Positions 1 to 42,976 of a stretch of 42,976 nucleotides of DNA are shown in pieces. How positions within the stretch are numbered: position 1 is the first letter of the stretch; each line of letters begins with the position of its first letter. Below the pieces are notes generated by a model that searched no databases, was not told where the DNA came from, and worked only from the letters and a program-made list of their open reading frames with translations. Source of the stretch: Butyrivibrio sp. (GTDB lineage: Bacteria > Bacillota > Clostridia > Lachnospirales > Lachnospiraceae). Where the stretch lies: the NCBI GenBank assembly GCA_017413105.1, contig JAFPVA010000298.1, positions 1-42,976 on the forward strand, read 5' to 3'. The translations under genes were made by a program, and so were the position numbers.

Positions 1-231
1 AACAGTGATTCCAAGGCTCTCATCCATAGCCTTAACCATAGCTGCAACTGTTGTGAAACCTGTCATATATTTACCAGCACCCTCAGATACACCAAGGATT
101 ACTGGGGACTTGAGCTCTTCAGCTGTTAAAAGAACTGATTTTGTCCACTCCAGGTTGTTGATGTTGAACTGGCCAACTGCATAGTGGCCTTCTTTTGCTT
201 TTACAAGCATGTCTTTTGCGGATACTAACAT
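1..231 (-). CDS. fba: Fructose-bisphosphate aldolase, class II (5' part only)
   Basis: This is the N-terminal part, 77 codons, of a class II (zinc-dependent) fructose-1,6-bisphosphate aldolase; the rest runs off the left edge. The protein starts MLVSAKDMLVKAKEGHYAVG and continues with QFNINNLEW and a stretch ending SPVILGVSEGAGKY, the hallmark N-terminal region of the family (first strands and helices of the TIM barrel). The enzyme cleaves fructose-1,6-bisphosphate to dihydroxyacetone phosphate and glyceraldehyde-3-phosphate in glycolysis and acts in the reverse direction in gluconeogenesis; it is cytosolic. A GGGAG ribosome binding site lies 6 bases before the ATG. The catalytic and zinc ligands lie outside the window, so activity cannot be judged. 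Family assignment is secure from these residues. Confidence 0.93.
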   Translation of the reverse strand, partial: MLVSAKDMLVKAKEGHYAVGQFNINNLEWTKSVLLTAEELKSPVILGVSEGAGKYMTGFTTVAAMVKAMDESLGITV

Positions 232-282
232 TGTTTTTCTCCCTTACTTAACTTGTAGTATTGATAGTTAAATGATACATCC

Positions 283-311
283 ATTATATACTCGTTGCAG
301 GAAAAAATAAA
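283..311 (-). promoter_or_regulatory. Candidate promoter of fba
   Basis: On the minus strand a perfect TATAAT (283-288) lies about 50 bases before the fba start. The hexamer 17 bases further upstream is TTTATT (306-311), a weak match to TTGACA. The 99-base gap between the GH13 gene and fba shows no convincing terminator, so fba may also receive readthrough. Confidence 0.45.
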
Positions 312-330
312 GTTAATCAATTCACAATGT

Positions 331-2424
331 TCACGTAAAATCAAAGAAGTTGTCAGCCCAGAATTCTTCGGAAGATACTGCTTCGAAACTGTTGTATCTT
401 AGAACTATTCCGGATCTTCTGGAAAGGGTGAGGGTAAGCACTCCATCCTTTGCCCTTAAGGTTGCTCCATCAGTGATATATCCCACATTGTCAGAGGTGA
501 TAAGAGGATGAAGCTTGGCATCCATCGGTATTCCCGCAGGCCATACCTCAATCTCCCTTGTTACCTCAAAGTCATTGTTATTTATAACTATTATCGCTGC
601 CGCAGTTCTGTTGAACCTCGCATAGGCAATGAAGTTATACTCTGAATAAAGTTCCCGGATTGAACCGGTAACAAGCTCCGGACAGGATTTGTGGATCGCT
701 ATCATTTCTTTATGGAAAGCAATCATCTGCTTATCTTCATGTCCCCAAGGGTATGTTCTCCTGTTATCAGGATCTGTAAAGCCGCAGACTCCCGCCTCAT
801 CACCGTAATAAATTGTCGGAGCTCCCGGCCAGGTCATCTGGACCATAACCGCCTCTCTCATGACTGCCTTGTTGATTCCTGTCTCTGCTGACTGTGGCAT
901 CAGAGTTGAACTTCTTCCGACCTTTTGGGAAGTTCTTGTAAGGAATCTTGAATGATCATGGTTGGACAGCTCGTTCATGGCTGTATACTGCGAAGGCATG
1001 CTGAAATTCTCACCGCTGCAATAGATCATTGTGTCAAAAAACATTCTGGCATTGCCTTCCCGCTCGGGCATAAACTTATCGCTGTGCTTGTCCATACCTG
1101 TAAGGAACCAGGTCAGTGGCTCCATAAAGGCGTCATAGTTCATGACTGTATCCCATTCATCACCCTGAAGCCAGTCTCTTGAAGGACCGTACTGCTCTGC
1201 TAAAATGATTGCCTCGGGATTCGCCTTCTTGACTTCCTGCCTGAATCTTTTCCAGAAGTGATGGTTATAATCTGCGGAATGTCCCAGGTCTGCTGCCACA
1301 TCAAGGCGCCATCCGTCGACCTTATAGGGCGGTGAAACCCACTTTTTGCCGATGCCGATAATATAATCCTCAAGAGCCTTGGAACCCTCGTAATTGAGCT
1401 TGGGCAAGGTATCAAAGCCCCACCATCCATCATAGGTTCCGTTGCAGGGCCAGCTTCCGCCGTGGAAAAAAAAGAAATCGTGATATGGACTGTCCTCAGC
1501 CACATAAGCACCCTTTTCATAGCCCTTGCGGTTCTCGTAGATACGCTCTTTGTCCAGCCACTTATTAAAGGAACCGCAGTGGTTGAACACTCCGTCCAGG
1601 ATTACCCTGATGCCCCTCTTGTGGGCCTCCTCGACTACCTTTGCAAAAAGAGCATCGCTCTTTTCCAGGTTCTTTTTACTGGTCACTCTGCTGATATATT
1701 TGGATGCCTTGGAGTTGTCATTCTCATTATCCGGAAGCACTTCCCCATCATCCTCTTCTATCACGCCAAAGTGAGGATCTATATGGTCATAATCCTGAAT
1801 GTCATACTTGTGTGATGAAGGTGATACGAATATCGGGTTAAAATATATGGCATCAATTCCCAGATCCTGCAGGTAATCCAGCTTGTCCAGAACGCCCTGA
1901 AGATCTCCGCCATAGAACTCACCAAAATCAAACTGTGTATCCGGATACTGCTCCCAGTTATCCACATGGACACTCTTTCGTCCGTAATAACTGTATTCGC
2001 CTGTCACAACATCATTGCTCTTGTCACCGTTACAGAATCTGTCTACAAAAATCTGATACATCACGGCGCCCTTAGCCCAGTTTGGTGTTGAAAATCCCGG
2101 GAAAATCCTGAACTTCATACTATCCAGGACATCTCTTGAGCATCCTCTTTTATCATAGAAAAAGGTATTTCCGTCCTCGGTTCTGATCTCAAAATAATAA
2201 GCAATTGCTGTGGTACCGGTCTTTACTGAAGCATCGTAATAATCAAAATCCCCATCCTTCTCTGTAAGGGTCATCTTAATTCTGTCATTACCCCAGACCA
2301 GCGTAATCTCAGCCCTTTCATCCTTAAAGCATCTGAATCTTATCTGGGTCTTTCTATTTTTATCCGGTTCAGCCGGACGTAAGTAGTCCAGCGTCATATC
2401 ATGAAATAAAGCTTTAATTCTCAT
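331..2424 (-). CDS. GH13 alpha-glucan hydrolase, neopullulanase/cyclomaltodextrinase-like
   Basis: This 697-residue protein belongs to glycoside hydrolase family 13. Residues 1-110 look like a CBM34-type N-terminal beta domain, as in neopullulanases and cyclomaltodextrinases. The catalytic barrel follows, with the four conserved regions visible: DGVFNH (278-282), GWRLDVAAD with nucleophile Asp375, ILAEQYG with acid/base Glu410, and SNHDHSR with Asp490. There is no signal peptide, so it should act in the cytoplasm on imported maltodextrins or stored glycogen, cleaving alpha-1,4 and possibly alpha-1,6 bonds. A modest AGGAAT site precedes the ATG. A strong hairpin with a U-tract stands 9 bases before this site, so expression probably depends on readthrough or antitermination. 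The exact specificity (neopullulanase, alpha-amylase or amylopullulanase) cannot be read from the sequence. Confidence 0.9.
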   Translation of the reverse strand: MRIKALFHDMTLDYLRPAEPDKNRKTQIRFRCFKDERAEITLVWGNDRIKMTLTEKDGDFDYYDASVKTGTTAIAYYFEIRTEDGNTFFYDKRGCSRDVLDSMKFRIFPGFSTPNWAKGAVMYQIFVDRFCNGDKSNDVVTGEYSYYGRKSVHVDNWEQYPDTQFDFGEFYGGDLQGVLDKLDYLQDLGIDAIYFNPIFVSPSSHKYDIQDYDHIDPHFGVIEEDDGEVLPDNENDNSKASKYISRVTSKKNLEKSDALFAKVVEEAHKRGIRVILDGVFNHCGSFNKWLDKERIYENRKGYEKGAYVAEDSPYHDFFFFHGGSWPCNGTYDGWWGFDTLPKLNYEGSKALEDYIIGIGKKWVSPPYKVDGWRLDVAADLGHSADYNHHFWKRFRQEVKKANPEAIILAEQYGPSRDWLQGDEWDTVMNYDAFMEPLTWFLTGMDKHSDKFMPEREGNARMFFDTMIYCSGENFSMPSQYTAMNELSNHDHSRFLTRTSQKVGRSSTLMPQSAETGINKAVMREAVMVQMTWPGAPTIYYGDEAGVCGFTDPDNRRTYPWGHEDKQMIAFHKEMIAIHKSCPELVTGSIRELYSEYNFIAYARFNRTAAAIIVINNNDFEVTREIEVWPAGIPMDAKLHPLITSDNVGYITDGATLRAKDGVLTLTLSRRSGIVLRYNSFEAVSSEEFWADNFFDFT

Positions 2425-2444
2425 AAATAATTCCTATAACATGC

Positions 2445-2472
2445 AAAAAAGACAGCGTGTGCTGTCTTTTTT
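2445..2472 (-). terminator. Intrinsic terminator downstream of ftsH, in the GH13 leader
   Basis: A perfect 6-bp GACAGC/GCTGTC stem with a four-base loop is flanked by six A and six T residues, so it can terminate in both directions. It is the first strong terminator after ftsH, about 160 bases past its stop. It is also only 9 bases upstream of the GH13 ribosome binding site, so any promoter for GH13 farther upstream must read through it. Confidence 0.8.
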
Positions 2473-2538
2473 AGAGAAGGTATTTCTTTCTTATGGGGTA
2501 TAGCAAAAAACTATATAATGTATTGGGGGGTTACGCAT

Positions 2539-2544
2539 ATTATA
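2539..2544 (-). promoter_or_regulatory. Candidate -10 box for the GH13 leader
   Basis: A perfect TATAAT in the context TTAGTATAATATG lies about 65 bases upstream of the leader hairpin. There is no good -35 at 16-18 bases (TTTACG sits 20 bases upstream). A TTGACA at 2590-2595 has no matching -10. If this is the promoter, its transcript would carry the hairpin at 2445-2472. Confidence 0.35.
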
Positions 2545-2629
2545 CTAACACCCGCCTGCACCCGCGTAAAGACTAATACTTCACAAATTTGTCAAAAACA
2601 GCTATATGTTTTTGTGCATATTTAACAAT

Positions 2630-4489
2630 TTAAATTTCTACCTCTACCTCAGTGATGATGTCATGACCTTCAAAGAGAGCCTCGAACTCCTCTCTTCCAA
2701 TCTTTTCCTTCTCGATAAGAAGGTTGGCACTGCTGTGGAGAATGTCCTCGTACTGAAGGATAATCTCCTTGGCCTTCTTGTAGCACTTGTCGATGATGAT
2801 CTTAACTTCCTTGTCAATCTCACCGGCCATGTACTCACTGTGCTTCTTGGAATGAGAGATATCGTATCCGATGAATACGTCCTCTTCATTCTCGTCATAA
2901 TTGATCACGCCGATATTATCTGACATACCGTATTTGGTAACCATATTTCTGGCTTCCTGAGTAGCCTTTTTAATATCGCTGGAAGCTCCTGTTGTGATGT
3001 CACCAAAGATGATCTCCTCGGCGATACGGCCTCCAAGAGAAACCATGATATCCTCTATCATGCGCTTCTTGGTGATGAACATCTCATCCTTCTCGGGAAG
3101 AGGCATTGTGTAGCCTGCTGCCCCAAGACCTGTAGGTATTATAGATATAGTATGAACAGGGCCAACTTCAGGAAGGACATGGAACAAAATGGCATGTCCT
3201 GTCTCGTGGTAAGCCGTGATTTTCTTTTCCTTGTCGGAAATAATCCTGCTGTGCTTCTCAGTTCCGATACCAACCTGGATAAAGGCCTTGTTGATGTCTT
3301 CCTGAACAATAACCTGTCTGTTATCAACTGCCGCATTTATGGCAGATTCATTTAGGAGATTCTCAAGGTCAGCTCCGGTAAAGCCTGCTGTGGTCTGCGC
3401 CACCTGCTTTAAGTTAACATTGTCGGAAAGTGGCTTATTCCTTGCATGAACCTTAAGGATTTCTTCTCTTCCGCCAACGTCAGGTCGTGAAACAGTTATC
3501 TTTCTGTCAAAACGGCCCGGTCTCATGATGGCAGGATCAAGGATATCAACCCTGTTTGTTGCAGCCATAACGATGATTCCCTCGTTTACGCCAAAGCCGT
3601 CCATCTCAACAAGCATCTGGTTAAGGGTCTGCTCTCTCTCGTCATGTCCACCGCCCATACCGGTTCCTCGCCTTCTGGCTACGGCATCTATCTCGTCAAT
3701 GAACACAATACACGGTGAGTTCTTTTTTGCCTCAGCAAAGAGATCTCTTACTCTTGAAGCGCCGACACCAACAAACATCTCAACAAAGTCAGAACCGGAG
3801 ATCGTAAAGAACGGAACTCCTGCTTCACCCGCAACTGCTCTTGCCAGCAAAGTCTTACCTGTTCCCGGAGCTCCTTCAAGAAGAACTCCCTTAGGGATTC
3901 TTGCTCCAACCTTTGTAAATTTTCCGGGATCCTTCAAAAACTCAATGATCTCAGCAAGCTGCTCTTTCTCTTCCTTAAGTCCTGCAACATCGTCCAGCTT
4001 GACCTTATTGTCTTCGCTGGTGGACATCCTGGCTCTGCTCTTTCCAAAATTCATCATTTTGGTATTGCCGCCTGCTCCGGCCTGCATATTGGTCATCATG
4101 GTAAAGAAAAATACCATGACTACAAGTCCCACAATGATCGGTACGATTCCGTTTATAAGGATATTTTCCGACGGAATATCTTTTACCTCTACATTAACGC
4201 CTTTTTCTGTCAAAAGAGCTTCCACAGCAGTAACATCTGTTGTATAGAAGACTACATCATCTTTGCCTTCGTAAAATGAAACTCTGACAGCTCCTGTTGG
4301 TGTCTCAGCATTTGGCATGATAACGACATTTCTTACCTTGCCTGCATCTGCATCACTCTGAAGCATCGATACACTGTAGGAATTGGTATTCGATGAAAAG
4401 AAACTGCTGCCATATTCCAAAACAACCACAAATACCAGAAGAATCAGCGCAAAAATAAAGATAGAATTAAAATTTCTGGTCTTATTCAA
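2630..4489 (-). CDS. ftsH: ATP-dependent zinc metalloprotease FtsH
   Basis: This 619-residue membrane AAA+ protease degrades misfolded membrane proteins and short-lived regulators as a hexamer in the cytoplasmic membrane. A first transmembrane segment lies at about 8-26, an extracytoplasmic FtsH domain at 30-110 and a second transmembrane segment at about 112-131. The AAA module shows Walker A GAPGTGKT (206-213), Walker B VFIDEID (262-268) and an SRH with RPGRFDRK. The peptidase has zinc motif HETGH (428-432) and the third ligand Asp505 in ASSDIKKA. It is the last gene of the operon, 33 bases after hpt. The start codon is TTG, preceded by two G-rich stretches (AAGGGGG, then AGGGG very close to the start); no ATG or GTG lies before the first membrane segment. 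The hpt-ftsH pairing is common in Firmicutes. Confidence 0.97.
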
Positions 4490-4522
4490 CTTCCCCTTTA
4501 CCCCCTTTAAGGTAAATCATAA

Positions 4523-5047
4523 TTAATTAAACTCAACAACTCCAATATAAGGAAGATTACGATATCTCTGATCATAGTCGAGACCGTAACCAACTACAAA
4601 TTCATCAGGAATCTCAAAACCTGTATAGTCAACCTTTACATCAGTAACTCTTCTCTCAGGCTTGTCAAGGAGAGTGCAAAGCTTGATGCTGGCAGGTCCT
4701 CTGTCTCCAAGCATCTTGATAAGATATGAAAGTGTTCTTCCGGAGTCAACGATATCCTCAACGATAAGAACATCTCTGTCCTTCAAAGGTTCATCAAGAT
4801 CCTTGACGATCTTAACTACTCCGCTGGACTTAGTAGAGCTGCCGTAACTTGATGCAGACATGAAGTCCATAGTTACAGGTACAGTGATGCGCTTTGCAAG
4901 CTCACACATAAAGAAGACACCGCCTTTGAGCACACATACCAGGTGAACGGACTTGCCCTGATAATCTCTGCTTATCATATCTCCGAGTTCCTGGATCCTC
5001 TTGTCAACTTCATCTTCCTTAAGTAATACGCGAACTGATTCAGCCAT
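4523..5047 (-). CDS. hpt: Hypoxanthine phosphoribosyltransferase
   Basis: This 174-residue cytosolic enzyme transfers phosphoribose from PRPP to hypoxanthine or guanine in purine salvage. The PRPP-binding motif VLIVEDIVDSGRT is plain in the middle of the protein, and the C-terminal YNLPYIGV-like region (here YRNLPYIGVVEF) is typical. An open reading frame starting 15 bases earlier at 5062 exists, but its first codons contain the GGAGG ribosome binding site, so the ATG at 5047 is the real start. The gene overlaps the end of tilS by 8 bases, which suggests translational coupling. The tilS-hpt-ftsH order is a classical Firmicute arrangement. Confidence 0.96.
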   Translation of the reverse strand: MAESVRVLLKEDEVDKRIQELGDMISRDYQGKSVHLVCVLKGGVFFMCELAKRITVPVTMDFMSASSYGSSTKSSGVVKIVKDLDEPLKDRDVLIVEDIVDSGRTLSYLIKMLGDRGPASIKLCTLLDKPERRVTDVKVDYTGFEIPDEFVVGYGLDYDQRYRNLPYIGVVEFN

Positions 5048-6467
5048 TAATATTTCCTCCATTATGAATATTTATCGCCAAAATTTTATTGGTGGTCTCA
5101 CTTATCTTATAGGCCCCGCTCATCCTAAAACCCGGAACCCATATAACACTATCCCCTTCAGCCAAAAGATACATCTCATCACGCTTTGACTTTGGAATCT
5201 TTTCATCGGTCATGAGCTTGTTTATCTTTTTCCTGCAAAGCCCGTCTTTTGTCTCAATAAGAATATAGTCTTCGGGCCTGCGTTTTCTGAAAATAGCTCC
5301 TTGTATTCTATCATAATCAAACCATTTAGTATACGCAGAAGTTGGAAATAGTTTCCCAACATTATATTGTAAAACCTCAAGGTATGCCACTCCCAGATCC
5401 GGTATTTCCAGCTCTTTTTTGTCCCCAATCCCCATAAACTGTGGGACGGGATATTCTTTATTATTTTTCCGTGAATTTTTTGTGTCCTTTTTAAAAAGAA
5501 GGAGTTCGTCATAGCTTCTCTCTGCACAAAGAGAGTACGGAAGATCCAAAAAAGCACTGCCGCTGCTTTCCTCGCAGATATCAAGGATAGCCCTGACATG
5601 AGCTGCGCTGATATCCTTCCTGCTGGGAGTGAGCTTTTCGAAACAAAGAAGGATAATGTCCGCTTTCACAATGTTCTTAAGAGGCCTGAAACCTTTAAGG
5701 TCTATCCTTATCTTTTCCCCGGAAATCTCGGAAATAGTCTCAAAAATCTCTGCAGCGTCCCCTCTTATATATTCATCTGCTGCGGAAAACTCCTCTGCGG
5801 CTCTGCAGAGATGGCTTACCGACTCAGAATTGATCTCTTTTTCCATTGCCGGAATAATGAGATTTCTTATAATGTTCCGGGTATGTGTGTTTTCATCGTT
5901 GGTAGCATCGTGACAATAATCCTGTCCCTGATCCTTTAAATAGTCCTCGATTTCCTTCCTGCTGACGCACAGAAGCGGACGTATAACGTTATCCCTTGAA
6001 GGCCTTATACTCCCGCCGCCATGAATTCCGGAGCCCCTTAGAAGATTCATGATAAGCGTCTCTGCCACATCGTTCTGATGATGGGCGATAGCTATGTAAT
6101 CAGCAGCCTCTTCCCTGGCAATCCTGGAAAACTCCTGATATCTTGCCTTGCGCCCCGCTTCCTCCTCCGTGAGTTTAAGCTCCCTGGAAAGAGCAGGGAT
6201 ATCTTTCTCTATAAGAAAAAAAGGTACATCAAGCCTGTCACAGAGTTCTTGCGAAAAGATGGCATCTTCTCCCGCTTCTGCCCGTATCCCGTGATTAACA
6301 TGAACAGCAATAAGCTTTATTCCTAAAAGAGCCTTTAAACTATCAAGAACCAGCAAAAGAGCGGTAGAGTCCGCACCGCCGGAAAGACCCACCAGCACAG
6401 TACTCCCGCTTTTTATCAGCTTTTTTTCCACTATGAAGTTGTAAATTCTGCTCTCAAAGCTGTTCAT
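5040..6467 (-). CDS. tilS: tRNA(Ile)-lysidine synthetase
   Basis: This 475-residue enzyme attaches lysine to C34 of the CAU-anticodon isoleucine tRNA, so that AUA is read as isoleucine. The N-terminal N-type ATP pyrophosphatase domain shows the PP-loop SGGADST (29-35) and the downstream HVNHG and HHQNDVAET motifs. The middle and the C-terminal region (about 370-465, with FRKRRPEDYI and VPGFRMSG) match the TilS substrate-binding and C-terminal domains. It is essential in almost all bacteria. A GAGAG site precedes the ATG. A hairpin (6488-6527) lies in the gap after divIC. The protein has the normal length for the family. Confidence 0.95.
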   Translation of the reverse strand: MNSFESRIYNFIVEKKLIKSGSTVLVGLSGGADSTALLLVLDSLKALLGIKLIAVHVNHGIRAEAGEDAIFSQELCDRLDVPFFLIEKDIPALSRELKLTEEEAGRKARYQEFSRIAREEAADYIAIAHHQNDVAETLIMNLLRGSGIHGGGSIRPSRDNVIRPLLCVSRKEIEDYLKDQGQDYCHDATNDENTHTRNIIRNLIIPAMEKEINSESVSHLCRAAEEFSAADEYIRGDAAEIFETISEISGEKIRIDLKGFRPLKNIVKADIILLCFEKLTPSRKDISAAHVRAILDICEESSGSAFLDLPYSLCAERSYDELLLFKKDTKNSRKNNKEYPVPQFMGIGDKKELEIPDLGVAYLEVLQYNVGKLFPTSAYTKWFDYDRIQGAIFRKRRPEDYILIETKDGLCRKKINKLMTDEKIPKSKRDEMYLLAEGDSVIWVPGFRMSGAYKISETTNKILAINIHNGGNING

Positions 6468-6487
6468 TGTGTTCTCTCAAAAATCAA

Positions 6488-6527
6488 AGCGCAGACCCAT
6501 ACGTTTCCTCGTAACGATGCCTGCGCT
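6488..6527 (-). other. Hairpin between divIC and tilS
   Basis: On the minus strand AGCGCAG pairs with CTGCGCT (7 bp) around an inner CGTT/AACG stem, and the sequence then runs into TTGATTTTTG before the tilS ribosome binding site. It could be a weak terminator or an mRNA-processing or stability element inside the operon. Confidence 0.45.
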
Positions 6528-6545
6528 CAAATTAATCAAATGTAA

Positions 6546-6854
6546 TCATTTGCTGTCATTTTTAAAGATGATCTCCCCGGGATATACTAATCCCAGCTTG
6601 TCCCTTGCTGTATCTTCTATGTATTTACGCGTCTGTGTATATTTCTCGAATTCGGCAATCTCTTCGCTTCGAAGCTGCTCCGACTCTATCTGTGATGTGA
6701 TAGCAGCCTCTTTTTCCTGATATTCATGGACCTTCTTCATGAGACCAACGCTCTTGATGGAAACCACTGTTACCAGGATCAATACAACTACGCTGGCCCA
6801 TAAAATGCCTGCCTTATTCTCACGACGCCTTTTGTAGCGTGCCTTGCCAGCCAT
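6546..6854 (-). CDS. divIC: Septum formation initiator protein, DivIC/FtsB family
   Basis: This 102-residue bitopic membrane protein is part of the divisome, where DivIC/FtsB pairs with FtsL and DivIB/FtsQ to activate septal peptidoglycan synthesis. A short basic cytoplasmic tail (KARYKRRRENK), one membrane segment at about 17-35, a coiled coil at about 37-72 and a C-terminal DKLGLVYPGE-type motif are visible, which fits the family in size and layout. A GAGGT site precedes the ATG. It follows rqcP directly; in spore formers yabP and yabQ stand between these two genes. A candidate promoter (6892-6921) may drive divIC-tilS-hpt-ftsH separately. Confidence 0.9.
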   Translation of the reverse strand: MAGKARYKRRRENKAGILWASVVVLILVTVVSIKSVGLMKKVHEYQEKEAAITSQIESEQLRSEEIAEFEKYTQTRKYIEDTARDKLGLVYPGEIIFKNDSK

Positions 6855-6891
6855 AATATGTACCTCACATATTTAGATTTATCTAAAATTA

Positions 6892-6921
6892 ATTCTAATA
6901 CAGCACTTGTGGAAGTGTCAA
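6892..6921 (-). promoter_or_regulatory. Internal promoter upstream of divIC
   Basis: On the minus strand a perfect TTGACA (6916-6921) and TAGAAT (6892-6897) are separated by 18 bases. The spacer contains the small inverted repeat CACTTCCACAAGTG. It lies in the 86-base gap between rqcP and divIC and would start the divIC-tilS-hpt-ftsH part of the operon. Confidence 0.65.
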
Positions 6922-6932
6922 ACAAAAGCCCC

Positions 6933-6945
6933 GTTACTGTTCAGA
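6933..6945 (+). repeat. Fragment of the GTTACTGTTCAGA dispersed repeat
   Basis: These 13 bases are identical to the end of the two longer repeats at 26171-26215 and 29252-29295, in the opposite orientation. The TGA stop codon of rqcP (complement of 6941-6943) lies inside it. A match this short could be chance, but its position at a gene end fits the other copies. Confidence 0.4.
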
Positions 6946-7180
6946 TATATTTATAAAGCTGCGTCACGTCCTCTTTGTGGATAGTCTCCTGAACATCTAA
7001 AACCTCCACGCTTACGTCCTTGTTTCCAAAGCCGATGGTGATCTTGTCTCCAACCTTTACCTCGGTCGAAGCCTTGGCAGGCTTGCCATTGATTGACACC
7101 CTGCCTGCGTCACAGGCCTCATTGGCCACAGTGCGCCTCTTTATAAGTCTTGTTACCTTTAAATACTTGTCTAATCTCAT
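6941..7180 (-). CDS. rqcP: S4-domain RNA-binding protein, RqcP/YabO type
   Basis: This 79-residue protein is a single S4 RNA-binding domain: MRLDKYLKVTRLIKRRTVA at the start, then the GRVSINGKPAKAS core. In Bacillus the ortholog RqcP (YabO) binds the stalled large ribosomal subunit with RqcH and helps poly-alanine tailing in ribosome quality control. The location just upstream of divIC matches the yabO position in Firmicute genomes and supports the assignment over a generic Hsp15-like protein. It starts 3 bases after the PEGA gene ends, so the two are cotranscribed. Its TGA stop is supplied by a dispersed-repeat fragment. Confidence 0.88.
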   Translation of the reverse strand: MRLDKYLKVTRLIKRRTVANEACDAGRVSINGKPAKASTEVKVGDKITIGFGNKDVSVEVLDVQETIHKEDVTQLYKYI

Positions 7181-7183
7181 ACC

Positions 7184-9103
7184 TTAATTCCCGGTTGATG
7201 CCGACGCTGTACTGGCGGCATCACTTACCTCCTCGCTGTTATTTTTTCCTGTTTCCCCTTCGGCAGCATTATCGTCAGTATTCTTCCCTGAGGTATCCGT
7301 AGAAGCCTCAGTAGAAGTACTGCCCTCTGCTGTCCCGGACGTATTGTCTTTACTACCTTCCGAAGCTCCTTCGGTGGAACTATCTGATGGCTTATCCGTT
7401 GACCCCTCCGTGGAACTCTCTGACGGTTTATCAGTAGAACCTTCAGTGGAACTCTCTGAAGGACTGTCTTTCTGCTCCTCGTCAGGAGTCTTGGATGTGT
7501 CATCCTTAGTTGCATCGGACTCTGTATCTTTGGTGGTTGCCTCAGATGCAGGATCTGTCTTTTCCTTGTCTTTTTCTTTCTCTTTTTCCTTCTCTTTGTC
7601 CTTATCCTTGTCAGTACCGGAATCTGATGAAGGTTCCTCTGACTTTATCTTTACAAGGTTAGGGAATTTATAGCTCAGATCTGACTCTTCCGTATCGATA
7701 TGGATCCTGTAGCTCTTAGTCTCATATCCATCCTTGCGGACAATGACCTCATGATTTCCTGAAATCTTTGTAGTGCTTGCGGGAGCCATTCCAAGGTAGC
7801 TTCCGTCAAAGTATATCTCTGCACCATTTGGTTCATCAATGTAGATCTTATAGCCGTTAATGACCTGATTCCTGGCACTGGTTGAGTTGCCGCTAATAAC
7901 CTCCACCGCCTGAGTTGAAGCAGTTGTGGCTGCTGCCGCGCTCTGGGAACTGTTGGCGCTTACAGTCTCTTTTTCCTTGGTGGAGCTTTCGCTGCTTGAA
8001 TCGGTCTTAGCTTCACTGGACGAAGTTGTAGCTGCTGCCTCGGCAGTACTCTCCTCACTGGAAGCTTCGCTTGATGAATCATCCTCAGTCTTTTCAAGTT
8101 CTATAGAGATCACCGATTTAGGGGTTCCCACCTTGAGATATTTGGTCTGGGTCTCATAGCCATCCGCCATTATCTTTAAGTTGTGATAGCCATACTGAAC
8201 CGTCTGGGGCACACCGGTCAGCATTCTGGTGCCATCCACAAATACTTCCGCCGTATCCGGAGTGATCTCAAAGGTCACAAGGCCCTCTTTAGCTCTGGCG
8301 ATCGATACATTACTGGTATCGATAACTGTTTCCTGATTGCGGCTTATGTTGACTTTAGCCTGATAATTTGCTCCATTTCCGATGATCTGAAGATTATAAT
8401 CTCCCTCCGGCGCGCTAAGGAGCATATTGGGGGAAATCTTGTGTATCACCGCATTGTCCAGTTCAAGCCATGCCCCTACAAGGCTCTGGTTCTCTACAAC
8501 ATCCGAGGAAAGACTTACATATCCGTGGCCACTTGTCACCACCACGCTGTAAATATCTTTTCCCACGCCGCTGACAGCAACTGAGTCTGTGGAAAGAACG
8601 TCCTCTGCCAGAGCAGGTTTGTCCTCGCAAAGCACCATGGTTCTGGGATCGATCTTATAAATCGAACCCTTTACCACCGCTGTTCCATCATTTCTTACCA
8701 GATCATGGTCCCTAGTGCTGTCTATGTACCAGGCATCCTTTGATATATTCAGCGTAGTGATTGTCTTCGCACTCTTTAAAAAAGTAACATCGACTATCTG
8801 TCCGGGCTCTAAGAGCCTTGCCGACATGGCACTTCCGTACAGATCATACATCATGCTGGTATTGTCATAACTTAAGGTATAGGTCTTTCCTGTAGCATGA
8901 TTCTTAAATCTTATGAGTCTGTTTTCCGTATCCACCGACCGTATTGTTGCAGTGTCTGCGGAATCGTATTTTCCCAGCATGGAAATGTTCACCTTGCCGA
9001 TGGGAGTAGTGGCATAAGCCCTAATTCCCTGGGAGGTGACCCCCATAGAAAGTGCAATCACGATTGCCAAAATGACTTTCCCGATTTTCTTAGTTTTTTT
9101 CAC
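7184..9103 (-). CDS. Secreted PEGA-domain protein with acidic/serine-rich tail
   Basis: The product has about 639 residues. A basic N-terminus and hydrophobic stretch (about 7-25) end at a likely signal peptidase site, AYA/TT near residue 31. The middle part (about 35-270) is a beta-rich region of unknown type. Two PEGA-type repeats follow, one around 275-330 and one around 425-475, each with a 'VDG or FDG ... DGYET' pattern. The C-terminal 165 residues are low complexity: a Lys/Glu/Asp tract, then three 12-residue repeats of the type SSTEGSTDKPSE. There is no sortase signal or C-terminal membrane anchor. PEGA domains are usually found in surface proteins, but their function is unclear. The GTG at 9103 has an AGAGGA site 5 bases away; a GTG at 9121 would add six residues. 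It sits between cca and rqcP in a housekeeping operon. Confidence 0.8.
   Translation of the reverse strand: MKKTKKIGKVILAIVIALSMGVTSQGIRAYATTPIGKVNISMLGKYDSADTATIRSVDTENRLIRFKNHATGKTYTLSYDNTSMMYDLYGSAMSARLLEPGQIVDVTFLKSAKTITTLNISKDAWYIDSTRDHDLVRNDGTAVVKGSIYKIDPRTMVLCEDKPALAEDVLSTDSVAVSGVGKDIYSVVVTSGHGYVSLSSDVVENQSLVGAWLELDNAVIHKISPNMLLSAPEGDYNLQIIGNGANYQAKVNISRNQETVIDTSNVSIARAKEGLVTFEITPDTAEVFVDGTRMLTGVPQTVQYGYHNLKIMADGYETQTKYLKVGTPKSVISIELEKTEDDSSSEASSEESTAEAAATTSSSEAKTDSSSESSTKEKETVSANSSQSAAAATTASTQAVEVISGNSTSARNQVINGYKIYIDEPNGAEIYFDGSYLGMAPASTTKISGNHEVIVRKDGYETKSYRIHIDTEESDLSYKFPNLVKIKSEEPSSDSGTDKDKDKEKEKEKEKDKEKTDPASEATTKDTESDATKDDTSKTPDEEQKDSPSESSTEGSTDKPSESSTEGSTDKPSDSSTEGASEGSKDNTSGTAEGSTSTEASTDTSGKNTDDNAAEGETGKNNSEEVSDAASTASASTGN
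7371..7465. repeat. 36-bp tandem repeat inside the PEGA gene
   Basis: Three consecutive units of 36, 36 and about 23 bases share the pattern TC(g/c/a)GTGGAACT(a/c)TCTGA. They encode the SSTEGSTDKPSE repeat of the secreted tail and may vary in copy number by slippage. Confidence 0.8.
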
Positions 9104-10463
9104 AATTATCCTCTTTTTCACCCATCCCTAGATATTTATCTCTTAGGCGCTCCGGCTCTAGCAAATACTCTCTGCTGTTGTGTTCAGGATTGTCCAAAAC
9201 ATCCATCAGCATCGCATTAAGTACGCTTCCTATCTGCTTTCCGGGTGTTATCCCCTTTTCTATCAGGTCCTTTCCGTTGACCTTAAGGTCACTCAAGGTA
9301 ACACAGTCTTTTCTCGCAATGATCTCCTCGTAAATCTTTTTGGTATCCTCTATCAGTTTTAACTTATCATCTCTCTGGTAATCGCTCTGGGCAAGGGTAT
9401 CCGCCTCCCTTACTTCCATGAGCAGCGGAAAATCCTCGGCTCCTACCCGGTTTATAGCTCTTCTGACATTACTCTCCTTAGCAGGAAATCTCTCATCGTG
9501 ATATCTTATGAGATTGCAGACCTGGTCCATGGTCTTTCTGTCAAACTTAAGCCTTCTGAAAACATCCCTGGCCACCTCAACGCTCGTAATCTGATGCCCG
9601 TAAAAATGGCTGGTGCCTTTATCATCCACGCTGAGAACCTGCGGCTTCCCAATGTCATGCAAGAGCATGGTAAGGCGCAAAACCTTATCCGGCCTGATAT
9701 TAAGCATGGACTGAATGATATGCTCGCCTACGGAAAAAGCATGATGAACGTTATTCTGCTCTGTTTTCATGCATTCATCAAACTCCGGCAGGATAACCTT
9801 TGTAATACCAAGCTCATAGGCAAGACGTATCATATCCGGATGATCCGACACAAGGAGCTTTACCAGCTCCACCTGAATCCTCTCTGCACTGATCTTCTCT
9901 AAGGTAGGCGCCAGTTCTTTTATCGCCGCCTTTGTTTCATCCTCAATGGAATAACCAAGCTGAGCCGCAAATCTTATTGCCCTCATTATCCTTAAGGCAT
10001 CCTCTGAAAACCGCTCCCTTGGCTCTCCGACACATCTTATGACCTTCTGCTCAAGGTCTTCTATTCCGCCAAACTTATCTATAAGCCCCTCTTCCTCGTT
10101 ATAGGCCATGGCATTTATGGTAAAATCCCTTCGCTTCATGTCCTCAACAAGGCTTTTGGTAAAAGTAACTTCGCTGGGGTGCCTGTTGTCCTCATATTTA
10201 CCATCGACACGGTAGGTGGTAACCTCATATCCCTCTTTTCCAAACATAACTGTAACTGTTCCGTGTTCGATCCCTGTGTCAATTGTTCTTCCGAAAAGCT
10301 TTTTTATATCAGCGGGAACCGCATTTGTCGTTATATCCCAGTCCCCGGGTTCTCTGCCAAGCATCGCATCTCTAACACAGCCGCCTACGACATAGGCTTC
10401 ATAGCCGGCCTGATGCATGGTGTCCAGTATCTTTTTTGCATTATTAGGTAAAATTATCCTCAT
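9090..10463 (-). CDS. cca: CCA tRNA nucleotidyltransferase
   Basis: This 457-residue class II enzyme adds or repairs the 3' CCA end of tRNAs without a template. The head domain shows GGCVRDAML (27-35) and the catalytic DWD (41-43), followed by RRDFTINAMAYN and RFSEDALRIMRAIRFA. After the neck/body domain there is an HD-type metal-dependent domain (LTMLLHDIGKP and a later YHDERF), as in other long Clostridial CCA enzymes. It is the first gene of the leftward operon and its end overlaps the next gene by 14 bases. There is no ribosome binding site before the ATG; instead a -10 box ends 6 bases upstream, which suggests a leaderless message. Confidence 0.95.
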   Translation of the reverse strand: MRIILPNNAKKILDTMHQAGYEAYVVGGCVRDAMLGREPGDWDITTNAVPADIKKLFGRTIDTGIEHGTVTVMFGKEGYEVTTYRVDGKYEDNRHPSEVTFTKSLVEDMKRRDFTINAMAYNEEEGLIDKFGGIEDLEQKVIRCVGEPRERFSEDALRIMRAIRFAAQLGYSIEDETKAAIKELAPTLEKISAERIQVELVKLLVSDHPDMIRLAYELGITKVILPEFDECMKTEQNNVHHAFSVGEHIIQSMLNIRPDKVLRLTMLLHDIGKPQVLSVDDKGTSHFYGHQITSVEVARDVFRRLKFDRKTMDQVCNLIRYHDERFPAKESNVRRAINRVGAEDFPLLMEVREADTLAQSDYQRDDKLKLIEDTKKIYEEIIARKDCVTLSDLKVNGKDLIEKGITPGKQIGSVLNAMLMDVLDNPEHNSREYLLEPERLRDKYLGMGEKEDNCEKN

Positions 10464-10469
10464 ACCACA

Positions 10470-10498
10470 ATAATAGCCTAAAGAAAAGCTGTTTACAA
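10470..10498 (-). promoter_or_regulatory. Promoter of the cca operon
   Basis: On the minus strand TTGTAA (10493-10498) and TATTAT (10470-10475) are separated by exactly 17 bases. The -10 box ends 6 bases before the cca ATG, so transcription would begin at or next to the start codon. Confidence 0.7.
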
Positions 10499-10564
10499 TA
10501 ATTTAACTGTCCATTTTTAGCTATTGGACGTATACTTAATGTATGAAATTATGAGGACTTTAGT

Positions 10565-12289
10565 ATGAAATTTTGGAAACTACCAAAGTTGTTTGTTCTG
10601 GTACTGGTCCTTGCCCTGCTAATTGTTCTGTTTTTTATCATTTCGGGCGCCAATAACGAAATTCAACGAACCCAGTCCTCCGTGGTAAGCTTAGACGACG
10701 GATGGACACTGGTACGCAATGGACAAACGACCAAAAACTTTGATATTTCTACTAAAGATGTTGGCACCATCAAAGATCTTGAAGTAGTCAGACTGTCCCA
10801 TGTCCTTGAGGATATAGGGTTTGATAATCCATGCCTTTGTTTCTATACTACTCACACTCTGGTTAATGTTTATCTGGACGATGAGCTTATCTACGAATTC
10901 GGAAAGGATTTCCGTGAAAACGACAACAGTATCCCAAAGAAGCATCATTATCTTTCCCTGGGAGCCTCTTATGCCGGCAGGACTCTGACTCTGGAGCTGA
11001 TTGGTGGTCACAGTTCCACTTTCTCCGGCCTCTATTACGTATATCTTGGGAAAAGATCTGATATCCTGACGAATGTATTGTCCCATTCCTGGCTGGCGCT
11101 CATTACGGGAATGTTCCTTTTTACTCTGGGAGTCCTTCTTATCATTCTTTCTCCCTACCTGTTCCTGTATAACAACAATGACCTCAGGATCTTTTTCAGT
11201 GGTCTCATTTCTCTTATGCTGGCCATTTATATCCTTGCCTTTCACGGCATATTTGACGCCTTCATAAACAACAGCCTTCTCAACACAGTCCTGGAGTATG
11301 CTGCTCTTTATAATGTTCCGACTGCAGTTGTTGGATACTTCATGTCCAATTTTACCGGCAAGACCCGAAAAGTATTTATGGGAATATTCTTTTTCGACAT
11401 ATTCCTGTTCCTGTCTTCTCTTATCCTGCATTTCTCCCATATCTCGAGATTATCTGACTTTACTATCGTTTTACATATTGTCGCCGGAGTGGAAGGCGTT
11501 TTTTCTATTTACATAATAATCAAAAATTACATTAACAACAGAAAAGAAGTGTCCCCCCACTCTCATACGTCGGACGATATCTTTATCATCGGTCTGATTT
11601 CTTTTATACTGCTCTCCACAATCGATATTGTGAAATACAACTTTTTTATATACGTGTCCAAAACAGCAAGCACCAGTTCTTCCATACGAGGCTTCACACT
11701 TGGCGCACTGATATTTGTGACTTTACTTCTGCTTAGCTATTTCTTTTACAATATATCCAGTTCAAACATCGCTGCCATGCAGAGCCGCATCATAAACATT
11801 GCCTATACCGACGCTCTGACAGGGCTTTCCAACAGAGCCCGCTGCGAACAGATGCTTGAGACTCTGACAGAAGAGCACGGTACCTATGCTATAGTCAGCC
11901 TTGATCTTAACTGGTTAAAAAAGGTAAATGATACCCTCGGACATCACGAAGGAGACCGTCTGCTTACCGGATTTTCTACAATCCTCACGGATTGCTTTTG
12001 GGATGCAAACCTTATAGGGCGCATGGGCGGTGATGAATTCATCGTCATCCTCATGGAAGAAAGAAGCGTCAATGTAACCAAGAGACTTCACGAATTATAT
12101 ATCATGATAAATGATTGGAATTACAAAGAAAAACATTTCATATACTCTGCAGCCTATGGTTATGCCTACAGCTATGAAGTGCCAAACGGCTCTGCAAAAG
12201 AAGTATATATGCTGGCCGACAACAGAATGTATGAGATGAAGCGTGAACAGCACGAACACGAAGGCAAGGAGGTATTTGCGGATGCGTAG
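10565..12289 (+). CDS. Membrane diguanylate cyclase (GGDEF), first of a tandem pair
   Basis: This 574-residue protein has one membrane helix at about 8-28, an extracytoplasmic beta-rich region to about 175, and a run of roughly seven predicted membrane helices to about 400. This resembles 7TM sensor (7TMR-DISM-like) receptors. A cytoplasmic GGDEF domain follows, with the motif GGDEF at 488-492 and TDALTGLSNRA near its start, so it should make cyclic di-GMP from two GTP. The product-inhibition I-site (RxxD five residues before GGDEF) is absent. A GAGG site lies 8 bases before the ATG. Its 3' end overlaps the next gene, a paralog with the same design. The signal sensed is unknown. Confidence 0.88.
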   Translation: MKFWKLPKLFVLVLVLALLIVLFFIISGANNEIQRTQSSVVSLDDGWTLVRNGQTTKNFDISTKDVGTIKDLEVVRLSHVLEDIGFDNPCLCFYTTHTLVNVYLDDELIYEFGKDFRENDNSIPKKHHYLSLGASYAGRTLTLELIGGHSSTFSGLYYVYLGKRSDILTNVLSHSWLALITGMFLFTLGVLLIILSPYLFLYNNNDLRIFFSGLISLMLAIYILAFHGIFDAFINNSLLNTVLEYAALYNVPTAVVGYFMSNFTGKTRKVFMGIFFFDIFLFLSSLILHFSHISRLSDFTIVLHIVAGVEGVFSIYIIIKNYINNRKEVSPHSHTSDDIFIIGLISFILLSTIDIVKYNFFIYVSKTASTSSSIRGFTLGALIFVTLLLLSYFFYNISSSNIAAMQSRIINIAYTDALTGLSNRARCEQMLETLTEEHGTYAIVSLDLNWLKKVNDTLGHHEGDRLLTGFSTILTDCFWDANLIGRMGGDEFIVILMEERSVNVTKRLHELYIMINDWNYKEKHFIYSAAYGYAYSYEVPNGSAKEVYMLADNRMYEMKREQHEHEGKEVFADA

Positions 12290-13964
12290 AGCACTTTCTT
12301 TCCTTGGCTTTGCTCTCTTAATATTTGTAGCGATCTCCTTCAGCCTGCATTTCCTCTTCAAGTTCGTTCCGGTTTACCCCGTACAGAAACTGGAAAAAGG
12401 CTGGACCGTTATCTATCACAACGAGCAGTATATCAACACAAATCTTGAAAGGCTGAGCAATCAGCTCAACACTTCTTTTTCAAAGGGAGATACCATCACC
12501 TTAAACCTCGATAAATCTGTGAATTATTCCGAGGTTCCTTTTCCGTACCTTATTTTCAAGACACAGTTCTGTGGCTACCGTGTTTATTTGGATGGCAAGC
12601 TTATTGCCAGTGAAAATTCCGATGGCTTTTTTGACAATAAATTCGTCGGCACTTCATATCATCAGATTCCTCTTCCTAAAGAGCTAAGTGGTAAAAAACT
12701 GTCAATAAAGCTGTTTGTCACCGAAAACAATACCCGTGTAGATCTCATGTCCCCGGTTATTGGGGACTATGATGATGTATACCGCTCATTGCTTCACCCA
12801 ACACTATATCCGGCCTTTACCGGCGTATTTATGATATTGTTTGGCATCATATTTCTTCTGATATCGCTTTTCTTCTATGTGCGATCTTCCGGTGTTGCGC
12901 CTCAGGTGCTGACTTCTCTTCTGAGCATATCTCTTGGAATATGGATCGTAACAAGCTACGACAGCCTTGATTTTGTCATGTCTCCTTCTATAGCAACCAC
13001 TATAGAGTATTTATCAATGTTCTCATTCCTGCCGCTGATATATCTGCTTATAAGCAGTCTCCATAAAAGATATAACAACATGGTCATCATGTTCCTTGCT
13101 TATACCAGTACAGCCTTCGAAATCCTGTTTTACATTCTTCATAAATTGGATATGGTCCATATCAATCAATTCCAAAAGCCCTTCTTTTTCATGTCAATAA
13201 TGGGCTTTATCATGTTGTTTATCTATGCTTACAAAGATTTTAAGGTAAAGAGAAGAAATTCGTCCACAGTCATTCTTATGGTTGGTCTTTTAGTTCTTTC
13301 GCTTTGCCTGCTCTCCTATGTTTTTGTATCCATTTCAAAGTCCGTAGTTGACTATAGACAAAGCCCAATATTATGCTTCCTTATACCTTCAGGCTGTCTG
13401 TTCTTTGTAATTACCCAGCTGCTAAATCATTTCATTTTCATGACACGATCCTTTGCCCAAAGAGATGAATATCTATCTCTGACAAAGATTGCCTACGTGG
13501 ACAACTTAACAGGCGTTCCAAACAGGGCAAGCTGCGATTCCAAACTGGCAGAGATAGATGATACCGAAGATGATTTCTGCATTTTAAGCCTTGACCTCAA
13601 TGGCCTGAAGGAAGTAAATGATAATGCCGGTCATCCCGCAGGGGATCGCCTGCTAAAATCCTTCTCCGCTGCGCTTCTCGAAGTTTTCAGTTCCAAGGGG
13701 GATTGCTTCAGGGTTGGCGGTGACGAATTTATCGTAGTCTTTTCGAAAATTGAAGCATCAGAACTTGACCTTTTGATAAAAGAGCTTGAAGCTCGCCTGA
13801 AAAAGCTGGACGAAGAAGATCCTGAGATCAATCACAGCGTATCCTACGGATACTGCTTCCGCTCCGAAACCCTTGAAAACGATACTCATTCAGTCCAGAT
13901 GCTGGCGGATGCCCGCATGTATGAGTTTAAACGACGCTTCTACAGTCACATGACAAGGATCTGA
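12282..13964 (+). CDS. Membrane diguanylate cyclase (GGDEF), second of a tandem pair
   Basis: This 560-residue protein has the same layout as the preceding one: an N-terminal helix, an extracytoplasmic domain (about 35-180), multiple membrane helices (about 185-385) and a C-terminal GGDEF domain. GGDEF is at 479-483, with YVDNLTGVPNRAS near the domain start. The I-site is also missing. A reading frame from 12243 exists, but the ATG at 12282 has AAGGAGG nine bases upstream, so it is the likely start; it overlaps the upstream stop by 8 bases, pointing to coupled translation. The pair looks like an old duplication that has diverged most in the extracellular part. A strong terminator follows. Confidence 0.88.
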   Translation: MRRALSFLGFALLIFVAISFSLHFLFKFVPVYPVQKLEKGWTVIYHNEQYINTNLERLSNQLNTSFSKGDTITLNLDKSVNYSEVPFPYLIFKTQFCGYRVYLDGKLIASENSDGFFDNKFVGTSYHQIPLPKELSGKKLSIKLFVTENNTRVDLMSPVIGDYDDVYRSLLHPTLYPAFTGVFMILFGIIFLLISLFFYVRSSGVAPQVLTSLLSISLGIWIVTSYDSLDFVMSPSIATTIEYLSMFSFLPLIYLLISSLHKRYNNMVIMFLAYTSTAFEILFYILHKLDMVHINQFQKPFFFMSIMGFIMLFIYAYKDFKVKRRNSSTVILMVGLLVLSLCLLSYVFVSISKSVVDYRQSPILCFLIPSGCLFFVITQLLNHFIFMTRSFAQRDEYLSLTKIAYVDNLTGVPNRASCDSKLAEIDDTEDDFCILSLDLNGLKEVNDNAGHPAGDRLLKSFSAALLEVFSSKGDCFRVGGDEFIVVFSKIEASELDLLIKELEARLKKLDEEDPEINHSVSYGYCFRSETLENDTHSVQMLADARMYEFKRRFYSHMTRI

Positions 13965-14014
13965 GATCGAGACTGACTCCTACCCCATTAGCCTACATAT
14001 CTTGTGCAACAAAA

Positions 14015-14075
14015 ATACCGACCTCCCGAAAGATAGATTTTGGATCTACCTTTTCGAGGGTCGGTATATTTTTTA
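14015..14075. terminator. Bidirectional terminator between the GGDEF genes and proS
   Basis: A 9-bp stem ATACCGACC/GGTCGGTAT encloses a second stem (CGAAAG..TAGAT/ATCTA..TTTTCG) and is followed on the plus strand by ATTTTTTA. On the minus strand it ends in ATTTTTG. It can serve both the rightward GGDEF pair and leftward proS. Confidence 0.88.
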
Positions 14076-14144
14076 TATCTGCAAAATATTCCTCAATACC
14101 TTCATGTCATTAACATAAGTGGTTTTCTGTTCCGCGGCACGAAA

Positions 14145-15578
14145 TCAATATGCTCTGCCCCAGTAAACCATCTTTGTTGCAGGCTTTCCACAAACAACGC
14201 AGGTGTCTGAGAGATTATCCTGCTCAAATGGAATACAACGGCTGGTTACATTGTACTCTTCCTTGATCTTGTCCTCACATTCGCGGCATCCGCACCACAT
14301 AGCCTTTACAAAGCCCTTTGTTTCCTTGAAGGCTTCTGTAAATTCTTCCTTGTTGTGCGCCGCAAATGTATGTGCCTCAAGGTGCTTCTTTGCTCTGTCG
14401 AACATGTCTTTCTGAATCTGGTCAAGAAGCTCTCCCATCTTTGCAGGAACTTCATCTATAGCACATTCGATCTTTTCCCTTGTATCACGACGGCAAAGTA
14501 CGCACTTACCTGCCTCAAGATCCTTAGGTCCAATCTCTACTCTTACAGGAATTCCTCTCATCTCCTGCTCAGCGAACTTGAAGCCCGGTGTTCTGTCTGT
14601 ATCGTCAACCTTTACTCTGAATGCTGAAAGGCTCTCGGCAATCTTATTTGCTGCATCGAGAACGCCTTCTTTCTTCTGCTGGATAGGAATGACAACAACC
14701 TGGATTGGAGCAATCTTAGGAGGTACTACAAGGCCTGAATTATCGCCATGTACCATGATCATAGCTCCGATTGTACGGGTTGTAAGTCCCCAAGAAGTCT
14801 GACATACATAGTGAAGCTGGTTATCTTTTCCTGCGTACTGAATACCGAAGGCCTTAGCGAAACCATCACCAAAGTTGTGGCTTGTTGCGCTCTGAAGAGC
14901 ACGTCCGTCATGCATAAGTGCTTCTACAGTGTAGGTAGCCTCTGCTCCGGCGAACTTCTCTTTCTCAGTCTTCTGTCCCTTGATCACAGGAATAGCCATA
15001 TCATTCTCAAGGAAATCAGCATATACATTGAGCATCTGCTGTGTGCGAGCCTCAGCTTCTTCCATTGTTGCATGTGCTGTATGACCTTCCTGCCATAAGA
15101 ATTCACGGCTTCTGAGGAATGGTCTTGTCTCTTTTTCCCAACGAACAACGCTGCACCACTGGTTAAGAACCTGTGGAAGATCTTTGTAGGAGTGAATCTC
15201 TCCTTTATAATAATCGCAGAAAAGAGTCTCTGATGTAGGACGAACACAATATCTTTCTGTAAGTGGCTCAAGTCCGCCATGGGTTACCCATGCTACTTCC
15301 GGTGCAAAACCTTCTACGTGATCCTTCTCCTTCTGAAGAAGTGACTCAGGAATGAACATTGGAAGGTAAGCGTTCTGAACACCTGTCTCCTTAAATCTTG
15401 CATCCAGATGCTTCTGAATAAGCTCCCAGATTGCATATCCTGCAGGCTTGATTACCATACATCCCTTGATGTTGGAATAGCTAACCAGGTCAGCCTTGAT
15501 ACATACATCTGTGTACCATTGTGTGAAATCCTCATCCATGGATGTGATCTCAGCTACGAGTTTCTTGTTGTCTGCCAT
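14145..15578 (-). CDS. proS: Prolyl-tRNA synthetase, short archaeal/eukaryote-like type
   Basis: This 477-residue class II synthetase charges tRNA(Pro) with proline. It is the short form without the bacterial editing insertion. Class II motifs are visible: LPMFIPES, VRPTSET (with the TSE used for ATP and proline binding), RPFLRSREFLWQEGHTAH, and a late GLTTRTIGAMIMVHGD. The C-terminal zinc-type domain carries several cysteine pairs (GCRECEDK and CVVCGK) and ends in WGRAY, as is typical for this subclass. An AGGAG site precedes the ATG. The gene is monocistronic behind a proline T-box leader, so transcription should rise when uncharged tRNA(Pro) accumulates. Confidence 0.97.
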   Translation of the reverse strand: MADNKKLVAEITSMDEDFTQWYTDVCIKADLVSYSNIKGCMVIKPAGYAIWELIQKHLDARFKETGVQNAYLPMFIPESLLQKEKDHVEGFAPEVAWVTHGGLEPLTERYCVRPTSETLFCDYYKGEIHSYKDLPQVLNQWCSVVRWEKETRPFLRSREFLWQEGHTAHATMEEAEARTQQMLNVYADFLENDMAIPVIKGQKTEKEKFAGAEATYTVEALMHDGRALQSATSHNFGDGFAKAFGIQYAGKDNQLHYVCQTSWGLTTRTIGAMIMVHGDNSGLVVPPKIAPIQVVVIPIQQKKEGVLDAANKIAESLSAFRVKVDDTDRTPGFKFAEQEMRGIPVRVEIGPKDLEAGKCVLCRRDTREKIECAIDEVPAKMGELLDQIQKDMFDRAKKHLEAHTFAAHNKEEFTEAFKETKGFVKAMWCGCRECEDKIKEEYNVTSRCIPFEQDNLSDTCVVCGKPATKMVYWGRAY

Positions 15579-15628
15579 TTTTCTTTCTCCTTTTTATCTT
15601 CGAGTGAGGGCAAAAGATTGCTTGAAAT

Positions 15629-15736
15629 AGAATTTTGCCAGCAAAATTCTTGCGCCGAGCGCGATTGCTTCAGCAATATTATCCTTCCGCGCGAGTGTGC
15701 ATCCTCGCGGAGCGATTTAATTTCGAAGAAATTAAA
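15629..15736 (-). repeat. Cluster of five perfect or near-perfect hairpins in the proS leader
   Basis: Between the T-box terminator and the proS ribosome binding site are five consecutive short palindromes: 15629-15650 (10-bp stem AGAATTTTGC), 15652-15662 (GCGC, loop CGA), 15664-15677 (ATTGCT/AGCAAT), 15687-15710 (CCGCG.GAG/CTCGCGG) and 15716-15736 (TTTAATTTC/GAAATTAAA). The stems fill almost the whole stretch. T-box architecture does not explain them. They could be a non-coding repeat element or an mRNA-stability structure. Confidence 0.75.
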
Positions 15737-16006
15737 AAAGCCTTCGCATCCCCAGTTAAAAAGGGACCGAAGGCTTATCGGCGGTACCACCCTAATTAAA
15801 TCCCGGCGTTATGCCGTAGACTTCACTCAATTAGCACCCTTAACGCGGGATACGCTGCGCTTTTGCCAAAAGAATCAGCGGCTTCACGCAGGACTCCAAG
15901 GTAGGTTCACAGCTTTATCGTAAAGATCTCGCACCAATGATCTTCTCTCTGAGACGCATCCGCAGCTACTATTCCTCTTCAATGTCGATTGTTATTCTTT
16001 TATATT
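15734..16006 (-). promoter_or_regulatory. Proline T-box riboswitch controlling proS
   Basis: The conserved T-box sequence AGGGTGGTACCGCCG is at 15779-15793 on the minus strand; its GTGG portion pairs with the free CCA end of uncharged tRNA. Stem I shows AGAGAG, GGTGCGAGATC and GAACCTACCTTGGAGT; the specifier codon CCU (proline) is the complement of 15903-15905, followed by the usual purine. The competing terminator is 15734-15776, AAGCCTTCGGTCCC against GGGATGCGAAGGCTT with a run of T. The specifier matches the gene it controls. The 536-base gene-free gap upstream of proS consists of this leader, the hairpin cluster and the promoter. Confidence 0.96.
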
Positions 16007-16012
16007 TCAATA

Positions 16013-16041
16013 ATTCTAGAGTCAAAAAATGTTATTGTCAA
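16013..16041 (-). promoter_or_regulatory. Promoter of the T-box/proS transcript
   Basis: A perfect TTGACA (16036-16041) and TAGAAT (16013-16018) are spaced by 17 bases on the minus strand and would start transcription near 16006, just before T-box stem I. Confidence 0.85.
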
Positions 16042-16114
16042 CCCTGAATATCTTTTCCGTAACTTCACGGAACTCTCTTTATAACCCTGCATATAGCAGA
16101 TGGTCCACAGCATA

Positions 16115-17137
16115 TTATCGGTTCAGCTCACTGGAGGGGCCTACTGACTTGTGATTTTTGATGATGTCATCAATTTCACTGAGGTCGCTGGCAGGAAGAT
16201 CTCCCGGAATCGTATTCTTAACACTGGATGTGGCGTTGCCATACTCCAGCGCCTTCTGAGTATCGTTGTACTTGAGGATTCCGTAAAGCGCTCCGGCCAC
16301 ATAGGCATCTCCGGAGCCGATCCTGTCGATGACATCAATGCTGGTATAGGGCTTTTCTGTCACAAATATATCTTTTTCAGCATCATAAATTGTTGATGTG
16401 AAGTTATGCTTTCTTGGGCTTATAACCTCCCTCTGGGTCGTACATACAACCTTTACGGGATAGTCCTTCGTATAACTCTTCATGATATCCTGAAGATCGC
16501 CCTCTTTCTGCATCATACGTCTTGAGGTCTCCTCAGAAACAAAGAGAATATCCACATAAGGAAGGATTTCCTGTATTGCGCTGCGGGCATCTTCTTCGCT
16601 CCAGAGATTTGCCCTGTAGTTGCAGTCAAAAGAAACTAAGGCTCCGCCCTTTTTAAATCTCTTTATCATCTCTGTGGCAACTTTGCAGGTATTCTTATTA
16701 AGAGCCAGCGTAATTCCGCTGGTATGGAACATTCTTGTGGAGGAATAAACTTCCTCAGGAATCTCATCAAGAGAAATCCTTGTTATGGAGGAATTCATTC
16801 TGTCATAGACAATTGAAGGCTTTCTTGGCGCTGCACCATTTTCGTAGTAGTAGATTCCAAGCCTTGCCTCCGGCGCATTGTCATAAATAAGATAATCATC
16901 AGACACGCCCTCAAAGCGGATCCTGTTCTTAATAAAGGTTCCAAGGGCATTGTCGGGAAGTCTTGATATTACTCCGGTTCTAAGACCCAAAAGTGCCACT
17001 CCCGATGCAACATTAAGTTCTGAGCCACCGGCTCTTTTATCAAAAATATCTCCCCTTGTCATTCTCTCGTAATTTGGAGGAGAGAGTCTAAGCATAATCT
17101 CACCAAAGGTCAAAAGATCAAAGTTTTTCTCCTGCAT
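16115..17137 (-). CDS. PfkB-family sugar kinase, 2-dehydro-3-deoxygluconokinase-like
   Basis: This 340-residue cytosolic kinase belongs to the ribokinase/PfkB family. The N-terminal signature region reads FGEIMLRLSPP and later RAGGSELNVASGVALLG; the C-terminal ATP-binding signature is DRIGSGDAYVAGALYG, whose Asp is the catalytic base. Its closest recognisable pattern is KdgK, which phosphorylates 2-keto-3-deoxygluconate made from uronic acids such as pectin sugars. The usual GAGDAF is GSGDAY here, which is seen in this subgroup. No uronate pathway gene is adjacent, so fructokinase or another keto-sugar kinase remains possible. A terminator-like hairpin lies directly before the GGAAGG/GAGG site. 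Confidence 0.8.
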   Translation of the reverse strand: MQEKNFDLLTFGEIMLRLSPPNYERMTRGDIFDKRAGGSELNVASGVALLGLRTGVISRLPDNALGTFIKNRIRFEGVSDDYLIYDNAPEARLGIYYYENGAAPRKPSIVYDRMNSSITRISLDEIPEEVYSSTRMFHTSGITLALNKNTCKVATEMIKRFKKGGALVSFDCNYRANLWSEEDARSAIQEILPYVDILFVSEETSRRMMQKEGDLQDIMKSYTKDYPVKVVCTTQREVISPRKHNFTSTIYDAEKDIFVTEKPYTSIDVIDRIGSGDAYVAGALYGILKYNDTQKALEYGNATSSVKNTIPGDLPASDLSEIDDIIKNHKSVGPSSELNR

Positions 17138-17164
17138 TGCAGCCTCGCCTTCCGCCGGTCATCT

Positions 17165-17189
17165 AAAAATGCGCTTTTAACGCGCATTT
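17165..17189 (-). other. Leader hairpin with U-tract before the sugar kinase
   Basis: On the minus strand AAATGCGC/GCGCATTT forms an 8-bp stem with a 7-base loop and is followed by TTAG, so five T in all. It sits within about 30 bases of the kinase start and downstream of the candidate promoter, as an attenuator would. Confidence 0.5.
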
Positions 17190-17229
17190 CAGACAACAAT
17201 CCTAACCATCAAACCGTATCTACAGGATT

Positions 17230-17258
17230 ATCATAGTGTATGTTTAATTCTATTGAAA
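17230..17258 (-). promoter_or_regulatory. Candidate promoter of the sugar kinase
   Basis: TTTCAA (17253-17258), a 17-base spacer and TATGAT (17230-17235) on the minus strand lie about 95 bases before the ATG. A TTGACG farther upstream (with AGAATT at 17 bases) is a second possibility. Confidence 0.5.
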
Positions 17259-17362
17259 GCTCTTACATCGTCAAAATATGGAAAATTTTGAAGTAATTCT
17301 TCCCTACAGACTGTTATTCTAATGGTAACCGGAGATGAATGTCTTTTGTCCTTCAGGCAGGT

Positions 17363-17409
17363 AAAAAATGCTGTCACTTGGGATTAAATCCTACGTGGCA
17401 GCATTTTTT
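17363..17409. terminator. Terminator downstream of nrdG
   Basis: AAAAAATGCTGTCAC pairs with GTGGCAGCATTTTTT, a 15-base arm with one G-T pair. It lies 16 bases after the nrdG stop and is symmetric, so it could act in both directions. It separates nrdG from the kinase gene. Confidence 0.88.
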
Positions 17410-17424
17410 ATATGTTTACATCCG

Positions 17425-17976
17425 TTATCCTTTTCTGGACTCATCTCTGTCATTATACTTCGACAAGACAATTTCTCCGCTCTTTAGAGTCTTAGGAACA
17501 TCAATTACTCGCTGGTTTGAAGATCCTCTAAAGCGAAGCATCAGATCTCTTTTGGCCTCAACAAACTCGCCATCCACAAGGACATCGATGCTCTCAAGAA
17601 TTGTCATGGTATCTTCGCTGTGACAGCGCTTGTTAGCAGTATCCATCAGTTCTTCCCAGACATATCCGCTATAGATCCAGATAGACTTTTTTGGAAGCTC
17701 TTTTTTTATCCGCTGAATAAAAGGAGCAAGAACCTTCTGATTCACAACCTCCATGGGCTCTCCCCCGAGGATCGTGAGGCCGTTGATATAATCGGGCTTT
17801 AATGACTCGATGATATTGTCTTCAATTTCTTTTGTAAAAGCTTCACCATAATTAAAGTCCCAGGTCATTTCATTAAAGCAGCCCTTACAGTGATGGGTAC
17901 ACCCGGAAACAAACAGTGACGTTCTGCAACCTATTCCATTTGCTACATCTGTATATATGATCTGACCGTAGTTCAT
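17425..17976 (-). CDS. nrdG: Anaerobic ribonucleotide reductase activating protein
   Basis: This 183-residue radical-SAM enzyme installs the glycyl radical on NrdD. The iron-sulfur motif C-x3-C-x2-C reads CTHHCKGC (residues 26-33), followed by a GGEP SAM-binding motif (LTILGGEPM). The reading frame extends to 18033, but the ATG at 17976 has an AGAGGGG site at a good distance and gives the normal family length; the extension falls in the upstream hairpin. It lies just behind nrdD, as usual, with a hairpin and short U-tract in the gap. The protein works in the cytoplasm under strict anaerobiosis. Confidence 0.95.
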   Translation of the reverse strand: MNYGQIIYTDVANGIGCRTSLFVSGCTHHCKGCFNEMTWDFNYGEAFTKEIEDNIIESLKPDYINGLTILGGEPMEVVNQKVLAPFIQRIKKELPKKSIWIYSGYVWEELMDTANKRCHSEDTMTILESIDVLVDGEFVEAKRDLMLRFRGSSNQRVIDVPKTLKSGEIVLSKYNDRDESRKG

Positions 17977-17991
17977 CTTATCCCCTCTGTT

Positions 17992-18022
17992 AAAACAAGG
18001 CCGGACTCTAAATCCGACCTTG
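17992..18022 (-). terminator. Hairpin with U-tract between nrdD and nrdG
   Basis: CAAGGTCGGA pairs with TCCGGCCTTG on the minus strand, followed by TTTTA and then, 3 bases later, the nrdG ribosome binding site. It could terminate part of the nrdD transcripts or protect the nrdD message, so lowering nrdG expression. Confidence 0.65.
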
Positions 18023-18082
18023 CTCTTGAACATGAAACTTGTTTTATTTGTCGCTAAATTACATCAATGAATTTTAACAGAA

Positions 18083-20314
18083 TTAGCATCTTGGGTTACT
18101 CATGTGGAGAACTCTTTCCTTGATCTCCTGAGTACGTCCCTGGTTCCAGTACTGGGTTCCAATGTAACCGCAGGTACGTCTTGCAACATTCATCTTGGAC
18201 TGATCGCGGTTGCCGCAGTTAGGGCATTCCCAGATGAGCTTGCCGTCTGTATCTGTAACGATCTTGATCTCTCCGTCGTAACCGCAGCACTGGCAATAAT
18301 CTGACTTGGTGTTAAGCTCAGCGTACATAATGTTCTCATAGATGTACTTCATAACTGAGATAACTGCCTCGATGTTGCTGTTCATATCAGGTACTTCTAC
18401 GTAGCTGATAGCTCCTCCCGGTGAAAGAGCCTGGAACTCGGATTCGAATTTAAGCTTTGTGAAAGCATCGATCTGCTCTGTTACATGAACATGATAGCTG
18501 TTTGTAATATAGTTCTTGTCTGTAACTTCAGGAATAATACCAAAACGTTTCTGAAGAGCCTTAGCAAACTTATAGGTTGTGGACTCAAGTGGTGTTCCGT
18601 AAAGGCTGAAGGAGATATTTGTCTCAGCTCTCCACTTAGCACACTTGTCGTTGAGGAACTGCATAACCTTAAGAGCAAAGTCTTTTCCTCTTGGATCTGT
18701 GTGTGATACACCCTTCATATACTTGGTGCACTCACAAAGTCCTGCGTAGCCAAGTGAAATTGTTGAGTAGTTGCCGAAAAGAAGTGGATCGATAACCTCT
18801 CCTTTTTCAAGTCTTGCAAGGGCACCATTCTGCCAAAGAATAGGAGCTACATCAGATGGTGTTCCAAGAAGTCTGTTGTGGCGGCACATAAGCGCTCTCT
18901 TACAGAGCTCTGTTCTCTCCTCCAGGATTTCCCAGAACTTCTCTTCGCTCTTAAAGGAAGAACATGCAACATCTACAAGGTTGATTGTTACAACACCCTG
19001 ATTGAAACGTCCGTAGTACTTGTGGCTGCCTTCTGTATAGTTCATGGCTTTAGCCTTATTTCCTGCATTGCAGAGACCCTCAGCGTTCTCTTCGCTGTCT
19101 GGTGTCAGGAAGGATCTGCATCCCATACATGGATATACATCGCCCTTCTTGAGCTCTTTCATCTTCTTGGCTGAGATATAGTCAGGAACAAGTCTCTTGG
19201 CTGTGCACTTTGCTGCAAGTTCTGTGAGATACCAGTACTTGGAATCCTCGTGGATGTTGTCCTCATCCAGAACATAAATCAGCTTAGGGAATGCTGGTGT
19301 AATGAGCTGTCCCTTCTCGTTCTTTACTCCAAGGATACGCTGCTTGAGCATCTCCTCAATCACAAGAGCAAGGTCCTCTCTCTGCTGTCCCTCGGGAACC
19401 TCATCAAGATACATGTAAACTGTTATGAAAGGAGCCTGACCGTTGGTGGTCATGAGCGTGATTACCTGATACTGAATAACCTGGCAGCCTCTCTCGATCT
19501 CTTTTTTAACTCTCATTTCAGCAATCTCATCGACCTGCTTCTTGTTTACCTTAACTCCTGCAGTCTCAAACTCAAGAGCAACTTCCTTGCGGAATTTCTG
19601 TCTGCTGACATCAACAAAAGGTACAAGATGTGAAAGAGTGATACTCTGTCCGCCATACTGTGAACTTGCGATCTGTGCAATTGCCTGTGTGGCGATATTA
19701 CATGCAGTTGAAAAGCTCTTTGGGCGCTCGATCATGGTCTCAGAGATAACTGTACCGTTCTGAAGCATATCCTCGAGATTTACAAGACAGCAGTTGTGCA
19801 TGTGCTGTGCAAAATAATCGCTGTCATGGAAGTGGATAAGCCCCTCTTCATGAGCCTTGACAACATCCTCAGGAAGCAGGAATCTCTTGGTGATATCCTT
19901 GGAAACCTCTCCTGCCATATAGTCTCTCTGAACGCTGTTAACTGTTGGGTTCTTGTTGGAATTCTCCTGCTTAACCTCCTCGTTATTGCATTCAATAAGG
20001 GACATGATCTGCTCATCAGTGGTGTTCGATTTTCTGACAAGAGCATGCTTATAACGATATGTAATATATTTCCTTGCAACGTCGAACTTGCCGGCCTTCA
20101 TCAGTCCGTCCTCGACCATATCCTGAATCTCTTCGACGCTGGCTGCACGGGTAAGAGTAGCGCACTGCTTCTCAACGCCTGTAGCTATGTCGCTAATCTG
20201 ACCTGCGGTAAGTCTCTTCTCTTCCGTAACCTCTTTATTAGCCTTGTCAATAGCCGCAATAATCTTGCTGACGTCAAAAGCAACTTCTTTACCGCTTCTC
20301 TTAATGATCTTCAT
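18083..20314 (-). CDS. nrdD: Anaerobic ribonucleoside-triphosphate reductase (class III)
   Basis: This 743-residue glycyl-radical enzyme reduces ribonucleoside triphosphates to deoxy forms without oxygen. The N-terminal 95 residues form an ATP-cone allosteric domain (MKIIKRSGKEVAFD). The core follows, with the HDSDYFAQHMHNC region and paired cysteines. Near the C-terminus are a zinc site CQCCGYDG...CPNCGNRD and the radical motif RRTCGYIGTQYW, whose last Gly (about residue 719) would carry the radical. The reading frame reaches 20455, but the ATG at 20314 has AGGGGG upstream and begins the ATP-cone. The leader holds a long palindrome and a possible NrdR site. Confidence 0.97.
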   Translation of the reverse strand: MKIIKRSGKEVAFDVSKIIAAIDKANKEVTEEKRLTAGQISDIATGVEKQCATLTRAASVEEIQDMVEDGLMKAGKFDVARKYITYRYKHALVRKSNTTDEQIMSLIECNNEEVKQENSNKNPTVNSVQRDYMAGEVSKDITKRFLLPEDVVKAHEEGLIHFHDSDYFAQHMHNCCLVNLEDMLQNGTVISETMIERPKSFSTACNIATQAIAQIASSQYGGQSITLSHLVPFVDVSRQKFRKEVALEFETAGVKVNKKQVDEIAEMRVKKEIERGCQVIQYQVITLMTTNGQAPFITVYMYLDEVPEGQQREDLALVIEEMLKQRILGVKNEKGQLITPAFPKLIYVLDEDNIHEDSKYWYLTELAAKCTAKRLVPDYISAKKMKELKKGDVYPCMGCRSFLTPDSEENAEGLCNAGNKAKAMNYTEGSHKYYGRFNQGVVTINLVDVACSSFKSEEKFWEILEERTELCKRALMCRHNRLLGTPSDVAPILWQNGALARLEKGEVIDPLLFGNYSTISLGYAGLCECTKYMKGVSHTDPRGKDFALKVMQFLNDKCAKWRAETNISFSLYGTPLESTTYKFAKALQKRFGIIPEVTDKNYITNSYHVHVTEQIDAFTKLKFESEFQALSPGGAISYVEVPDMNSNIEAVISVMKYIYENIMYAELNTKSDYCQCCGYDGEIKIVTDTDGKLIWECPNCGNRDQSKMNVARRTCGYIGTQYWNQGRTQEIKERVLHMSNPRC

Positions 20315-20363
20315 ATAATCCCCCTTGCATCTGATATCTATATTTCGTGTTTTAAGGTCATTA

Positions 20364-20405
20364 AAACCAATATGTTCATCATGTAAACATGAAACATATT
20401 GGTTT
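20364..20405. promoter_or_regulatory. Long palindrome in the nrdD leader
   Basis: A 13-bp perfect inverted repeat, AAACCAATATGTT/AACATATTGGTTT, encloses a second one, TCATGT/ACATGA. On the minus strand the outer arm runs into TTTTAATG about 50 bases before nrdD. It could be an operator for a dimeric repressor, or a leader hairpin. Confidence 0.7.
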
Positions 20406-20417
20406 ATGACTTTCAAA

Positions 20418-20433
20418 TCACTACATCTTGTGG
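20418..20433 (-). promoter_or_regulatory. Possible NrdR box upstream of nrdD
   Basis: The 16-mer CCACAAGATGTAGTGA matches the known NrdR box pattern (acaCwAtATaTwGtgt) at about 11 of 16 positions. A weaker 16-mer (20387-20402) lies exactly 31 bases away centre to centre, the usual spacing for paired NrdR boxes, but it overlaps the palindrome. No nrdR gene is in the window. Confidence 0.35.
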
Positions 20434-20484
20434 TTACATATAAATGATAATACAATATTTTGATAATTTCAAGACCCCAAGAAC

Positions 20485-21303
20485 CTATATTTTTCGTACC
20501 TGTTCCAGCCGATTATGCAGTCTTTTCAAGTGTTCCAGGGTTTTTTCATCATTTATTAATTTTTTTGAAAAATAATATTCGGTTTTTGTAGAACACAACA
20601 TCTTGTGGTAGTCATCATAATAAACTTCTTTATCTTGGGTCTTATCTGTTTCAAGTCCCAAAACGTCTGCCAGATGTCGAATAGTGCCATGGTTGCCGTC
20701 TATAAGGAGCGTTTCGTCTCCAAAATACTCTCTGTATGCGGGCTTAAAGTAATTAAAGTGCGTGCATCCAAGAACCAAAGCGCAATAGTCCTCTTTATCA
20801 AAGCCCGAAAACTGCTCTTTAAGGTAATCCTTAACCTCTTTTGAGTCGAATTCCTCTCTCTCGGCAAATTCCACCAGCCTTGGCATGGCAAGAAGGTCTA
20901 CTCTGTGCTGTTCATCGACCCTGTGAAGGAGACTTTTCAATTTATCTTCCCTTATGGTGACAGGAGTCGCAATAACCATTATCCTCTTTTTTTCAGTTTC
21001 TTCAACTGCAGGTTTTACAGCCGGCTCCATTCCAAGGATTGGTATGTCAAAGCTCGCTCTAAGTTCCTTAATTGCTACACTTGTAGCAGTATTACATGCC
21101 ACAACGAGCGCCTCTGCGCCCTTTTCCATCAAAAAGCGCGCATTGTCCATAGCATATCCCATAATCTGCTCAGGAGTTTTCTGACCATAGGGTACATGCT
21201 CGGTATCCGCGTAAAATATATATTCCTGCCCCGGCAACTGATGGTAAGCCTCATGTAATACGGACAAACCGCCTATCCCGGAGTCAAAGATTCCTATTTT
21301 CAT
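20485..21303 (-). CDS. murI: Glutamate racemase
   Basis: This 272-residue cytosolic enzyme interconverts L- and D-glutamate for peptidoglycan synthesis. The N-terminal motif FDSGIGGLSVL (6-16) contains the Asp-Ser pair of the active site. The two catalytic cysteines are in VVACNTATS (Cys70) and LVLGCTHFNY. The length and layout are standard. An AGGA site lies before the ATG. It is followed by nrdD on the same strand after a 170-base gap with regulatory sequence; no clear terminator was seen between them. Confidence 0.96.
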   Translation of the reverse strand: MKIGIFDSGIGGLSVLHEAYHQLPGQEYIFYADTEHVPYGQKTPEQIMGYAMDNARFLMEKGAEALVVACNTATSVAIKELRASFDIPILGMEPAVKPAVEETEKKRIMVIATPVTIREDKLKSLLHRVDEQHRVDLLAMPRLVEFAEREEFDSKEVKDYLKEQFSGFDKEDYCALVLGCTHFNYFKPAYREYFGDETLLIDGNHGTIRHLADVLGLETDKTQDKEVYYDDYHKMLCSTKTEYYFSKKLINDEKTLEHLKRLHNRLEQVRKI

Positions 21304-21322
21304 ATATCAGTCCTGTCTTTCG

Positions 21323-21360
21323 TTACAGTTCACTCGCATGCAGCTCGCTCCAGTAACGGT
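21323..21360. repeat. Imperfect CGTTAC...GTAACG palindrome upstream of murI
   Basis: CGTTACAG at the left and CAGTAACG at the right form an inverted repeat around a CATG-rich middle. The ends resemble the GTTACTG end of the repeat found at 26171 and 29252, so it may be a diverged relative. It lies in the divergent gap between murI and the small gene at 21397. Confidence 0.35.
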
Positions 21361-21361
21361 C

Positions 21362-21390
21362 TTTACTTTTTTATTCAAAGAGATTAATCT
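21362..21390 (+). promoter_or_regulatory. Candidate promoter of the small gene at 21397
   Basis: TTTACT (21362-21367) and TAATCT (21385-21390) are separated by 17 bases. The -10 box ends 6 bases before the ATG, the same geometry as at cca, and there is no ribosome binding site. Confidence 0.5.
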
Positions 21391-21396
21391 TAATCT

Positions 21397-21846
21397 ATGA
21401 GTGAAAAAAAATTTGAAGAACTGCAAAAACTATATGACAATCCTAAGGTTGGATCTCTTGTTCAGGAGATCTGCGAATATTATGCGACACAGGATGACTA
21501 CGAGAGCAATTCCTATCAGGATGAAATAGAACCTCCTGAAATAGTTGAATCGGTCTATCTTTTATTCTGCCTGCAAAGTCGTGAACAGATCCTTGATGAG
21601 ATGACTCTTGTGCAAAAAAAATACCCCGAACTGTACAGATCTCTTTGCGGGATGCATAATACTCTTCTTATAAATATGGATTATCGCAGCCTCGAGGAAA
21701 AATGTGGCAAAAAAATAGCGGAATATGCAAAAGATACCTCTGTAGATGAGGTATTATCCCGCGCTGATTCTCTTGCCCGCTCCAGTGAAAACCTCTCCGT
21801 TGCTGTCGACAAATTCTACAGCTGGCTTCATAATCGCGCAAGCTGA
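21397..21846 (+). CDS. Small acidic protein of unknown function
   Basis: I do not recognise this 149-residue protein. It is soluble, without a signal peptide or membrane helix, rich in Glu and Lys, and looks almost entirely helical. Features that can be seen are an acidic patch around residues 30-50 (DDYESNSYQDEIEPPEIVES), scattered cysteines, and a C-terminal helix ending FYSWLHNRAS. It is the only rightward gene between murI and trxA, with its own candidate promoter, and its coding stop lies just before the trxA terminator. Start choice is uncertain because no ribosome binding site precedes the ATG, but the frame is uninterrupted and fills the gap. Confidence 0.7.
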   Translation: MSEKKFEELQKLYDNPKVGSLVQEICEYYATQDDYESNSYQDEIEPPEIVESVYLLFCLQSREQILDEMTLVQKKYPELYRSLCGMHNTLLINMDYRSLEEKCGKKIAEYAKDTSVDEVLSRADSLARSSENLSVAVDKFYSWLHNRAS

Positions 21847-21858
21847 CTTGTGCTTCAT

Positions 21859-21887
21859 AAAAAAGTGCTGACCTTTAGGCCAGCACT
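21859..21887. terminator. Terminator of trmB-trxA, containing the trxA stop codon
   Basis: On the minus strand AGTGCTGGCC/GGTCAGCACT pairs around a TAAA loop and is followed by TTTTTT. The TAA stop of trxA (complement of 21875-21877) is the loop itself, so the end of the coding sequence forms the 5' arm. Confidence 0.9.
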
Positions 21888-22195
21888 CTATCTATAATCG
21901 CCTGTAACTTAGTTTTATTAAGTGCTCCAACGGCTGTCTCAACAACCTCTCCGTTCTTGAAGAATGCAAACATTGGAATAGACATAACATTGTACTTCTG
22001 TGCAATATCAGGTGACTGGTCAACGTTGATCTTACCAACTTTCATCTCGCCCTCATACATATCAGCGAGTTCGTCAATGACCGGCGCCATCATCTTGCAG
22101 GGGCCGCACCAGTCTGCTGAAAAGTCAACAAGCACCGGCGTGCTACTCTTTAAAACTTCTTGCTCGAAATTCTGACTGTTTAAGCTATAGTCCAT
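21875..22195 (-). CDS. trxA: Thioredoxin
   Basis: This 106-residue thioredoxin keeps cytosolic protein thiols reduced. The redox motif is WCGPC (Cys30 and Cys33) in the usual DFSADWCGPCKMMAP context, with the cis-proline in MSIPMF and the typical TKLQAII end. It overlaps the 3' end of trmB by 16 bases, and its GGGGAG ribosome binding site lies inside trmB, so it is translated from the same message. No thioredoxin reductase gene is nearby. Confidence 0.97.
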   Translation of the reverse strand: MDYSLNSQNFEQEVLKSSTPVLVDFSADWCGPCKMMAPVIDELADMYEGEMKVGKINVDQSPDIAQKYNVMSIPMFAFFKNGEVVETAVGALNKTKLQAIIDRVLA

Positions 22196-22848
22196 AACTT
22201 ACTCCCCTTTCTGCTTACAATGTACTTATAAATTGGGTTGCCTTGCGATGAGAATCTCTCTTCGTACTCCGTCATTACATTTCCTTCGTTCATAACCTCA
22301 TCGTTATGAAGGTCATAAGTCACAGCATCAAGGGTCCAACCAGCCGGCTCCACCTCTTCCAGGGCGAAGTCAAACAGATCCATATTGTCTGTCTTAAATT
22401 CCACGACACCATCGGGATTAAGAATCTTGTCATACCTTGCAAGGAATTCTCGTGATGGAAGTCGTCTCTTGGCGTGCCTGTCCTTGGGCCACGGATCCGA
22501 AAAATTAAGATAAATCTTGTCCACTTCAGAAGGAGCAAAAACTTCAGTGATATCCTCAGCATCCATTCTTATAAAAATCACATTGGGAAGCTGTCTCTGT
22601 TCCTGCTTCTGTATTGCACGGATCAAAACGCTGGAATATTTTTCAATTCCTACGTAATTGATATCTGGATTTTGCTCCGCCATATCCATCAGAAATCTTC
22701 CCTTTCCCATTCCAATTTCTACATGAATTGGCTTGTTATTTCCAAATACCTCTTTTCTCCAGAGTCCCTTCTTTGTCTCAGGATCTTTTACCGTGTACTG
22801 ACTGTCAGCAATTACTTCTCTGGAACCTGCAATATTTCTTAAGCGCAT
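22180..22848 (-). CDS. trmB: tRNA (guanine-N7)-methyltransferase
   Basis: This 222-residue SAM-dependent enzyme makes m7G46 in the variable loop of tRNAs. The SAM-binding region reads VEIGMGKGRFL and NYVGIEKYSSV; the characteristic catalytic block is LNFSDPWPKDRHAKRRL, followed by DGVVEFKTDN. Length is normal. Transcription probably starts near 22881 from a promoter overlapping the divergent dacF promoter, and the gene is coupled to trxA. Confidence 0.96.
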   Translation of the reverse strand: MRLRNIAGSREVIADSQYTVKDPETKKGLWRKEVFGNNKPIHVEIGMGKGRFLMDMAEQNPDINYVGIEKYSSVLIRAIQKQEQRQLPNVIFIRMDAEDITEVFAPSEVDKIYLNFSDPWPKDRHAKRRLPSREFLARYDKILNPDGVVEFKTDNMDLFDFALEEVEPAGWTLDAVTYDLHNDEVMNEGNVMTEYEERFSSQGNPIYKYIVSRKGSKLWTIA

Positions 22849-22887
22849 TTTCTATTTCTCATCCTACCTAAAACTTCTTATAATAGG

Positions 22888-22915
22888 ATTTTACAACATT
22901 TGCGACCTCTTGCAA
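22888..22915 (-). promoter_or_regulatory. Candidate promoter of trmB-trxA
   Basis: TTGCAA (22910-22915) and TAAAAT (22888-22893), 16 bases apart on the minus strand. It physically overlaps the -35 and spacer of the dacF promoter on the other strand, so the two may compete. Confidence 0.5.
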
Positions 22916-22928
22916 AGTAGTGTATGAT
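22900..22928 (+). promoter_or_regulatory. Promoter of the D,D-carboxypeptidase gene
   Basis: TTGCGA (22900-22905) and TATGAT (22923-22928) are 17 bases apart. The predicted start of transcription (about 22935) is only 3 bases before the ATG at 22938. Confidence 0.65.
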
Positions 22929-22937
22929 TATTCTACC

Positions 22938-24380
22938 ATGTATAAACAACTAATTATCCAAAAGAAATCCAGATATCGTGCGGCTTTGGCTGTTCTTATT
23001 TTTCTTTTATGTTTTAGCCTTGGCACAATTTCTTCTTCTGCAGATACAATTGACTACAATGAAGAAGCGGCTAAGAGAAAAGAGCTGCCAATCCAGAGTA
23101 ATTCTACGCCCAGCTGGCCCAGTGGCCCTGCCATCGGTGCAGAGGCAGCTATTTTGATGGAAGCTGAAACGGGAACAATTCTCTATGCCAAAAATATTAA
23201 TGAAGAACTTTATCCCGCCAGCACCACCAAGATTATGACCTGCCTTCTTGCTGCGGAAAATGCTAGCCTGAATGACACTATTACCTTTTCCCATGACGCA
23301 GTATTCAGTGTTCCAAGCGACGGCTCCTCAATCGGTATGGACGTTGGCGAGTCCATAACCCTTGAGCAGGCTCTTTACGGGATCATGGTCGGCAGTGCCA
23401 ATGAGGTTGCCAACGCTGTCGGGGAACATGTAAGCGGAAGTATCGAAGCCTTTGTTGATCTTATGAACGAGAGGGCCAAAGAGCTTGGATGCCTCAACAC
23501 ACACTTTAACAATACCAACGGCCTTCAGGATGAGAACCATTACACCAGTGCCTATGACCTTGCGCTTATTGCCTGCAAGTTTTTTGATAATGACCTACTA
23601 TGCCGCATCGGGAATACCCCGAGATACCACTTTTCTCCAACTGCTACTCAGCCCGATGACTTTTACCTTAATAACAAGCACAAGCTGATAACCGGAGAAG
23701 TAAAATATAGCGGAATAGTCGGCGGCAAGACCGGATATACCTCTCTTGCCCGGGAAACCCTTGTTACCTGCGCAGAAAAAAACGGCATGCGGCTTATCTG
23801 CGTTATATTAAAAGAAGAATCACCGGCTCAGTTTTCCGATACCGTTACACTTTTTGATTATGGTTTTAACAACTTCAGGGTTGTTGATCCTGCGGAGGAA
23901 GATTCCAGATATATGCCAAGCGATAATATCTTTTTCGAGTCAGAAAATGATGTCTTTGGCAAATCCGGTACAATCTTAAATCTCCACGAGGGTTCCTCCA
24001 TAGTCCTTCCTAAAACCTCGAAGGTCTCAGATACTGACTATGCTATATCCTATGACCTTTCGGAAAAAGAGAAGGCGGAGACCCCAACTGCTATAGCCAG
24101 AGTAAATTACACCTTTAACGGAGTACCAATAGGCAGTTCCCTTATCTGCTATGCACCTTCCTCTAAGCAACAGACCTCCGAAAACACAGCAGCCAAATCT
24201 CTTTTCATTAATGTAAAGATTGTGATCGCCGCCTTAGGCATTTTGGTCATTCTCATTTCAATAATCGGCTCCATTTCCTCTCATGCAACCGTCGGCCGCA
24301 GATACGGAAGCAAAAATGATCGTATCAGATACAATCGCCGTAAAAAAGAGTATAAGAGAGCCAAGCGTCATTTTAAATAA
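22938..24380 (+). CDS. dacF: D-alanyl-D-alanine carboxypeptidase, DacF/PBP5 type (peptidase S11)
   Basis: This 480-residue penicillin-binding protein trims the terminal D-Ala from peptidoglycan side chains. A signal peptide (about 14-34) is followed by the S11 domain with the catalytic motifs STTK (95-98), SAN (in VGSANEV) and KTG (in GGKTGYTSLARET). A C-terminal beta domain follows, then a membrane helix (about 428-450) and a basic tail ending KRAKRHFK. The true transmembrane end differs from the amphipathic anchor of E. coli PBP5. A GTG at 22920 would lengthen it by six residues, but that codon falls in the promoter. No ribosome binding site precedes the ATG, and a leaderless message is likely. 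Confidence 0.92.
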   Translation: MYKQLIIQKKSRYRAALAVLIFLLCFSLGTISSSADTIDYNEEAAKRKELPIQSNSTPSWPSGPAIGAEAAILMEAETGTILYAKNINEELYPASTTKIMTCLLAAENASLNDTITFSHDAVFSVPSDGSSIGMDVGESITLEQALYGIMVGSANEVANAVGEHVSGSIEAFVDLMNERAKELGCLNTHFNNTNGLQDENHYTSAYDLALIACKFFDNDLLCRIGNTPRYHFSPTATQPDDFYLNNKHKLITGEVKYSGIVGGKTGYTSLARETLVTCAEKNGMRLICVILKEESPAQFSDTVTLFDYGFNNFRVVDPAEEDSRYMPSDNIFFESENDVFGKSGTILNLHEGSSIVLPKTSKVSDTDYAISYDLSEKEKAETPTAIARVNYTFNGVPIGSSLICYAPSSKQQTSENTAAKSLFINVKIVIAALGILVILISIIGSISSHATVGRRYGSKNDRIRYNRRKKEYKRAKRHFK

Positions 24381-24386
24381 GAATAA

Positions 24387-24428
24387 AGGCAGAGCCCTTA
24401 CTCTTTATCGGGGTTCTGCCTCTTTTTT
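24387..24428. terminator. Convergent terminator of dacF and the exonuclease gene
   Basis: AGGCAGAGCCC pairs with GGGGTTCTGCCT with one mismatch and is followed by CTTTTTT on the plus strand and TTTATT on the minus strand. It overlaps the last 10 codons of the exonuclease gene, whose stop lies in the left half of the hairpin. Confidence 0.85.
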
Positions 24429-25342
24429 ATCTTATGTTGTTTTATTTTCATTGCTTCCATTTCTTCAGGAGAAATGAACTTGCAGGTCTTTACCGCGAAA
24501 AGCCTGCCGTTTTCCGCCTTCTTGATCCTGACCTTGGCCTTCATATAGCCATGCACTTCACAATAAGCCACGGCATAATAATGTTTGGAATTTGGCGAGA
24601 ACCACTTTATCTTGCGCCGCAGATTATGGTGGCAAAGATAGCACTTGGTGCTCATGATCTCCATGTTCTCCAGGATATCCTCTTTCGTATCAAATTCCCT
24701 GGAGATGTACTTCTCATAATTATCAAAAGTAATGCGGATTTCCTGCTTTTTTGTCTTGGGCGTCACATAGGTGTCAAATGAAACCCTCTTTAAGATCCTG
24801 TCTCCAAAGATCCTGAAAATCTTGGCTGTGTACTCTGCGTCAGCCAGGGCTCTGTGGAAAGGAATATTCTTATCAAGGCACAGCTCATCGATTGCATTCT
24901 CTAAGGATTTACGGCTCTTTCCATCATCAAAGGCAATGCTGTATAGTTTCTGAACATCATAGAAAGCTATGGGTCTGTCTGACAAAAGCGGCAGTCCAAA
25001 GAAATCCAGGTTCCTCTGGAATTCAGTAAGATCCAACGGCCCCCAGGTGCAAAACTTCGGGTCATCTCCGCACCACTCAAGGAACTCCCTGGCTACGTTT
25101 TCAAAGCGGTTTCCATTCTCCAGATCTTCCATCGTAAGATGGATAAGCTTTCCGGTTATGCGATGCATGTGCTTGTGGACCTGGGGCTTTATCAGCCTTG
25201 AGAACTCACCGACCTTTTCCTTTTTACTATTTAGTTTTACTGCTCCGATCTCTACAATCTCGAAATTAAGGGTCTTCCCGTTCCTGCTTGCAGGGGCATC
25301 TCCCTGATTCCATTCGAGATCAAATACAATATAATCCGGCAT
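24398..25342 (-). CDS. DEDDh 3'-5' exonuclease with a C-terminal Cys-rich extension
   Basis: This 314-residue protein starts with an RNase T/DnaQ-like exonuclease fold: FDLEWNQ with Asp8 and Glu10, a middle TWGPLDLTEF, and the late HRALADAEYTAKIF containing the His and Asp of the DEDDh set. It resembles KapD-type exonucleases. From about residue 200 a further 115 residues carry a possible zinc site, C-x2-C (CYLC) and 23 residues later C-x2-H (CEVH), then a basic region. The substrate, DNA or RNA, is not known. It is divergent from gpx and convergent with dacF. Its ribosome binding site is a moderate AGGG about 10 bases before the ATG. Confidence 0.85.
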   Translation of the reverse strand: MPDYIVFDLEWNQGDAPASRNGKTLNFEIVEIGAVKLNSKKEKVGEFSRLIKPQVHKHMHRITGKLIHLTMEDLENGNRFENVAREFLEWCGDDPKFCTWGPLDLTEFQRNLDFFGLPLLSDRPIAFYDVQKLYSIAFDDGKSRKSLENAIDELCLDKNIPFHRALADAEYTAKIFRIFGDRILKRVSFDTYVTPKTKKQEIRITFDNYEKYISREFDTKEDILENMEIMSTKCYLCHHNLRRKIKWFSPNSKHYYAVAYCEVHGYMKAKVRIKKAENGRLFAVKTCKFISPEEMEAMKIKQHKIKKRQNPDKE

Positions 25343-25433
25343 CGAATGATATCCCTAAGTCAGAATTAAAAACTACTATAATATTATTTTATCATTACTG
25401 AAGATTGTTTAAAGAAAAAAATGAAATTAGGTC

Positions 25434-25462
25434 TTGACATTTTATATTGTGCACAATATAAT
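25434..25462 (+). promoter_or_regulatory. Consensus promoter with palindromic operator for gpx
   Basis: TTGACA (25434-25439), a 17-base spacer and TATAAT (25457-25462) are both perfect. An 18-bp perfect palindrome, TATATTGTGCACAATATA (25443-25460), fills the spacer and enters the -10 box, so a bound dimer would block RNA polymerase. The shape fits operators of MarR/OhrR-type peroxide sensors, but no regulator gene is near. Confidence 0.88.
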
Positions 25463-25525
25463 CATATTAAATCAAAACGAGATAGCAATCACTTACATAT
25501 AATTTTTCAAACAAGGAGGTCCACA

Positions 25526-26068
25526 ATGGGATTTTATGATTATTCAGTAAAAGATGCACAGGGCAACGAGGTTTCAATGAACGACTATGCAGGAAAAGTT
25601 GTTCTTGTTGTTAATACAGCTACAGGCTGCGGTTTCACACCTCACTACAAGGATATCGAGGCAATGTATGAAGAGTTCCATGATCAGGGCTTTGAGGTTC
25701 TTGATATCCCCTGCAATCAGTTCGCAGGCCAGACTCCCGGAACAGACGAAGAGATTCACGAGTTCTGCCAGCTTCACTACAACACAAAGTTCCCTCAGAT
25801 GACCAAGTCTGAAGTAAACGGAGCAAATGAGCTGCCTTTATATACATATCTCAAGAGTCAGAAGGGTTTTGAGGGCTTTGGAAAAGGTCCTGCTGCCCTT
25901 GCCATGAGTGTCATGCTCAAGAAGATTGACAAGAATTACAAGCATAATCCCGACATCAAGTGGAACTTCACAAAGTTTGTAGTGGACAGAAATGGTAATG
26001 TTGTAGCACGTTTCGAGCCCACAGAAGACATGAAGAAAGTTTCAGAGTGCGTAGCATCACTCATCTAA
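25526..26068 (+). CDS. Glutathione peroxidase family thiol peroxidase
   Basis: This 180-residue enzyme reduces hydroperoxides, in bacteria of this type usually with thioredoxin rather than glutathione. The peroxidatic residue is Cys35 in TATGCGFTPHY, with Gln65 in IPCNQFAGQ and Trp146 in KWNFTKF completing the catalytic set. It uses Cys, not selenocysteine. The ATG at 25526 has a perfect AAGGAGG upstream; a frame from 25421 exists but spans the promoter. It is monocistronic, with a terminator after it, and is likely repressed through the palindrome in its promoter. It would help an anaerobe cope with oxygen exposure. Confidence 0.96.
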   Translation: MGFYDYSVKDAQGNEVSMNDYAGKVVLVVNTATGCGFTPHYKDIEAMYEEFHDQGFEVLDIPCNQFAGQTPGTDEEIHEFCQLHYNTKFPQMTKSEVNGANELPLYTYLKSQKGFEGFGKGPAALAMSVMLKKIDKNYKHNPDIKWNFTKFVVDRNGNVVARFEPTEDMKKVSECVASLI

Positions 26069-26098
26069 TTTCAATTTGCGGGCCTGTGCATAATAACA

Positions 26099-26135
26099 GG
26101 AGCCGGGTTCTTCATACAAGAATCCGGCTCTTTGT
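26099..26135. terminator. Terminator between gpx and the NUDIX gene
   Basis: GAGCCGGGTTCTT pairs with AAGAATCCGGCTC (one mismatch) around a short loop, followed by TTTGTATT on the plus strand. It ends gpx and may also stop leftward transcripts of the NUDIX gene. Confidence 0.85.
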
Positions 26136-26142
26136 ATTATAT

Positions 26143-26700
26143 TTACTTTTTGATATCGTGAATCAAGTTCTCACGAAATGCGCAGCAGAGTGCGCATTTC
26201 TGTCTGAACAGTAACTTGATATCCTCTCCGTTCAGCACTGCTTCCTTAAGGTTATCCTCTTTATCATAGGCAAGTTTCAGGGAAAAGAACTTATCGCCCT
26301 CCTCTAAAAGCCTCAAAAAGATTTTATCTCCCTCCCAAAGGTTAAGGGATAAAACATCTTTTTTCTTTACCCACTCCAGCGTCCCCTCATCGCACTCCTT
26401 AGGTTCTCCCTCTGGTGCCCTGCAGGTAAAAAGAGACATGAGCTCATAGTCACCCTTTTCTGAAATAAAAGTAACTATCCCCCTGTAATTCAGGTCTTTT
26501 AAGGCAACCTTATAGCCTGTTTCCTCGAAGATCTCTCTTTTTATGCACTCTTCAGGGCTCTCTCCATCCTCAAAATGTCCACCAACTCCGATCCACTTGT
26601 CCTTGTTGATGTCATTTTTCTTGGAAATCCTGTGCATCATCAGGTACTTATCGTCCCTCTCGATATAACATAGGGTTGTCAGTTGCTCTGATCTGGCCAT
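26143..26700 (-). CDS. NUDIX hydrolase, MutT/8-oxo-dGTPase-like
   Basis: This 185-residue enzyme has a full NUDIX box at residues 41-63 (G-x5-E-x7-REIFEETGY), preceded by WIGVGGHFEDGE. The N-terminal LTTLCYIERDDKYLMMHR is typical of MutT-type enzymes that hydrolyse oxidised or other nucleoside diphosphate derivatives. The last 20 or so residues (LLFRQKCALCCAFRENLIH) are encoded by a dispersed repeat (26171-26215), so the C-terminus has probably been replaced or extended by it. It lies 16 bases behind the clostripain-like gene and is last in its transcription unit. Actual substrate is not inferable. Confidence 0.9.
   Translation of the reverse strand: MARSEQLTTLCYIERDDKYLMMHRISKKNDINKDKWIGVGGHFEDGESPEECIKREIFEETGYKVALKDLNYRGIVTFISEKGDYELMSLFTCRAPEGEPKECDEGTLEWVKKKDVLSLNLWEGDKIFLRLLEEGDKFFSLKLAYDKEDNLKEAVLNGEDIKLLFRQKCALCCAFRENLIHDIKK
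26171..26215 (-). repeat. Dispersed palindromic repeat, copy 1 (inside the NUDIX gene)
   Basis: On the minus strand it reads GTTACTGTTCAGACAG, then a perfect hairpin AAATGCGCA/TGCGCATTT with a CTCTGC loop, then CGTGA. A further ATCAAGTT/AACTTGAT pair flanks it. Copy 2 (29252-29295) shares 25 consecutive bases ending GTCTGAACAGTAAC. Confidence 0.85.
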
Positions 26701-26716
26701 AGTTTCCTTTCTGAAA

Positions 26717-29224
26717 TCAGTACTTAAGTGTCGGTGTCCAGAATTCTTTTCCGTAGATATCTGTAAATCTGTAGGTTACAAGTGTGTTTCCATCTCCAAC
26801 AGGCAGGTTCTCGATAACCAGGTCTGCCATTGAAGTCTTTACAGTTATCTGTTCACCAATATAGAAGTTCTGCTGGAACTTATGATCATAGCCGTAGTAG
26901 TCACAGACAAAGTCAATGGTGTCACCCTGCTGAAGCTCAGTAAGGTTCTTGGCAATAGTCTCTGTCTCACCGGCCACATAATCATAGCAGGCTCCGGCTA
27001 CATATCCATTCTCGTTCTCAGAGTCAAATACCAGGATAAGATTTGCTCTCTCGCCATTAATTTCACAGGGAACGCGACCTGTAATTGCATAGCAGTCATC
27101 AGTTACCTGGGCATCAATTACATAAAATGCCACATTTTCTTTATCGATGGCAAGCCAGGTCCTATCGTCCGGTGCAAGAAGATTACCCTCTTCATCAAAC
27201 TCATAGATGGTATCCATACCAAGATCAATATAACCCTCTCCGTCATCATAGAACATGTTCAGCTGTAGATCCTGAACAAGCTTCCACTGCTCCGGGGTAA
27301 GAGAAATACAGGTGTAATCCTCACTGTTTGTGGTCCATATAAGAGCTGAAGAATCAAACTGGTTAGCAGCGATATATTTTGCAGCTTTTTCAACATCAAG
27401 GCTTCTTCCAAGGAATCCTGTGTTTCCGGAAGTAAGTCCTGATACACTGCTAAAGTCACTGGATAAAAAGCTTGTGAGAAGCTGTGTTATAAGCTCTGCA
27501 GAGGCATTTCCGCTTGAAGCAGATGATGAACCTGCAAGCTCTCCAAAAAGTGAAGGCATAGCACTGCCGGTTCCGCCGGATGCTACCTGTCCTGCAACTC
27601 CCAAGGATGCAAAGCTCTGGATACACTTTGCATAATCCTCATCCATTCCTATATCTTCATAGGTATCCACCATGGAATCAACCTTGGAGGCCTTCTTATA
27701 TGGGAAATAGATGGAAAGGCCGTAGGCGTTTGTCATGTTGGTACTGGTCTTGTTGTACTTGATAGCACTCTTTAAGGCCTCCGCCAGCTCTTTTGACTCC
27801 TTGGTGCCCATTCTGTAAGCAAAATCCACAAGGTCGACCTGATCAATCTTAGAAGAAGCTGCAAACTCACGGGTCTGGCTGCGGGCATCTGAAACTGTCT
27901 GGAACTGGTCGCTGCTGATCATCTCAGTGGTATCCTTTGAGAAATCAGCAAGCTCAGCAGGAACAGTCTCTGAAAGTTCTGCCAGGTCTATAAGTGAAAG
28001 AGTGGTCTTCTGTCCGGGACAGGTCTGTGCACAGGCATAGGTGAAAGAATCTATGATATTCTTACCAATTTCTGTGGCTGCCATGGAAGTATCTTTTCCA
28101 AGGGCTGTAAGCCAGTCTGTATAGTACCAGCCCACACCTGGCTCTGTCTCTTCGGAAGCCACCAGGTAATCACTGTAGTTTGAAACTACCAGAGCATTCT
28201 CCACGGTAGCCATAAGGCAGGTATCAAAGCCCACAATATCAAAAGTAACTCCGCCGTCCTTTAAAGCCTTGTTTATTCCGGCAAGGGACATTGCTCCGGC
28301 TGTTGTGAACTTCTCATCATAGCCATAGCCGCCGGTAGATCCGCCGCCGTGATCCCAGAAAATAAGATGATATCTGTCAGCCGGGAAATTTGCAGCGCCC
28401 CACTTGATAAATGCAGAAAGAGTGTCCGGCTTGGTCATTGGAAGATTTCCAACGTTGTCGTTAAGGCTCACCAGTTTTCCGCCCTTGATCTGATATATCT
28501 GGTTTGTCTGGCTTGAAATGACATTATTCTGCCACTGTCTGGCACCACCGGTATAGACGATAAGATTTATCTTATCTCCGAGATCTGCTGCCAGCATCTC
28601 CTGAATATCCTTGGTTGCCATTGCGCTTCTTGACTCAAGGTCTGCGCCGCACATAAAAACAAGGATCGTATTAACATCCTGTCCATTCCCCTTTATTACT
28701 GTGCGCTTTGCACGGGCATTTGATGCGACACTGGTGTCAAGTTTGCCGGTATTTGGTGTATCACTCCAGCTGGCAGACGCCATGTTTCCGCCTGAATATG
28801 AGCCATAACCACCAAGAAGAGTACTTAAGGTGGAAAAACCACCGCCTCCTCCAAGTCCTGTTACGCTCTGACCGGATGTGCTTGTAGCTCCGGTTGAAGT
28901 CTGTGTCTGAGGCTGAGTCGTTGTGGTTGTATACTGAGAAGAAGTCGTATCCGATGATGAAAGACCTCCTCCAAGGAACGAAGTCAGTCCACCTCCGCCA
29001 CCAAGAACCAGAAAAAGAATAATAATGATCATAAACAGCGGGCTGCGTCCTCCGGATCTCTGAGGACCTCCGTCACCACCGCTTCCTCCGCTTGGGCCGC
29101 CGGTCTTTCCTGCATAACCGTCACTGCTGCCGACAGGGCCGCCGCCAAGGCCTTCGCCTCTCTTGTGGACGCCCGAGCCGCCCACTCCAACATTCTTTTT
29201 TCTTCCAACAGGTCTGTTTTCCAT
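26717..29224 (-). CDS. Membrane-anchored clostripain-family cysteine peptidase (C11)
   Basis: This 835-residue protein starts with about 60 Gly-rich, positively charged residues, then a membrane helix at about 64-76 and a Ser/Thr/Gly-rich linker to 165. The C11 domain begins with NTILVFMCGADLESRS and includes the likely catalytic His292 in FWDHGGGS and Cys336 in GFDTCLMA. The remaining 400 residues contain the rest of the peptidase and a beta-rich C-terminal part. It should face the outside, anchored by its N-terminal helix. Clostripain cleaves after Arg; substrate choice here is unknown. The third-codon ATG at 29224 has GGAGG six bases upstream, while the first ATG touches it. It follows the GH30 gene after a gap with repeat copy 2. 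Confidence 0.9.
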   Translation of the reverse strand: MENRPVGRKKNVGVGGSGVHKRGEGLGGGPVGSSDGYAGKTGGPSGGSGGDGGPQRSGGRSPLFMIIIILFLVLGGGGGLTSFLGGGLSSSDTTSSQYTTTTTQPQTQTSTGATSTSGQSVTGLGGGGGFSTLSTLLGGYGSYSGGNMASASWSDTPNTGKLDTSVASNARAKRTVIKGNGQDVNTILVFMCGADLESRSAMATKDIQEMLAADLGDKINLIVYTGGARQWQNNVISSQTNQIYQIKGGKLVSLNDNVGNLPMTKPDTLSAFIKWGAANFPADRYHLIFWDHGGGSTGGYGYDEKFTTAGAMSLAGINKALKDGGVTFDIVGFDTCLMATVENALVVSNYSDYLVASEETEPGVGWYYTDWLTALGKDTSMAATEIGKNIIDSFTYACAQTCPGQKTTLSLIDLAELSETVPAELADFSKDTTEMISSDQFQTVSDARSQTREFAASSKIDQVDLVDFAYRMGTKESKELAEALKSAIKYNKTSTNMTNAYGLSIYFPYKKASKVDSMVDTYEDIGMDEDYAKCIQSFASLGVAGQVASGGTGSAMPSLFGELAGSSSASSGNASAELITQLLTSFLSSDFSSVSGLTSGNTGFLGRSLDVEKAAKYIAANQFDSSALIWTTNSEDYTCISLTPEQWKLVQDLQLNMFYDDGEGYIDLGMDTIYEFDEEGNLLAPDDRTWLAIDKENVAFYVIDAQVTDDCYAITGRVPCEINGERANLILVFDSENENGYVAGACYDYVAGETETIAKNLTELQQGDTIDFVCDYYGYDHKFQQNFYIGEQITVKTSMADLVIENLPVGDGNTLVTYRFTDIYGKEFWTPTLKY

Positions 29225-29251
29225 ATACATCCTCCAGAAAATATCATGATA

Positions 29252-29295
29252 TCACGAAACCCGCAGCAAGTGCGCATTTCTGTCTGAACAGTAAC
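29252..29295 (-). repeat. Dispersed palindromic repeat, copy 2 (intergenic)
   Basis: Nearly identical to copy 1, with the shared 25-base end. The hairpin AAATGCGCA/TGCGGGTTT is partly degraded. It lies in the gap between the GH30 gene and the protease gene; a small palindrome ATATCATGATAT follows. Confidence 0.85.
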
Positions 29296-29312
29296 GAATA
29301 TAATTCAAGATG

Positions 29313-31130
29313 TCATTTGATAATATATGTTGTAAGGGAACTACCCTTTACAAGCGCAGTAAATGTCTTGCCCGAAGCTTCGATATTATCGCTGTCTGAT
29401 ACATCAGCCCAGTTTTCTCCTGTTTCAACATCTCCGCTGGTCCTGACTGCAGTTATGCTCTCCATGGCTGTATCAAAACCTGACAGGTCAAATTCCCACT
29501 TCTGGTCATCAGTATTTGAATTAAGAACTACAATAACAACGCTCTTATCCTCAGGATTGTAGGCAGCTACAGTAACGTCGCTTGATTCCACAAGGCAGTA
29601 GCCGGGTCTTATATATTTTGAAAACTGTCCGTAGGCATAATATTTTTTGCTAAGAAGGATTTCTTCTTTATCATGGTCTGCAATGGCGATTCCCCAGAAA
29701 GGATCCCCATCCTTGATGATACGGTCAGCTTCTGCCCTTGAGCAGGTGTCGTACTTATTCTTGCTGTCAACGTGAAGATCAACGGCATCCCACATGATCC
29801 AGGCCGTAGGCATGAGACCGTTTAAGTCCTTCATGATCTCTTCCGCAAAGCCAAGAGCTGCACTCATGGCACCGGTCTTCTTGCTCATGGTATAGGTTCC
29901 GTCAACCTCGCTCATCCACAGGTTAACTCCCGCATCCTCCGCTGTCATCTTGAGCATGTTGCGCATTGTTCCCTGGTAAGCGTGGGTGTCGATTCTTGAT
30001 ACTACCTCTTTTGCCTCAGGTGTAAGATGCTGGTAGGAAGTAATTGCAGAGTCAATGCTGGTCTCGTCTGTTCCGCAGATTATCACATCAAGTCCCTTGT
30101 TCTTAAGCTCTTTGTTCAGTTCCACAAGGATTCTTGACTGAACCTCGCCCTGAGTGAAATGACAGCCCTCCTGCTTTTCGCTGAAAGCACCCCAGTAGCT
30201 GGTTGCAGGCTCGTTCATGGGAGATGCACTCTGGAAAGTGATCACTCCCTCTTTTGCCCAGTGCTCGATTACATCAGCCATATAGCAGGCAAAGGCGGTA
30301 AATGAATCTTCCCTGAGGTTATCCTCGGAAGGCTCCTCATTTCCTGAACTGCAGCCGCTGACTGTCATGAAATATGGCGGTGAATTGGAAAATGCCTCTC
30401 CGATAAATTCATCTCCTGCAGCCTTTGCCGCAGCAATAAGAACATTCATCTGGTTCTTATCCGCATCCCAGTCGTAATTCCAGGCAAAGCCACACTCAAA
30501 ATCTGCCCTTACGAAATTCTCCTCATAGTAGGACCTGGAATTCTGTGAAAGATCTATCTTGGTCACATCTTTAGCATAACCCGGAACTATGGAGTCAGAT
30601 CTTCTTATGTGATCCTGATGCAAAAAAGGACTTGGATTCTCGATGGAACTAATATCCTCCTCAGTCACATTGTCACCGCCGCCGATATTGTACCTTCCAA
30701 TGTTCATACCGATTCCGGTGTCCGGATTAAAGAAAGCTTCAGCAGTCTGAGCTGTCAGCTTCTCTGAATAGCCACACCTGTTTGCCCACCAGCAAAGAGA
30801 TGTACCCCAGCCCTGAAACTCGCCGTAACCATCGCCATTGGTATCATTAAATTTCATGATGTTATCCTGATTTAGCTTTACTGTTCTGCTTATTTCCAAA
30901 TCCAAAGTCCCTTCTGTCGTATCCTGTGCTGATCCATCAGCTGATTCCGCCACGTTTTCCAATCCCGACTCGCCGCTTTCCTCAGCATTTTCACCTGCTT
31001 CGCTTAATGCTGCAGTATTATCTGCATTTCCCTTCGCGCTATCATTTCCACAGCCCGTCACACAAGCCGACGCCAAAACGCCTGCCATTAAAATGCCAAG
31101 CGTTTTTCTTGCAAATACTCTGTTATACAT
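29313..31130 (-). CDS. GH30-family glycoside hydrolase, surface lipoprotein
   Basis: This 605-residue protein has a lipoprotein signal: a hydrophobic stretch and lipobox VTGC with Cys27, then an acidic, low-complexity linker to about residue 80. The rest is a GH30 fold: GWGTSLCWW, GMNIGRYNIGGGD, SNSPPYFMTVSGC, acid/base Glu307 in SPMNEPATSYW, nucleophile Glu408 in LWMSEVDGT, and a C-terminal beta domain. It fits the endo-beta-1,6-galactanase branch (COG5520), although xylanase or glucosidase activity in other GH30 branches cannot be excluded. It would act outside the cell on plant arabinogalactan-like glycans. It lies 11 bases after the aldo/keto reductase gene. Confidence 0.88.
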   Translation of the reverse strand: MYNRVFARKTLGILMAGVLASACVTGCGNDSAKGNADNTAALSEAGENAEESGESGLENVAESADGSAQDTTEGTLDLEISRTVKLNQDNIMKFNDTNGDGYGEFQGWGTSLCWWANRCGYSEKLTAQTAEAFFNPDTGIGMNIGRYNIGGGDNVTEEDISSIENPSPFLHQDHIRRSDSIVPGYAKDVTKIDLSQNSRSYYEENFVRADFECGFAWNYDWDADKNQMNVLIAAAKAAGDEFIGEAFSNSPPYFMTVSGCSSGNEEPSEDNLREDSFTAFACYMADVIEHWAKEGVITFQSASPMNEPATSYWGAFSEKQEGCHFTQGEVQSRILVELNKELKNKGLDVIICGTDETSIDSAITSYQHLTPEAKEVVSRIDTHAYQGTMRNMLKMTAEDAGVNLWMSEVDGTYTMSKKTGAMSAALGFAEEIMKDLNGLMPTAWIMWDAVDLHVDSKNKYDTCSRAEADRIIKDGDPFWGIAIADHDKEEILLSKKYYAYGQFSKYIRPGYCLVESSDVTVAAYNPEDKSVVIVVLNSNTDDQKWEFDLSGFDTAMESITAVRTSGDVETGENWADVSDSDNIEASGKTFTALVKGSSLTTYIIK

Positions 31131-31141
31131 ATTACCTTACC

Positions 31142-32272
31142 TTATTTTTTCTCAAATTCTGCAGCTACTTCCTTAAGAAGTGCCCTTATCTCAAGCTGCT
31201 GAGGGCATACTGCTTCACAGCCACCGCATTCAATGCAGGAGCTTGCCTTACCGTTATTGACTGTAAGTACATTGTTATACTGATGGAACTGCCCCCAGTC
31301 ATTGAAAACTCTCTTCATGTTCAGGCAGGCAAAGAGCTCAGGGATCATGATCTCCATCGGGCAATGGTTCTCCTCAACGCAGTAGTGACATGCTGTACAA
31401 GGAATCATGTTCAGTTTCTTGTAAAGAGCTGTAACCTTGGCAACTGCTGCCATTTCGGCATCTGTAAGAGGCTTGAAATCCTTCATGAAGGATACGTTGT
31501 CCTTCATCTGAGCCATATCACTCATTCCGGAGAGGACAATCCTGATACCGTCAAAGCTTGCCGCATATCTTATGGCATAGCTTGCATTGGACAGTCCGTC
31601 CCCAAGCTCCTCAAATACTTTCTGCGCCTCGACAGGAAGATTTACAAGGCTTCCGCCCTTAACAGGCTCCATAACGATTACCGGTTTGCCATGCTTTCTG
31701 CAGACCTCGTAAACCTTGCGGCTCTCAGCCGGTGAATCCTCATAGTCCACGTAGTTAAACTGGATCTGTACTATCTCGATCTCGGGATAGGTTGTAAGGA
31801 TATTATCAAGAACAGTGGCCTTGTCGTGGAAAGAAAGACCAACATGCCTGATTTTTCCTTCTTTTTTTAGTTCAAAAGCGGTCTCATAAGCTCTGCACTT
31901 TTTAAACTTCTCAAAGTTATGTGCATTCTGAGCATGCATCAAATAGAAGTCAAAATACTCAACGCCGCAGGCATCAAGCTGAGACTGGAAGAAAGGTCTG
32001 ATATCCTCTTCCTTGTCGAAATATGGCTCAGTGAGCTTATCTGTCAAAAGATATTTATCCCTTGGATATCTGTCGGTTAATGCAACCTTTATAGCCTTCT
32101 CAGATTTTCCATCTATATATCCGTGAGCTGTATCAAAATAGTTAAAACCATTGTCTAAAAAGTAATCTGTCATTTCCTTGAACTGCTCAATATCAACCTC
32201 TGAGCCATTCATAGGAAGTCTCATGCAACCAAAGCCAAAAAATGTTTTGATCTCAGGAAAAGAATTATCCAT
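31142..32272 (-). CDS. Aldo/keto reductase with C-terminal ferredoxin-like domain
   Basis: This 376-residue protein is an NAD(P)H-dependent aldo/keto reductase; the catalytic region reads NYFDTAHGYIDGKSE with Asp47 and Tyr52, followed by YFDFYLMH. The last 90 residues carry two cysteine clusters, CTACHYC..HCP and CIECGGCEAVCP, of the 4Fe-4S ferredoxin type, as in many anaerobe versions (COG1453). The natural substrate is not inferable. The frame extends to 32296, but the ATG at 32272 has GGAGGG at a good distance. A terminator ends 17 bases before that site, and no promoter is obvious between them. Confidence 0.92.
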   Translation of the reverse strand: MDNSFPEIKTFFGFGCMRLPMNGSEVDIEQFKEMTDYFLDNGFNYFDTAHGYIDGKSEKAIKVALTDRYPRDKYLLTDKLTEPYFDKEEDIRPFFQSQLDACGVEYFDFYLMHAQNAHNFEKFKKCRAYETAFELKKEGKIRHVGLSFHDKATVLDNILTTYPEIEIVQIQFNYVDYEDSPAESRKVYEVCRKHGKPVIVMEPVKGGSLVNLPVEAQKVFEELGDGLSNASYAIRYAASFDGIRIVLSGMSDMAQMKDNVSFMKDFKPLTDAEMAAVAKVTALYKKLNMIPCTACHYCVEENHCPMEIMIPELFACLNMKRVFNDWGQFHQYNNVLTVNNGKASSCIECGGCEAVCPQQLEIRALLKEVAAEFEKK

Positions 32273-32301
32273 ATTGTGCCCTCCATAACTAGTCAACGCC
32301 C

Positions 32302-32342
32302 AAAAAAAATCTACCTATGTTGAATTTTAACATAGGCAGATT
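32302..32342 (-). terminator. Terminator downstream of the CE2-type esterase
   Basis: On the minus strand AATCTGCCTATGTT pairs with AACATAGGTAGATT (one mismatch) and is followed by eight T. It is a strong terminator but stands directly upstream of the aldo/keto reductase ribosome binding site. Confidence 0.93.
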
Positions 32343-32372
32343 AAAATCGAAACATCTATATTTAACCGTTTT

Positions 32373-33503
32373 TTACCAGTTCATCATGGTTCTGAGATAG
32401 TTTGAAAGAGCCTTTGCAGCCCCTTCATGGGAAGCTCTTCCGGGATGCATGTGCGCACCCACAGTCTCCATGGTTGTATCCGGAAGCTGGAAGAAGGAAA
32501 TATTGGTATCCCCTGTATTTCTCCTGTATTCTGTCATTGCTTCCGTTATGGTCAGGTCAAGGTCGCAGAAAAGCATGCCGTAGCACCAGGCAATATGCGC
32601 CTTGGGATTATGCTTCCTCAGCATGGTAAGGAAGTTTACAATGGCCTTTTCTACCTTGAGCTCATCCTCTCTGTTTAATGAACCGTCCTCATTCTTACGC
32701 TGCTTGTACGTTTGTCCATCCTCGGGATTTACAAAAGGCGGCTGGTTAAAAGAAGTAATGTCATTGGTTCCAAGATTTACCACAATCACATCCGGCTGCC
32801 AGGAAGCAAAATCATATTCTTCATGAGCTCCAAGCTCTTTTGCCACTGCTCCTCCGCAAAGACCGCAGACTTTCTCATATACTGAAGGGATATTGTGCCT
32901 AGGGTCGTTGTCCCAACCACAGAATACCCCCCAGCCGCCCTGGGATATCAGATGATAATCCGCATTAAGCAGCTTGGCTGTCATGGTTGCATAGTTGACC
33001 GATGCACTCATATACATGGCAAGCCAGTCCGTATCAGTTACAGCACCATAGCTTCCCTCTCCGGAGGTAATGCTGTCTCCGATAAACTCTATCTTTCTCT
33101 CGTATTTTGGAACTTCCAGAAAAGAGCCGTTTACATCAAGTTCCAGGCCCTTGACCATTACTTTGCATACGCCATCATCTCCCATGGCCTGAAGTTCGCG
33201 ATAGAACCTTACGCGCTTTGGAATTGAAGACTCCATGTTTCTGAAAAGGCAGATCCTGTGCTCTCCGGGAAGCAGCATCTGACGCCCTATAAATGCGCCG
33301 TTTATCTCATAAGCCACCCAGGGCTCATGAAAATCCGAATCCGTCTCAAGGTCTATCCACAGATCGGAACCGGTTACCACAACCTCAATACCACTTCCGT
33401 TAAACAAAAGCGGCATCGGCTGCCTTACCTTCCCCATTCTTCCGAAAATATGGATATTCTTAATCTCGCTAATATCCGTGTAAATAACTTCACTCATCCC
33501 CAT
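32373..33503 (-). CDS. SGNH/GDSL esterase, carbohydrate esterase family 2-like
   Basis: This 376-residue protein has an N-terminal beta-sandwich of about 130 residues and a C-terminal SGNH hydrolase domain, the layout of CE2 acetyl esterases. The motifs are EFIGDSITSGEG (Ser144), VVNLGTND (block III) and a C-terminal GAHMHPGRASHE carrying the catalytic His. CE2 enzymes remove acetyl groups from xylan or mannan and are frequent in rumen Butyrivibrio. There is no signal peptide, so it should act inside the cell on imported acetylated oligosaccharides. AAGGGG precedes the ATG. It is flanked by terminators on both sides, so it is monocistronic; no clear promoter was found in the 80 upstream bases. 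Confidence 0.88.
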   Translation of the reverse strand: MGMSEVIYTDISEIKNIHIFGRMGKVRQPMPLLFNGSGIEVVVTGSDLWIDLETDSDFHEPWVAYEINGAFIGRQMLLPGEHRICLFRNMESSIPKRVRFYRELQAMGDDGVCKVMVKGLELDVNGSFLEVPKYERKIEFIGDSITSGEGSYGAVTDTDWLAMYMSASVNYATMTAKLLNADYHLISQGGWGVFCGWDNDPRHNIPSVYEKVCGLCGGAVAKELGAHEEYDFASWQPDVIVVNLGTNDITSFNQPPFVNPEDGQTYKQRKNEDGSLNREDELKVEKAIVNFLTMLRKHNPKAHIAWCYGMLFCDLDLTITEAMTEYRRNTGDTNISFFQLPDTTMETVGAHMHPGRASHEGAAKALSNYLRTMMNW

Positions 33504-33544
33504 TTTTCCCCTTAATCATTCCTCATAAACACAATACCGTATAG

Positions 33545-33583
33545 AAAAAATGGAGACCAAACACTTATAAATGCTCGGTCTCC
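33545..33583 (-). terminator. Terminator of the sensor/ABC importer operon
   Basis: On the minus strand GGAGACC pairs with GGTCTCC around a longer loop, followed by ATTTTTT. It lies 35 bases past the stop of the ABC ATPase gene and is the end of the leftward unit that starts at 42683. Confidence 0.92.
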
Positions 33584-33617
33584 TTTGATCGATAATTTAT
33601 TTTACAACAATTGTTTT

Positions 33618-35264
33618 TCAGATTTCAAGCTTTCCTGCGCAGATAAGCTTTCCTGAACGACGGTCAAAAAGAAGGATGTCATTTCCGTTAATGCTGATCT
33701 TCTCTTCCTGTCCGATCTTGTAGATAACTCCTCCGAAAATAACGCTGGTAAGAAGATACTCGCCAATCTTAAGCTTTAATGTAGACTCCATACCTGTAGG
33801 CATTGCGCCATAGATCGTGGTGTCAACTTTTCCATTTGCATCAATGTCGATAGCCTCAGGACGGATACCGATAACAAAGTCCTCATCGGTGATAACAGGC
33901 TCTTCCATAAGACTCTCGTCCTGCTCCTCGACCTTCTGTACGTGATATTTGAAGACTTCATCCTTATTGGTCTTTTCTACTGCACCTTTCTGCATAAGGC
34001 GCTGGCGCTCAAACTCCTGCTTGTCGGCAGCTTCTTTATCCCTGCCTGCTCTCCACTCAGAAAGATCCAGTTTCTCATTAGGTACAAAACGTGCTTTTAT
34101 TCCCCCAAGAATATCTACAGAAACGCTGCCATCAGAGTCCTGTTTTCCCTTTGCATCCACAAAGTTCATAGAAGGATTTCCAACGAAGTCTGCAACAAAG
34201 AGGTTTGCCGGTCTGTTGTATACTTCAAGAGGAGCTGCGTACTGCTGAAGAACACCGTTGTTTACAAGGCAGATCCTTGTTGCCAGAGTCATGGCCTCCA
34301 TCTGGTCATGAGTTACATATACGAAAGTGCTTCCTGTCTCAACATGGAGTCTCTGAAGCTCATATCTCATCTCGAGACGAAGCTTTGCATCAAGGTTTGA
34401 CAAAGGCTCATCCATGAAAAGAACCTGTGGCTCAGGAGCCAGTGTTCTTGCGATAGCAACTCTCTGCTGCTGACCTCCGGAGAGCTCTGCCGGATATCTG
34501 TCCATGAACATTCCGATCTTAACAATTCTTGAGCAGGCTCTTACCCTTGAGTCGATCTCTTCCTTTGTGAGCTTTCTGTTTTCGAGGATAGCCATTCCGT
34601 TTTTTGTAACTTCATACTTTTCGTTAAGGCCCTTGCCCTCGCTCTCATATTTTTTCTTAATTGCTGAGAGCTTTCCTTCATACTCCGAAAGCTTTGTCTT
34701 TGCTGCTGCCACAGGGTCAGATGCACTGTGAACCCCAAGTCCGAACAGCTCTTTTGCCGTATAGATTGAAATACCAAAGGCATCGATGAGCTTGATGTGT
34801 GCCTTGTTCTCATCAAGCTTTCCGGTCTTATCCCTGCACTCTTCCACAACCTCTTTTACCTTGTTGCCGTTTGAAAGAGCTCTGATCATGTCCCCGGCCT
34901 GCTTTGCGGAAACATCTATAACAGGCATCTCCTCATGAATATTCTTAAGACCAAAAGAGATGTTCTCGTATACTGTCATATTTGGCCAAAGAGCATAGTT
35001 CTGGAAAAGAAATCCAACTTTACGCTTATTGGCAGGCACGTTTATTCCTGCATTCGAATCAAATACAACCTTGTCACCGATCTTGATGCGGCCCTCTGTA
35101 GGTGTCTCAAGACCTGCTATCATTCTGAGGATTGTGGTCTTACCGCATCCTGAAGGTCCCAAAAGAGTAATGAATGAGTTATTTGGAATATTGAGGCTTA
35201 CGTTATCAACGCCAAAAAATTTACCCCAACGCTTAGTTATGTTCTCTAAAATAATTTCCGGCAT
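33618..35264 (-). CDS. ABC importer ATPase with a large inserted segment
   Basis: This 548-residue ATPase powers the importer formed with the two genes upstream. Walker A is GPSGCGKTT (about 36-44), the Q-loop LFQNYALW (about 86-93), the signature LSGGQQQRVAIA (261-272), Walker B VLFMDEPLSNLD and the switch His in VTHD. The C-terminal TOBE-like domain contains GIRPEAID. Between Q-loop and signature the normal spacing is about 50 residues, but here it is 171, an insertion of about 120 residues rich in Lys/Glu with coiled-coil character (for example KLSEYEGKLSAIKKKYESEG). A second, shorter charged insertion interrupts the TOBE region (around 395-445). The ATG at 35264 is chosen over the GTG at 35270 for ribosome-binding-site distance. 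Confidence 0.93.
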   Translation of the reverse strand: MPEIILENITKRWGKFFGVDNVSLNIPNNSFITLLGPSGCGKTTILRMIAGLETPTEGRIKIGDKVVFDSNAGINVPANKRKVGFLFQNYALWPNMTVYENISFGLKNIHEEMPVIDVSAKQAGDMIRALSNGNKVKEVVEECRDKTGKLDENKAHIKLIDAFGISIYTAKELFGLGVHSASDPVAAAKTKLSEYEGKLSAIKKKYESEGKGLNEKYEVTKNGMAILENRKLTKEEIDSRVRACSRIVKIGMFMDRYPAELSGGQQQRVAIARTLAPEPQVLFMDEPLSNLDAKLRLEMRYELQRLHVETGSTFVYVTHDQMEAMTLATRICLVNNGVLQQYAAPLEVYNRPANLFVADFVGNPSMNFVDAKGKQDSDGSVSVDILGGIKARFVPNEKLDLSEWRAGRDKEAADKQEFERQRLMQKGAVEKTNKDEVFKYHVQKVEEQDESLMEEPVITDEDFVIGIRPEAIDIDANGKVDTTIYGAMPTGMESTLKLKIGEYLLTSVIFGGVIYKIGQEEKISINGNDILLFDRRSGKLICAGKLEI

Positions 35265-35266
35265 GA

Positions 35267-37093
35267 TCACTTTCCTCCTATGCCGCTGTCAAGGCTTGCG
35301 CCTGTCAGCTTGTTTACCAAAGTATTAAATACAAGAATTGTCACGATAAGAATGAGGTTTATTGCACTTGAGAAGGCATAAAGTCCCATCTCATCGAAGT
35401 AGTCCAGTGTTGTGGACAGGATAAAGCCCTGTGTACACAGAAGCAGGAAAAGAGAAAGCTCACGAAGACATGTCATGAATGGAAGCAGATATCCACTGAT
35501 GATGGAAGACTTCTGGATAGGAATTATGATCCTGGTCATTCTCTTTATCCAAGGCGTATTCTGAATTATCGCAGCCTCCTCCAGTTCGTTTGAAATCTGA
35601 AGCATTGAGTTTAATGAGCTTCTCGATGCAAACGGTATATATTTAACAACACCTGCGATTATCAGAAGTGTATATGTATTAAACAGATTGATGTACTCGT
35701 TGGAGAACAGGATAAAGAACGCAGCTCCAACGGCGATTGAAGGCATAAGGTAAGGCAAAAATGCTACGTTGTTTACATAATTTGCCCACTTATTTCTTCT
35801 CTTTTTTGCAACGGCGTAACCGATAAGTGTTCCGATCGTACCTGCGATAAGTGCGCAGACAACAGCCAGAAGCAGGGTTCCGAAGAATGCATGCCAGATG
35901 GTCTTGTTGTAAAGAATTCCTGACTGGCCATACATGCCGTTTTCTGTAATGTTTTCGTTTGTTACCCACCACTTGGTTGTAAGATGTGCAAGGTTTCCTG
36001 TGTAAAGGAAGCTGTAATCTCCCGGGTTTGGAAGGAAGGTCTCAAGGGCAAACAAAAGGATTGGCCAGATACTTGTAAAGAAGGTGATCACAATAAAGAT
36101 GATACCAACTATGTATTTGCCTGCTTTTCCGATTGAAAGCTTTGTGAGCTGTCCTGATTTTCCGGTAACTGTGGTGTAGTTCTTACGGCTCTTTAAGCTG
36201 AGCTGGTTCATACCAAGAATAAGAACACCGAATACCATCATGATGATGGCGAGGATACTTGCTTCACCGGTGTACTTACTGTTCATGGAAATGTACTTGG
36301 TAGAAAGAGTTGTAAGGTTCAGATAATGTGGAACAGGGTAACTTCCCATGGCGCTTCCGAATACCAGAAGGATCGTGGAAAGAATAGCCGGCTTGATCAT
36401 TGGAAGGGTTACTTTGAACATGATCTTCCACTTTGGTGTATCAAGGATTGTTGCTGCTTCCTCAAGGTTGGCATCCATGTTCTTGAAGATACCGCCGATA
36501 AGGATATAGGCAAAGGGTGCATAATGAAGACCCAGAACTACTGCACTTGGGAAAACTCCCTGACACCACCAGTGTGGGAAGTACACATGGAAGATAGCTG
36601 CCAAAAGACCATCCGATGTTCCTGTCACTTTGTTAGAATAAAACATATGCTGCCATACAACAGCCAGTGTCCACTGGGGCATGATGTATGGGAAAATAAA
36701 GATCGAGCTTAAGTACTTCTTAAATTTCATATCTGTTCTTGTTACAAGGAACGCGAACAGACCACCAAAAAGAATTGATATAACGCAGGTAAGGACTGAA
36801 AGGATCACTGTGTTCAGCAGTGGATTCCACAAATTTGTCTTTGCCAGCTTACTTGTAAAAAGATCTGTATAGTTGACGATTGTATAACCGGAAACCCTCT
36901 TGGTCAGATGCTGATCGATGGTTCCGGGATGTATTGCAAAGGTATCTTTTACGATTGCGACAATAGGTGCGACGGTACTAAAGGTAAGAACAATCCCAAA
37001 CAGCAAAAGTATAATATTCTGAGGTTGGGAAAACCATGTCTTTACCTTATTCTTGAAAATCGCACTTTTGTCCTGTTTTGCGATTGTATCCAT
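35267..37093 (-). CDS. ABC importer permease, two fused membrane domains
   Basis: This 608-residue protein fuses two permease domains of about six helices each, as in FbpB/AfuB/PhnU-type importers. Both halves carry the EAA loop that contacts the ATPase: LEEAATILDTPKWKI (first half) and LEEAAIIQNTPWIKR (second half). An open frame reaches 37222, but those extra codons lie in the palindrome at 37123-37275; the ATG at 37093 has AGAGG upstream. It ends next to the ATPase start. With the ATPase and the lipoprotein gene 37329-38753 it forms a complete importer of the Fe3+/sugar-phosphate/phosphonate group. Confidence 0.93.
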   Translation of the reverse strand: MDTIAKQDKSAIFKNKVKTWFSQPQNIILLLFGIVLTFSTVAPIVAIVKDTFAIHPGTIDQHLTKRVSGYTIVNYTDLFTSKLAKTNLWNPLLNTVILSVLTCVISILFGGLFAFLVTRTDMKFKKYLSSIFIFPYIMPQWTLAVVWQHMFYSNKVTGTSDGLLAAIFHVYFPHWWCQGVFPSAVVLGLHYAPFAYILIGGIFKNMDANLEEAATILDTPKWKIMFKVTLPMIKPAILSTILLVFGSAMGSYPVPHYLNLTTLSTKYISMNSKYTGEASILAIIMMVFGVLILGMNQLSLKSRKNYTTVTGKSGQLTKLSIGKAGKYIVGIIFIVITFFTSIWPILLFALETFLPNPGDYSFLYTGNLAHLTTKWWVTNENITENGMYGQSGILYNKTIWHAFFGTLLLAVVCALIAGTIGTLIGYAVAKKRRNKWANYVNNVAFLPYLMPSIAVGAAFFILFSNEYINLFNTYTLLIIAGVVKYIPFASRSSLNSMLQISNELEEAAIIQNTPWIKRMTRIIIPIQKSSIISGYLLPFMTCLRELSLFLLLCTQGFILSTTLDYFDEMGLYAFSSAINLILIVTILVFNTLVNKLTGASLDSGIGGK

Positions 37094-37122
37094 GTAGTTC
37101 CTCTTTTCTCTGATTATAAAAC

Positions 37123-37275
37123 GGTGAGCCGCTGGCGAAGTGATCATGACAATATGTACACGTCTCTCATTGTGCTGACACTTCGCAAAGCCAAAATAAT
37201 TGGTCTTTGCTACGTAGCACAAAAATCGTTCCTTAGTACATATTTGTCTGGATCACTTGCGCCACGCGGCTCACC
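37123..37275. repeat. 153-bp imperfect palindrome between the binding-protein and permease genes
   Basis: The left arm (37123-37159) begins GGTGAGCCGCTGGCGAAGTG and the right arm (37236-37275) is its near-perfect reverse complement, ending GCGGCTCACC. An inner inverted repeat, TTGTGCT...CAAAGCCAA (37170-37194) against TTGGTCTTTG...AGCACAA (37200-37222), fills most of the middle. The whole could fold into one long hairpin. The rest of the 235-base gap shows no gene. Confidence 0.85.
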
Positions 37276-37328
37276 TGTCATTCTTTAACCGCATAGACAG
37301 AAAATGCGGATTCCTTATTCTCCTCTAC

Positions 37329-38753
37329 TTACTCACCCGGAGCATAGTGATCAAGCACGTCGATCCAGCTTCCAACTGTGAAGGATACTTCTGAACAGTA
37401 TGCAGGATCCTCAAGAACCAGCTCGCCTGTTGTTGTCCACCAGTCATAACCACGGTCGTTCTTTGCAGGGAACTCGTCTCCGCCACCCTGTGAGTGGTGG
37501 AATGTATCTTCGATCTCCTGAGCTACGTTAGGGTTAGCCGAGTATCCACCCATATCTTTTCCCCAAGCCTCGAAGCCCTTCTCTGTGCAAGTCATGTAAG
37601 CGATGAATGCGCATGCTGTCCAAGGAAGTGGGCTGTTCTTTGTAAGGAAGAGGTAATGGCAATAGCCATATCCGCCGATTCCTGTGTAGCCATCCTGATA
37701 TGCTGCTACGTTGATATTGTTAACAGAAACTGTTGCTGACTCCTCTACAGAACGAAGCTTACTGTAAACAAGAAGTCCTGACTGATCCTTAGCTGAAGCA
37801 TCTACAAGAGTGTTGCAGATAGGACCGTCATCGGTCTGCTCGTTGTAGTTGTTAACCCAGAGCTTGATCCATGCAAGAGCATATGCACCGTTTGCGCCAA
37901 GTCCGAGGTCGCTGGCATCTGTCTGCATCTCCTGGATAGTAGGCTCGAAGTATGCCTTCTTTGTATCGTCAAGCTTGTCATAAGCTTCTTTAAGCCATGT
38001 AGCGTACTTCTCTTCTGTGAGCATCATAAGGAAGTTCTTTCCTACGATCTCAGAATCAACGCCCATGAAAAGAGGATGTGATCCTTCATATACAAAATCC
38101 CAGCAGTTTGCAAAGGTTGCACTGCCCTGATTGTTGTACATGAATACCTTGTTAAGTGTCTGAAGTGGAAGGAAACCTGCATAAGCATCAGCAGTTGTTC
38201 CGTTAGCCTCTGCCCACTCCTTAGGAATGAAGGTCTTTAAGATATCTGTGTCAACCATCTTGCTCTGGATCTGGTTACCATCCTGAATAAGAGTCATGGC
38301 AAAAGTGCCTTCGCTCTTAAGGGAATCAGATGTGAGCTGTTCGAAGATCTTGTTGTTCTTTGGCTGCTGCCACTCGAACTCCATTGTGTAGGAAGGATCG
38401 ATAGACTGCAGATACTCGATAAATACCGGAAGTGCTGACTTGCCTCGGCTGGAGTTACCAACGCCATAGAAGGTCTTTCCGTTTGACTCTTCGATAGCTT
38501 TTTTAGCAAGCTCTTCCATTGTCATGCCTTCTGCCTCAGCGATGATGGCATCAATGCCGGTGAGCTCTGCTGCAGGAGCTGCTGTCTCAGTAGCAGCTGT
38601 AGTGTCAGCTTTTGTTGTGTCAGATGAAGTTGTAGTTGTCTGAGTTTCTGTGGTTGATGTTGTCGTTGTGCTTTCTGCTGCGCTTCCGCATCCAACGAGA
38701 GATGTAACCACCATTGTGAAAGCTAAGATTGTAGATAATACTTTCTTTTTCAC
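37329..38753 (-). CDS. ABC importer substrate-binding lipoprotein
   Basis: This 474-residue secreted lipoprotein has a signal peptide with lipobox LVGC (Cys22), a Ser/Thr-rich linker to about 60, and a periplasmic-binding-protein fold of the Fe3+/iron-like family. It should capture the solute for the permease/ATPase pair. The GTG start at 38753 has AAGGAGG upstream and begins KKKVLSTILAF; a longer frame to 38915 has no good start signal. A possible terminator lies between it and the response regulator gene. A 235-base gap with a long palindrome follows it, a position where hairpins usually raise expression of the binding protein over the permease. Confidence 0.92.
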   Translation of the reverse strand: MKKKVLSTILAFTMVVTSLVGCGSAAESTTTTSTTETQTTTTSSDTTKADTTAATETAAPAAELTGIDAIIAEAEGMTMEELAKKAIEESNGKTFYGVGNSSRGKSALPVFIEYLQSIDPSYTMEFEWQQPKNNKIFEQLTSDSLKSEGTFAMTLIQDGNQIQSKMVDTDILKTFIPKEWAEANGTTADAYAGFLPLQTLNKVFMYNNQGSATFANCWDFVYEGSHPLFMGVDSEIVGKNFLMMLTEEKYATWLKEAYDKLDDTKKAYFEPTIQEMQTDASDLGLGANGAYALAWIKLWVNNYNEQTDDGPICNTLVDASAKDQSGLLVYSKLRSVEESATVSVNNINVAAYQDGYTGIGGYGYCHYLFLTKNSPLPWTACAFIAYMTCTEKGFEAWGKDMGGYSANPNVAQEIEDTFHHSQGGGDEFPAKNDRGYDWWTTTGELVLEDPAYCSEVSFTVGSWIDVLDHYAPGE

Positions 38754-38792
38754 TTTTTGTCCTCCTTTTATATACGCCCGGCTATTTTTCCG

Positions 38793-38839
38793 AGAAAAGA
38801 AAAATGAACTTGCCAGGCATTTTTTTGCTTTACAAGTCC
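38793..38839 (-). terminator. Possible terminator downstream of the response regulator
   Basis: On the minus strand GGACTTG pairs with CAAGTTC (one G-T pair) with a small inner TGCC/GGCA, then ATTTTTCTTTTC. It lies in the 200-base gap before the binding-protein gene, in which no convincing promoter was seen, so readthrough is likely. Confidence 0.4.
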
Positions 38840-38953
38840 ATTTTAGGTTTATCAATATTTTATTTGCAGAGGACAATTCTGATATTATTTGTATTATTCT
38901 AACCTGTTTATCCATTTGGCGATTAGCCGAAGTCTCTTTTCATCCGTCTCTTT

Positions 38954-39718
38954 TTAACCAAGTCCCTTACTCTGATACTCGGAAGGCGCTGTTCCCACCA
39001 GCTTTTTAAAGGTATTGGAAAAATAGGCGATGTCCTGATAGCCGACTTTTTCTGCCACCTCATAGACCTTTGCCTGCACATCCTTAAGAAAATCCATGGC
39101 TCTTCTGATGCGGTATCTGGTGAGGTAGTTGCCTATGCTTATCTCAGTCTCTGCTTTAAAGAGCCTGCTGATGTGGCCTTCGCTGACACTCATGGACTCG
39201 GCAAGTTTTCCGATACTGAACTCCTTATCTGCATAATTCTTTTCTATATATTCAATGGCAACCTGAACATACCTGTTCTCTACTTCCTCTTTTCTCTTAA
39301 GAGGAATCAGGCCGTTTTCCAGCTCAGCCGTTGCTGCAGCTGTGCTGGGGTGAAGATGAAGGAGCCTTTGTATGGAGCCCTCCAGTTCGCCGTCCTGGAA
39401 AGGTTTTAAAAGATAATCCGATACCCCTAATCTCACCGCCTGCCTTGCATACTCAAACTCATTGTAGGCAGTAAGGAAAATGACCTTTGTGTCAGGATAT
39501 TTTTCCAAGAGCTTCCCTGCCAGTTCTATACCGTCCATTTTGGGCATCTTTATATCAGAAACCACCAGGTCCGGTCTAAACTCTTTTGCCAGCTCAAGAG
39601 CCATCTCACCGTTTGATGCTTCCGCCACCACTTCACAACCGATAAGGGCCCAGTCTGTATCATTTTTTATTCCCATTCGGACATACTTTTCATCGTCCAC
39701 TATCATTACTTTAATCAC
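38954..39718 (-). CDS. Response regulator, YesN/AraC type
   Basis: This 254-residue regulator has a receiver domain at 1-120 with the acidic pair DD (8-9), phospho-acceptor Asp55 in VVSDIKMPKMDG, LTAYNEF and the Lys in DYLLKPF. The C-terminal 100 residues are a two-helix AraC-type DNA-binding domain (EFSIGKLAESMSVSEGHISRLF and VAEKVGYQDIAYFSNTFKK). It is shorter than typical YesN because it lacks the middle domain. It should be phosphorylated by the adjacent kinase and activate the importer genes downstream. The same arrangement is found in HptR-type regulators. Confidence 0.94.
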   Translation of the reverse strand: MIKVMIVDDEKYVRMGIKNDTDWALIGCEVVAEASNGEMALELAKEFRPDLVVSDIKMPKMDGIELAGKLLEKYPDTKVIFLTAYNEFEYARQAVRLGVSDYLLKPFQDGELEGSIQRLLHLHPSTAAATAELENGLIPLKRKEEVENRYVQVAIEYIEKNYADKEFSIGKLAESMSVSEGHISRLFKAETEISIGNYLTRYRIRRAMDFLKDVQAKVYEVAEKVGYQDIAYFSNTFKKLVGTAPSEYQSKGLG

Positions 39719-39784
39719 GTCTAACTACCCCCAGATGCTTTCCTTATGCTCATCTGTTTTTCTTTGTTCATTATTTTTTTATCT

Positions 39785-41605
39785 TTATTCTATCTTATTA
39801 GAATCCACCGGCTCTTTATAGGACAGGGGCAAAAGAACCTTCATGATGGTTCCGCCTTCCTCAGCCTTTCTGGCGCTGACACCATATTCTTTTCCGTAAT
39901 AGATCCTTATGATGGTGTTCACGTTGTTAAGACCCAGATGCCCCTCCAAAGTGTCGGGATCATCGTTAGCAAGAGCCTCCACCACTTCCTCACTGATTCC
40001 GGCACCATTGTCTCTTATGGTTATCTCCAGTAGGTCTGTATAAGCAGTATTTTCTTCATTCTGCGCTGCTATCGCCCCTGAACTCTTTTCATTTACGCCG
40101 GGATTTCCGCTATCATTTTCTGCATTCTCAGAGGTTCCTGCCCCTCTCCATCCTCTGGCAGTGATCCAAATATGTCCGTCGGTCCTTCCCTCCAAGCCAT
40201 GGATTATAGCATTCTCAACAATCGGCTGCAAAATGAGCTTAGGTATAATGGCCTCCTCAATATCTTTTGGCAGATCCACTGTCAGGTCAAAAGAGTCATC
40301 GAAGCGGATCTTCTGGATCTCGCAATAGCTCTCCACCAGCTTTATCTCCTGAGAAAGCTTGCAGAACTGCTTTTCCGAGATACTGGTCCTTAAGATACTG
40401 GCCAGCGATGCGGACAAAGTTGCCACCTCGGGAACCTGATTGGCCTTGGCAACCCACTTTATGGTATCAAGAGTATTGTACAAAAAGTGTGGATTAAGCT
40501 GCGCCTGCATCATCTGAATCCTGGTCTCGTTGACCCTGTGCTCAGCAGCAACCCTCTCTTCCATGGTCTGATTGAGCTGGGTTGTCATTTTGTTAAAGCC
40601 TGTTGCAAGCTGCTCAAACTCATCCTCTCGCTCAAGTTCTATCCTGGTCTCAAAGTCGCCTTTCCTGAAGCGCTTCATTGCCGCTGCCAGCTGTCTTATG
40701 GGCTTTGAGAAATAGGAGCTCATCCTGGAAGCCACTGCAAGGCAGACTACAACGCTAATCAGTGCCTGGATAAGGATGATCTGATAGCCCACTTTTGCCG
40801 CAGAATCATCCAGTGCAGGCGGTGTGAGATATATGCTGAGAAGCCCTGTAGATCCAATCTCCTGAATGTAGACATTACTGCCTACTCCGGCATTATACAA
40901 TGCTCCCCGCATCAGGTTGTTCCTGATTATTGAAAGAGTCTCTCCGTCCTCCGCTATACCAAGGAGACAGTACAGCCTAAGATACTCATTTGTCAGCATA
41001 AAGCCGTCTCTTGAATTTATCTTTCCGCTGATCCTGTCTTCAATAACACTCTGCTCAAGCCTTATGACAACATAGCCGTTTTGAGGCTCCCTGATCAGAT
41101 TCCTTGCTATCAAAAGAGCTGCTCCCGTCTCTGATGAGGTCTCCGGATCAAGGGCATAGACTATCTGTCCTTTCTTTTTGGTAGCTTCCTTTAGGACTGA
41201 GTAATTCTCCGGAAGGCGGTTTATGGAGTATCCGCTCTTTGTGCTGTAAATGCACCTGCTGCCCTGATAAAGCTCAACTGTAGTAAAGTCCCTGATATCT
41301 CTTGTATCCTCATAGAGAGAAGTATAAACCGTAAGGCTGTTGCTAGGTCTTTCTCCAAAAGCAGCTTCCATCAGTGCCTCATCATGGGCTATTTTATTGA
41401 TTGCCCCTTCAACCAGCCCAAGATCTGACTCAAGCTGAAGAGTAAGTGTTCTGTCCTGCTCAATATCTCTTTTCTTGTAATCCGCCCTTATACTGGCCTG
41501 AAACCCCTGAACAGTCAGTATTCCTCCAATGATGACCATGGCAAGAGTAACTGCAAGGAAAATCAAAAAAATCTGTCTTTTGAAGGACTGTCTGATAAAT
41601 CCCAT
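39785..41605 (-). CDS. Sensor histidine kinase, YesM family
   Basis: This 606-residue kinase has a first membrane helix at about 12-32, a 240-residue extracellular sensing region, a second helix at about 274-293, a HAMP domain (SRMSSYFSKPIRQLAAAM on), and a HisKA_7TM/His_kinase domain with His373 in LNPHFLYNTLD. The HATPase domain shows LQPIVENAIIHGLEGR and ITIRDNGAGIS, with an unusual 35-residue, low-complexity insertion between them. It presumably phosphorylates the regulator encoded next. The ATG at 41605 has AAGGAGG upstream and follows the sensor lipoprotein stop by one base, so the two are translationally linked. Confidence 0.94.
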   Translation of the reverse strand: MGFIRQSFKRQIFLIFLAVTLAMVIIGGILTVQGFQASIRADYKKRDIEQDRTLTLQLESDLGLVEGAINKIAHDEALMEAAFGERPSNSLTVYTSLYEDTRDIRDFTTVELYQGSRCIYSTKSGYSINRLPENYSVLKEATKKKGQIVYALDPETSSETGAALLIARNLIREPQNGYVVIRLEQSVIEDRISGKINSRDGFMLTNEYLRLYCLLGIAEDGETLSIIRNNLMRGALYNAGVGSNVYIQEIGSTGLLSIYLTPPALDDSAAKVGYQIILIQALISVVVCLAVASRMSSYFSKPIRQLAAAMKRFRKGDFETRIELEREDEFEQLATGFNKMTTQLNQTMEERVAAEHRVNETRIQMMQAQLNPHFLYNTLDTIKWVAKANQVPEVATLSASLASILRTSISEKQFCKLSQEIKLVESYCEIQKIRFDDSFDLTVDLPKDIEEAIIPKLILQPIVENAIIHGLEGRTDGHIWITARGWRGAGTSENAENDSGNPGVNEKSSGAIAAQNEENTAYTDLLEITIRDNGAGISEEVVEALANDDPDTLEGHLGLNNVNTIIRIYYGKEYGVSARKAEEGGTIMKVLLPLSYKEPVDSNKIE

Positions 41606-41606
41606 A

Positions 41607-42683
41607 CTAGTCCTCCTTTTCCGCAGCCAGCTCATCCCAAAGTGCTATGACAGCTGACTCTTCGCTTGCAGATTTTTTTATATCGAAAGGAATGATCCTC
41701 ACATAGCCATATTCGCTGCTAAGGGCAATGTCTGTCCGGACAGGCCTTCTGTAGAAATTCTCCATGGCATATTCCTGAGTATCATAGCTCACCACAAAGT
41801 CCATGAATAATCCGGCATTGTAGGAATGGGGCGCATTCTTTATAATGGCGCAGCCGTCGGGAACAGCACTGGTACCATCCTCCGGATAGATCATGGAAAT
41901 ATTGTAGCCCATATCTATATATTTTTTTGCAGTCTCTTCAAGAGTGATTCCCACAAGATATGAACCGTCGGAAACCCTTGGAATTATCTGCCCTGAGGAA
42001 CTTAGTACCCTTCCCCCAAGCTGCTCATAAAACCTTGGAACCAGGCTCTCTTTTTCCTCTTTAAAGAGCTGCTGCATGGTGGAAAGAATCGTATAACTTG
42101 TTCCGGAATTATTGGGGTCCGCAAATGCTATTTTTCCCTTCCACTCTTCGTCAAAAAGCTCCTCCCACTTCCTTGGAGCATCAGTAGAAGCCACCAGCTT
42201 ATTGTTATAGATAAAAACAATAGGAAGCTCTGTGAATGCAGTCCAGTATCCACCTTCAGATTTATCTGCCCTGTCAATCTTGTCATTTTCGCTGGTCACG
42301 TATGGAGCAAAAATATCCTCATGAGCCCTGTAGCTCTCGATTCCACCGCCAAACATGATGTCGCAGCTTCCGCTCTCTGAGGCCTCCGCCGCAAGCTGCA
42401 TCATCTGCGCCGTTCCACCGGCATGGACATCCACCCAGATACCTGTCCTGTCCTCAAATTCCCTGATGATTGGAAGATACACTTCCTCCTTGTGGGATGT
42501 ATATACGATGAGCTGCTTCTCATTCGAGACAGCATATTTTTTCGAAATGTACTCAACATCTTTTTGTCTGGAGTCAAAAGAGCACGCAGAAAGCAGCAGT
42601 AACAGAGCGCACTCTACTACTGCTGCCATTATCATCTTACGTGTTTTTCCCCAGTGCCTGTCTTTTTCTCCCCGGATTCTCAT
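41607..42683 (-). CDS. Binding-protein-like sensor lipoprotein
   Basis: This 358-residue protein is a lipoprotein (lipobox LSAC, Cys34) of the Fe3+-type periplasmic-binding family (YTSHKEEVYLPIIREFE, then GGTAQMMQLAAEA and IMFGGGIESY). It is a second binding protein in the same operon, next to the kinase, unlike the dedicated importer subunit at 37329. The order binding protein, YesM kinase, YesN regulator is that of Staphylococcus HptA-HptS-HptR, in which HptA is a sugar-phosphate sensor. I infer that it binds the inducer and signals to the kinase; the ligand is not shown by the sequence. A GAGAG site precedes the ATG. Confidence 0.88.
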   Translation of the reverse strand: MRIRGEKDRHWGKTRKMIMAAVVECALLLLLSACSFDSRQKDVEYISKKYAVSNEKQLIVYTSHKEEVYLPIIREFEDRTGIWVDVHAGGTAQMMQLAAEASESGSCDIMFGGGIESYRAHEDIFAPYVTSENDKIDRADKSEGGYWTAFTELPIVFIYNNKLVASTDAPRKWEELFDEEWKGKIAFADPNNSGTSYTILSTMQQLFKEEKESLVPRFYEQLGGRVLSSSGQIIPRVSDGSYLVGITLEETAKKYIDMGYNISMIYPEDGTSAVPDGCAIIKNAPHSYNAGLFMDFVVSYDTQEYAMENFYRRPVRTDIALSSEYGYVRIIPFDIKKSASEESAVIALWDELAAEKED

Positions 42684-42767
42684 ACGCCACTCTCTTCATT
42701 ATGCTGCGTTCTATAATTATGATGTAAGAGTCAATAATACGAATTGCTACGGACCAATTATATTATT

Positions 42768-42796
42768 ATTATAGCAAAGAAATATTTTTATATCAG
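42768..42796 (-). promoter_or_regulatory. Candidate promoter of the sensor/importer operon
   Basis: On the minus strand CTGATA (42791-42796) and a perfect TATAAT (42768-42773) are 17 bases apart, about 80 bases before the sensor gene. The 293-base right end of the window (42684-42976) holds otherwise only AT-rich sequence and a doubtful small frame. Confidence 0.6.
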
Positions 42797-42867
42797 TTTT
42801 GCTACAATTCGCTGCCCTGTATCTGCTCTCTGTCTGTTACTATTCACAGATTAAATGAGGATACATA

Positions 42868-42951
42868 ATGAAGCTCACATTGGTGGACTTTATTATTATG
42901 TATGAAAAGGTTAGAATTTTCTTATTAAACAAATCGAAATTTGTTGAATAG
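42868..42951 (+). CDS. Possible 27-residue small protein
   Basis: A small frame, MKLTLVDFIIMYEKVRIFLL and seven more residues, follows a GAGGA site 6 bases before its ATG and ends in TAG. It could be a small hydrophobic peptide or a chance frame in AT-rich DNA. No relative is recognised. Confidence 0.2.
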   Translation: MKLTLVDFIIMYEKVRIFLLNKSKFVE

Positions 42952-42976
42952 ATTGCATTACTGTTGTATCAAGTAT

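Follow-up and report, generated by a model that had tools for sequence, protein, structure and literature searches.

The window we have analyzed, a stretch of 42,976 nt, comes from contig JAFPVA010000298.1 of Butyrivibrio sp. Six leftward ORFs are found between positions 33618 and 42683, all of them on the - strand. They code, in this order, for a sensor lipoprotein, a YesM-type kinase, a YesN-type regulator, an importer lipoprotein, a fused permease, and an ATPase, as shown in Table 1. The ORFs and their Pfam and NCBIfam domains agree with a previous sequence-only reading of this DNA, which had described six leftward genes with this order and span, a YesM/YesN-type pair, a complete importer, and a strong terminator closing the set. 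The first three genes form a three-component system: They encode an extracytoplasmic binding protein together with a membrane sensor kinase and a regulator.

Table 1. Features of the cassette and of its flanking regions (positions in the window).
Feature	Position	Strand	Basis
Terminator closing the importer unit	33552..33583	-	14-pair stem
ABC ATPase, 550 aa	33618..35270	-	ABC ATPase match
ATPase stretch with insert of about 116 residues (residues 112-232)	34575..34937	-	Between FGLKN region and LSGGQ signature
Fused permease	35267..37222	-	Two BPD_transp_1 stretches
Importer lipoprotein (solute-binding protein)	37329..38753	-	Corrected start
Terminator hairpin and T-run	38795..38844	-	Hairpin 38801-38844, -17.0 kcal/mol
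-10 element TAAAAT of the importer promoter	38840..38845	-	40 bp after box start
Conserved box ATATCAGAATTGTCC, proposed regulator site	38871..38885	-	Box model, conservation
Upstream half-site position, 20 bp from box	38891..38905	-	Box model; weak in the window
YesN-type response regulator	38954..39718	-	Response_reg receiver and AraC-type HTH (HTH_18)
YesM-type histidine kinase	39785..41635	-	His_kinase, HAMP, and HATPase_c (Pfam/NCBIfam)
Sensor lipoprotein (HptA/AfuA/PhnS-like binding protein), first in the sensor unit	41607..42683	-	ORF, family matches
Candidate sigma-70-type promoter of the sensor unit, CTGATA-17-TATAAT, extended -10	42768..42796	-	Consensus match only

The kinase ORF and the end of the sensor gene share 29 bp, and the ATPase and permease ORFs overlap by 4 bp. 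The ORF of the importer lipoprotein (37329-38915) begins too early: Its lipobox and its relatives place the start at a GTG codon in position 38753, which leaves 200 bp of non-coding DNA between the regulator and importer genes. The promoter of the sensor unit is a weak candidate, as 24 sigma-70-type sites are found in the region, compared with 18.1 ± 3.8 in shuffles.

A scan of a genome collection gave 304 relatives, 80 of which were kept; together with L077 and L083, they make up the 82 loci we have compared. They are found in Butyrivibrio, Pseudobutyrivibrio, Oribacterium, Roseburia, Hungatella, and other genera. All six genes are above the set score bars, which defines a complete locus, in 60 of the 82 loci, and 56 of these 60 keep the same order and strand. 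In the other four complete loci, either the whole sensor set (two loci) or the sensor and kinase genes (two loci) are divergent; the sensor genes are divergent in L077 and L083 and partly divergent in L167 and L177. Taken as a group, the 22 remaining loci are cut by a contig end or have their sensor genes elsewhere in the genome or absent. The nearest loci belong to Butyrivibrio, and a close importer protein is found in 28 of 61 genomes of this genus. In a wider draw, the importer protein profile matches 21 of 299 genomes of the family and 2 of 398 genomes of the phylum. Mean pairwise identities, computed on stop-to-stop ORFs, are 0.86 for the permease, 0.77 for the importer protein, 0.73 for the ATPase, 0.59 for the regulator, 0.50 for the sensor, and 0.46 for the kinase. 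The six-gene arrangement is not due to chance: It is a cassette conserved across Butyrivibrio and further Lachnospiraceae.

We have also clustered the ORFs around the 82 loci, and no linked catabolic gene was found among them. The commonest cluster which does not belong to the cassette is present in 18 loci, in varying positions, and the following clusters correspond to synteny between close relatives. Since none of the neighbouring families reaches beyond 18 of the 82 loci, the cassette seems to be self-contained.

The box and its promoter

A conserved box is found upstream of the importer gene. The box model, trained on 33 non-redundant loci, reaches at least 8 bits in 29 of 33 held-out loci and in 3.3% of shuffles; as the held-out loci share homology with those used for training, this is a measure of conservation and not of independent recurrence. 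A second copy of the box scores best at exactly -20 (mean -4.1 versus -23.6 bits). This upstream half-site is strong in L157, L160, and L161, and weak in the window (-3.6 bits). In 53 of 58 loci, a -10 element with at least five of six matches is present at exactly +40, counted from the start of the box, while any other offset is found in at most four.

The presence of the box follows that of the sensor. Among the 74 loci with a linked sensor, 69 have a box of at least 10 bits; those below this value are L119 (7.6), L140 (8.3), L171 (9.4), L167 (5.1), and L177 (6.9). The last two are rearranged, their regulator gene adjoins the importer, and no good box was found in them. Ten loci, L137 and L180 among them, have no linked sensor, and the genomes of the following seven were checked. 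The box is found in the three cases with a sensor elsewhere in the genome (L136, L156, and L183, with sensor scores of 413, 434, and 239 bits), and in none of the four without a sensor above 133 bits (L150, L158, L228, and L232). This difference gives a one-sided Fisher probability of 1/35, calculated by hand, with a bar of 230 bits for a cassette-type sensor which was set after the scores had been seen; G581 has a homologue of 133 bits. In L221, which has no cassette-type linked sensor, a diverged neighbouring sensor (154 bits) accompanies a box of 6.0 bits. As the importer box follows the sensor across genomes, we may infer that the sensor is linked to the importer, as had been proposed from the sequence.

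The exact pattern formed by box and -10 element appears at 18 places in the 61 genomes of the genus, all 18 of them before the importer gene, and at a single place in the genome which contains the window. Thirteen places have one mismatch, four at the importer and nine elsewhere, compared with six for reversed-pattern controls. Exact sites and the four one-mismatch sites together account for 22 of the 28 genomes of the genus which hold the importer. Judging from these sites, the regulator has no recognisable target in the genus other than this importer. No further exact site, which might have given a clue about the ligand, was found in the same genome or in the 61 genomes.

A forward box of at least 12 bits, as expected for autoregulation, is found in none of 77 regions upstream of the sensor unit. 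A reverse box is present in six of the 77, and three of these six correspond to a shared divergent promoter. The window itself has a reverse box of 14.0 bits upstream of the sensor unit (42790-42804, + strand), so autoregulation is possible in this case.

Binding proteins and pump

When the sensor family profile is compared with the PDB, the best of 51 sequences are the HptA chains 6lkg and 6lki (E 1.3e-43), in agreement with the HptA-like sensor protein suggested by the sequence-only reading. They are followed by P5PA (1.6e-35), 8x1a (3.3e-32), and AfuA 4r72 (4.4e-32), and afterwards by iron-type and aminoethylphosphonate-type chains. In Pfam and NCBIfam, the sensor matches SBP_bac_6, and a PhnS-type match falls below its cutoff: The NCBIfam family for 2-aminoethylphosphonate (PhnSTUV-type) is missed with 91.6 of 310 bits. 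The N-terminal region of the kinase has no sequence match in the PDB.

Phosphate is contacted in P5PA and AfuA by Thr37, Ser147-Gly148-Thr149, and Ser183 (PMC8427247, in part). The equivalent positions of the sensor, aligned by eye, are GGT, SG[ST], and Ser175, and T36, S138, G139, and S175 are invariant among 27 sensors. As most positions of the phosphate pocket are kept, the sensor ligand is likely to be a phosphorylated small solute. The sugar triad of AfuA is formed by His205-Asp206-Glu229 (PMC4546632, in part). These positions, also placed by eye, are Glu-Glu-Val in the sensor and Glu-Gln-Asn in HptA, so that neither protein keeps the triad. HptA binds glucose-6-phosphate without it, and therefore its absence does not exclude sugar phosphates.

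The importer lipoprotein does not match any Pfam or NCBIfam family. Compared with the PDB, it has no meaningful match as a single sequence and one chance match as a profile, so homology with AfuA, expected for an importer like AfuABC, is not detected by either means. Of 33 relatives, 8 reach SBP_bac_8, weakly (E 0.0066 or weaker). A relative in L186, which is 31% identical and belongs to a different importer, matches SBP_bac_1 (6e-5, under the cutoff) and FbpA-type chains (E 0.0013). According to these matches, the importer lipoprotein probably belongs to this same broad superfamily, from which it has diverged strongly. The sequence-only reading had claimed two different binding proteins, which is confirmed: They are not detectably related, as a comparison of their profiles gives a probability of 7.9%, with a profile of low diversity. 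The same value comes close to refuting a shared family for both proteins, and it means that their sequences do not point to a common ligand.

The permease of the pump is a fused protein of the FbpB/PhnU2-like type and its ATPase belongs to the MalK class, both below the curated NCBIfam cutoffs for 2-aminoethylphosphonate importers (102.4 of 593 and 290.9 of 457.7 bits). The ATPase contains an insert, overlooked in the earlier reading of the sequence, after the FGLKN stretch. This insert is moderately conserved in sequence and nearly fixed in length: Of 75 ATPases of the family, 71 have 173 residues between the Q-loop and the signature, two have 169, another has 164, and L158 has 57; in L084, this distance is 52 residues. 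Of the 299 family genomes, 18 have the insert, and each of these 18 also has the importer protein, which is present in 21; the insert is seen only in this cassette. Its matches in Pfam and the PDB do not exceed chance level. Insert, sensor, and box are absent together in L158, which had suggested a link between the insert and the kinase; this idea was rejected, as L228 and L232 keep the insert without a linked sensor or box.

Two alternatives concern the role of the binding proteins. The sensor might report a cue from a food source, such as a sugar phosphate, while the importer takes up a different compound released with it. This would be in line with two proteins which are not detectably related and which evolve unequally, the importer protein being more conserved than the sensor, and also with CuaD and CuaA, whose ligand ranges differ (PMC10384115, in part). 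On the other hand, no second target of the regulator can be recognised in the genus, and the systems with two binding proteins described in the same source, as far as it covers them, sense the solute which their pump imports. We consider this alternative somewhat unlikely. The other alternative, that the sensor lipoprotein is a second transport protein for the same permease and the kinase senses by itself, is improbable. It is true that the sensor belongs to a transport family (AfuA, P5PA, and PhnS types), and that six relatives from other families or genera (L086, L087, L089, L091, L094, and L095) have five-gene sets in which one such protein comes first, together with an ATPase, a permease, a kinase, and a regulator. 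Nevertheless, the sensor gene opens the kinase unit, overlaps the kinase ORF, and stays with the kinase when the unit moves (L236 and L238). Its divergence also tracks that of the kinase (r 0.94) better than those of the importer protein (0.89) or the permease (0.85).

Terminator and transcription units

A terminator hairpin followed by a T-run lies between the regulator and importer genes, and none of 200 shuffles of the window sequence is as stable. Its 5' arm coincides with the -10 element and the start region of the importer promoter. Such hairpins, with -12 kcal/mol or less, are present in 49 of 66 upstream regions and in 4 of 59 shuffles. In 25 loci (the window and 24 relatives), the first position of the hairpin is +41 to +46 of the box, within the -10 element; in 21 of the 66, some of them possibly in coding DNA, its end lies upstream of the box, and in three its placement is different. 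Two-sided changes are found at eight of nine pairs in the 25 loci, and 95.1% of the cells are paired, a percentage raised by the choice of loci which have the hairpin. None of 500 shuffles is as good, the covariation score is 0.496 versus 0.170 in shuffles, and slid registers fall to 25-42% paired. The divergent loci L077, L083, and L181 do not have a hairpin overlapping the -10 element. In L136, the hairpin is kept without a regulator gene upstream, so it does not serve solely against read-through from the sensor unit.

This overlap of promoter and terminator is a new feature. Transcription starts about seven bases after a -10 element, and therefore transcripts from the importer promoter would lose nearly all of the 5' arm of the hairpin, whereas transcripts reading through from further upstream would form it. 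The dyad might be read as the operator of a repressor, since it covers the -10 element and the start region, a place where repressors bind. This is quite improbable: The arms vary freely, with compensation on both sides at eight of nine pairs, a T-run follows the dyad, and other relatives carry a terminator upstream of the box. A single six-gene operon, as claimed by the sequence-only reading, would have all its genes transcribed together from a promoter before the sensor gene. It would fit the common strand of the six genes, the short gaps between them, save the 200 bp, and an order kept by most complete loci, but it is very improbable, as the importer half has its own box and its own -10 element at a fixed spacing, a terminator separates the two halves, and the box is kept in L077, L083, L136, L156, and L183 in spite of divergent or distant sensor genes: On these sequence features, two transcription units are likelier, and the single operon is probably wrong.

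The reading we prefer, and consider likely, is a self-contained cassette for sensing and import, in which a three-component sensor, transcribed on its own, turns on an insulated unit for the importer. It starts from features which we have computed: the gene set, its conservation, the box, the fixed -10 spacing, the covarying hairpin, and the joint presence of box and sensor. The sensor lipoprotein, encoded in the first unit with the kinase and the regulator, would bind a small extracellular solute, probably phosphorylated. Presumably by contact, its bound state would reach the extracellular region of the kinase, and the kinase would then phosphorylate the regulator. The regulator would bind to the direct repeat, whose period is 20 bp, immediately before the -35 position, and activate the promoter of the second unit, formed by the importer lipoprotein, the permease, and the ATPase. 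The terminator between both units would stop read-through from the first one, and transcripts begun at the activated importer promoter, without most of the 5' arm, would escape it. The pump would thus be made when the sensor reports the solute, which both would share, and otherwise the terminator would keep it silent.

We might go further and consider the importer as a new ABC branch, in which the insert, next to the surface of the ATPase which faces the permease, regulates or gates transport, and whose overlapped promoter and terminator are fired only by the activated regulator. This extension is doubtful. If the overlap did act in this way, an always-on sensor unit would never leak into the pump. 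Overlap and insert may each be studied separately.

Our best guess for the ligand, suggested by the sequence, is a phosphorylated small solute. The cassette is present in about half of the Butyrivibrio genomes (28 of 61) and in other, scattered Lachnospiraceae; this retention, the HptA/AfuA-family sensor, and the strongly conserved pump suggest that the solute is important in the rumen and the gut. As sensor, promoter, and pump are all local, a single reporter could reveal it. A non-exhaustive search of the literature gave no description of this cassette, and the uncharacterised importer with its insert-bearing ATPase is new. Importers of this class frequently carry an annotation for iron or phosphonate, as AfuABC once did (PMC4546632, in part).

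Comparison with known systems

Two systems share the general design of the cassette. In Clostridium beijerinckii, XylFII-LytS-YesN and XylFGH have separate proteins for sensing and transport in adjacent, separate units, and the regulator activates the importer. The same is true of CuaDSR and CuaABC-CbpA in Ruminiclostridium cellulolyticum, whose regulator is also of the YesN/AraC type: cuaDSR is constitutive, cuaABC is induced by CuaR, and CuaS binds CuaD and not CuaA (PMC10384115, in part). Our two-unit model follows CuaDSR. Nevertheless, the Cua and Xyl systems import sugars with sugar-type binding proteins (family 1, XylF), whereas the sensor described here belongs to the HptA/AfuA family. 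A catabolic enzyme is linked to the Cua system, which lacks an ATPase gene; this cassette encodes an unusual ATPase of its own and is not accompanied by a catabolic gene.

The proposed contact between sensor and kinase is modelled on HptA and HptS. HptA is the sensing protein of HptSR, it contacts HptS, and sensing outside the cell switches on an importer (PMC8774646, in part). The HptA-HptS-HptR/UhpT system of Staphylococcus aureus shares the binding-protein family, the sensor kinase, and the AraC-type regulator with our cassette. The target is different: UhpT is a single-protein antiporter, whereas the ABC importer which is the probable target here has a binding protein of its own. HptA is specific for glucose-6-phosphate; as regards the ligand, our sensor resembles it in the phosphate-pocket positions, which are mostly kept.

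Importers of the AfuABC and P5PAB/C type have the same fused FbpB/PhnU2-like permease and MalK-class ATPase, and AfuA and P5PA are related to our sensor. They differ in the importer protein, which is not recognisably AfuA-like in this cassette, and in the ATPase insert. The genome which contains the window has a second cassette, L084, with the same six-gene order from sensor protein to ATPase. Its importer protein is different: It is AfuA/PhnS-like (phnS2, 168 bits, under the 392.75 cutoff) and shows, by eye, the H-D pair of the AfuA sugar site. Its ATPase does not have the insert. Considering this second six-gene set and the five-gene sets of six relatives, the cassette in the window looks like this same architecture of sensor and importer with an exchanged pump.

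Cassette surroundings and the second set

The genome which contains the cassette has a second six-gene set, locus L084, with genes for a sensor protein, a kinase, a regulator, an importer protein, a fused permease and an ATPase. Its importer protein is AfuA/PhnS-like, and its ATPase lacks the insert. The three genes downstream of the cassette are not conserved with it; the esterase is near an acetylxylan esterase/glucomannan deacetylase model. The box-like site before the sensor gene may correspond either to autoregulation or to a chance match.

Positions of the features and related loci
Feature	Position	Context	Score
Second six-gene set	L084 (G000:C201:5000-24000), 6439-14704	window's own genome	
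GH30-like hydrolase, aldo/keto reductase with ferredoxin domain, GDSL esterase	window 29313-33503	downstream of cassette	
Box-like site, reverse-oriented	window 42790-42804	upstream of sensor gene	14.0 bits
Remote relative of cassette importer	L186 2234-9944		
Remote relative of cassette importer	L187 6566-14242		

Importer sets with other layouts

At L158 the importer set is present, its ATPase has no insert and the box was not found; no sensor homologue above 133 bits was found in this genome. In L167 and L177 the importer adjoins the regulator gene, sensor and kinase are divergent, and no recognisable box was found, which suggests another site or another promoter layout. The fused permease of L106 (= L100) appears as two adjacent ORFs (about 1500-3500), either split or frameshifted. 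In the remote relatives a GntR/UTRA regulator takes the place of the sensor unit, the ATPase lacks the insert, and the product of a downstream gene carries an F5/8 type C domain.

Sets with a single binding protein

Five-gene sets are found at L086, L087, L089, L091, L094 and L095: ATPase, permease, kinase, regulator and a single binding protein from the HptA/AfuA/PhnS-like family of the sensor, which possibly serves both sensing and transport.
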